From assembly GCA_023954815.1 (NCBI GenBank), contig JAGSHB010000045.1, positions 1-37,202 on the forward strand: a stretch of 37,202 bases of DNA. Direction: 5' to 3'. Each line of letters begins with the position of its first letter. Position 1 is the first letter of the stretch. Positions 1-37,202 of the stretch are shown piece by piece. A program made the position numbers and the translations under genes. The notes under the pieces were generated by a model that did no database searches, had not been told where the DNA came from, and was given only the letters and a program-made list of their open reading frames with translations. This DNA is from Myxococcales bacterium (GTDB lineage: Bacteria > Myxococcota_A > UBA9042).

Positions 1-1
1 G

Positions 2-1696
2 CCCGCCGCCGCTGGTGAGGCTGCCGCTGCCGCCGCCGCCGCCGCGGTCGTTCCGGCTCCGGGTGTGGTTCCCGCACCTGCGGTTCCTGCCGCTGCCGCA
101 GATGCTGCCGCTGCCAAGGCTGCAGTGCCCGCCGCTGCACCGGCCGTCGCGTTGGCTGAGTTCAAGCCCGGCGCTATCGCCAAGGCACTCGCCGCGCCCG
201 CTGCCAAGGTTGGCCAGGGCGCGTTCGAGCTCGTTCTGTACGAATCGGTCGCCATGGGTGATGGCTCTCAAGCCAACAACCCCTTCTTGCAAGAGCTGCC
301 CGACCCGCTGACCAAGTGCACGTGGGATAACCTGCTCTGCATTTCGCCGAAAGCCGCTGCTGCCGCAAACCTGAATCAGGGTGATGTGGTGACGGTCGCT
401 GGCAGCGGTCACTCAGTCGAGCTGCCCGTCATGTTGCAGCCTGGTCTACCCGACAAAGCTGTCGCGGTTGCGGTCGGCTACGGTCGTACCGCTGCCGGCA
501 AAGTTGGCAACGGTGTTGGCGCCAATGCGTGGCCCTTCGCTGCCGCTGGTATCGCCAAGGTCAATATCACCGCTACGGGCAAGACGGCTAAACTCGGTCT
601 CGAGCAGACGCACCCCAGCTACGAGCACCGCACCATCGTGCGTGAGACGACGCTGGCGGAGTGGCTCAAGAACCCGAAGGCTGGCAATCCTGACATCGAG
701 ACGGTCCTCCAGGGGACCGACCACCATGGCAAGCCCAATGGTAAGCCGAAAAGCGTGTGGACGCCCCACGAATACACGGGCAAATACCGCTGGGGCCTCG
801 GCGTTGACCTCAACGCATGCACCGGTTGCGGCGCCTGCGTTGTCGCCTGCAACATCGAAAACAACATCCCCGTTGTCGGCCGCATGGAAGTGCACAGAAA
901 GCGCGACATGCACTGGATGCGTATCGATCGCTACTACTCTGAGCGCCCCGAGGCGACTCCGAAGAGCGGCGATTATGACTGGGATCCGGTCGAGAAGGAC
1001 TGGCTGGGCCTCGCAGAGAACCCACAGGTCATCTTCCAGCCGGTCATGTGCCAGCACTGCGAAAACGCCGGTTGCGAGACTGTGTGCCCCGTTCTAGCGA
1101 CGGTTCACACGACTGAAGGCCTCAACGCGATGGCCTACAACCGCTGCATCGGAACCCGCTACTGCGCCAACAACTGCGCGTACAAAGTGCGCCGGTTCAA
1201 CTGGTTCCAGTACCCGCAGGGCGAGATGAGCGACAACCGCGACTACAAGCTCGCGTCGTTGGCACTCAACCCGGACGTCAACGTGCGCAGCCGCGGCGTC
1301 ATGGAGAAGTGCTCGATGTGCGTTCAGCGCATCCAGCTCGCCAAGAGTGACGTCCTGCGTGAGGGTCGCGAGACCGTCCGTGACGGCGACGTGCAGATGG
1401 CTTGCGAGCAGACCTGCCCGACCAACGCCATCACGTTCGGCAACCTCAACGACGAAAAGAGCGCCATCAACGTGGTTCGCCACAACCCGCGTTCGTACCG
1501 GATGCTCGAGGAGGTCAACACCCGGCCTTCCGTCTGGTACCAGACCAAGGTTCGCAACCATTGGGACATGATGCCCGAGGGCGGCAATGCGCCGCACGCT
1601 AAGCCTGCTCACGCCAAACCTGGTCACGGTGGTCACGCCGGCGACAAGGGCCACGGCGCGGCAAACGACAAGCACACCCACAAGAAGGAGGGCTGA
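2..1696 (+). CDS. actB: Alternative complex III iron-sulfur subunit ActB, C-terminal part (5' end outside window)
   Basis: The reading frame is open to the left edge, so the true start and most of the molybdopterin-oxidoreductase-like half lie upstream. The visible part begins with an Ala/Pro-rich linker of about 60 residues. It continues with a molybdopterin-dinucleotide-binding-like beta domain (the stretch around NPFLQELPDP and GVGANAWPF). The iron-sulfur half follows, with ferredoxin-type cysteine clusters: CTGCGACVVAC, CQHCENAGCETVCP, the CIGTRYCANNC region, and CSMC paired with CEQTCP. This arrangement is typical of ActB, which carries three [4Fe-4S] and one [3Fe-4S] centres and passes electrons from menaquinol toward ActA/ActE cytochromes at the periplasmic face. 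The C-terminus is a His/Lys/Gly-rich tail. A Shine-Dalgarno sequence for actC overlaps its 3' end, consistent with one operon. The family call is firm; the total length is unknown. Confidence 0.93.
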   Translation, partial: PAAAGEAAAAAAAAAVVPAPGVVPAPAVPAAAADAAAAKAAVPAAAPAVALAEFKPGAIAKALAAPAAKVGQGAFELVLYESVAMGDGSQANNPFLQELPDPLTKCTWDNLLCISPKAAAAANLNQGDVVTVAGSGHSVELPVMLQPGLPDKAVAVAVGYGRTAAGKVGNGVGANAWPFAAAGIAKVNITATGKTAKLGLEQTHPSYEHRTIVRETTLAEWLKNPKAGNPDIETVLQGTDHHGKPNGKPKSVWTPHEYTGKYRWGLGVDLNACTGCGACVVACNIENNIPVVGRMEVHRKRDMHWMRIDRYYSERPEATPKSGDYDWDPVEKDWLGLAENPQVIFQPVMCQHCENAGCETVCPVLATVHTTEGLNAMAYNRCIGTRYCANNCAYKVRRFNWFQYPQGEMSDNRDYKLASLALNPDVNVRSRGVMEKCSMCVQRIQLAKSDVLREGRETVRDGDVQMACEQTCPTNAITFGNLNDEKSAINVVRHNPRSYRMLEEVNTRPSVWYQTKVRNHWDMMPEGGNAPHAKPAHAKPGHGGHAGDKGHGAANDKHTHKKEG

Positions 1697-1699
1697 TCC

Positions 1700-3151
1700 A
1701 TGTCGGTCGCTTCCCATCTTCGCGAGCCTTTGGTTACGGGCGGTAACCCAAAGCTCGCCGACATTACTGACGCGGTTGTCGCGCCCATGGAGAACAAGCC
1801 CACCAAGCTTTGGTGGTTAGCGTTCATCCCTGCGGCAACCCTTTTCGTCCTTGGCTTTTCGACCATGGGCTACCAAATTTCCGAGGGCATCGGAACTTGG
1901 GGCCTGAATAAGACGGTCGGCTGGGGCTGGGACATCACCAACTTCGTTTGGTGGGTCGGCATTGGTCACGCAGGTACCGCCATTAGCGCGATTCTGTTCC
2001 TCTTCCGTCAGCGGTGGCGTACAGCCATCAACCGCTCGGCTGAGGCGATGACCATCTTGGCGGTCATCTGCGCTGCGATCTTCCCGATCATTCACATGGG
2101 TCGCCCGTGGTTTGGGTGGTGGTGGTTCGCGCCGCTCCCGAACATGCGTGGCCCGCTGTGGGTGAACTTCCGTTCGCCGCTGCTGTGGGACTTCTTCGCG
2201 ATTTCGACCTACTTCTCGATCTCCTGCGTGTTCTGGTACTTCGGTCTCATCCCCGACTTGGCCACGTTCCGCGATCGCACCAACCACAAAATCAAGAAGC
2301 TGATCTACGGCATCATGAGCTTCGGTTGGAATGGTAGTAACCGCGATTGGAGCCACTACGAGATCGTGTACGGCATCCTCGCCGGCCTCGCCGCTCCCCT
2401 GGTTCTCAGTGTGCACACCATCGTTTCGATGGATTTCGCGACCTCGGTCATCCCGGGTTGGCACACCACCATCTTCCCGCCTTACTTCGTCGCCGGCGCT
2501 TTGTTCAGTGGCTTCGCCATGGTGATGACGCTGCTCATCATCGCGCGTAAGACCCAGAAGCTCGAGCACATCATCACCATCAACCACATCGACAACATGG
2601 CGAAAGTCGTGCTGGCGACGGGCATGTTGGTCGGCTTGGCGTACTCCACTGAGTTCCTCATCGGCTGGTACTCCGGTAGCAACTACGAAGGCTTCATCTT
2701 CTTCAGCTCGCGCATGAAGGGACCGTACGCCTGGGCCTACTGGATCATGATTACTTGCAACGTCATCAGCCCGCAGATCTTCTGGGTCCGCAAGTTCCGC
2801 CGGAACATGGTGCTGGTCTTCGTGATGAGTATCTTCGTCAACATTGGCATGTGGTTCGAGCGCTTCGTCATCATCGTGACCTCGCTCAACCGCGATTACC
2901 TGCCGTCGAGTTGGTCGATGTACTCGCCGACCTGGGTTGAAGTGCTGGAGTACGGCGGAACCATTGGTTTCTTCTTCACCTTCTACCTGCTCTTCGTTCG
3001 CTTCTTGCCCACGATTGCCATCGCTGAGGTGAAATCTGTCGCAGCCTACGCGCAGCGCGAAGAGCACGCAGCTGCCGGGTCGACCGGTGCTGCCGCTGGG
3101 GTCTTGAGCCCCGCGCCTGCCGCACCCAAGGAGGAGGCCAGCCATGTCTAG
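1700..3151 (+). CDS. actC: Alternative complex III integral membrane subunit ActC (NrfD/PsrC family)
   Basis: This 483-residue polytopic protein of the NrfD/polysulfide-reductase membrane-subunit family has about ten hydrophobic helices. It is the quinol-interacting membrane subunit of alternative complex III. Family-like features include the [19 protein letters not shown] helix, the [10 protein letters not shown] loop and the [13 protein letters not shown] helix near the C-terminus. The start ATG follows AAGGAGGG at a good distance and lies just after the actB stop. The C-terminal tail is an Ala/Pro-rich extension beyond the membrane core. The gene overlaps actD by 8 bases, which suggests translational coupling. 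Confidence 0.95.
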
Positions 3152-3734
3152 CGCTGTCGCTACACACGACACCAGCGATGCGGTCAGCAAGACCCGCGAG
3201 CTGTTCGTCGGCATCTTCACGGAAGAGCATCAGCTCATGAGCGTGGCCAAGGACGCGACCGACAGTGGTCACCCCGTCCATGATTGCTACACGCCGTACC
3301 CGGTTCACGGGCTCGACGACGCTCTCGGTTGGAAGCGCTCTTGGATTCCCTACGCCAGCTTCTGCTTCGGCATGTTCGGCCTGAGCTTGGCGTTTGGACT
3401 TCAGGTCCACAGTCAGTTCGTCGACTTCGTTCCGCTGTGGAAGGGTTGGCCGATCATCATCGGTGGCAAGCCTTTCTTGCCCTGGCCGGCGTTCATCCCC
3501 GTCTTCTTCGAGCTGACCGTGCTCTGTACGGGCCACCTGACGGTGCTCACCTACTTCATCTATCGCCGCCTATTCCCTGGCGCAAAGGTGAAAGTGCACA
3601 TCGACGGCGTCACCGACGACCGCTTTGCAATCGCCCTCGATCCCGAGAGCGAAGGATTCGACGAGGAGCAGGCTCGCGCATTGTTCGCCAAGCATGGCTG
3701 CAGCGAGATCCTGACCGTGGAGGGCCGGGCATGA
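3144..3734 (+). CDS. actD: Alternative complex III subunit ActD (DUF3341)
   Basis: This 196-residue DUF3341 protein has the usual ActD layout. The N-terminal cytoplasmic domain contains the [16 protein letters not shown] motif. Two transmembrane helices follow (around [19 protein letters not shown] and [20 protein letters not shown]). The C-terminal cytoplasmic part ends in a small alpha/beta segment ([18 protein letters not shown]). ActD is a structural membrane subunit of the complex. It sits between actC (8-base overlap) and actE (ATGA overlap), and its ribosome binding site is GGAGG. Confidence 0.94.
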
Positions 3735-4402
3735 CCACCGCCAAGACGATGCGCACAATCGCGCGCGGAGGCCTCTTCATGGGCGCCCTCGCTCTGGTCA
3801 TCGGGGCCGGAACGGGTTGCACCGTGAAAGATCAGCCGAACTACCTGATCGCACCGCAGATCAACCACATGATGTTCTCGAAGGCCGTGGAGTCGCAGGT
3901 CGCTACCGACTTGTTCGAAAACGGCCGTACGCTGCAGCATCCGCCCGCAGGTACGCTACCCCGCGGTCACGTTCGCACGCACTTTCCTGTCGACATGGCT
4001 ACGGCCAAGGCGATGGGTAAGGTCGACAAGGACGGCAAGGCGGATTTCGTCGCTGTCGCCCAGGCGCAAGCCAAAAAAGCTGGCGAAGCGCTGACTAATC
4101 CTGTCGAGGCGACCGATGAAAACGTCGCTCGCGGCAAGGTGGTCTTCAACACCTTCTGCTCTCCTTGCCACGGCGAGTCGGGCATGGGTGACGGTCCTGT
4201 TGCGACCCGCGGCGTGGGCATGCCCGGTTACCCCCTGACGGCGAAGGGCTCTGGTCCGATGACGTACAAGGACGGGCACATCTTCCACATCATCACGTAC
4301 GGCCGCGGCAACATGGGGAGCTACGCTTCTCAGATCGCGCCCACTGATCGCTGGAAGGCGGTTCTTTGGCTGCGCAAGCTGCAGAAGGGAGGAGTGAACT
4401 GA
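3731..4402 (+). CDS. actE: Alternative complex III cytochrome c subunit ActE
   Basis: This is a 223-residue lipid-anchored mono-haem cytochrome c. The signal peptide ends in a lipobox, with the lipidated Cys at about residue 30 (VIGAGTGC). The haem site CSPCH is at residues 143-147. ActE accepts electrons from the complex on the periplasmic side and passes them to soluble cytochrome c or an oxidase. The frame is open far upstream, but the ATG overlapping the actD stop (ATGA) is chosen because it gives the lipoprotein signal and tight operon spacing. A strong GGAGG near the 3' end serves actF. Confidence 0.94.
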   Translation: MTTAKTMRTIARGGLFMGALALVIGAGTGCTVKDQPNYLIAPQINHMMFSKAVESQVATDLFENGRTLQHPPAGTLPRGHVRTHFPVDMATAKAMGKVDKDGKADFVAVAQAQAKKAGEALTNPVEATDENVARGKVVFNTFCSPCHGESGMGDGPVATRGVGMPGYPLTAKGSGPMTYKDGHIFHIITYGRGNMGSYASQIAPTDRWKAVLWLRKLQKGGVN

Positions 4403-5625
4403 TGGGCGCTCATCATCACGCAATTCCAGAAGAGAAAGCCTGGGTCATGCCCGGTAGCTGGATGAAGTTGGCCATCGCGCTGATCGTCATCGGCGCAGCC
4501 GGCACCGCTTGGGGCTTCATGGACGCCTCCTGGCGCGGCTGGTCCAACGTGCTTATCGCGGGTGTGTACTTCACCGGCGTGGCCTTGGGCGCGGCGTTCC
4601 AGTTCGCGGTCTACAGCTTCGTCAACGGCGGCTGGTGGATCGGCGTCAAGCGCATCATGGAGGCCTTCACGACCTTCTTGCCTGTGCCGATGTTGGTTAT
4701 GTTGGCTGTCGGTTTGTTCGGCATGCACGAGCTGTACGAGTGGTCGATTCCTGAGATCGTCGCAAACGACTCGCTGCTTCAGCGCAAGGCCCTGCTTCTC
4801 AATGAGACGGGCTGGCTGGTCCGCGTCGTGATCTACTTCGGCATCTGGATGGGCACGACCTTCCTCATGCGGAAGTTCAGCCGCGCGCAGGACGAGACGG
4901 GTGACGAGAAGTACACCCTGTTGAACATCCGCGTCGGCGCGATTCACACGGTGCTCTTCGGTCTGACCATCACGTTCGCCTCCCTCGACTGGCTCAGCAG
5001 CCTGGAGCCCCACTGGTTTTCGACCATCTTTGGCGTCTACCAGTTCATCGGCATGTTCGTGTGCGCCGCGTCTTTCCTGACGCTGTTCGTGCTCGCCATG
5101 CAGAAGGCCGGCTACCTGTCGTGGATCACCGAAGATCACTACCACGACTTCGGTAAGATGATGTTCGCGTTCGGTACCTTCTGGGCCTACATCTGGGTCA
5201 GCCAGTACATCCTGATCTGGTACTCGAACATCCCTGAGGAGACCGGCTACTACATCATCCGTCAGCACGACGGCTGGATGGCCATCTTTGTCCTCAACTT
5301 GCTCTGCAACTGGGTGCTGCCCTTCCTCATCCTGATGCCCCGCAACAACAAGCGGAACCCGAAGATCCTGGCGCTCGTCGCTGGCATGTTGCTCTTCGGT
5401 CACTGGTTGGATCTGTACCTGCAGGTCATGCCGGCGACGTCGCACTTCGCTGCTCACCACCACGGCGCCACCGTTCACGGTCCGCTCTTGGGGCTGCAGG
5501 AGCTCGGTCCGATTCTGCTGCTCGGCGGTGTCTTCATCCTCACCATGGGCAAGATGCTCGGCACGGCGCCCTTGCTGGCGAAGAAAGACCCCTACTTGCA
5601 GGAGTCGCTGCAGCATCAGCAGTAG
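4402..5625 (+). CDS. actF: Alternative complex III membrane subunit ActF
   Basis: This 407-residue polytopic protein is related to ActC but lacks the classical quinol-site residues. It is the second large membrane subunit of alternative complex III. About ten helices are visible, along with the His-containing C-terminal region (HFAAHHHGATVHGP) seen in the family. The start ATG overlaps the actE stop (TGATG) and follows AGGGAGGAG. It is the last gene of the operon. No cytochrome oxidase genes follow, and a strong terminator begins 24 bases after the stop. Confidence 0.93.
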   Translation: MGAHHHAIPEEKAWVMPGSWMKLAIALIVIGAAGTAWGFMDASWRGWSNVLIAGVYFTGVALGAAFQFAVYSFVNGGWWIGVKRIMEAFTTFLPVPMLVMLAVGLFGMHELYEWSIPEIVANDSLLQRKALLLNETGWLVRVVIYFGIWMGTTFLMRKFSRAQDETGDEKYTLLNIRVGAIHTVLFGLTITFASLDWLSSLEPHWFSTIFGVYQFIGMFVCAASFLTLFVLAMQKAGYLSWITEDHYHDFGKMMFAFGTFWAYIWVSQYILIWYSNIPEETGYYIIRQHDGWMAIFVLNLLCNWVLPFLILMPRNNKRNPKILALVAGMLLFGHWLDLYLQVMPATSHFAAHHHGATVHGPLLGLQELGPILLLGGVFILTMGKMLGTAPLLAKKDPYLQESLQHQQ

Positions 5626-5649
5626 CACTCCAGTAGCGCAAAGCATTTG

Positions 5650-5693
5650 TCGGCCGCCTCGCACAGTGTTGTGGGGCGGCCGATGGCTTTTTT
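5650..5693 (+). terminator. Rho-independent terminator of the act operon
   Basis: Perfect 9-bp stem (TCGGCCGCC at 5650-5658 paired with GGCGGCCGA at 5675-5683) with a 16-base loop, then TGGC and six T residues. It lies directly after actF and faces the right way. Confidence 0.9.
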
Positions 5694-5815
5694 GAAGGGT
5701 GCCGGTCAGCGGGGTCGGGATCTCCCAGTGCCATTGCGAGCGCACGGTAACTTCGTAGTGCCGGGCCCCGTCCTCTGCTACGCTCACGCCCAACGCGCAC
5801 CCCGCGCTGTCGGAG

Positions 5816-6148
5816 ATGAAAATGCCTGGCCCACCGCAGAGTCGACTTGGTGACAAGAGCATGGTCCCGGCGGATGCCCATGGCTGCCCGGCCTGCCCGC
5901 ATCCGTGCATTGGTCCGGCTGTGGCGGGATCTCCCGATGTGATGGTCAACGGTCGCCCCGCACTGCGCGTTGGCGATCCTGGCGTGCACGCCGCTTGCTG
6001 TGGCCCCAACACGTGGAAGGCGAAAGCTGGCAGCGGCACCGTGTTCATCAACGACAAGAAGGCTCACCGTCTCGGCGATTCTGACAAGCATTGCGGCGGC
6101 ACCGGCCAGATGGTCGAGGGTTCAGGCGACGTCTTTACCGGCGGCTGA
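5816..6148 (+). CDS. PAAR-domain protein (possible type VI secretion spike tip)
   Basis: This 110-residue protein shows the PAAR/DUF4150 pattern. It starts MPGPPQSRLGD, followed by HGCPACPHPC, the core PDVMVNGRPALRVGD, then a CCGPNTW segment and a second half with GSGTVFINDKKAHRLGD. PAAR proteins form the sharp zinc-stabilised tip of the VgrG spike in type VI secretion systems, sometimes carrying effectors; here no effector domain is attached. No VgrG, Hcp or other T6SS gene is nearby, so the gene is an orphan or works with a distant cluster. Translation may start at 5816 or at the ATG at 5822, since GGAG lies only a few bases upstream of the first. Confidence 0.85.
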   Translation: MKMPGPPQSRLGDKSMVPADAHGCPACPHPCIGPAVAGSPDVMVNGRPALRVGDPGVHAACCGPNTWKAKAGSGTVFINDKKAHRLGDSDKHCGGTGQMVEGSGDVFTGG

Positions 6149-6238
6149 TCCCACACTTTCACGTGACCACTTGACCCATTTGTACGCGCGCTAGACCCTC
6201 CGCGCAGCCGAGCCCCATTGGCTTCGCTGGAGGTAGGG

Positions 6239-7633
6239 ATGGCAGCTACGTACGACGTCGTGATCTTGGGAGCCGGGCCTGGTGGATATGTCTGTGGCAT
6301 CCGCTGCGGGCAGCTCGGTCTGAAGACCTTGGTGGTTGAAAAAGGCGAGCTGGGCGGTGTCTGCTTGAATGTGGGCTGTATCCCGAGCAAGGCGCTCATC
6401 CACGCATCGAAGGTCTACTACAAGGCGCAAAATGGCAGTCACCTGGGCATCACCGGCGACCTGAGCGTCGACCTGACGAAGATGGTCGGCTGGAAGGACG
6501 GTATCGTCGGCAAGCTGACGGGCGGCGTGGCTGGTTTGCTCAAGGCCAACGGTGTCGATCACGTTTATGCGACCGGAAAGCTGGCTGGGCCGGGCAAGGT
6601 TGTGCTGACGAAGAACGAGGGCGGCGTCGATGTGGTCATGGCCAAGAACGTCGTCATTGCGACCGGTAGTACGCCGGTTCAGATCCCTTTCCTCAAGTGG
6701 AGCGAGGATGTGATCAGCTCCACGGGCGCCTTGTCCCTGCAGACTGTGCCCAAGCGTCTCGCTGTTGTCGGCGGCGGCGTCATTGGCATGGAGCTGGGCG
6801 ATGTCTACGCCCGCCTGGGCTCTGAGGTCACCGTTATCGAGGCGGCGCCGCAGCTGTTGCCGATGTTCGACAAAGACATGGTCACCCCGCTGATGCGCAA
6901 GCAGAAGAAGATGGGCGTGACGCACCTCGTCGCGACCAAGGTGACCGGCGCTGAAGCCATCGATGGCGGCGGTGTGAAGCTGGGCTTTGAGGGTAAGAAG
7001 ACCGGCGAGATCGAGGTCGACAAGGTCTTGGTCAGTGTCGGTCGGCGGCCCAATACGAGCGATCTGGGTCTGGAGACGGTCGGCGTTCAGCTCGACGACC
7101 TGGGCTTTATCGCGACCAATCCACAGCTGCAGACCACAGCGGCTGGTATCTACGCCATCGGTGATGTCGCCGGTAATCCGATGCTCGCCCACAAGGCTAG
7201 CAAAGACGGAGAGGTCGCCGCGGAGACCATCGCAGGCCACGCCGCAGCGAATGATTCGATCATCGCATCCGTCGTCTACACCAGCCCGGAGATCGCGTCG
7301 GTAGGCCCGAGCCTCAAGGAGCTCAAGGCCTCCGGGCAGAAGCTCCAGATCGGCAAATTCCCCATGTCGGCCCTGGGTCGTGCCATGACCGCAGATGAGA
7401 CGCTGGGTTTTGCCCGCGTGGTCGGTGATGCCGAGACGGGCGATGTGCTGGCGATTCATCTCGTCGGCGCTGAGGTCAGTGAGCTGGTCAACGAAGCAGC
7501 GCTGACCATGGAGATGGCCGCGGTGCTCGAAGACGTGGGCCTGACCGTGCACGCCCACCCGACCATGAGCGAGAGCTTGATGGAAGCCGCCAAAGCAGCC
7601 CTGGGTGAGGCCATTCACGCGGTCAATCGCTGA
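6239..7633 (+). CDS. lpdA: Dihydrolipoyl dehydrogenase (E3)
   Basis: This 464-residue flavoprotein disulfide reductase reoxidises dihydrolipoamide of 2-oxoacid dehydrogenase complexes or the glycine cleavage system, using FAD and NAD+. The N-terminal FAD Rossmann motif is GAGPGGY (residues 11-17). The redox-active disulfide lies in GGVCLNVGCIPSK (C42 and C47). The NAD-binding GGGVIGMELG motif is mid-protein. The C-terminal catalytic HPTMSE (H440, E445) is on the dimer interface. The ATG at 6239 is chosen over an upstream TTG (6218) because GGAGGT sits 4 bases ahead of it. No E1 or E2 gene is adjacent, so its partner complex cannot be named. Confidence 0.95.
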   Translation: MAATYDVVILGAGPGGYVCGIRCGQLGLKTLVVEKGELGGVCLNVGCIPSKALIHASKVYYKAQNGSHLGITGDLSVDLTKMVGWKDGIVGKLTGGVAGLLKANGVDHVYATGKLAGPGKVVLTKNEGGVDVVMAKNVVIATGSTPVQIPFLKWSEDVISSTGALSLQTVPKRLAVVGGGVIGMELGDVYARLGSEVTVIEAAPQLLPMFDKDMVTPLMRKQKKMGVTHLVATKVTGAEAIDGGGVKLGFEGKKTGEIEVDKVLVSVGRRPNTSDLGLETVGVQLDDLGFIATNPQLQTTAAGIYAIGDVAGNPMLAHKASKDGEVAAETIAGHAAANDSIIASVVYTSPEIASVGPSLKELKASGQKLQIGKFPMSALGRAMTADETLGFARVVGDAETGDVLAIHLVGAEVSELVNEAALTMEMAAVLEDVGLTVHAHPTMSESLMEAAKAALGEAIHAVNR

Positions 7634-7637
7634 GCGT

Positions 7638-7660
7638 GCGGGCTTCAATTCGCCGCCCGC
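7638..7660. terminator. Weak convergent hairpin between lpdA and purD
   Basis: GCGGGC (7638-7643) can pair with GCCCGC (7655-7660) in the 30-base gap between two convergent stop codons. The stem is only 6 bp and there is no T-tract, so this is tentative. Confidence 0.3.
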
Positions 7661-7663
7661 GGC

Positions 7664-9016
7664 CTACCAGCCCTTGCCGATATCGGTGCGGTGGTGCTTG
7701 CCGGTGAACTGCACCTTCTCCGCCGCAAGGTAGGCCTTTTCACGGGCTCGCCCGTACGTGTCGGCCGCTGCGACGACGGTCATGATACGGCCGCCGGTGG
7801 TCTCAATGGTGTCGGGCTCGGGCAGCCAGCGCACACCATCCTCAAAGAGCCACAGGTCGTCATCCGCAGCGAAGTGCGCCTCGTCCACGGAGATCTGCGC
7901 GCCGCGCACGCGCTTGTCGGGATAGCCTTCCGCAGAGAGCACCACCGACGCACGAGGCCGCTCGTCAAAGGTCAGCGCATCGACGGCAGCTGTGAGTTGG
8001 CCATCGCCGAGACAGGCCAGCAGCGCGCCATAGAAATCCCCTGAGATGCGACTGAGCAAGATCTGGGTCGCTGGGTCGCCAAACCGCACGTTGTAGTCGA
8101 TGACCAGCGCCCGGCCCCGCACCAGCATGAGATCGACAAAGAGCGCGCCCCGCACCGGCGTGCCGCGATCGGCCATGGCATCGACCGTCGGCTGCAGCAC
8201 GTCTTTGTGGATGTGGGCGTAGGTCTCTGAATCGATCACCGGCGCTGGCGCGAGCTGCCCCATGCCGCGGGTAGGCGGGCCCGCGTCGTCGTCGTGCAGT
8301 CTGGGATAGTTGAGTACGTGGCCGAGAACACAGACGTCCGTGCCGTCGGTCAGGGAAAAGACCGTGACCTCGGTACCGTCGAGCCGCTCCTCGACGACGA
8401 TGCGCTTGGACTCCAGCCCGAAGATGTTGTCGTGCATCACGTCATTGAGCGCGTCGTCACATTCCGAGGCGTGGTGGGTCACCCGGACGCCCTTGCCGTA
8501 GGCGATGCCATCGGCCTTGAAGACCCGCGCCCAGGTGGTGGTCGTCGCGAGGTGCGCCGCGCGGGCGATGGTGTCGCAGATGGCGAAGCGCGGCGTCTCG
8601 ATCGCCAAGCGATTCATCAGCAGCCGCGCAAAGACCTTGGAGCCTTCGAGTTTGGCCGCGTCTTCATCTGGGCCAAAGATCGCCAGGCCGCGCTGTTGGA
8701 AGATGTCGACAATGCCATCGACCAGGGGCGTGTTGGGGCCGACGACCGTTAGATCGATCTCCTCCAACTCCGCCATCTCGGCGAGGCCTAGGAGGTCCTG
8801 ACTAGCGACGGGCAGGGTGCGATACCCCCGGCGCTCCAATCCGCTGGTACCGGGCGCGAGCAGGACAGTGGCCACCGACGGGGAACGCCGCAGGGCCTCT
8901 GCCAGGGCGTGGCTGCGGGCACCACCGCCGACCAGCATGACCCTGGCACCGACCTCTTTGGCGTCGGGGCGCGGCTCAGGGATGTCTCGGGTGTCGGGCG
9001 CGTCAGGCTGGCTCAT
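7664..9016 (-). CDS. purD: PurD-like phosphoribosylamine-glycine ligase (divergent ATP-grasp enzyme)
   Basis: This 450-residue ATP-grasp protein has the PurD layout. The N-terminal pre-ATP-grasp domain begins VMLVGGGARSHALAEALRR. GPNTPLVDGIVD, FGPDEDAAKLEGSK and the C-terminal NVRFGDPATQ follow. PurD makes glycinamide ribonucleotide in purine synthesis. Several signatures are altered: GGREHA reads GGARSHA, the usual QDHKR block reads LNYPRLHDD, and GPNTGGMG reads GPPTRGMG. It is therefore either a divergent PurD or a paralogue with changed specificity. The ATG at 9016 is chosen because the family domain begins about 25 residues later; the upstream open frame has no family similarity. No other purine gene is nearby. 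Confidence 0.8.
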   Translation of the reverse strand: MSQPDAPDTRDIPEPRPDAKEVGARVMLVGGGARSHALAEALRRSPSVATVLLAPGTSGLERRGYRTLPVASQDLLGLAEMAELEEIDLTVVGPNTPLVDGIVDIFQQRGLAIFGPDEDAAKLEGSKVFARLLMNRLAIETPRFAICDTIARAAHLATTTTWARVFKADGIAYGKGVRVTHHASECDDALNDVMHDNIFGLESKRIVVEERLDGTEVTVFSLTDGTDVCVLGHVLNYPRLHDDDAGPPTRGMGQLAPAPVIDSETYAHIHKDVLQPTVDAMADRGTPVRGALFVDLMLVRGRALVIDYNVRFGDPATQILLSRISGDFYGALLACLGDGQLTAAVDALTFDERPRASVVLSAEGYPDKRVRGAQISVDEAHFAADDDLWLFEDGVRWLPEPDTIETTGGRIMTVVAAADTYGRAREKAYLAAEKVQFTGKHHRTDIGKGW

Positions 9017-9077
9017 GCCGCTACGGTCGCACAGCCGTCCAGCGCCGCCCAGCCCCGCACTTCGCGTTCGTACCGGG

Positions 9078-9105
9078 TTGACTTGGCTGCAGGGCGCCCT
9101 ACTGT
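9078..9105 (+). promoter_or_regulatory. Probable sigma-70 promoter of ssrA
   Basis: TTGACT (9078-9083) and TACTGT (9100-9105) are separated by 16 bases. They lie about 70 bases upstream of the mature tmRNA 5' end, leaving room for a leader removed by RNase P. Both boxes are close to consensus. Confidence 0.55.
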
Positions 9106-9172
9106 GATGCCGGGTTCCGGAGCAGCTGCGCGCTGCCCGGTCACCGTCTCGCACAGAGCCGACCCATCCCAA

Positions 9173-9534
9173 GGGGACGAACCGGTTTCGACGGGGGCGA
9201 TGAAGCATTATTTGCGTGTCGCGGAGCCTTCGGCCGCGTCAAAAAAAGGTATTTTTTTAAGTGCCAACGATAACGTTGAGTACGCTCTCGCTGCTTAATC
9301 TAGATTAAGTTGTAAGAGGGACGGCCGCCCGTGTCTGCCGGGGCGGAAGTTCTATTATTAGGCGGACTGGTTAGCGTGTGGGGCCTGAGCGCACGGTGAT
9401 AAGATTTAGCCAGGACGGCTTGGATGCACCTTGTCTTGTGGGGGGCTTCAATGACGTACAAATCACAAGACTATGCACGTAGACGGTAGTGTGGAACGTT
9501 TCCGGACCCGGGTTCGACTCCCGGCGTCTCCACC
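9173..9534 (+). ncRNA. ssrA: Transfer-messenger RNA (tmRNA)
   Basis: The 5' end GGGGACGAACCGGTTTCGAC is the hallmark tmRNA start. The 3' end contains a tRNA-like T-arm (GGGTTCGACTCCC) and an acceptor strand GTCTCC-ACC that pairs with the 5' GGGGAC (one G-U pair). The final A of CCA is not encoded. The tag reading frame at 9263-9298 encodes ANDNVEYALAA followed by TAA, a typical proteobacterial degradation tag with the ALAA end. The total length of about 362 nt is normal for a one-piece tmRNA. tmRNA rescues stalled ribosomes with SmpB and tags the nascent chains for proteolysis. Confidence 0.96.
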
Positions 9535-9551
9535 TTTTGTTCAATAATCTT

Positions 9552-9592
9552 ACACCCCGCCCCATCGCTTCACCGCGGTGGGGGCGGGGTGT
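9552..9592 (+). terminator. Terminator after ssrA
   Basis: A perfect 12-bp stem (ACACCCCGCCCC at 9552-9563 with GGGGCGGGGTGT at 9581-9592) with a 17-base loop, 17 bases past the tmRNA 3' end. The downstream T-tract is weak (TCTCGTTC). Confidence 0.75.
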
Positions 9593-10046
9593 TCTCGTTC
9601 GACCAACCCACCACAATGCCCCAGGACGGCCGATAATCTGGCCAACCCCCTTATCTGCCTTGGCCCCCGAAAAGCGCCGCTAAGAGGCTCCCAGGCGCCC
9701 TAGCGGGCATTTTACCTCCAAGACCAGGCTCAAAACGGACGCGCACGCGGCGTTCCGGATGGACTGACTTCAATCGCACCGCCTGCATGAGAGGCATCAC
9801 TCTGACTATCTCGCCCCGTGCGCGCTGTTGTCGCGGCGGACGGGTCCGTGAGGAGCGCCTTCACGCGCGCTATCTCAAATTGTGATCTTCGAATATCTGG
9901 ACGCAAGTGAGAGGGAACAGTCCCTTGGCTAGCTGTTGGCTAAAGGGTTGAGTTCTTTGCCTATGGGCGTCGCTGGATGTGAATGCTTCCCTGAGACGAA
10001 GGAGTGGTGACGCATGACATCGTGCGGCGCTGGCAGTTGCGGAATC
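9593..10046. other. Gene-poor stretch between ssrA and the viperin gene
   Basis: No convincing gene is seen in about 450 bases. Near 9910-9950 there is a small AGGGA/TCCCT hairpin (loop ACAG) followed by two copies of TTGGCTA. This could be a weak 3' structure for the viperin-fusion transcript, but no T-tract is present. No integrase or clear attachment-site duplicate is visible. Confidence 0.4.
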
Positions 10047-11561
10047 TCAAACAGCTTCCTGATACGTGCTCCTGGGCACGATACGCGGCCGTCGTCCCGG
10101 GGACCGCCCGGCGTCCTCGTTGTCACCGACCTCGCGGCGCGAACGCTCGCGGTGGGCGATCTCACGACAGACCGACGCGACAACCCCGTTGGGCGACTGC
10201 TCGGCGTCCACGCTGAGGTCACACAGCGCCCGATAGCCGGCGAGCACGCGGTCGCGAAATGCGTGATCTCGGGCCAAGCGCTGCTCCTCGGTGGTTGCGC
10301 CGTCGCCGCGACCCGCGTGCCGGGCTCGCCTCTGCGGCTCCGGCAAGTCCAGCAGCACCGTCAGGTCTGGCCGCGGGAAGTCGGCCGGCCAGTCTGCTTC
10401 CGTGGCCACTTCACCGAGTTCTGCGCGTCCAAAGGCGAACGTGCTGGCGGCGGACCTGTCGAGCACCACATAGCTGCCCTTCGACTGACGCGCTAGCTCC
10501 ACCGCTCTGCGGTTGGCGCCGAGGTACCACTCACGTCGCTGTGCGGCCGGGAGCTTGTCGGCTGCCGCGCGTTCGTGGGCGAGCTCCTCAGGGGGATTGC
10601 GAATGACTCGAGCGCTCAGTCGCTTGGCTAGGAGGCCGACCGTGGTCGACTTCCCAGTGCCGTCGAGGCCCTCGATGGCGACGATGAAGGGCCGGGAGGA
10701 TGGCTTGGCTCCCTGGCGCCAGTTGTACAATCCCCCCCGGGCGACGAACTTGTCTCGCTGCCAACCTACCTGGGCGAGTGCGTTGGCGACCCCAACCTCG
10801 GCGATCGGCTCGCTGGTGGTGTAGCTGCCGTCCGCGTTGCTGAAGAAGCGACCCTGGGGATCGATCATCACATACGAGTTGGTCATCGCGTCGTTGTCTT
10901 CGGCGATGAGCCCCAACCCCTCGGCGGCGAGATGGGCGTGCCGCGACACAAACGCCTGGAATTGCGCGGTGGTGATGCGCAGCGGCTGCACCCGGTCGGC
11001 GTTTTCACCCTCGATGCTGAGCACTTCGAAGGCCTTCCAACGCTCCGGCCGAATCTGGCGAACGAGCCTGGAGAGGTCCTCCTGCCAGTTGAGCGCCGTC
11101 ACGACGGAGTTGAGCTTGAGGCGGATGCCGCGGCGGCGGATGTCTTCGGCGAGCGCCAGGCTTCGGCGCACGTGGTCGCCGTGGCCGCGGCCGAGTTGAG
11201 CTTGGACAGACTCCCGGGCCGAATCGACCGACAGGCCTACCCAGTGGACCGCTGAGCCGGCCGCATCGAGGACTGCTGGCAACTTGGCGCCGTTGGTGAC
11301 GATGCAGGTGGTCATGCCGAGCTTGGCTGCGTGGACAACCAGCTCAGGGAGTCCCGGATGCAAGGTGGGCTCGCCGCCGACGAACGTGATCTTCTCGGTA
11401 CCGGCCGCTTGTAGGTCATCGAGGATCTTCATCGATGCTGCCGTGCTGATGGTGTTGCGTGCGTTGGGGAACGTCGCGTAGCAGAACGTGCACTTGAGGT
11501 TGCACTTCGGCCACAGGTGAAAGTTCACGGCGATGGGTTTGAGGGCGGCGGGCTGTGACAC
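10047..11561 (-). CDS. Prokaryotic viperin fused to a CMPK2/thymidylate-kinase-like domain
   Basis: This is a 504-residue two-domain protein. Residues about 10-283 are a radical-SAM viperin: the CX3CX2C cluster CNLKCTFC (C20, C24, C27) in NFHLWPKCNLKCTFCYATF, VGGEP, LKLNSVV, the RWKAFEVLSIEGEN block, and a C-terminal run DPQGRFFSNADGSY, EVGV, RGGLYNW. These match animal viperin (KINSVIN, RWKVFQ, IEGEN, RGGKYIW) and bacterial pVips. Viperins convert CTP, and in bacteria also UTP or GTP, into 3'-deoxy-3',4'-didehydro nucleotides that terminate viral RNA synthesis. Residues about 289-472 are a P-loop kinase: Walker A GLDGTGKST (298-306), RNPPEE, WYLGANR, VVLDRS, FPRPDLTVLLDLP. These match CMPK2 most closely. 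The Arg-rich tail has no assigned role. GTG at 11561 is preferred because GGAG lies 7 bases upstream; TTG at 11582 is possible. Confidence 0.9.
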   Translation of the reverse strand: MSQPAALKPIAVNFHLWPKCNLKCTFCYATFPNARNTISTAASMKILDDLQAAGTEKITFVGGEPTLHPGLPELVVHAAKLGMTTCIVTNGAKLPAVLDAAGSAVHWVGLSVDSARESVQAQLGRGHGDHVRRSLALAEDIRRRGIRLKLNSVVTALNWQEDLSRLVRQIRPERWKAFEVLSIEGENADRVQPLRITTAQFQAFVSRHAHLAAEGLGLIAEDNDAMTNSYVMIDPQGRFFSNADGSYTTSEPIAEVGVANALAQVGWQRDKFVARGGLYNWRQGAKPSSRPFIVAIEGLDGTGKSTTVGLLAKRLSARVIRNPPEELAHERAAADKLPAAQRREWYLGANRRAVELARQSKGSYVVLDRSAASTFAFGRAELGEVATEADWPADFPRPDLTVLLDLPEPQRRARHAGRGDGATTEEQRLARDHAFRDRVLAGYRALCDLSVDAEQSPNGVVASVCREIAHRERSRREVGDNEDAGRSPGRRPRIVPRSTYQEAV

Positions 11562-11685
11562 GGGGCGACTCCATTCAGGCAAGCGCCATCCGGAGACAGC
11601 GGGACGGAACCTCGCTGACTCAGCCCTAGCGGCGTCAGGAGGGCTGACGGTCCGTGGCTTGCCGTTGTGGAGAAGACGGTTGGCG

Positions 11686-11868
11686 ATGGCCGTGTCTGAC
11701 GCGAGCCACTATCTCAACGATAACGCTTGGCGAAATGACCAGTTTGGGAGCGTCAGCAGGCAGGAGTTGGCACTGGTTACCGCATCGCTCGAAACGCTGA
11801 GTCGATGGGCCCACCAAGCGGTGACGCGCACGACGACTGTCGATGATTCACTCGAGCATGCGACCTGA
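11686..11868 (+). CDS. Possible small ORF divergent from the viperin gene
   Basis: This is a 60-codon frame starting at an ATG with only a weak, distant GGAGA. The product (beginning MAVSDASHYLNDNAWRNDQF) is hydrophilic with a balanced composition, and the frame is less GC-rich than the surrounding genes. It has no recognised domain. It fills most of the 311-base gap between the viperin fusion and the next minus-strand gene, and could equally be non-coding leader or promoter DNA. No function is assigned. Confidence 0.25.
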   Translation: MAVSDASHYLNDNAWRNDQFGSVSRQELALVTASLETLSRWAHQAVTRTTTVDDSLEHAT

Positions 11869-11872
11869 AATC

Positions 11873-13555
11873 CTAAGGGCTTGAGCAATTACGACCGTTG
11901 AGCACGCAATCGAGACCAGCCACCATCGAGCTGGCTGCTTTGGCAGTCGCTTGAGTCGCGGCGCGACGTTCCAAGACTCGGAACACGGCTACGTCATCGT
12001 CAGGAGCAGGGGCCAGCCTAGTCAGGCTCATCCGGCCGCGTATGGCGAGGTATCGCTCCGTACTTGGCTGCATGACGTAACGGACCGTGACCCACGTAGC
12101 CATGGCGCGCCAGGCGACATCGACCGCCTCGCCTCGGACCCCACCGCGTTGAGATTCGGCAAGCGTCAACGCTTGGTCGACTGCGCGACGCCAGAGGACG
12201 AGTGGTGCCGGCATTCGTACAAACCAATGGGCCGAGCCCCACCGGACTCCTCGCCTACGGCTCTTGGCCCAATCCAACGCCTTTCGCTTCGCTTCTGCCG
12301 GGGCCCAAGAACGGGGCATCACATGAAGACCGCTCGGCTGGGAAACGCCCGGCCGCCCACGTGCTGCCGCGACTCTGACCGGGCGCTCCAACTCCTGGGC
12401 GAGACGCAACGCGAGCTTTGCTTGTTGGGCGCTGCCATCCTGCAATTCTGGATGTCCAACGGCATTTGTCGCTTCCACGGCTGCGTCCAGGCAGAGCTTC
12501 AACGGACTGCGCATACAATCTCGCATAGGTGCGGTCGAGCAGCATCGCTCCAGGATCGCAAGACGAGCTTGTGCGACGATACGGCGCTCCTTTGGCTGCG
12601 GCGCACTCGGTTCCGCCATGTACGCCTCTGCCTCCAGCAGTCGCGTCTCTGCCCAACGGTGAGAACCCGGTTGCCCGTCCGACTGGGCTGCGGGCGGGCC
12701 AGCACCGAAGTCTTCCAGTGCGTCGAATAGATGCTGGATGACCGCCGCGCGGCCGCCGACTGCGTCAGCTAGGGTATCGGTGTTCTCACCATCGCCGGAG
12801 CTGGCATCCTCCGCAGCTGTCGAGGGAACCTCGCCTACGGCAGCACTCTCGCTTCCAGCACTCCGCCGAACTCCGGCGTCCTCGCTCTGACCGCTTTGTT
12901 CAGCCCTTTGGGGGGCGGCGGATGGCTCCTCAGCGGGGCCAACAATCACTCGAACTCCAGGTGCGGGGGCGTCTCCTCTCGGCATCTCTATGACGGCCCC
13001 CGCGAGCGGATTCATACCGACGAGGGATTGGAGTTCGGGCTGAAACGCAACGACACTCGCAGCCGCGACCGCAGCGACGATGGCCAGCCCCAGCAGTCGC
13101 GCCGGCCTGTTGCCACTGGAACTGGAGTCACGAGCCGATGTCCATCCCGTACGCTCAGCCTCCAGCAGAATCTGAGCAATGAAATCCATGTCAAAGTCTT
13201 GTCGAAACCCGTGAACAACCCATGGGAGCACACGCTCAACCGTGCGGAGTTCGTCGCGGACGGTCTCATCGTCCAAATAGGACTGTTCGGGATTGAGATG
13301 GGTCCCCACGTTTCTCAGGCCATACGCGGCCTCCAGCTGCTTGAATATTGCACCATTGACGCTCTTGAGGCGTGAATGCCATTGGCTGACCCTCAGCTTT
13401 CCTTTTACGCCCAAAGCTGCGCCAGCCGCGCCCTCAAGAAGCTCGATGAACTGGCCGATCTCGCTGTGTTTGTGTTGCGGAAGTCCAGCCGCGCCAACCC
13501 GGTCTCGCAGCCGAGCCACGATGAAGTCGAGCCTGGGATCGTGCTCAGGAGTCAC
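11873..13555 (-). CDS. Single-pass membrane protein with possible N-terminal HEPN-like domain
   Basis: A 560-residue protein not assigned to a named family. The N-terminal ~140 residues are helical and contain LRNVGTH (R81, N82, H86), matching the R-N-x3-H core of HEPN domains, many of which are RNases in conflict systems. A single transmembrane helix (about 152-171) follows. Next come an Ala/Ser/Glu-rich low-complexity spacer (about 185-265) and a helical C-terminal part with several cysteines (CCSTAPMRDCMRSPLKLC), compatible with an extracytoplasmic location. The start is a GTG at 13555. It lies upstream of the viperin fusion on the same strand, separated by 311 bases, so co-transcription is uncertain. 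The HEPN assignment is an inference from one motif. Confidence 0.6.
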   Translation of the reverse strand: MTPEHDPRLDFIVARLRDRVGAAGLPQHKHSEIGQFIELLEGAAGAALGVKGKLRVSQWHSRLKSVNGAIFKQLEAAYGLRNVGTHLNPEQSYLDDETVRDELRTVERVLPWVVHGFRQDFDMDFIAQILLEAERTGWTSARDSSSSGNRPARLLGLAIVAAVAAASVVAFQPELQSLVGMNPLAGAVIEMPRGDAPAPGVRVIVGPAEEPSAAPQRAEQSGQSEDAGVRRSAGSESAAVGEVPSTAAEDASSGDGENTDTLADAVGGRAAVIQHLFDALEDFGAGPPAAQSDGQPGSHRWAETRLLEAEAYMAEPSAPQPKERRIVAQARLAILERCCSTAPMRDCMRSPLKLCLDAAVEATNAVGHPELQDGSAQQAKLALRLAQELERPVRVAAARGRPGVSQPSGLHVMPRSWAPAEAKRKALDWAKSRRRGVRWGSAHWFVRMPAPLVLWRRAVDQALTLAESQRGGVRGEAVDVAWRAMATWVTVRYVMQPSTERYLAIRGRMSLTRLAPAPDDDVAVFRVLERRAATQATAKAASSMVAGLDCVLNGRNCSSP

Positions 13556-13981
13556 TCAACGGCCTCGCGTGAACGGGTAGGAAAGGCAAGAACGTAGCCC
13601 CATCAGTGGATGGCAGTGAGGTTACTGTCAGGATCGCGAAAAAGACAGTCCGCAGGTCATGGCGGGTTCGTCCGCCTTGCACCGGGCAACCCGTCTCATT
13701 CCCTCGAAGCTCGCTCGGTCGTCGCGCAGCCCGCGCCAGACCCACCAGCTCGTCATTGTCTCCAACTCGCGCGGCCCGGTCTGGGCGAGGACAGGCGGTG
13801 CGGACCCATGACCCAAGTTCGACTTGCGATGGGCCTGGGTGCTCTGCTGGTTATTGGCGGGGGGTGGCGTCACTCCCAAAGCTCCGAGCCGTCGTCGCGC
13901 TTATCGGGCTGTCTACTCGCCCCCGTGTCGGTGAAGCCGCACATCCTGTTGGTCACGCATCCCAGCTCATCCCCCTAACCC
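13556..13981. other. Gene-poor stretch
   Basis: About 425 bases with several overlapping open frames of skewed (Arg/Ser/Pro-rich) composition and no domain match. A short frame from 13808 has a hydrophobic start (MTQVRLAMGLGALLVIGGG) but no clear ribosome binding site and a non-coding-looking end. I see no convincing gene. Confidence 0.4.
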
Positions 13982-14302
13982 ATGAGGCATGCCCTGAGAT
14001 CATCTCGTCATACTGAAACCTCGGACTCAACGGCGCTGCTGGCCTATGTGGATGTGGGTCATCAAGCCAATCATATCATTGAGCTTATAGGCCTGCCGAG
14101 ACATGAGCGGACCGCCGTTTGCTGTCCGGCCTGCAAGCGTGAGGTCATTTTCCGCTTGGGTAAGGTGCGGGCACCACATGCCGCCCATCATGTGACCTTT
14201 CCGCGGCAGTATACCAAGCGGCCAACGAACCAGCGCGGCGGTTGGTTCCTGGTTGGAAGCCGGCGAGTGACAACGCCGAGTGAGGCCTTCCGGGCACAGT
14301 GA
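13982..14302 (+). CDS. Short CoiA-like N-terminal zinc-motif protein, probably a gene fragment
   Basis: A 106-codon frame whose middle reads CCPACKREVIFRLGKVRAPH. This matches the pattern C-x2-C ... G-x5-H-x2-H at the N-terminus of competence protein CoiA-like and related predicted nuclease families. The expected downstream nuclease domain is missing. After HAAHHVTF the frame turns into unrelated Arg-rich sequence and stops. The likeliest reading is a remnant left by recombination in an accessory region; a free-standing small zinc protein is less likely. It is the only plus-strand candidate in this stretch besides the 60-codon frame at 11686. Confidence 0.4.
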   Translation: MRHALRSSRHTETSDSTALLAYVDVGHQANHIIELIGLPRHERTAVCCPACKREVIFRLGKVRAPHAAHHVTFPRQYTKRPTNQRGGWFLVGSRRVTTPSEAFRAQ

Positions 14303-14399
14303 ACCTGCGTGCGTCGACCTCTGCCTGTCTTGCCGCCGCAACTTGAGACCCAAGAGGGAAGCCGGCTGAATGCCTCAAGGTGTGCGGTCACCGACCGGG

Positions 14400-16175
14400 T
14401 CAGTAGAGATACCACCGCAGTAGCGCTGCCGTGAGACCAGCACCTGCGTACGCTTTGTGGAGGTGCCCGGCGATGCCTGGGGTGACGTCGGTGATGGCGG
14501 CCAGCAGCGCGGCGGAGTCATCGCCAGGCTGCGTCTCGGCCAGCGCAGAGAACAGGCGTCTGTGCTTTTCCAGCGAGTCCCGCCCAGCTGAGAGCGTCGC
14601 GCGCGCTGCGTCCCTGAGCGAGGGGGCACCGTAAATCATCCGCCAGCGGGCTGCCGAGAGCGCCACATGGGGAGGGCAGGTCGCATCATTCACGAGCGCC
14701 TGTAGCTCCAACAGATGTGCTGCCCGATTCGAGGCGTCTCCGGCGAGCCGTAGCCCCATGACCGCGCGGCTGAGTCGGAGATACCGCAGATTGGCTGCGG
14801 TGAGGCCGCCGGCGACCTCAAAGTCGGCCAGACAGGCGATGGCTTCAGCGGCTGCCGCGTGGTCTTGGAGGGCGCCCGCCAGCCTCATCCACTCACACAG
14901 CGGGTGCGAGGCTTGCTCGGGCTGCATCAACCGGAGCCACTGGCGAGCAGCGCGTTGTTGGAGTGCCATGGCGGCCGCCGGCTTTCCTGTGACGGAGAGC
15001 CACCGCGCCCATGCGCCCATCACCCGACACTCCGCTGGCGTCGGATCCGTCCCTGGCGCGCAGATCGACGCAATCTCGTCCTCAAGGCCGGTGGCCCACT
15101 CACTGCCTCGGTCGGTGCTGTCTTGGATGTAGTGCGCCAGTACTTGATGACGCAAGAACTGAGGTAGCCCCGAGGTCCATTCAAAGGGAGGCAATGGCCG
15201 CACACCATCGCTGTGATGTCGGCTCGCCACACTCGCGGCAAACAGGAGCTTGCCGCGCAGCTCGGCAGACAGCGCGGGTCCCCAGATCTCTGCTGCTGCT
15301 GCTGCGGCGACAGCGATGCCCGCCCAATGGGAGACCACGCCGTGTCCATCGAGCGCTAACTGGAAGAGCGCACTCACGACGCGTCGACACTCCCCATCGG
15401 AGAGGGCTGAGATGGCCTTCCGAGGGTCGACCGCCAGGGCTGTTGGGAGCAGCGCTGCGGCCGAATGAGCGGTCGCCACGCCAATCTGAGAATCGAGCTT
15501 GTGCAGGATATCTTCGGCTGCCTTCACTTGCTCACGGGCGACGAACACCGTCTCTATGCGAGGACAGCAACGGGCGACAGCGGCGAGCTTTGCAGCGAGA
15601 CCGTCGACCCCTGCGAGCCTGCCCTGCTCATCGATGCTGGCGAGCGCCACGACGTCCACCGCCAGCGGGACATTGGCCGCGAATGATGCACAGCGGAGAT
15701 ACAACGCCAAGCCAAACGATCGACCGTCGAGCGCCGTGCGGACCGTGGACGCGTCAACGGTTGTCTCTTCGCTGACGGATTCGGTCCAGACCCGAATTGG
15801 AGCGGCCTCGGGCATGCGTGCGAGCGGTCGAATCCGCAGCGGCGCTGTGCGCTGGGCGGCGACGATTGCGCTGTCCCGCGTGGCCAAGACCGTGGGGCTC
15901 ATCACCATCTCGGCGGTGGCGTCCAAGCGGGGGCCGCCTAGGCTGCACAGATCGACCGTGCTCAGATCGGCGCTGACACCCACCAGCAGGACTTGGCCGG
16001 GCACTAACTCGGCAGGCGTACGCAGCGCGCGGAGGTTTGGCGTGTCGGCCTCGGTATCGGGCTGCGCTCGCGGCGACATCCACGGCGCGCAGGCGAGCCT
16101 ACGCAGCGCGCGCTTCCGCTTGCGATTGCCGTGTTGACCGAGGGCTTGGCGGATCAGACGAGACGGCTGCGTCAT
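14400..16175 (-). CDS. Lon-type (S16) peptidase domain protein with helical C-terminal region
   Basis: A 591-residue protein. Residues about 60-245 resemble the Lon proteolytic domain without its AAA+ motor. The catalytic Ser lies in DGRSFG (S153, Lon DGPSAG) and the catalytic Lys in GVDGLAAKL (K196, Lon GGLKEKL). The Ser-to-Lys spacing is 43 residues, the same as in E. coli Lon (S679/K722), so the dyad is intact. The remaining ~340 residues are alpha-helical and Ala/Leu-rich, perhaps a TPR-like sensor or scaffold. No SAVED, CARF or NACHT motif is evident. It is the last gene of a four-gene operon and overlaps the preceding gene by 4 bases. In the CRISPR-associated CalpL system a Lon domain cleaves an anti-sigma factor. 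A similar job here is an inference supported by the adjacent sigma factor. Confidence 0.75.
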   Translation of the reverse strand: MTQPSRLIRQALGQHGNRKRKRALRRLACAPWMSPRAQPDTEADTPNLRALRTPAELVPGQVLLVGVSADLSTVDLCSLGGPRLDATAEMVMSPTVLATRDSAIVAAQRTAPLRIRPLARMPEAAPIRVWTESVSEETTVDASTVRTALDGRSFGLALYLRCASFAANVPLAVDVVALASIDEQGRLAGVDGLAAKLAAVARCCPRIETVFVAREQVKAAEDILHKLDSQIGVATAHSAAALLPTALAVDPRKAISALSDGECRRVVSALFQLALDGHGVVSHWAGIAVAAAAAAEIWGPALSAELRGKLLFAASVASRHHSDGVRPLPPFEWTSGLPQFLRHQVLAHYIQDSTDRGSEWATGLEDEIASICAPGTDPTPAECRVMGAWARWLSVTGKPAAAMALQQRAARQWLRLMQPEQASHPLCEWMRLAGALQDHAAAAEAIACLADFEVAGGLTAANLRYLRLSRAVMGLRLAGDASNRAAHLLELQALVNDATCPPHVALSAARWRMIYGAPSLRDAARATLSAGRDSLEKHRRLFSALAETQPGDDSAALLAAITDVTPGIAGHLHKAYAGAGLTAALLRWYLY

Positions 16176-17206
16176 CGAACGTCCTCAGCTGACCACCACG
16201 CCTCAGGCATGACGGCGTGGGCGCGATGCAGACGTGGGTCAGCGGGCAACGGTCCATGGTCCAGGGAGCGCAGCAAGCGTGATCCTGCGCGATCTACGAG
16301 TTCGAATAGCAGCTCCAATCCCGACAATCCGGCCTCTGCGGCGAGCAGCACTCGAGCGCCCTCCAGGTCATCTCGCCAATGGAGGAGTGCGATTAAGTCA
16401 TCGCTGGTGACGGCCGTGTCGTCATCGAGGTCGTTATGGTCGAGGGCCTCAATCTCATCGAGCAGCGACTCCAAGCCGACGCGGCCGAGGTCAACCACGG
16501 TCTCGCGCTGAGCGGATGACAACTCACTGGCCCACGCCACCGGCCCTGAAGGCAGCCCATCGCCGCTCAGCAGGGCTTGAAGCTGGGCCTTCGCGCTTGG
16601 CGCCTCATCCAGGCGATGAATCACCCCGGCTGCGCAGAGTTGGCGAAGTGGATCGCCTGACTTGTCGGCCGCGCCGACGAGCGCGGTGAGCCAGGGCGGG
16701 CTGGTCGGTTGAAGCCACTGGGACACGGAGACCTCCAGAGTGGCAAACGGAGCCACCGTCCAGGGCGCCTTTGCGAAAGACCAAGCTCGCGCGCTGCCGT
16801 CCGCATCTGCCGTGAGGAGCAAGGTTCCCAGCGTACCAGACGATATCGTCGCGCTGCCGCCCGGCTCGAGCTTCAGGTAGACCTCGGTGTCGCCTTCATC
16901 TCGCTCAAGCGCCGCGGCGCCGGTGTACTCAACCACCAGCGCGTCATCGGTCGTGGACCGAGCAGAAAAGATGAGCGTCTTCGCGGCCAGTTGAGCGCGC
17001 TCGACGACCAGGCCGAGGTCAGTCGTCAAAGAGCTGAGCACCGGCTGGCTGTCCACATCGCCCGCTGCGAAGTCACGCAACGACACGAGGCTGGGGGCCA
17101 ATCCGTGGGCCGCATCACTTGTCGCGGCGCCCAGCGCCGCGTCGCCGACTGGCTCAGATGGTAGACCAAATTGTCCCCGCAGCTGTTCAATGGACTTGTT
17201 CTTCAT
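16172..17206 (-). CDS. Unknown 344-aa protein between sigma factor and Lon-like peptidase
   Basis: I do not recognise this family. Residues about 60-165 look beta-rich (ALVVEYTG, TEVYLKLEPGG, GTLLLTADADG, ATLEVSVSQW). Residues about 170-344 look helical and acidic. There is no signal peptide, transmembrane helix or catalytic motif. Its start lies 67 bases after the sigma-factor stop, and its end overlaps the Lon-like gene by 4 bases, so it is translationally coupled to the peptidase. By position it could be the protease substrate or an anti-sigma-type partner of the upstream sigma factor, but no sequence motif proves this. Confidence 0.65.
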   Translation of the reverse strand: MKNKSIEQLRGQFGLPSEPVGDAALGAATSDAAHGLAPSLVSLRDFAAGDVDSQPVLSSLTTDLGLVVERAQLAAKTLIFSARSTTDDALVVEYTGAAALERDEGDTEVYLKLEPGGSATISSGTLGTLLLTADADGSARAWSFAKAPWTVAPFATLEVSVSQWLQPTSPPWLTALVGAADKSGDPLRQLCAAGVIHRLDEAPSAKAQLQALLSGDGLPSGPVAWASELSSAQRETVVDLGRVGLESLLDEIEALDHNDLDDDTAVTSDDLIALLHWRDDLEGARVLLAAEAGLSGLELLFELVDRAGSRLLRSLDHGPLPADPRLHRAHAVMPEAWWSAEDVR

Positions 17207-17273
17207 GGCTGCTCGTTCCTGGGCCGAAGGGCCGCTGCCGATATGACGCCGATTGGGGCCGTCGTCTGACGCG

Positions 17274-18080
17274 TCATTGGAGAGATACCCGGGTTCGTAG
17301 GAGCGCGCGGGCGAGCTCTTTGTCGATCTCCGGCTCTCGCTCTAGGGCCAACGAGATCCAATCGTCTAGGGCACGGCGGGCACGCTTGAAGCGAGCGTCG
17401 ATGGCGTTGCGGGTCTTTTTGAGCGTCTTGGCATCGGCGCCCGGGTCGCAGTGTTTGGCCACGTGGTCGTCCACAGTGAGCTCGCCTGCTGCGGCTCGTG
17501 CGAGGAGCGCTAGCGTTTCCTGGAGCTGCGTGCCTGTACCGCTTCTGCGCCTGTTCTTGCGTGCGACCAAGGCCGCGGTCTGCTGGTCTATCCAGGTGTC
17601 GGTCGCTGAAACCAGAGCCTGTTGCGCCTGCAACGCTTCCGCATTGGCCAGGGCTTCTTCGCCTGTCTGGGCATCTGGGTCTGCCAATAGCTCATGCCTT
17701 GAGCGCGCAGACTCTCCGACCAGCCCATCCAGGGACTCCTCGCGCTTGGAGGTCCGCTTGCTCTTTCGAAACAGATCGACTGCGCGGTTATGCAGCGATC
17801 GGCGCAAGTAGGCACGCGCAGCAGCTTCAGTTGTTGGCTGGCCTGTCATCGACCTCCGCGGACCTGTCTTGGCAATGTTCATGGCGACTCTGGAGATCGC
17901 CTCATCGGTGGCATCCGAGTCCAAGGAGAATGTGCGCAGCACCCGCGGTGCTAGGCGCTGTAGCTCCAGCCACAACCGCTCCATTGCCAGTGCGCAGTTC
18001 TTCCGTTCGGCAAGCGGCGCGGAGGCAGGCACGCAGCGCGCATCGAGCAGCGCGTCGAGTAGAGGGATGGGTCTACTCAT
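17274..18080 (-). CDS. ECF-like RNA polymerase sigma factor
   Basis: A 268-residue protein with sigma-70-family hallmarks. A region 2-like helix reads AYLRRSLHNRAVDLFRKSKR (residues about 90-109). A charged linker follows. A C-terminal region 4-like helix-turn-helix contains TRNAIDARFKRARRAL (about 223-238). It is longer than a typical ECF sigma factor (about 180-200 residues) because of the linker and an N-terminal extension. It would direct RNA polymerase to a specific promoter set. It overlaps the DUF3800 gene by 8 bases and precedes the unknown 344-aa gene. Such factors are normally held inactive by an anti-sigma partner, and none of recognisable family is encoded here. Confidence 0.75.
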   Translation of the reverse strand: MSRPIPLLDALLDARCVPASAPLAERKNCALAMERLWLELQRLAPRVLRTFSLDSDATDEAISRVAMNIAKTGPRRSMTGQPTTEAAARAYLRRSLHNRAVDLFRKSKRTSKREESLDGLVGESARSRHELLADPDAQTGEEALANAEALQAQQALVSATDTWIDQQTAALVARKNRRRSGTGTQLQETLALLARAAAGELTVDDHVAKHCDPGADAKTLKKTRNAIDARFKRARRALDDWISLALEREPEIDKELARALLRTRVSLQ

Positions 18081-19386
18081 CTGACCCTCCAGCGCTGCTG
18101 CGGCCGACGTGCACTGCCCACCTGTGGGCCTGTTCCCACGTCCATGGGCGGTCGGTCATGGGGATGAGTGGCGGGGAGGTGGTTGTAGATGTGGACTCCT
18201 CAAGCCACTGGCTTGGTCCGTAGGCAGCTGTCAGCGTGGGGAGCGCCTCAGGGCCGAGCGTCGCGGGAAGTCCGACCAACTCTTGAACGGCCAGTTCGGC
18301 TTGTTCCAGCGAGAGGCGACACGACAACGCGCGGCGTGCCGTGGACACCGCCCAGTCTGCCAACACGAGGGCTTGGTCGTCCGGAGACTCGTACGCGCAG
18401 ACGCGCCCTGTGCCTGCATCTTTGACGGAGAGCGCGTTCGCTTCTTCGGTCAGCCATTGGGCCACGTCCCACGAGGAATGACCGTCCCGCCAAGAACCGT
18501 CGCCCGTCGGAATCGACACCGACGCCGCGCATACATCCAACCCGCGCTCAGCGTTGTTTGACGACAGTTGGCTCACGCGCACCGAACGACGCATGGCGGC
18601 GCGCAGTAGCGTCTCGTGACGGCCTTCCCATAGGTGGTCACTGGCGGGTTCCGCAGCGATGCAGCAGCTCAATTCGCCAGGACTCGCGCCGGCCACGCGA
18701 ACGGCCCTACGCACAAAGGCAACGCACGCCGCTTTTCCGGACTCAAGAGAACGATGGAGTTCTGGCCGGTGCCGCTTCAGACGGCGCTCAAGGCGGCGCA
18801 GCTTCTGGAGATCGGGCCTCTTTCCCGCGCGAAGGGTCCCCACAACCGCGTCGAGCCGACGCGGATCGGCTCTGGCCAACCATCGCATCGCGAACGGGAT
18901 GTGCGATGGCCAGCCCAATTGGCGAAAGAGCCGCAGCATGACGTTGTTGGAAGCAGAGCCCAGCAGGGTCGTCACCCGAATCAGAACGGCTCGGTTGTAG
19001 CCGACCTCGGTCTCCGTCAGCGCTCGCAATTCAAGGGTCGCCGCCTTGCCACGGCTAGTCCCGGGCGTTAGCCCCTTCATTAGGGAAAACAGTGCTTCCC
19101 TGGTCTCTGGACTCAACTTGATCGTCGGGTGGTCCAGCAGTGCGGGCGGTCCAAAGGTTTGCCAGGACAGGGCGACGAATAGCGGTGAGCGGAGATGCGC
19201 TGCGTGAAGAGGAGCTTTGCCCCAAGGGTTGTGAAGAAACGGTAGTTGCTGCCGAATGTGCGCGCCGAAGCGGTGTACAGCGCGGGCACCCTCTCGGTCG
19301 AATAGCGGTCCACCCAAGCAAACCGCCTGCTCCGGCTTGGTGAAATCACCGCTCTCGTCGACGAACAGCTGCCACGGCTGACTCAT
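18073..19386 (-). CDS. DUF3800-type protein (predicted RNase H-fold nuclease)
   Basis: A 437-residue protein. The N-terminal QLFVDESGDF and the C-terminal DDQALVLADWAVSTA are the two acidic signatures of DUF3800 proteins, which have a predicted RNase H-like fold and often occur near phage, mobile or defence genes. The middle holds a large basic helical insert (RRLERRLKRHRPELHR), making the protein longer than usual for the family (about 200-300 residues). The ATG at 19386 is chosen because GGGAGCGCCC gives a ribosome binding site and the domain begins at once; the frame upstream is unrelated. It is the first gene of the DUF3800-sigma-unknown-Lon operon. Confidence 0.7.
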   Translation of the reverse strand: MSQPWQLFVDESGDFTKPEQAVCLGGPLFDREGARAVHRFGAHIRQQLPFLHNPWGKAPLHAAHLRSPLFVALSWQTFGPPALLDHPTIKLSPETREALFSLMKGLTPGTSRGKAATLELRALTETEVGYNRAVLIRVTTLLGSASNNVMLRLFRQLGWPSHIPFAMRWLARADPRRLDAVVGTLRAGKRPDLQKLRRLERRLKRHRPELHRSLESGKAACVAFVRRAVRVAGASPGELSCCIAAEPASDHLWEGRHETLLRAAMRRSVRVSQLSSNNAERGLDVCAASVSIPTGDGSWRDGHSSWDVAQWLTEEANALSVKDAGTGRVCAYESPDDQALVLADWAVSTARRALSCRLSLEQAELAVQELVGLPATLGPEALPTLTAAYGPSQWLEESTSTTTSPPLIPMTDRPWTWEQAHRWAVHVGRSSAGGSDE

Positions 19387-19460
19387 GGGCGCTCCCTGGT
19401 CTGGATCGCAGCCAGTGTGAGGTACCGCAGCGCGGGCACACAAGCCCCCCAATCACAAAC

Positions 19461-19485
19461 ACGCGTCAGACAGCCCGCTGTCCGG
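19461..19485. promoter_or_regulatory. Possible operator in the divergent promoter region
   Basis: The 152-base gap between the divergent DUF3800 operon and the HTH gene contains the inverted repeat GACAG-CCCG-CTGTC (19469-19482). It is placed as a shared operator would be. The match is short, so it may be chance. Confidence 0.3.
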
Positions 19486-19538
19486 TCGTCTAGCCCTCAT
19501 CACCAAACAAGGGCAACGGCAGTTGAGGGGAGGGTGCG

Positions 19539-19784
19539 ATGGCGAGCACGATGTTGCGGCAGTGGCTGATGCTGTCGATGATCCCGATAGCCCCCAGAAA
19601 GACGACGGCCGCGACGCTGCTCGATGAGCTGCAGGATAGGGGCTGGGAACTCGACGTGCGCACGGTGCAGCGCGACTTGCAGCAGCTGTCGACTGTGCTG
19701 CCGCTGGTCTGCGACGACCGCTCGCGGCCCTACGGTTGGAGCTGGCAAAGCGACGTGGTTCGCCCGTGGCGGCAGCGGAGGTAG
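19539..19784 (+). CDS. Truncated WYL-type transcriptional regulator, winged-helix half only
   Basis: The 81-residue product matches the N-terminal winged helix of WYL-domain regulators. It has an RKTTAATLLDELQDRGWEL helix-turn-helix, the recognition helix VRTVQRDLQQLS, and the wing PLVCDDRSRPYGWSWQ. Full proteins of this group (including the BrxR/CapW regulators of phage-defence operons) are about 280-330 residues and continue into a WYL sensor. Here the frame stops soon after GWSWQ, and no WYL sequence is seen in other frames before the next gene. A good GGGGAGGG precedes the ATG. It may be a remnant or a minimal DNA-binding regulator. Its divergent position points to control of the DUF3800-sigma-Lon operon. 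Confidence 0.65.
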   Translation: MASTMLRQWLMLSMIPIAPRKTTAATLLDELQDRGWELDVRTVQRDLQQLSTVLPLVCDDRSRPYGWSWQSDVVRPWRQRR

Positions 19785-19838
19785 GCAGGGCGCGATGCCC
19801 GCCTCGGGGGGGCCGCTGCCGCCCACGAGCGAACGCCC

Positions 19839-21869
19839 CTACAGCGGCGCCGGGAGCCAGCCAGATTTGCGTAGCTTCGAGACGTCGGCCACCTCAATCA
19901 CTGAAGGGAGCTGCCCCCAGCCGGATGTGATGGCCTTTTCCGCGGACACTTGGTTCCCCATGCTGGTGGTCTCCAGCGGTACGATGCAGCCCTTTGATGT
20001 CCCCCAACATTTCACCGCGACCAAGGCATGGCCAGGTGGGCTGACCAGTGCGGCGTCCATACCCAGGGCCTCGAGCGCGGCAGCGAAGACGATGGAGCCG
20101 TCGATGCAGTTGGCGCTCCCGCTCAGCAGGGTCTCGGTGACGGTCTTGATGTTCTGCGCACCACTGAAATAACTCCCAGGGACATTGACGTAGACGAGGT
20201 TGTACGAAACCAAAGCGTCGTAGATGGCCGATAGCTGGTCGGCCGCGCCTTCGTAGATGCTCATCTCCCGGCCGATGGTGAAATGCCGAGATGTGCTGTT
20301 GCTGCTGGGGTTCCAAGCGACGTGTACGTAGTAGCCGGCCTTCGAAATGAGGACCTTCTTCTGTAGCTTGCCCAACGCAGTCGACTCTACCAGCGGTTTG
20401 CCGCCCGTGCCGGCCATGTACGCTTTGTACTCCTCCATGGGAACCAGCCCGTAGCCAGCGTTGTACGACCAGCACACGCTGCACGTGACGCTGACGTCGA
20501 GGTTGATGACCTGGCCCGCCTCGTAGTAGGCGATCCAGCGCCGACTCGTTCCGCCTGGGAGCAGCGCGGTTACCGATGGCAGGTTCTTGCCGTAGACTTT
20601 GGACCCGTACGAATACTGATAGCCCGTCATGCTGCCGAAAATCGACTGCTTTGCGGCTTTAGTGAGCACCGTCTGCAGCCACTTGTCGTTCGGAGTGATG
20701 AGCGTGACCACAGAGTGAAAGCTGTCGAAGGGCTTGCCACCGATGGTCTTGCCCGACCACAGCACGGTGTCGACGGGCAGAACTTTGAGCTGCACTTCCC
20801 CCGTGTCCACCAGCTTGCCGTTCACCTCTAACGCGACTGTCGCCTTGCCAGGCACCGCGGAACTCAGCTTGTACAGTTGTGGACTCCAGGTCGGATCAAG
20901 CAGGACGGTCTTGCTGCCCTTGGCTGGCACCTTCACCAACTTCACCGCGGCCTTGGAGTAGCCCGCGAGCTCGCCCGTCACCTTCACCGCCGTCTCCACC
21001 GTGCCGGGGTTGTCGATGGTGACGCTCAGAAAGTGCAGCTCGCCCAACGAACCCACCTTGCTGCCATACAGGTGTGCCAGCCAAGTCGGGAAGAAGCCCC
21101 CTTGGTCGACGATCGAGGTCTTTACCGCACTCAGCTGTGCCAGCGGCGTCCCCGCGCCCCCTGGGGTGCCACACGCGACCGGATGCGTGCCGCTTGGATC
21201 CGCTCCGGCAGGTGGGCTGACGCAGTCGTAGTAGCCCTCCCCGGCGTTCCAGCCGCAGACCTTGCCGGTGGACGCGCAGTCGCTGGTGTCGCCCTTGCCG
21301 TTGGTGCAGTACAGCAGCGTGGCGCCCTGGCAGCAGCCCTGATAGCTCGTCACGTCACAGGGTTTGGTTGCGGCCATGCAAGTGGCGCCGTTGCACAAAG
21401 ACCCGCCCGCGCAAGTGCCACAGGTGCCGCCGCAGCCGTCGGAGCCACACTGCTTGCCTGCGCACTGCGGCACGCACTTGGCCTTGCAGACACCGGATGA
21501 CGTACAGATAGGTGCCGCAGCAGGGCAGGTGCCGCAGCTGCCGCCGCAGCCATTGGGTCCACACTCAGCGCCGCCGCACGTCGGTGTACAGCTTGATTGA
21601 GTCGTGTCTGTGCTGGTGGCCTGCCCGCCGGAAGTGTCCGGGGAGGTCGATTGACTGTCCATGGCAACGCCGCCATCGGTCCCGCCCCCGCCATCCGTGG
21701 CGGTCCCGCCATCAACTGTGGGGGCTGGCACGTAACCGTACCCGCCTCCTCCGGCATTGCCGCTGCTTCCAACACAGCCGAGCGGCATGAGCGCGAGCGC
21801 GGTCCACAGGGTGAGCCAACCCATTGTGTGGGAACGGGAAGACAGAAAGACGTCGGTAGACGATGCCAT
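19839..21869 (-). CDS. Lipoprotein with Cys-rich repeats and transglutaminase-like domain
   Basis: A 676-residue exported protein. The signal peptide ends in a lipobox (ALMPLGC). A Gly/Asp/Thr-rich spacer follows. Next come Cys-rich repeats of the CGxxGCGGxCGxC type (CGPNGCGGSCGTC, CGSDGCGGTCGTC) that are common in deltaproteobacterial surface proteins. A beta-sandwich-like middle precedes the C-terminal transglutaminase/papain-like region: Cys in SANCIDGS, His in PPGHALVAV, and acidic PLETTS, where Glu replaces the usual Asp. It may be a peptidase or cross-linking enzyme of the outer surface, or a catalytically altered relative. The ATG at 21869 follows GGAG at 7 bases. Confidence 0.75.
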   Translation of the reverse strand: MASSTDVFLSSRSHTMGWLTLWTALALMPLGCVGSSGNAGGGGYGYVPAPTVDGGTATDGGGGTDGGVAMDSQSTSPDTSGGQATSTDTTQSSCTPTCGGAECGPNGCGGSCGTCPAAAPICTSSGVCKAKCVPQCAGKQCGSDGCGGTCGTCAGGSLCNGATCMAATKPCDVTSYQGCCQGATLLYCTNGKGDTSDCASTGKVCGWNAGEGYYDCVSPPAGADPSGTHPVACGTPGGAGTPLAQLSAVKTSIVDQGGFFPTWLAHLYGSKVGSLGELHFLSVTIDNPGTVETAVKVTGELAGYSKAAVKLVKVPAKGSKTVLLDPTWSPQLYKLSSAVPGKATVALEVNGKLVDTGEVQLKVLPVDTVLWSGKTIGGKPFDSFHSVVTLITPNDKWLQTVLTKAAKQSIFGSMTGYQYSYGSKVYGKNLPSVTALLPGGTSRRWIAYYEAGQVINLDVSVTCSVCWSYNAGYGLVPMEEYKAYMAGTGGKPLVESTALGKLQKKVLISKAGYYVHVAWNPSSNSTSRHFTIGREMSIYEGAADQLSAIYDALVSYNLVYVNVPGSYFSGAQNIKTVTETLLSGSANCIDGSIVFAAALEALGMDAALVSPPGHALVAVKCWGTSKGCIVPLETTSMGNQVSAEKAITSGWGQLPSVIEVADVSKLRKSGWLPAPL

Positions 21870-22044
21870 GGAGAGGCTCCGGGTGGTGGGCTTGGATGCG
21901 GGCATCCTGGCCCATCCCTCCGACAACTGACGTCGCAGGCGAACAGGGAGCGTTCTATTGGGGCATTGGCCGGCTTCGGGAGTCGGTCGTCAGCGCGTCT
22001 GCGGCTCGGTGCTCGTCTGGCACGTCGAGGTTGGACTGGCCACC

Positions 22045-23385
22045 CTAGCGCTTGAGTAGCCGGGTACGACAAGAATCCCGAAGCTGCTGCGGGCATGCAG
22101 TCGGCTCGAGCGCGGCGTCGAAACACACCCACACCTCGCTGAGTTCGCTACCATCGCATCGCAAGACCGCGCGCTTGTGGGAAGCTCGCCATCCGGTAGT
22201 GGTCCAGTTGTGACGACGGAGGGAGTCCGACGGCAGCCGGCGCGTCGATGCGGTCGCTCTGGCTGCGGGACGGATGGTCTTGCGCCAAGCTTCCTCAGTC
22301 ATCTCGAAGTAGCGCTCCTGCGCCCAGCCTAGGCAGCGGCCGTGCTTGTTCCACTCATGGCGAGCGAGACCCATCGAGGAAAAGACGCGCTTGGCGGCGG
22401 CGGTTTGGTCGCGGCGAAAGGCTGGGCCGCGCCCGCATCGAATCGAGCGACCCGGACCTTCTTGAGGCCAGAGCCCATGCAGGCTGAAGCCCGTCTCTCT
22501 GCAGCGTGCCGTCAGCTTTAGGTGCGGTTTTGACCGACAAAAGTGCGGCATCCACGTCAGCGCGAGGACGTAGCCGTGGGGCTTGGTTGCTTCGGGAGAC
22601 GGTCGAGGCTCTCGTTGAGGTCGTCGGTCGTCGAGCACTTTCCTCGCCTTCGCGAGCGCGAGCTTTCGCGTGTGGCCAAACAGCATGGCGGCCCGTGCGC
22701 CTTCGGTCAGGTCACCGAGAGAACCCCTCTGCTGATCCAAGGCGTCAACCTGACGCTCGGAGTGTTGAAGCCTTTGCGGCAGGCGGTGAACCCACTTCTG
22801 CCAGACGGCGATCGGCGTCTTCCTCAGCCACGTTGGTCCTGGGGTCACCGCAGTGGCTACGAGCACGATAGTCGCAACCGCGACCAGCCAATTCCAGCCA
22901 TCCGACGAGGTCGACTTGAGCGCGGCCGCTAGGCTCGTCCAGAGCCACCACACGGGGAACAGCAGCGCCCAGCCCAGCCAGAGGAAGGAGATGCCGACGG
23001 GCTCCCACGAAGAGAGGCCCCCCCAACGGTCGGCGACGTGGCCGGCGATGATGAGGAGGATCGACAGAGACAGCCACCCAGACCATAGGCTCGCCCATCG
23101 CGTCGTCTTGTCGGTGTCACTGCTGGAGCGAAACACGCTTGATACCGCCACCACGGTGACTAAGGCGGCGAGCCCGCGAGCGGCGTAGGAGAAGCCCGCG
23201 GAAAATGGGCCAGCGTGCCAGGCGTCGAGGATGCGTAGGTCGAAGCCGGCGAGGTAGGATAGGAGCGCGAGGCTGGTGAGGTACGCGAGTGCGCCGAAGG
23301 CGAGGCTGGCGATGAGATGGACCACGCGGCCGATGGTGGCGCTCAGGCAGCCTGAGGATGGGGCGGCGGAGGCGGTAGTGGACAT
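22045..23385 (-). CDS. Membrane-anchored RNase T2 family protein
   Basis: A 446-residue protein. Residues 20-185 hold about five hydrophobic helices (for example HLIASLAFGALAYLTSLALL and WLVAVATIVLVATAV). A basic linker follows, then an RNase T2 domain (about 268-446). Both catalytic segments are present: CAS I GFSLHGLWPQEG (H303) and CAS II RHEWNKHGRCLG (H343, E344, K347, H348). RNase T2 enzymes cleave single-stranded RNA through 2',3'-cyclic phosphates and are normally secreted soluble proteins, so fusion to a multi-pass membrane domain is unusual. An odd number of helices would put the RNase outside the cytoplasm. The ATG at 23385 is preferred; an upstream in-frame TTG at 23421 is possible. 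Confidence 0.8.
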   Translation of the reverse strand: MSTTASAAPSSGCLSATIGRVVHLIASLAFGALAYLTSLALLSYLAGFDLRILDAWHAGPFSAGFSYAARGLAALVTVVAVSSVFRSSSDTDKTTRWASLWSGWLSLSILLIIAGHVADRWGGLSSWEPVGISFLWLGWALLFPVWWLWTSLAAALKSTSSDGWNWLVAVATIVLVATAVTPGPTWLRKTPIAVWQKWVHRLPQRLQHSERQVDALDQQRGSLGDLTEGARAAMLFGHTRKLALAKARKVLDDRRPQREPRPSPEATKPHGYVLALTWMPHFCRSKPHLKLTARCRETGFSLHGLWPQEGPGRSIRCGRGPAFRRDQTAAAKRVFSSMGLARHEWNKHGRCLGWAQERYFEMTEEAWRKTIRPAARATASTRRLPSDSLRRHNWTTTGWRASHKRAVLRCDGSELSEVWVCFDAALEPTACPQQLRDSCRTRLLKR

Positions 23386-23517
23386 ACGGTCAGAGTGAGG
23401 CGCCCACAGCCCGGATGGCAAGCGAGGTAGATAGGGCGACGGGTCAGTAGGACGTGGCAGCGCGGCGGAGCGGTCATTTTGCCTCGAAATACAAGCTCCA
23501 AATCGGACCTCGTCACC

Positions 23518-24978
23518 TCACGCCCCAAGCATCAATACCCGCCGAATCTCCACCATCACCAGCGTATCCACGGCGCAATAGGCCAACAGCTCGGTAAAGA
23601 TCGCCGCTCGCTCCTGCCCCTCTTCCAGCGCCATGGCTCGCTCATAGGCCCGCGCCGCGGCCAGCCCGTCGCCGATTTCCAGCGCTTCATACCGCCCAGG
23701 CCCCAACAGCGCCGGCACCACACGTTTGAGTGAATATGAGCCCTCAAACGCCGGCTCCATCACGTGTCGCTCGATGACCTTCTTCAGGTCCCAGCATCTC
23801 GGTAGCAACGCCAGCAAAGGGTCCGCCAAGTCGGGAAGGACCTTGGCCAAGTCGCGAATCACCCGCATCTCGAAGCTCGTGTAGATACAGATGCTACCCG
23901 TCTGCCCGACACTGCTGAGCAGGGCCTCGGCCAGCGGGCGCCGCGGGTCTGTGTTGGTCCGCACGATGAACTCGTCATGCCGCACGGAGCCATCGGCGTG
24001 CTCGATGTGGTTCGACCACTGGGTCGGCAGTTGCTCGAACGGGCGGGTTCCCACGATCCTAGGGATGGCCGGCATGGTGGTCTCGAAATCCAGGTACGAG
24101 ATCGGGTAGACGGGCTCACGAATCGCGACGGGCAGCTCCGGAGAGCGCCATCCGCGGCCTTGCAGTGTGGCATCCAAGGCGCGGCGTTGAGCGGCATTGA
24201 GCGGCCAGCCATCGGGGATGTCCTCCAGCTCGCCAATACCTTTTTGAGCCCACGATGCGGCCGTTTTCGGGCCAACCCCGGGCAGCAGGGTCACGGGGTG
24301 AACCGGCAGCTCCAGCCCTGCGCTACACTTGGCGATGAAAGGGCATGGGTACGGGCTCGTGCAGTGGGCGCCCATGTCGACGACCGGCGCGGCATCGTTC
24401 AGCAGCATGGCGCGAAGCTTCGGTACGGTTCGGCCGACCTCGTGGAGCATCGCGCGCAGTTCGCTGGTCTTGTCGTGGAAGGCAAATAGCTGCTGCAAGT
24501 CGTGCTCACCACCTCGGTACACATAGTCGCGATTGAGGGTCAGCACCCCAGCACGGCGCACAGCCACGCCCGTGCCACCGAGGACCCACAACTGGATCGC
24601 GGCGTCGTCGAGATGTGCCGGCTTGGGGCGGGCGGTCGCTTTGACCTCCACCAGGTCCCACTGCCCATCCGGCGCTCGGCTCAGTACATCGACCCGCACG
24701 AGCACGCTGTCGTGCACGAACGCAGCCTCGTAGATCGCCGGTGTGGTCTTGTCGGCCATCGCTGTCTGCGTGCGTCGCACCGCTTGGCGGACATTGAGGG
24801 TGTCGATCAGCACCCCATCACCATAGCGGTACTGGGCCAGCTGTCCGACCCGATTGCCCGTCTCGAATCCCGAACGCGCGCGGTCGTCTGGGGCCGTCGC
24901 AGTCTCAGGGTGATGCACCTGATTGTGCAGGCGAAGCGTGCACTGCAGGCCGGCGGTGTAGCGCGATTTCGAGAGCAT
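23518..24978 (-). CDS. DUF2779 / Cas4-RecB-like Fe-S nuclease
   Basis: A 486-residue protein of the DUF2779 / TM0106-like family. The N-terminal half is a PD-(D/E)XK nuclease (D97 in RVDVLS, E111-V-K113). Four cysteines are positioned for an Fe-S cluster as in Cas4/AddB (C13, C206, C212, C218). A helix-hairpin-helix (LLPGVGPKTAASW) follows. The C-terminal half carries YLDFETT (D297, E299) and YCAVDT, like a DEDD 3'-5' exonuclease fold. The protein probably processes DNA ends. It starts with MLSKSRYTAGLQC, typical of the family. It stands alone, divergent from the universal stress gene. Confidence 0.78.
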   Translation of the reverse strand: MLSKSRYTAGLQCTLRLHNQVHHPETATAPDDRARSGFETGNRVGQLAQYRYGDGVLIDTLNVRQAVRRTQTAMADKTTPAIYEAAFVHDSVLVRVDVLSRAPDGQWDLVEVKATARPKPAHLDDAAIQLWVLGGTGVAVRRAGVLTLNRDYVYRGGEHDLQQLFAFHDKTSELRAMLHEVGRTVPKLRAMLLNDAAPVVDMGAHCTSPYPCPFIAKCSAGLELPVHPVTLLPGVGPKTAASWAQKGIGELEDIPDGWPLNAAQRRALDATLQGRGWRSPELPVAIREPVYPISYLDFETTMPAIPRIVGTRPFEQLPTQWSNHIEHADGSVRHDEFIVRTNTDPRRPLAEALLSSVGQTGSICIYTSFEMRVIRDLAKVLPDLADPLLALLPRCWDLKKVIERHVMEPAFEGSYSLKRVVPALLGPGRYEALEIGDGLAAARAYERAMALEEGQERAAIFTELLAYCAVDTLVMVEIRRVLMLGA

Positions 24979-25125
24979 GGCGGGTCCAGTATCGGGTGTG
25001 GAGCGGGCGACGGTAGCACGCAGGAAGGCCTGGAGGTGCCGGGCGTGAACTGTGCCCTAGCAGCCGAGATTCTCGGTCCTATGTTGTCATTGGAACTGGG
25101 CCGCTCGGCGGCGAGGAGGTGAGTC

Positions 25126-25614
25126 ATGAAGACGATTTTGGTCCCCATCGATTTTAGCGACGGCTCACTGGCGGCTCTAACAACTGCCGATAAGCTGGCG
25201 GACTCACTGGACGCGTCCATCACGCTGCTACACGTCGTGCACCGTACCGCTGGCCTGACCCGGCCCGATACGGGGCTCGATCCAACCCTCCAGGAGATCG
25301 CCTGGGACGGTCTCTACGACGACGAGGAAACGTTGGAGCTGGCGCGTACGGAGATGACGCGCTTCTTGGTGCGGACGCCGGATACGCGTCATCCGAAGCA
25401 AGTGATCTTCCGCGCCGGTTTGCCAGCGGACGCCATCGTTGACGCAGCCGATGCCATCGATGCGGCGATGGTCGTGATGAGCACCCATGGTCGCCGTGGG
25501 TTGGCCCGCGTGTTCTTGGGCAGTACAGCAGAGGAAGTCGTTCGCCGTAGCGATTGCCCCGTGCTGACGGTCAAGCCGCATGCGTCGCTCGACCCGCACG
25601 CCATGCTGGGCTGA
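25126..25614 (+). CDS. Universal stress protein (UspA family)
   Basis: This 162-residue single-domain Usp begins ILVPIDFSDGS and ends with the ATP-binding signature STHGRRGLARVFLGSTAEEV followed by CPVLTVK. The first Gly of the G-x2-G-x9-G-S motif is Ser. Usp proteins bind ATP and support survival under stress. An ideal GAGGAGGTGA precedes the ATG. It is transcribed divergently from the DUF2779 gene, with a 147-base gap. Confidence 0.9.
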   Translation: MKTILVPIDFSDGSLAALTTADKLADSLDASITLLHVVHRTAGLTRPDTGLDPTLQEIAWDGLYDDEETLELARTEMTRFLVRTPDTRHPKQVIFRAGLPADAIVDAADAIDAAMVVMSTHGRRGLARVFLGSTAEEVVRRSDCPVLTVKPHASLDPHAMLG

Positions 25615-25878
25615 ATGGTCAAGTAAGGGTCTGGCGGCCAAGAGAGTGTTGGCTGCTCCCACGTGGTCATCGATCTGGCCTGTGAAGACTTTATTGTAGG
25701 GATACAAGCCGGCGCTGCCGTGGACCCGCGCGCTGAGTTTCCCGTCGATATAGCCGCTTGTCTGTCAGACCCTTGCATCGCGGTTTGTCGTCTCGCAGAC
25801 TACAAATGTTCATAACTCGCGTTGTCACACCCCCACAATGTCGACCGCGCCTTCGACCGCCCCATCGAGGTTGTGGAG

Positions 25879-27915
25879 ATGTTCTCCGACCGTCGCACCA
25901 GTGCTCGCCACCAACGCCTCGTGCAGGTGATCTTGCGGATTGCGGGTACGCCGAGCCGTGCGACGACGGTGGATTTGAGCGCGAGCGGCTCCTTTGTGGC
26001 CACGCGCCAGCCCGTCAGTATCGGTGATGAGGTCGGGTTGTTGTTTCGCCCGCCCGGTGAGACGTCCTTCACGGTCCAAGTTACCGCTCGGGTCATGCGT
26101 GTCGTCACGCCGCTTGAGGGCATGCAACCGGGCATGGGCCTGCATTTTGTGTCGGCCTATTGTCCGCGTGGGCGGGCTTCCCTTGAGAGTTTCTTGCGCC
26201 GCGAGCTTGGGCTGACGCTGGGGACCCACGAGTCTGTTGAGCCCTATCGTTTCGGTCGCATGGCCGCTGGTGGGGGCTCTGAGCATCCGCCCGCGGAGCA
26301 ACCCAGCCCAGCCCGCGAGCCTGCAGCGCCTCCCTTTGTTGAGCCGCGCCCATTCGGCACGGCCGAGGAACGCTCTTTTGACGCATCTGCGGCGTCGGTT
26401 CCGACGGAGACTCACATCGATGAGTCGACCGAGACCCATGAAGCAGCGGTGACCCACGAGGCAACAGCGACTCACGGTCGGGCAAAGTCTGCGGCGCGCC
26501 CGCCGGCTGAAGCACAGGTGCCGGCTGATCCACAGATGCCGGCAGACTTGCCCAGTTCCGGGCCGGGCGCTCGGGTGGCTCCTCGCTCGACGTCGAGCGG
26601 CAAGATTCGCGCTGCGCAGCCGGCCAAGGATGGTCGCCTACCGCGCAAGCCGTCCGGGACGCACCTCGCTGCATCCAATACGCAAGTGCTTGGGTCGCCT
26701 CACTTTGGCGGCACGCGACCGATTAGCGGGCTGCACGGTACGCTGGCGCCGGAGATCGACGTCGCCGCACCCGTGGAGAGTCCGGCCGCAGTCGATCTGC
26801 TCCTCGGGCCTAGCGAATCCCATACGCAACCAGCGCGGATTCGTCACCCAGAGATCGGGATCAGCTCGGCCCGCAAGGCTGCGCCTCCTCCGTCAGGTAC
26901 GTTCGAAGATCTGAAGTCCATGGCGGAGCAATCGAAGGCCGTATTGGCATCTGTTGCCGCAGCGCAGGTAGACAAGCCCAACGAGGCGAGCAAGTCATCG
27001 AGCAGTTCCTATGGTTCGCGTGCCTACGGCAAGGGACGCCGCGTCTCCGGTGGCCATGACGCCCCACATCGCGTCTCCGGTGGCCACGACGCTCCACGTC
27101 GCGTCTCCGGCGGCCACGACGCTCCACGTCGCGTCTCCGGCGGCCACGACGCGCCGCACCGCAGGACCAATCTCGATTCGGGTGGGCGGCGCGGTTTGCG
27201 GCGCGCCTCCGGGGGCACCACGGGCGGTCGCCCGGTATCGGCCAGACACAAGGCGGTCCCTGCTAAGACGCCGAGTCGTCCACCGTCGGGGCGTGTTGCC
27301 GCCGTGCCCACCAGAGCTCCTGAGCCGGAAAAACCGCGCGGCCCCCTGCTCAAGCGCTTGTTCCGCTCGACGAGCCGCTTTTTCCTGGCGAGCGACGAGG
27401 ATGCCCCGGTGAAGGGTGGAGAGGCGATCTCGCCGACCGGTCGCTTCTATAGCCCGGGAACGGGCGAGGTGCCCGACGCCGGCGACCCAAACGCCATCAG
27501 TCGCATCACCGGTAGTGAGTTGGCGGCCATCTCCATGACGACGCCGCTGGTGGCGATGGAGGATGTGCCCTTCCTGCGGCCGACATTGCGTGAAATGCGC
27601 AGCCCCGTGACGTTGGACGTTCAAGATCAGTTTCAACCCGCCGAAGCCCAATTCGTCGACACAGACACGCTGGTACTCGTCAGCGAAGGCGCCCAACCCG
27701 AGGTCGGTACTGAGATGTGGCTCCACCTGCCGCTGCAGATCGATGGGGTTTGGCAAACGATTTACCTTTTCACGGTGTTACGGCAGGACGTTGTTCGCGT
27801 GCCGCAAGGATGGTGTGGCGAATTTATCGTGCTGACGATCAAGTCCCATGAGCAGCGGGAAGCCTTCCGTCATTTCGCCCTATCCGGCGCCGGCATCCCT
27901 GCGAAGTCCCCCTGA
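25879..27915 (+). CDS. PilZ-domain protein with long disordered middle
   Basis: A 678-residue protein. The N-terminal PilZ domain (RRTSARHQR and DLSASGSFV, the c-di-GMP-binding RxxxR and D-x-S-x-x-G elements) spans about residues 1-105. A roughly 400-residue Pro/Ala/Ser/Glu-rich disordered part follows, containing a perfect tandem repeat. A basic segment and a C-terminal beta-rich domain (about 570-670) resemble a second PilZ-like fold. It may link c-di-GMP to motility or surface functions. The ATG at 25879 has GAGG at 8 bases and starts right at the RR motif; an upstream TTG (25822) is less likely. The 3' end overlaps the convergent O-antigen-ligase gene by 46 bases. Confidence 0.8.
   Translation: MFSDRRTSARHQRLVQVILRIAGTPSRATTVDLSASGSFVATRQPVSIGDEVGLLFRPPGETSFTVQVTARVMRVVTPLEGMQPGMGLHFVSAYCPRGRASLESFLRRELGLTLGTHESVEPYRFGRMAAGGGSEHPPAEQPSPAREPAAPPFVEPRPFGTAEERSFDASAASVPTETHIDESTETHEAAVTHEATATHGRAKSAARPPAEAQVPADPQMPADLPSSGPGARVAPRSTSSGKIRAAQPAKDGRLPRKPSGTHLAASNTQVLGSPHFGGTRPISGLHGTLAPEIDVAAPVESPAAVDLLLGPSESHTQPARIRHPEIGISSARKAAPPPSGTFEDLKSMAEQSKAVLASVAAAQVDKPNEASKSSSSSYGSRAYGKGRRVSGGHDAPHRVSGGHDAPRRVSGGHDAPRRVSGGHDAPHRRTNLDSGGRRGLRRASGGTTGGRPVSARHKAVPAKTPSRPPSGRVAAVPTRAPEPEKPRGPLLKRLFRSTSRFFLASDEDAPVKGGEAISPTGRFYSPGTGEVPDAGDPNAISRITGSELAAISMTTPLVAMEDVPFLRPTLREMRSPVTLDVQDQFQPAEAQFVDTDTLVLVSEGAQPEVGTEMWLHLPLQIDGVWQTIYLFTVLRQDVVRVPQGWCGEFIVLTIKSHEQREAFRHFALSGAGIPAKSP
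27041..27160 (+). repeat. Four 30-bp tandem repeats inside the PilZ gene
   Basis: Four head-to-tail 30-bp units, each encoding RVSGGHDAPH or RVSGGHDAPR, with only a few third-position differences. They are in frame, so copy-number change would lengthen or shorten the linker without breaking the protein. Confidence 0.9.
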
Positions 27916-29618
27916 ACGCGCGCCATCGCTAGGGCCCATCCCAGCCAAACCAGCGTCGCAGTACCGTGGAAGAAGAGCACGCAGTCGACCAGTCCATGGA
28001 TACACGCCACGACGATGAGCAGCGCTCCTGCCTGTGCGAGCCCCGGACGACCCAGCCCCGGACGACCCAGCTTCCAACGGCCCCGCCCCCCCAGCCCAGT
28101 CATGACGGCGGTTCCCATGGCGCCGCACCACGCCAGCAGACCGAGCAATCCCAGATCAGCTAGTAGCTCCAAGTACAGGGAGTTGGCATGCATTCTGGTG
28201 TCTGAACGTAAATCGGGGCGGGCGTCTGGCCACCTGAGTCTGAAGGTGTTCGCGCCCCACCCCACCAAGGGCCGTTCGCGCCACTGCGCTATGGCTATCG
28301 CCCACAGGTCGGCGCGCGTAGCAGCTTTGGGTTCGTTTGACCCGGGGAGTGCGGCGCCATTTCGTGATGTCGTCGCTGGTGGCTTCGCAGGCGCGGTCTG
28401 CAGGCGTAGGAGAGCTGCCTTTGTCGTTGTGGACACCGTGACTTTGGTAGGTTCAAATCGCCCCTTGCCGTGCTGCTGCAACGCCCACCGCACGTAGTCC
28501 CCCTTGGGTACATTGGCCATCACCGTCACGCGCTCGCCCGGCCCGACGGCGTGGGGCAGTCGCGTGCGGCGTTCATCGACGCTTTGGTGGTCGGCATTCA
28601 TTCCCGTGGCCAGCAGCTGGAAGGGATCGGAGCCGCCGGCTCGCCAGCGCACCCAGCCTGTATTGATCAGGGTGACAGGGGCCGAGGTCGTGGTCAGGGA
28701 TGGCACCGAGATCTGCACAGACACCTGCGGACTTTCGGATGCGAGCCCGGACCGGTGGCGCAGGGCAGCGTCGGTGGCCAGTCGCCCGCCTAGTCCACTC
28801 AACACCACAAGGCCCGCAATCATTGCGAATTTACGGCCGCCGGGCTGCTGGAACTCCTTGTGAACAGCGATCATCGCACCGGTCGCGAGCAGCCCAACGC
28901 CCGCAGCTATCCACGCCCCTCGGCTATAGGTTCCCAGCAGGGCCCAGCCGATCAGCACGACGCCAAGCCAAGCGCTGCTGTGCCGACGCGCGAGGGTCAG
29001 CCCGATGGGCAACATACAGGCGAAGAAGGCGGCTGCGATGTTGGCGTGGGCGAACGTTGCAGTGAGTCGCCGAACGCTACCCCACAGGGTCGCCTTGTCG
29101 GCAAAGAGGGTCAGCCAACCTCCTTCGCTGCCCTGCTGATCGACGATGCCCAATCCAGCCGACACGGCTGCGGCCGCAAGGAGTACGCCCATCAGGCGCT
29201 TGGGTCGGAGCCACGGCACGGGGCGAATGAGGGCGCGCAGTGCTGCGAGGCCCACGAGCGCGTCCAGCGTCAGTCGCAAGCTGCCGCGCAGCGCTTCGCC
29301 GCTCAGGTTGGGCGCCAGCGCCGCAGAGAGCCAGCCCGCGGCGATAAAGGCGAGTAGCCACAGGCCGCTGCGACCGGCAACCCAGCTATCCCCGAACCCG
29401 AGCAGCAGCAACTCTCCACCAGCGGCGCCGCAGAGCGCCCACTCCAGCCAGGTCATGGTCAATGGACCTATCTGCACGCCGCCCGCTTCGAATGGCAGCA
29501 GCGCGCAGACGCAGAGCATCGCGAGCGCAAGAATGTGCCGACCGGCGCGTATGGCGCGGCTGTCTGGGAGACCGTCTGGCCGGGGCGCGGTCGTGATGGG
29601 TGCAGTCGTGCTGGTCAT
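27870..29618 (-). CDS. O-antigen ligase-like (Wzy_C) membrane protein
   Basis: A 582-residue polytopic protein with about a dozen helices and the O-antigen ligase/polymerase signatures LLGTYSRGAW and PLVGWGANTFRLRW. It probably acts in periplasmic polysaccharide ligation or polymerisation. Between the helices is a large soluble beta-rich insert (about residues 300-420: VSVQISVPS, VTLINTGWVRWRAGG, GERVTVMANVP) that looks like an extra sandwich domain. The ATG at 29618 overlaps the stop of the upstream methyltransferase (ATGA), indicating coupling. The 3' end overlaps the PilZ gene on the other strand. Confidence 0.75.
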   Translation of the reverse strand: MTSTTAPITTAPRPDGLPDSRAIRAGRHILALAMLCVCALLPFEAGGVQIGPLTMTWLEWALCGAAGGELLLLGFGDSWVAGRSGLWLLAFIAAGWLSAALAPNLSGEALRGSLRLTLDALVGLAALRALIRPVPWLRPKRLMGVLLAAAAVSAGLGIVDQQGSEGGWLTLFADKATLWGSVRRLTATFAHANIAAAFFACMLPIGLTLARRHSSAWLGVVLIGWALLGTYSRGAWIAAGVGLLATGAMIAVHKEFQQPGGRKFAMIAGLVVLSGLGGRLATDAALRHRSGLASESPQVSVQISVPSLTTTSAPVTLINTGWVRWRAGGSDPFQLLATGMNADHQSVDERRTRLPHAVGPGERVTVMANVPKGDYVRWALQQHGKGRFEPTKVTVSTTTKAALLRLQTAPAKPPATTSRNGAALPGSNEPKAATRADLWAIAIAQWRERPLVGWGANTFRLRWPDARPDLRSDTRMHANSLYLELLADLGLLGLLAWCGAMGTAVMTGLGGRGRWKLGRPGLGRPGLAQAGALLIVVACIHGLVDCVLFFHGTATLVWLGWALAMARVQGDFAGMPAPDRAK

Positions 29619-30505
29619 GATCGCCACCAACCCCAGCGGTGACGGGGGCGGTCGGGTTGGACGAGCCCCATCAGGTCGGCCGCAAGGAGTCGCGGATCGG
29701 GGTAGGGCCGCAGTCCAATCCCCAGTTGCCCCATGGCGCGCGCGTCCGCTAGCCCCAGCCAGCCGCGGGTCGGGTGCAGGAAGAGATCACGCCCCGTCGC
29801 CGCGCGAAAGCTGCTGCCCAGTGCACTGACCTGCTGTCGTTTGTGGCCGGGTCGGGCGAAGAAGTACAACCCCAAAATCAGGGCCGCGCCGCCTGGCTTC
29901 ACGAGCGTCTGCACCTGTCGCAGCCAGCCGGCAGGGTCGGCGGCGAACTGCGTGCACCGATTGACAATCACAAGGTCCCAGCCGGTCCCCAAGGGCGACA
30001 GATCGCGCACATCCAGCTGAATCGACTGCCACGCTGGCTCGGCGAACCACTTGCGGGCCCCGAGCCCATCGATGGCACCTGCGAAGGTGTCCACGCCCGT
30101 CACCTCGTGGCCCGCGGCAGATAGGTGAGCCGTCAGCCAGTGGTTCCAAGCGCCAATCTCAACAATTCGCAATTTTCGCCCAGGTTTGCAGGCCAGCGCC
30201 CCTTGCACCACCCGGAGGTCAGCCAATCGTCCACGCCAGGCAGGATCGCCCCGCTTCGCACCAATTTTCGGTAGCCGCGGCAGCTCGGTTGGATCGAGTT
30301 GGCCGATGCCGCGGCTCGCCCGAAACGCGGTCACTGCGTCGGTGAACGGCGCGAGGCGCTCCCGAAATGCCAAGCTGGTCAGCTGCAAAACCCCCTCATC
30401 GGTCAACAGAAAAGACGCGCCACAGCTGCATTGAGCGCCAGAGTCGCACAATCGCAAGGGACGTTTGCAGTCTGGGCATCGCAGAGAACTCGCCATGGAC
30501 TCCAT
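29615..30505 (-). CDS. Class I SAM-dependent methyltransferase with N-terminal zinc ribbon
   Basis: A 296-residue protein. The N-terminal zinc ribbon (CPDC ... CSCG, residues about 10-30) precedes a Rossmann methyltransferase: motif I LRIVEIGAWNHWLTAHL, GVDTF, and a DLVIVNRC post-motif. It probably methylates a small molecule or glycan precursor; translational coupling to the O-antigen-ligase-like gene suggests surface polysaccharide work. Start ATG at 30505 or 30496; neither has a strong ribosome binding site. It is divergent from the amylase gene across about 100 bases. Confidence 0.75.
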   Translation of the reverse strand: MESMASSLRCPDCKRPLRLCDSGAQCSCGASFLLTDEGVLQLTSLAFRERLAPFTDAVTAFRASRGIGQLDPTELPRLPKIGAKRGDPAWRGRLADLRVVQGALACKPGRKLRIVEIGAWNHWLTAHLSAAGHEVTGVDTFAGAIDGLGARKWFAEPAWQSIQLDVRDLSPLGTGWDLVIVNRCTQFAADPAGWLRQVQTLVKPGGAALILGLYFFARPGHKRQQVSALGSSFRAATGRDLFLHPTRGWLGLADARAMGQLGIGLRPYPDPRLLAADLMGLVQPDRPRHRWGWWRS

Positions 30506-30607
30506 TGCACACGCACCCGTTGTTTGGTGTGGCCAGATAGACGTACCCTACCGCGGCTTCGTTCACTACCACAGAAAGCTGCGCCGCAATCTGCTCCAGG
30601 AGCCCCC

Positions 30608-33115
30608 GTGTTTCGCCTACCGTCGCGTCTCAACCTGACGATGAGCCTTGTGCTCCCCCTCTCTGTCCTGCTGGGCTTGGTTGGCTGTACGCCGCCAGCT
30701 CAATCCGACAGCCCTGCCAACGACGCACAGGGGGCCAAAGGAGACGGCGATATCGTCGTGTCGTTTGATATCAAATCGAACCCTGACGGGGCGCAGACCG
30801 ATGCAGCGGCAGATGGGGCCGCGAGTGACGTCGGCGGCGGTCAGGATGACGTATTCGTCGATGTACAGGTCGCAGACAGTTCTATCGCGCCAGACAGTTC
30901 CGTCGCGGCAGACAGTGTTGCACCAGATGGGGAGAGCCCGGACGCGAGCGCGCCTGCCCCGGACAGTCAGAGTACAGATGGCCAGACGACCGACGGCCAA
31001 ATCACGCAACCCAAGCCCTGTGGCCAGACCACCTTCGCCTACAAGCCCACGCCGGGGGTGAAACAAGTCCTGCTGTCGGGCTCATTCAACGGTTGGGCGA
31101 CGACAGCCGCTAAGGCGTCGATTTTGCTGGACGACGACGGCGATGGCGTGTGGACGACGACGTTGGTGCTGCAGCCGGGCCAATGGCAGTACAAATTCAT
31201 CGTTGACGGCACCTGGCTACCCGACCCGACCAACCCCAACAAGGTCGACGACGGTTTTGGCAACAAGAACTCGGTGCTCACCGTGGCGCCATGCCCCAAG
31301 GCGCTCAAACTCGACAGTCAGCAGAACACTGGCGCTGGTATCGAGGCCACATTTTCAACCCCGCTCGGCCCCATCGATCCAAAGAAGGTGACGGTGACCC
31401 TCGATCACCAAGCGGTGAGCGCTGCCGCCGTGTCGTGGTCGGGGGGCAAGCTGCACATCAAAATCACGGGGCTCGCCACTGGCATCCACGACGTCCGAGT
31501 GGCGGTCGATACGGCCGATGGCGAGCAGATGTGGCTGCTCAAGGTCTACAACGGCGTCAGCACCGATTGGCGTGACGCGACGCTGTATTTCGTGATGACC
31601 GACCGGTTCAACAACGGCGACAAGACCAACGACAACATCCTGCCCAATGTCGATCCGCGGACCAACTTCTCAGGCGGTGATTTCGCCGGGATTTCAGCCA
31701 AGATCGACAGCGGCTACTTCACCAAGCTCGGCGCCAGCGCTCTGTGGCTCAGTTGGCCCGTCAAACAGCCAGCCTATGCCGAGCAGGGCACCTTTCCCGA
31801 TGGTACGGGCTGCGGATTGGGGCCGGGGAAGGTCAAGTACTCCCCCATGAAATACAGCGGTTATCACGGCTACTGGCCGGCCGACTCGGACAAGACGGAG
31901 CCGCGGTTTGGCTCCTTGGCCGAATTGCAGCAGCTGGTCGACAAGGCCCACGCCAAAGGCATCCGCATCCTGCTCGACTACACCGCCAACCACGTGCACA
32001 CCTCCAACCCCTGGTTTGCCAAGTACAAAGACAAAGGCTGGTTTCATACACCGGCCGAGGTTTGCCAGGACGTCGGCTGGGACAACAAGCCTGTCACCTG
32101 CTGGTTTACGAGCTATCTCGCGGACATGAACTACGGCAATCCCCAGGTCATCGAGGCCTCGCTCAAGAGCGCCATGTGGTGGGCCAAACAGTCGGGCGCG
32201 GATGGATTCCGGCTCGACGCGGTCAAGCACATCGAGATGGACTTCATCAAGGCGCTGCGCAAGCGGGCAAAAGAGGAGATGGAGCTAACCGGGATCGATT
32301 TTTACATCGTCGGGGAGACCTTCACAGGAGATGCCCAGGCCATCCAAGCGTTCGTTGGCGCCGACAAGATCCACGCGCAGTTCGACTTTCCGGCCAATAT
32401 GCAGCTGCTGCAAGGGTTCGCCAAAGCGAGCAAAGGGCTCGGCCAGATGGATGATGTCATCCGCGGGATTCGCTCGGTCTACACCGACCAAGGCGCGCTG
32501 ATGTCGACCTTTATCGGCAACCACGACATGGCGCGGTTCATCAGCCACGCCAGCGGTGACTTGCCGTGCGGTCCTTGGGACATGATCAGCAACCAAGCTG
32601 CCGGGTGGAAAAATCCGCCGAAGGTGCCGTCTACCCAGCTGCCCTATGACCGACTCAAGCTCGGGTTCACCTACCTATTCACCACGCCCGGGGTGCCGCT
32701 GATCTACTACGGTGATGAGTTTGGCCTGCCCGGCGCGGGCGACCCGGATAACCGCCGCATGATGCGTTTTGGTAGTGACCTGTCGGCCAAAGAACAGGCG
32801 ACGCTCACCTACCTCAGTGAGCTCGGCAAGCTTCGTGCGGCCCATCCAGCGCTTCGCAAGGGCAAGTGGAGCAAGGCGCTGTGGAAAGAAGCGGATTTTC
32901 TGTCGTGGGCGCGCACCGCCACTGGCGACCAGGTGGTTGTGCTCATCAATCGCGGCAGTGGCGCCAAGAAGGGCGGGCTGACCGTGACCCCGGCGGGCAT
33001 CGCTGACGGCACCGAGCTCGTCGAGTGGTTTACCAAGAAAAAGGTGAAGATCGCGGGTGGCAAGCTCGCTTTCGACGTGCCGGCAAGCTCAGCTCAGGTC
33101 TGGACGACGCAGTAA
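30608..33115 (+). CDS. Lipoprotein alpha-amylase (GH13) with CBM48-like domain
   Basis: An 835-residue lipoprotein. A signal peptide with lipobox (LLGLVGC, C27) is followed by an Asp/Ser/Gln/Thr-rich spacer. A CBM48/AMPK-type starch-binding domain follows (about 137-232: VLLSGSFNGWATTA, WQYKFIVDGTWLPDP), then a linking beta domain, then the GH13 barrel. The catalytic nucleophile is D537 (GFRLDAVKH), acid/base E570 (VGETF), transition-state Asp D640 (IGNHD). It begins with DATLYFVMTDRFNNGD. It probably degrades starch or glycogen-like glucans at the cell surface. GTG at 30608 has AGGAG upstream and supplies the basic signal-peptide start; the ATG at 30641 is an alternative. Confidence 0.9.
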   Translation: MFRLPSRLNLTMSLVLPLSVLLGLVGCTPPAQSDSPANDAQGAKGDGDIVVSFDIKSNPDGAQTDAAADGAASDVGGGQDDVFVDVQVADSSIAPDSSVAADSVAPDGESPDASAPAPDSQSTDGQTTDGQITQPKPCGQTTFAYKPTPGVKQVLLSGSFNGWATTAAKASILLDDDGDGVWTTTLVLQPGQWQYKFIVDGTWLPDPTNPNKVDDGFGNKNSVLTVAPCPKALKLDSQQNTGAGIEATFSTPLGPIDPKKVTVTLDHQAVSAAAVSWSGGKLHIKITGLATGIHDVRVAVDTADGEQMWLLKVYNGVSTDWRDATLYFVMTDRFNNGDKTNDNILPNVDPRTNFSGGDFAGISAKIDSGYFTKLGASALWLSWPVKQPAYAEQGTFPDGTGCGLGPGKVKYSPMKYSGYHGYWPADSDKTEPRFGSLAELQQLVDKAHAKGIRILLDYTANHVHTSNPWFAKYKDKGWFHTPAEVCQDVGWDNKPVTCWFTSYLADMNYGNPQVIEASLKSAMWWAKQSGADGFRLDAVKHIEMDFIKALRKRAKEEMELTGIDFYIVGETFTGDAQAIQAFVGADKIHAQFDFPANMQLLQGFAKASKGLGQMDDVIRGIRSVYTDQGALMSTFIGNHDMARFISHASGDLPCGPWDMISNQAAGWKNPPKVPSTQLPYDRLKLGFTYLFTTPGVPLIYYGDEFGLPGAGDPDNRRMMRFGSDLSAKEQATLTYLSELGKLRAAHPALRKGKWSKALWKEADFLSWARTATGDQVVVLINRGSGAKKGGLTVTPAGIADGTELVEWFTKKKVKIAGGKLAFDVPASSAQVWTTQ

Positions 33116-33156
33116 TGGCGTGCTTCGAAAATGGAAGGCAGGTCCAAAAATGACGA

Positions 33157-33187
33157 GACCCGCCTCACCAACAAAGTGGGGCGGGTC
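33157..33187 (+). terminator. Hairpin downstream of the amylase gene
   Basis: A 12-bp stem with one G-T pair (33157-33168 with 33176-33187) and the loop CAACAAA, 40 bases past the stop. No T-tract follows, so it is either a factor-assisted terminator or a transcript-stabilising hairpin. Confidence 0.55.
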
Positions 33188-33339
33188 CGGTCGCGTCACC
33201 AGCGTGTCGTCGGGAGGGAGAGGGGAGGGACACACCGGCTTCGGGTTGCAAGCACACCAGACGCTGTCTGGGGCGGGGCGCTGCTGTTGCGGCCCGCACC
33301 TATCCAACGCAGCACCTGACGAAATCATTCCGACTTTTT

Positions 33340-34344
33340 TTACCACCAGTGTACTTCGTCCAATTCCGGGTCGTCTCGCTCAGCTGCATCCCAGGGCCTG
33401 GAGGGCAGATACTTCCAGCCGCTATCGGAGAACATGACGACGATATTACCGCTGTCCATACGCTCGGCCTCCCGCAGCGCGCCGTGCATGGCCGCCCCGG
33501 AGGACACGCCAGCGACCAGCCCCTCGCGGGTGGTAATCTCGCGCATGAGCTGTAGGGAGCGGGCGGCGGTCACCAGCAGGCGGCGGTCGAGCATCTCGAT
33601 GTCAAAGAGCGGCGCGGCGAAGTGATCTTCCAGTCGCGTGAGGCCCTGCAAGCGCTCGCCCATGCGCGGCTCCACACCGACGATGCGCACTTTGGGGTTG
33701 TGGCGCCGCAGCCGTTTGGCGACCCCGGTGATGGTGCCACCCGTGCCAATGCCGGCCACAAAGGCGTCGATATTCGGCAGGTCGCGTACGATCTCTTCGC
33801 CTGTGGTGGTCTCGTGAACGTGCACATTCAGCGGGTTTTGAAATTGGCGCAGCGGCACGCCTCCGCAGTCCTTGGCCAGTTGTTCTGCCGCCTCAATCGC
33901 GCCGCGCATGCCCGCGAGTGGCTTGCACCAGTGCAGGTGAACGTCGAAGAGCATCAGCGTATCTGCGATCATCGGCGGCACGCCCTCGGGCAGCACCACG
34001 CAGGCCTTGTAGCCCCGTTGCCGCGCCACCATCGCTAGCGAGATCGCCGTGTTGCCGCTAGAGGCTTCGACGATCCGCTGACCCGGCCGCAGCTTGCCCT
34101 GTCGCTCCAACTCACAGACCAGCGTGCTGGCGATACGGTCCTTGATACTGCCCGTCGGGTTCGTGCCTTCGAACTTCGCAAAGATGCGCACGTTCGGGTT
34201 CGGGCTCATGTGGGTCAATTCGATGAGCGGGGTATTGCCAATCTTCCTCAGGGCGCTGTGGGGGCCAACCGTACCGGGCAGACGGCAAAGCTGTGGCGAA
34301 TCGACTGCCGCACCGGTTGGATGGGATGACGGGGAGTTAGGCAT
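33340..34344 (-). CDS. Cysteine synthase (PLP-dependent, CysK/CysM family)
   Basis: A 334-residue protein of the fold-type II PLP family. PLP-lysine motif NPTGSIKDR (K68), substrate loop ASSGNTA (95-100), phosphate-binding GIGTGGTITG, and SSGAA near the C-terminus. It would make cysteine from O-acetylserine and sulfide; the E-A-S-S-G-N-T loop leans toward CysM-like members. The ATG at 34344 is chosen because GGAG lies 6 bases upstream; the ATG at 34348-34350 has no spacing. It is 35 bases after the TIGR04282 gene on the same strand, suggesting an operon. Confidence 0.85.
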   Translation of the reverse strand: MPNSPSSHPTGAAVDSPQLCRLPGTVGPHSALRKIGNTPLIELTHMSPNPNVRIFAKFEGTNPTGSIKDRIASTLVCELERQGKLRPGQRIVEASSGNTAISLAMVARQRGYKACVVLPEGVPPMIADTLMLFDVHLHWCKPLAGMRGAIEAAEQLAKDCGGVPLRQFQNPLNVHVHETTTGEEIVRDLPNIDAFVAGIGTGGTITGVAKRLRRHNPKVRIVGVEPRMGERLQGLTRLEDHFAAPLFDIEMLDRRLLVTAARSLQLMREITTREGLVAGVSSGAAMHGALREAERMDSGNIVVMFSDSGWKYLPSRPWDAAERDDPELDEVHWW

Positions 34345-34379
34345 GGACATCTCCGCTGGGACGACGTGAATGGATGGGC

Positions 34380-35105
34380 TTAGGCCCCCACCACATCGGG
34401 CAAAGTACTGCGTTTGAGCTCTGCCGCCACGGCGCTGAGGACCCGCTCGGTGTGGGTCGCTCGCCAGAGACCCGCTGCGACGCCTTCGCTGAACGTGTGG
34501 AGATCTTGTTCGCTGTCCACATCGAAAAAACTCGGCGCCACCGTCGGCGACAACCCGAGCTCAAACATGCGCCCGAGGCAGGCCTCGAGGGTCTTCGATG
34601 TGCTCCACGGCAGGTCGCGCAGGCAGCCCTCAGGGCATCGCCGCATGCCGATGAGGTAAAATCCGCCGTCCAACGCTGGGCCAAAGACACAGTCGGCTTC
34701 ATCGAGACTGTTGAGTGCCGCTTCGATCTGCGGCGTGGGCAGGCCCGGGGAATCGCCAGCTACCACCACAGCGCGATCGCTCTGCCGCAATCCACGCCGT
34801 AGGGCGCGCTCAAGCCGGACACCCAGGTCGCCGTCGCCTTGGTGCCATTTGGGCACATCTTCGGTTGCCGCGGCGAGGTCACTGCTGGCCTCAGCGTAGA
34901 CCTGCCAAGGTTGGCGAATCCCGAGATTCAGTGAGATGTCCGGGATCTGAGAAACAGTCGCGACCGTATCGTGCAAGAACGCGACCGCAAGTCTCGCCGC
35001 GGTTTCCTGACCCAAGGCTTGGGCCAAGCGGCACGCACCGATGTCGCTGAGGGAGGGTTTGGTGAAGATGGTCACGCTAGCGCGCGGTGTGGAAGCGTTG
35101 CTCAT
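34380..35105 (-). CDS. TIGR04282/DUF2064 family glycosyltransferase-like protein
   Basis: A 241-residue protein of the DUF2064 / TIGR04282 family (rSAM/selenodomain-associated transferase 1 group). Motifs: QGDGDLGVRLERAL, VVVAGDSPGLPTPQIEAAL, ADCVFGPALDGGFYLIG, FDVDSEQDL. The fold is a nucleotidyl/glycosyltransferase type A. Its exact substrate in this family is not established. It lies between the di-haem peroxidase (53-base gap) and cysteine synthase genes. The usual family partners (TIGR04283 transferase, radical SAM protein) are not seen here. Confidence 0.85.
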   Translation of the reverse strand: MSNASTPRASVTIFTKPSLSDIGACRLAQALGQETAARLAVAFLHDTVATVSQIPDISLNLGIRQPWQVYAEASSDLAAATEDVPKWHQGDGDLGVRLERALRRGLRQSDRAVVVAGDSPGLPTPQIEAALNSLDEADCVFGPALDGGFYLIGMRRCPEGCLRDLPWSTSKTLEACLGRMFELGLSPTVAPSFFDVDSEQDLHTFSEGVAAGLWRATHTERVLSAVAAELKRSTLPDVVGA

Positions 35106-35158
35106 GACTTCTTATGCAGGCCTTTCGGTTCGCGTGCCAGCGATTGTTGTGGGGCAGG

Positions 35159-36427
35159 CTATGGGGAGGACGGTTTGGTCGCGGGTACCTTGTCGTTCGC
35201 TGGCGGCTTGGGCTCTGGTGCGCTTCCCGGGCCAGCCGGCGCAGGCGGGACAGTCGGTACCACGCCACCGGCGTCGCCAAGCTTGGCCGCGCCGGCCTTG
35301 TCAGCGGCTGGCGAACCGGCGTCGACGCGGGTCGCAGCGGCTGGCGGCGGTGTCACTGGGTTCGGTGGCAACGTCGGCTTTGCCGTCCATTGCTGCGGTG
35401 GCTCACCGGTCAAACTGCCCAAGAAGCTGACCAGCAAGGAGGTCTGCGATGCGGTCAATTCACGGCCTAGCTGATGGCGGGCCATGAGTCGGACAGCCTC
35501 GCCCAAGTCGGTGGTCTGACCATCGTGAAAATAGGGTCCGGTCTTGGCGATGTTGCGTAGGGTCGGCACCTTGAAGTGATGCAGATCTGCAGCCTTGTTG
35601 GTCTCTTTCTTCCGACCCTCATCCGCAGGTCGCGGCCACGGTTTGACCTTGCCCAACTTCTGGTAGGTCTGCCCGCCGAGCAGTGGCCCGTTGTGGCACG
35701 AGATGCAGCCCGTCTCGACGAAGAGGCGCGCGCCCTTCTTCTGCTCGTCGCTGAGGGCTCCATCGTCCCCGCCCAGGAAGCGATCCCAGGGTGCGGGTGT
35801 CACCAGCTTGCGCTCAAACGCGCCCACAGCCTTGGCGAAATTGTCGAACGTAATCGAGTTTTCTCCGGGGAATGCACGCTGGAACTGGACGACATAGCCT
35901 GGGATGGCAGCCAAGAGCTGCTCGACCTCTGCCGCGTCCTTGAGTCCATGCTCGATCGGGTTGAGCACCGGTCCCTTGGCCTGAGCTTCGACGTCCGCCA
36001 TGCGACCGTCCCAGAACTGGCGGAACTGGCCGGCCGCGTTGAAGACAGTCGGTGCGTTGCGATCGCCCTTGTCCCCGGCGTGGCCCACCGACGTCGCTTT
36101 GCCATCGACCCCAAAGGTAGACAGGCCGTGGCATGAGTTACACGAAATCGTGCCGCTGCGAGACAGTCGCGCGTCGAAGTACAGCATGTGCCCCAAGTCG
36201 AGCTTGGCCGGCGTCGGCGGGTTGGTCTTGCTGTCGAAATGGGCGGGCAGCTTCCCAAAAGCGCCGAGCATCTTTCGATCGATGGGTTTGACTTCCCCGG
36301 CTTCGGTGCTCGATTGCCCCTTCGCAGACGTACCGGGAGCAGAGGACTCCGATTTTTTTCCGCAGCCGGTCAGAGACAATGAGGCAACAACCAGGAGGGT
36401 CGCCATGAGGAGGTGTCGATGAGCCAT
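35159..36427 (-). CDS. Di-haem cytochrome c peroxidase family lipoprotein
   Basis: A 422-residue exported lipoprotein (lipobox LSLTGC, C22) with two haem-c sites: CNSCH (C96, C99, H100) and CISCH (C241, C244, H245). The family core includes NAPTVFNAAG, FWDGRMADVEAQAKGP and VPTLRNIAKTGPYFHDG. CcpA/MauG-type enzymes reduce hydrogen peroxide with electrons from small cytochromes, or oxidise protein substrates. A Pro/Ala-rich tail of about 80 residues follows the enzyme core. AGGA lies ahead of the ATG at 36427; the frame upstream is discarded. Confidence 0.88.
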   Translation of the reverse strand: MAHRHLLMATLLVVASLSLTGCGKKSESSAPGTSAKGQSSTEAGEVKPIDRKMLGAFGKLPAHFDSKTNPPTPAKLDLGHMLYFDARLSRSGTISCNSCHGLSTFGVDGKATSVGHAGDKGDRNAPTVFNAAGQFRQFWDGRMADVEAQAKGPVLNPIEHGLKDAAEVEQLLAAIPGYVVQFQRAFPGENSITFDNFAKAVGAFERKLVTPAPWDRFLGGDDGALSDEQKKGARLFVETGCISCHNGPLLGGQTYQKLGKVKPWPRPADEGRKKETNKAADLHHFKVPTLRNIAKTGPYFHDGQTTDLGEAVRLMARHQLGRELTASQTSLLVSFLGSLTGEPPQQWTAKPTLPPNPVTPPPAAATRVDAGSPAADKAGAAKLGDAGGVVPTVPPAPAGPGSAPEPKPPANDKVPATKPSSP

Positions 36428-36674
36428 GATGCGTCCTTTACCTTGCTGGTGTCGTGTCAACTATCAGGTGCTGTGGGTCCAGGGTCCAGACCGAAAGGCG
36501 GACTGGAGCGGGGCTACTTCGAGTTCAAATGTGCCGCAGTGCGCCCCCAACGTCCACTGCGACAACACTGCGACCTCGGCCAAATGTTCTCGCTGCTCCT
36601 CTTGACCTACACGCCGGTTCGCGGTGCTGTGCCCTTTCCTACCAGCGTCTCGGTAGGCCAAGGAGCGTTGTCGT

Positions 36675-37202
36675 ATGCCTGATTTTGTCTGCACCACCTG
36701 TGGCGATGGCTTCTCGTTGCCGCAAGACGTCATTGACAGATTTCCCGGTTGGACACCGCGGTTTTGCCGCGCGCACAGCCGCAAGAAGTCGGGCTCCTCC
36801 AATCAGAAGTCGCACCAGGGTCGGCGGCCTAGCGGTGGTCGGAGCCGGCGCGGTGGGCAGGGGCGTGGTGGTTCTGCGCGGGAGGAAAACCTGCAGCTCG
36901 CTGATGTGTTCACCAAGTACAGCGACGGCCCACAGGACGGCATCTTCACCGATGGCAGTTGCAGTCCCAATCCTGGTCCGGGCGGTTGGGGAGTCGCGTG
37001 GCTCAAGGACGGTCAGTTGGTCGACCAAGCCTACGGAGAGGTCAGCGATACGACCAACAATCGCATGGAGCTCAAGGCGCTGATCGAGGCCTTGAAGTTG
37101 GTCAAACCGTCCTCCGATGTGACCATCTACACCGACTCTCAACTCTGCGCGAACACCATCAACCAGTGGGCCGCTGGCTGGGCCAAGCGCGGCTGGAAGC
37201 GC
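36675..37202 (+). CDS. rnhA: Ribonuclease HI with N-terminal Cys/His motif (3' end outside window)
   Basis: The frame runs off the right edge, giving 176 visible codons. Residues 1-36 carry a possible zinc site CTTC ... FCRAH (C6, C9, C31, H34). A basic Gly/Arg/Ser-rich linker follows (about 36-70). The RNase H domain then begins at about residue 88: FTDGS (D93), NNRMELKAL (E132), YTDSQ (D154). These are three of the four catalytic acidic residues; the fourth would lie beyond the edge. It removes RNA from RNA-DNA hybrids. AGGAG lies 9 bases before the ATG. It is divergent from the di-haem peroxidase gene (about 247-base gap). Confidence 0.9.
   Translation, partial: MPDFVCTTCGDGFSLPQDVIDRFPGWTPRFCRAHSRKKSGSSNQKSHQGRRPSGGRSRRGGQGRGGSAREENLQLADVFTKYSDGPQDGIFTDGSCSPNPGPGGWGVAWLKDGQLVDQAYGEVSDTTNNRMELKALIEALKLVKPSSDVTIYTDSQLCANTINQWAAGWAKRGWKR

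Follow-up and report, generated by a model that had tools for sequence, protein, structure and literature searches.

In animals, viperin and the kinase CMPK2 are encoded by neighbouring, co-induced genes. A locus in a Myxococcales bacterium raises the question whether a bacterial viperin and such a kinase can be parts of one protein and, if so, what the kinase does there. The locus lies in a 37,202-nucleotide stretch of DNA that was analysed whole (the window). An earlier note, made from the sequence alone, read one of its frames as a viperin followed directly by a CMPK2-like kinase.

Two complete domains in one frame

The window encodes in one frame a complete viperin-type radical-SAM domain and, behind it, a complete domain of the thymidylate-kinase fold, in agreement with the earlier reading. 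The gene occupies positions 10047..11561 of the minus strand, from a GTG start codon at 11561 to a stop codon at 10047-10049, within a single uninterrupted frame (11582..10047). Translation from the GTG yields 504 residues, and from an alternative TTG at 11582, 511 residues. The GTG appears the likelier start, because the sequence GGAG sits 7 nt upstream of it. The cluster cysteines are C20, C24, and C27 when counted from the GTG, and C27, C31, and C34 when counted from the TTG.

The viperin domain (10734..11534, minus strand) carries the CxxxCxxC cluster motif, and all motifs that the earlier note had listed are present in the fusion protein. The viperin domain scores 273-275 bits against NCBIfam NF038283 (curated cut-off, 180 bits), and matches PADLOC pVip at 2.7e-82 over residues 16-283. 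Residues invariant across an alignment of 22 viperins include C27/C31/C34 (TTG numbering), GGEP, K156, and N158. When the AlphaFold model of this half was searched with Foldseek, viperins took ranks 1-30 (best E 1.1e-23). In the PDB, the closest structures are CTP- or UTP-bound viperins from fungi and mouse (E 1e-23 to 4e-22), with a TM-score on the target of 0.87-0.91. A MoaA-like identity, the pitfall named beforehand, is ruled out: the MoaA family of NCBIfam scores only 65 bits against this half, versus 273, and MoaA reaches only 1.3e-7 in Foldseek. The viperin half is a bacterial viperin.

The full-length AlphaFold run used an alignment restricted to the window, genome-scan, and viral loci. 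Its viperin half is well modelled, its kinase part is of low confidence, and its arginine-rich C-terminal tail falls below a pLDDT of 50. The relative placement of the domains in this prediction is unreliable, and the models lend no support to a substrate-channel geometry. The tail (10050..10136, minus strand; about residues 483-511, some 29 in all) is missing from the nearest relative, G013, and is not conserved.

The kinase half and its altered motif

The kinase domain (10143..10697, minus strand) matches Pfam Thymidylate_kin (PF02223) at 2.2e-14 over about residues 300-468. Taken alone, this half matches the PADLOC family PDC-M51B at 1.3e-24 and is modelled by AlphaFold with a pLDDT of 85; the best PDB matches of the model are thymidylate kinases of Pseudomonas, human, and others. 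Its motifs include the P-loop (EGLDGTGKST), the sequence DRSAAST, and the LID arginines.

The fold and the P-loop are shared with the housekeeping thymidylate kinase, Tmk, but the clade is separate. A tree of 43 kinases contains a branch with 100/100 support that sets every housekeeping Tmk, including that of E. coli, apart from a group of 28, the window kinase among them. Moreover, the Tmk model TIGR00041 gives it 44.3 bits, below the cut-off of 83.25 bits, and the genome encodes a separate, canonical Tmk on contig C81. A housekeeping identity is thereby ruled out.

Within the group of 28, the fused kinases of five genomes form one clade (100/98), and a single change suffices to account for the fused state on this tree. 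The same group includes kinases encoded by separate genes beside viperin, one in genome G150 and two in G300: the G150 kinase is nearest to the fused clade (95/66), and those of G300 lie further off. A profile made without the fused kinase of G401 gives that kinase 205 bits, versus 42-58 for housekeeping Tmks.

Most of the 28 kinases have DRYW-ST at the catalytic site, a sequence that resembles the published CMPK2 motif, D-R-x-W-H-S-T-A (PMC9132166), and is also present in the viperin-adjacent members. The fused clade differs. Its five motifs, DRSAAST, DRSVAST (twice), DRSFAST, and DRCFAST, conform to DR[SC][AVF]AST, with the Tyr and Trp of DRYW-ST replaced by Ser or Cys and by Ala, Val, or Phe. 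Set against the CMPK2 motif, the window sequence (DRSAASTF) keeps D, R, S, and T, and has W and H replaced. The P-loop, the Asp-Arg pair, and the LID arginines are intact and invariant in eight fused or adjacent kinases. The description of the kinase as CMPK2-like thus appears correct at the level of the group that it shares with viperin-adjacent kinases; it does not extend to D-R-x-W-H-S-T-A, since the catalytic-site motif is changed in the fused clade. With that Tyr and Trp lost, the substrate choice of CMPK2 cannot simply be transferred to the fused kinases.

Related kinases are also present in many Myxococcota genomes in which no viperin was detected. Because several members of the group reside in such genomes, it is not exclusive to viperin, and a general rule that the kinase is linked only to viperin was rejected. 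Three genomes without a detected viperin (G037, G342, and G198) have CMPK2-group kinases near a weakly viperin-like, radical-SAM frame (loci L283, L285, and L290). A separate observation concerns G120, where a Tmk-like domain begins a 582-residue open frame on contig C79 (L167:1441-3186).

Relatives, origin, and surroundings

The viperin-first fusion is found in five genomes from two phyla. Four are Myxococcota: a survey of 379 genomes from this phylum identified viperins in 32, and the C-terminal kinase of the Tmk fold in the window genome, G013, G120, and G350. The fifth, G401, belongs to the phylum of planctomycete record L027, where it is the only one of eight viperin genomes, among 343 genomes surveyed, to have the fusion.

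G013 represents another genus (g8) of the window's family, and its fusion is 62-64% identical to that of the window. A contig break splits the gene, such that C287 covers residues 13-237 and C343 runs from residue 192 to the end; the two are identical where they overlap. C343 aligns with the window protein without a gap over residues 191-480, straight across the domain junction. Differences at codon positions 1, 2, and 3 number 25, 26, and 53 in the viperin part, and 57, 51, and 105 in the kinase part. Both halves are under purifying selection, as judged from this pair.

These relatives settle the question of an artefact. The window comes from a draft genome in 314 contigs, and misassembly, a lost stop codon, or a chance join might have placed a radical-SAM gene in frame with a housekeeping thymidylate kinase. 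Such an explanation has almost no chance of being correct. An assembly artefact or a chance join is excluded, because the G013 sequence passes through the junction without a gap and differs mostly at third codon positions; four more genomes have the same architecture; and the kinase lies outside the Tmk clade, scores 44 bits against a TIGR00041 cut-off of 83, and coexists with a canonical Tmk. The artefact is already refuted by the relatives, and with it the earlier note's own caveat about a missed stop or an ordinary Tmk.

The plasmid and phage sequence collections held no record covering 80% of the fusion query, and no fused or adjacent kinase of the window type accompanies the clear viperins of 21 viral contigs (L194-L214). 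The N-terminal extensions of the long frames L087-L090 matched no Pfam or PADLOC domain, and read like out-of-frame, GC-rich sequence.

The viperin tree places the fused proteins in two lineages: the window and G013, with the unfused viperin of G014 inside (99/94); and G120, G401, and G350, together with the unfused viperin of G485 (100/99). A tree test rejects the five fused viperins alone as one clade (p 2.5e-6), and is compatible with a clade that also takes in G014 and G485 (p 0.495). Possible origins, as read from these trees, are one old fusion followed by two kinase losses, or two fusions that drew on the same kinase clade.

A second type of fusion accompanies the first. Four other Myxococcota viperins (G079, G121, G067, and G205) have a C-terminal deoxynucleotide monophosphate kinase domain, PF21448 (E 4e-11 to 6e-16; L062:4865-5440, L066:4844-5392, L068:1575-2123, and L086:926-1504). 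These domains gave no cross-match to the profile of the Tmk-fold kinases, and the kinase part searched had no match among the PADLOC families. Their viperins group with the unfused viperin of G058 (98/93). Because the PF21448 fusions are unrelated and form their own group in the viperin tree, two kinase families have become attached to the viperin C-terminus in separate events.

The fusion gene is the first gene beyond the 3' end of the tmRNA gene, ssrA (9173..9534, plus strand). The same-genus genome G003 has no viperin gene, and keeps the lpd-purD-ssrA synteny; beyond it, a segment of only about 2.3 kb takes the place of window positions 9535-25860, and gene order matches again from near 25.87 kb, a difference of some 16 kb. 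Neither an integrase nor a flanking repeat was recognised in the window, the tmRNA 3' end is not directly repeated, and one gene of the segment still has a homologue in genome G002. For these reasons the region is claimed only as a variable stretch, and not as a proven genomic island.

The other genes of this stretch have no recognised defence function, except for a weak Cas4-like match (5e-4) in a DUF2779 protein (23518-24978). The gene beside it (22045-23421) matches the ribonuclease T2 family. A 591-residue protein with a weak Lon_C match is encoded at 14400-16175, with a 4-base overlap between its start and the end of the gene before it; of 24 genomes searched, only three besides the window genome have homologues, G014 among them. 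A PilZ-domain gene (25822-27915) contains a tandem repeat with a 30-nt unit in its C-terminal part (27006-27185). Relatives of the fusion are in clearer defence company than the window gene: a GmrSD-type restriction gene lies 43 bp downstream of the fusion in G350, AbiEi/AbiEii genes lie near that of G013, and a restriction-endonuclease family gene lies near that of G401.

Proposed function and known systems

What would a kinase contribute to viperin? The fusion is probably a bifunctional antiphage enzyme, in which the kinase feeds pyrimidine nucleotides to ddh-nucleotide synthesis. The C-terminal kinase would phosphorylate a pyrimidine NMP, be it CMP, UMP, or a deoxy counterpart, to the NDP. 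A nucleoside-diphosphate kinase of the cell itself would then carry NDP to NTP, and the viperin domain at the N-terminus, using SAM and its [4Fe-4S] cluster, would convert the NTP to 3'-deoxy-3',4'-didehydro-NTP, a chain terminator that would stop phage RNA synthesis. Fusion would supply one kinase for each viperin (1:1) and increase the local substrate concentration in infected cells, at a time when phage takeover drains NTP pools. The substrates, the order of steps, and the antiphage effect are proposed by analogy with animal cells, in which CMPK2 acts upstream of viperin (PMC10058120), and with the kinases adjacent to bacterial viperins: a CMPK2-like kinase gene adjoins 15% of bacterial viperin genes (PMC11249213). 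The separate kinase genes next to viperin in G150 and G300 speak for this reading as well. The scheme of the earlier note, NMP/NDP to NTP to ddhNTP within one protein, was overstated, because a kinase of the Tmk fold makes NDP, and the step from NDP to NTP needs another kinase.

The altered DRYW-ST site puts the substrate of the fused kinases, and even their activity, in question, and two other roles may be weighed against feeding. The first is product salvage. A kinase joined 1:1 to the enzyme that makes the product would be as well suited to recycling as to feeding: it might return ddhNMP, arising from RNA-end trimming or ddhNTP hydrolysis, to ddhNDP, and so recycle the terminator. The changed motif, DR[SC][AVF]AST, could likewise fit a changed sugar. 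However, the paired animal CMPK2 is placed upstream of viperin (PMC10058120), and salvage seems unlikely as the main role.

The second is a part in sensing, regulation, or assembly, for example through binding of a nucleotide that changes during infection. The lost Tyr and Trp would suit such a role, as would two features of the relatives: the kinase can be absent, as in G014, and other viperins have a kinase of an unrelated family in this position. But the P-loop, the Asp-Arg pair, and the LID arginines are all retained, and a non-catalytic role would not need them; we regard this role, too, as improbable. The position of the unfused G014 inside the window/G013 viperin clade does suggest that viperin can work without the kinase. 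A kinase that feeds viperin remains the reading that we favour.

A broader proposal is more tentative. These proteins might constitute a distinct class of bacterial viperin, defined by a CMPK2-type kinase with a remodelled motif, in viperin-first order, on two viperin lineages; and the family of the fused kinase, either of the Tmk fold or a deoxynucleotide monophosphate kinase, might reveal which ddh-nucleotide each viperin makes. This is possible, if doubtful. Two unrelated kinase families at the same end of different viperins also provide a rule that can be tested: the base of the antiviral nucleotide should follow from the partner kinase. If the rule is true, it would permit guesses, from sequence, at the products of many uncharacterised viperins. 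Moreover, a natural 1:1 fusion, with two active sites that can be killed separately, offers a clean test of the dependence of viperin on a dedicated kinase.

How does the fusion compare with known systems? Prokaryotic viperins (pVip; NF038283; PADLOC PDLC02903/02904) agree with the window protein in fold, in the cluster motif, and throughout the viperin domain. Most pVips surveyed, however, are single-domain proteins of about 280-300 residues, whereas in the window protein the kinase follows directly. Bacterial viperin-adjacent CMPK2-like genes (PMC11249213; G150 and G300; PADLOC PDC-M51B and VakA models) encode kinases of the same group, but as separate genes and with DRYW-ST. In vertebrates, RSAD2 (viperin) is likewise paired with a thymidylate-kinase-fold kinase, CMPK2; those are two adjacent genes, and the window fusion lacks the W-H of the CMPK2 motif, the published motif being the only basis of this comparison.

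The literature searched, a set outside which the main prokaryotic viperin paper (Nature 2021) falls, contained no description of a viperin-first fusion. The closest precedent is PADLOC pVip-kinase (PDLC02905, "Viperin-kinase fusion"), which also joins viperin and a kinase in one polypeptide. The viperin part of the window protein matches this model at 1.1e-69, over model positions 182-463 of 474; the kinase part of PDLC02905 is therefore N-terminal, whereas that of the window is C-terminal, and the window kinase half alone gives no match to it up to E 10. Domain order and the unmatched kinase rule out membership in that family. A viperin-kinase fusion is not wholly new, given this 2023 model with the opposite domain order; the viperin-first fusion is a genuine variant, found repeatedly, of a defence theme already known from bacteria.
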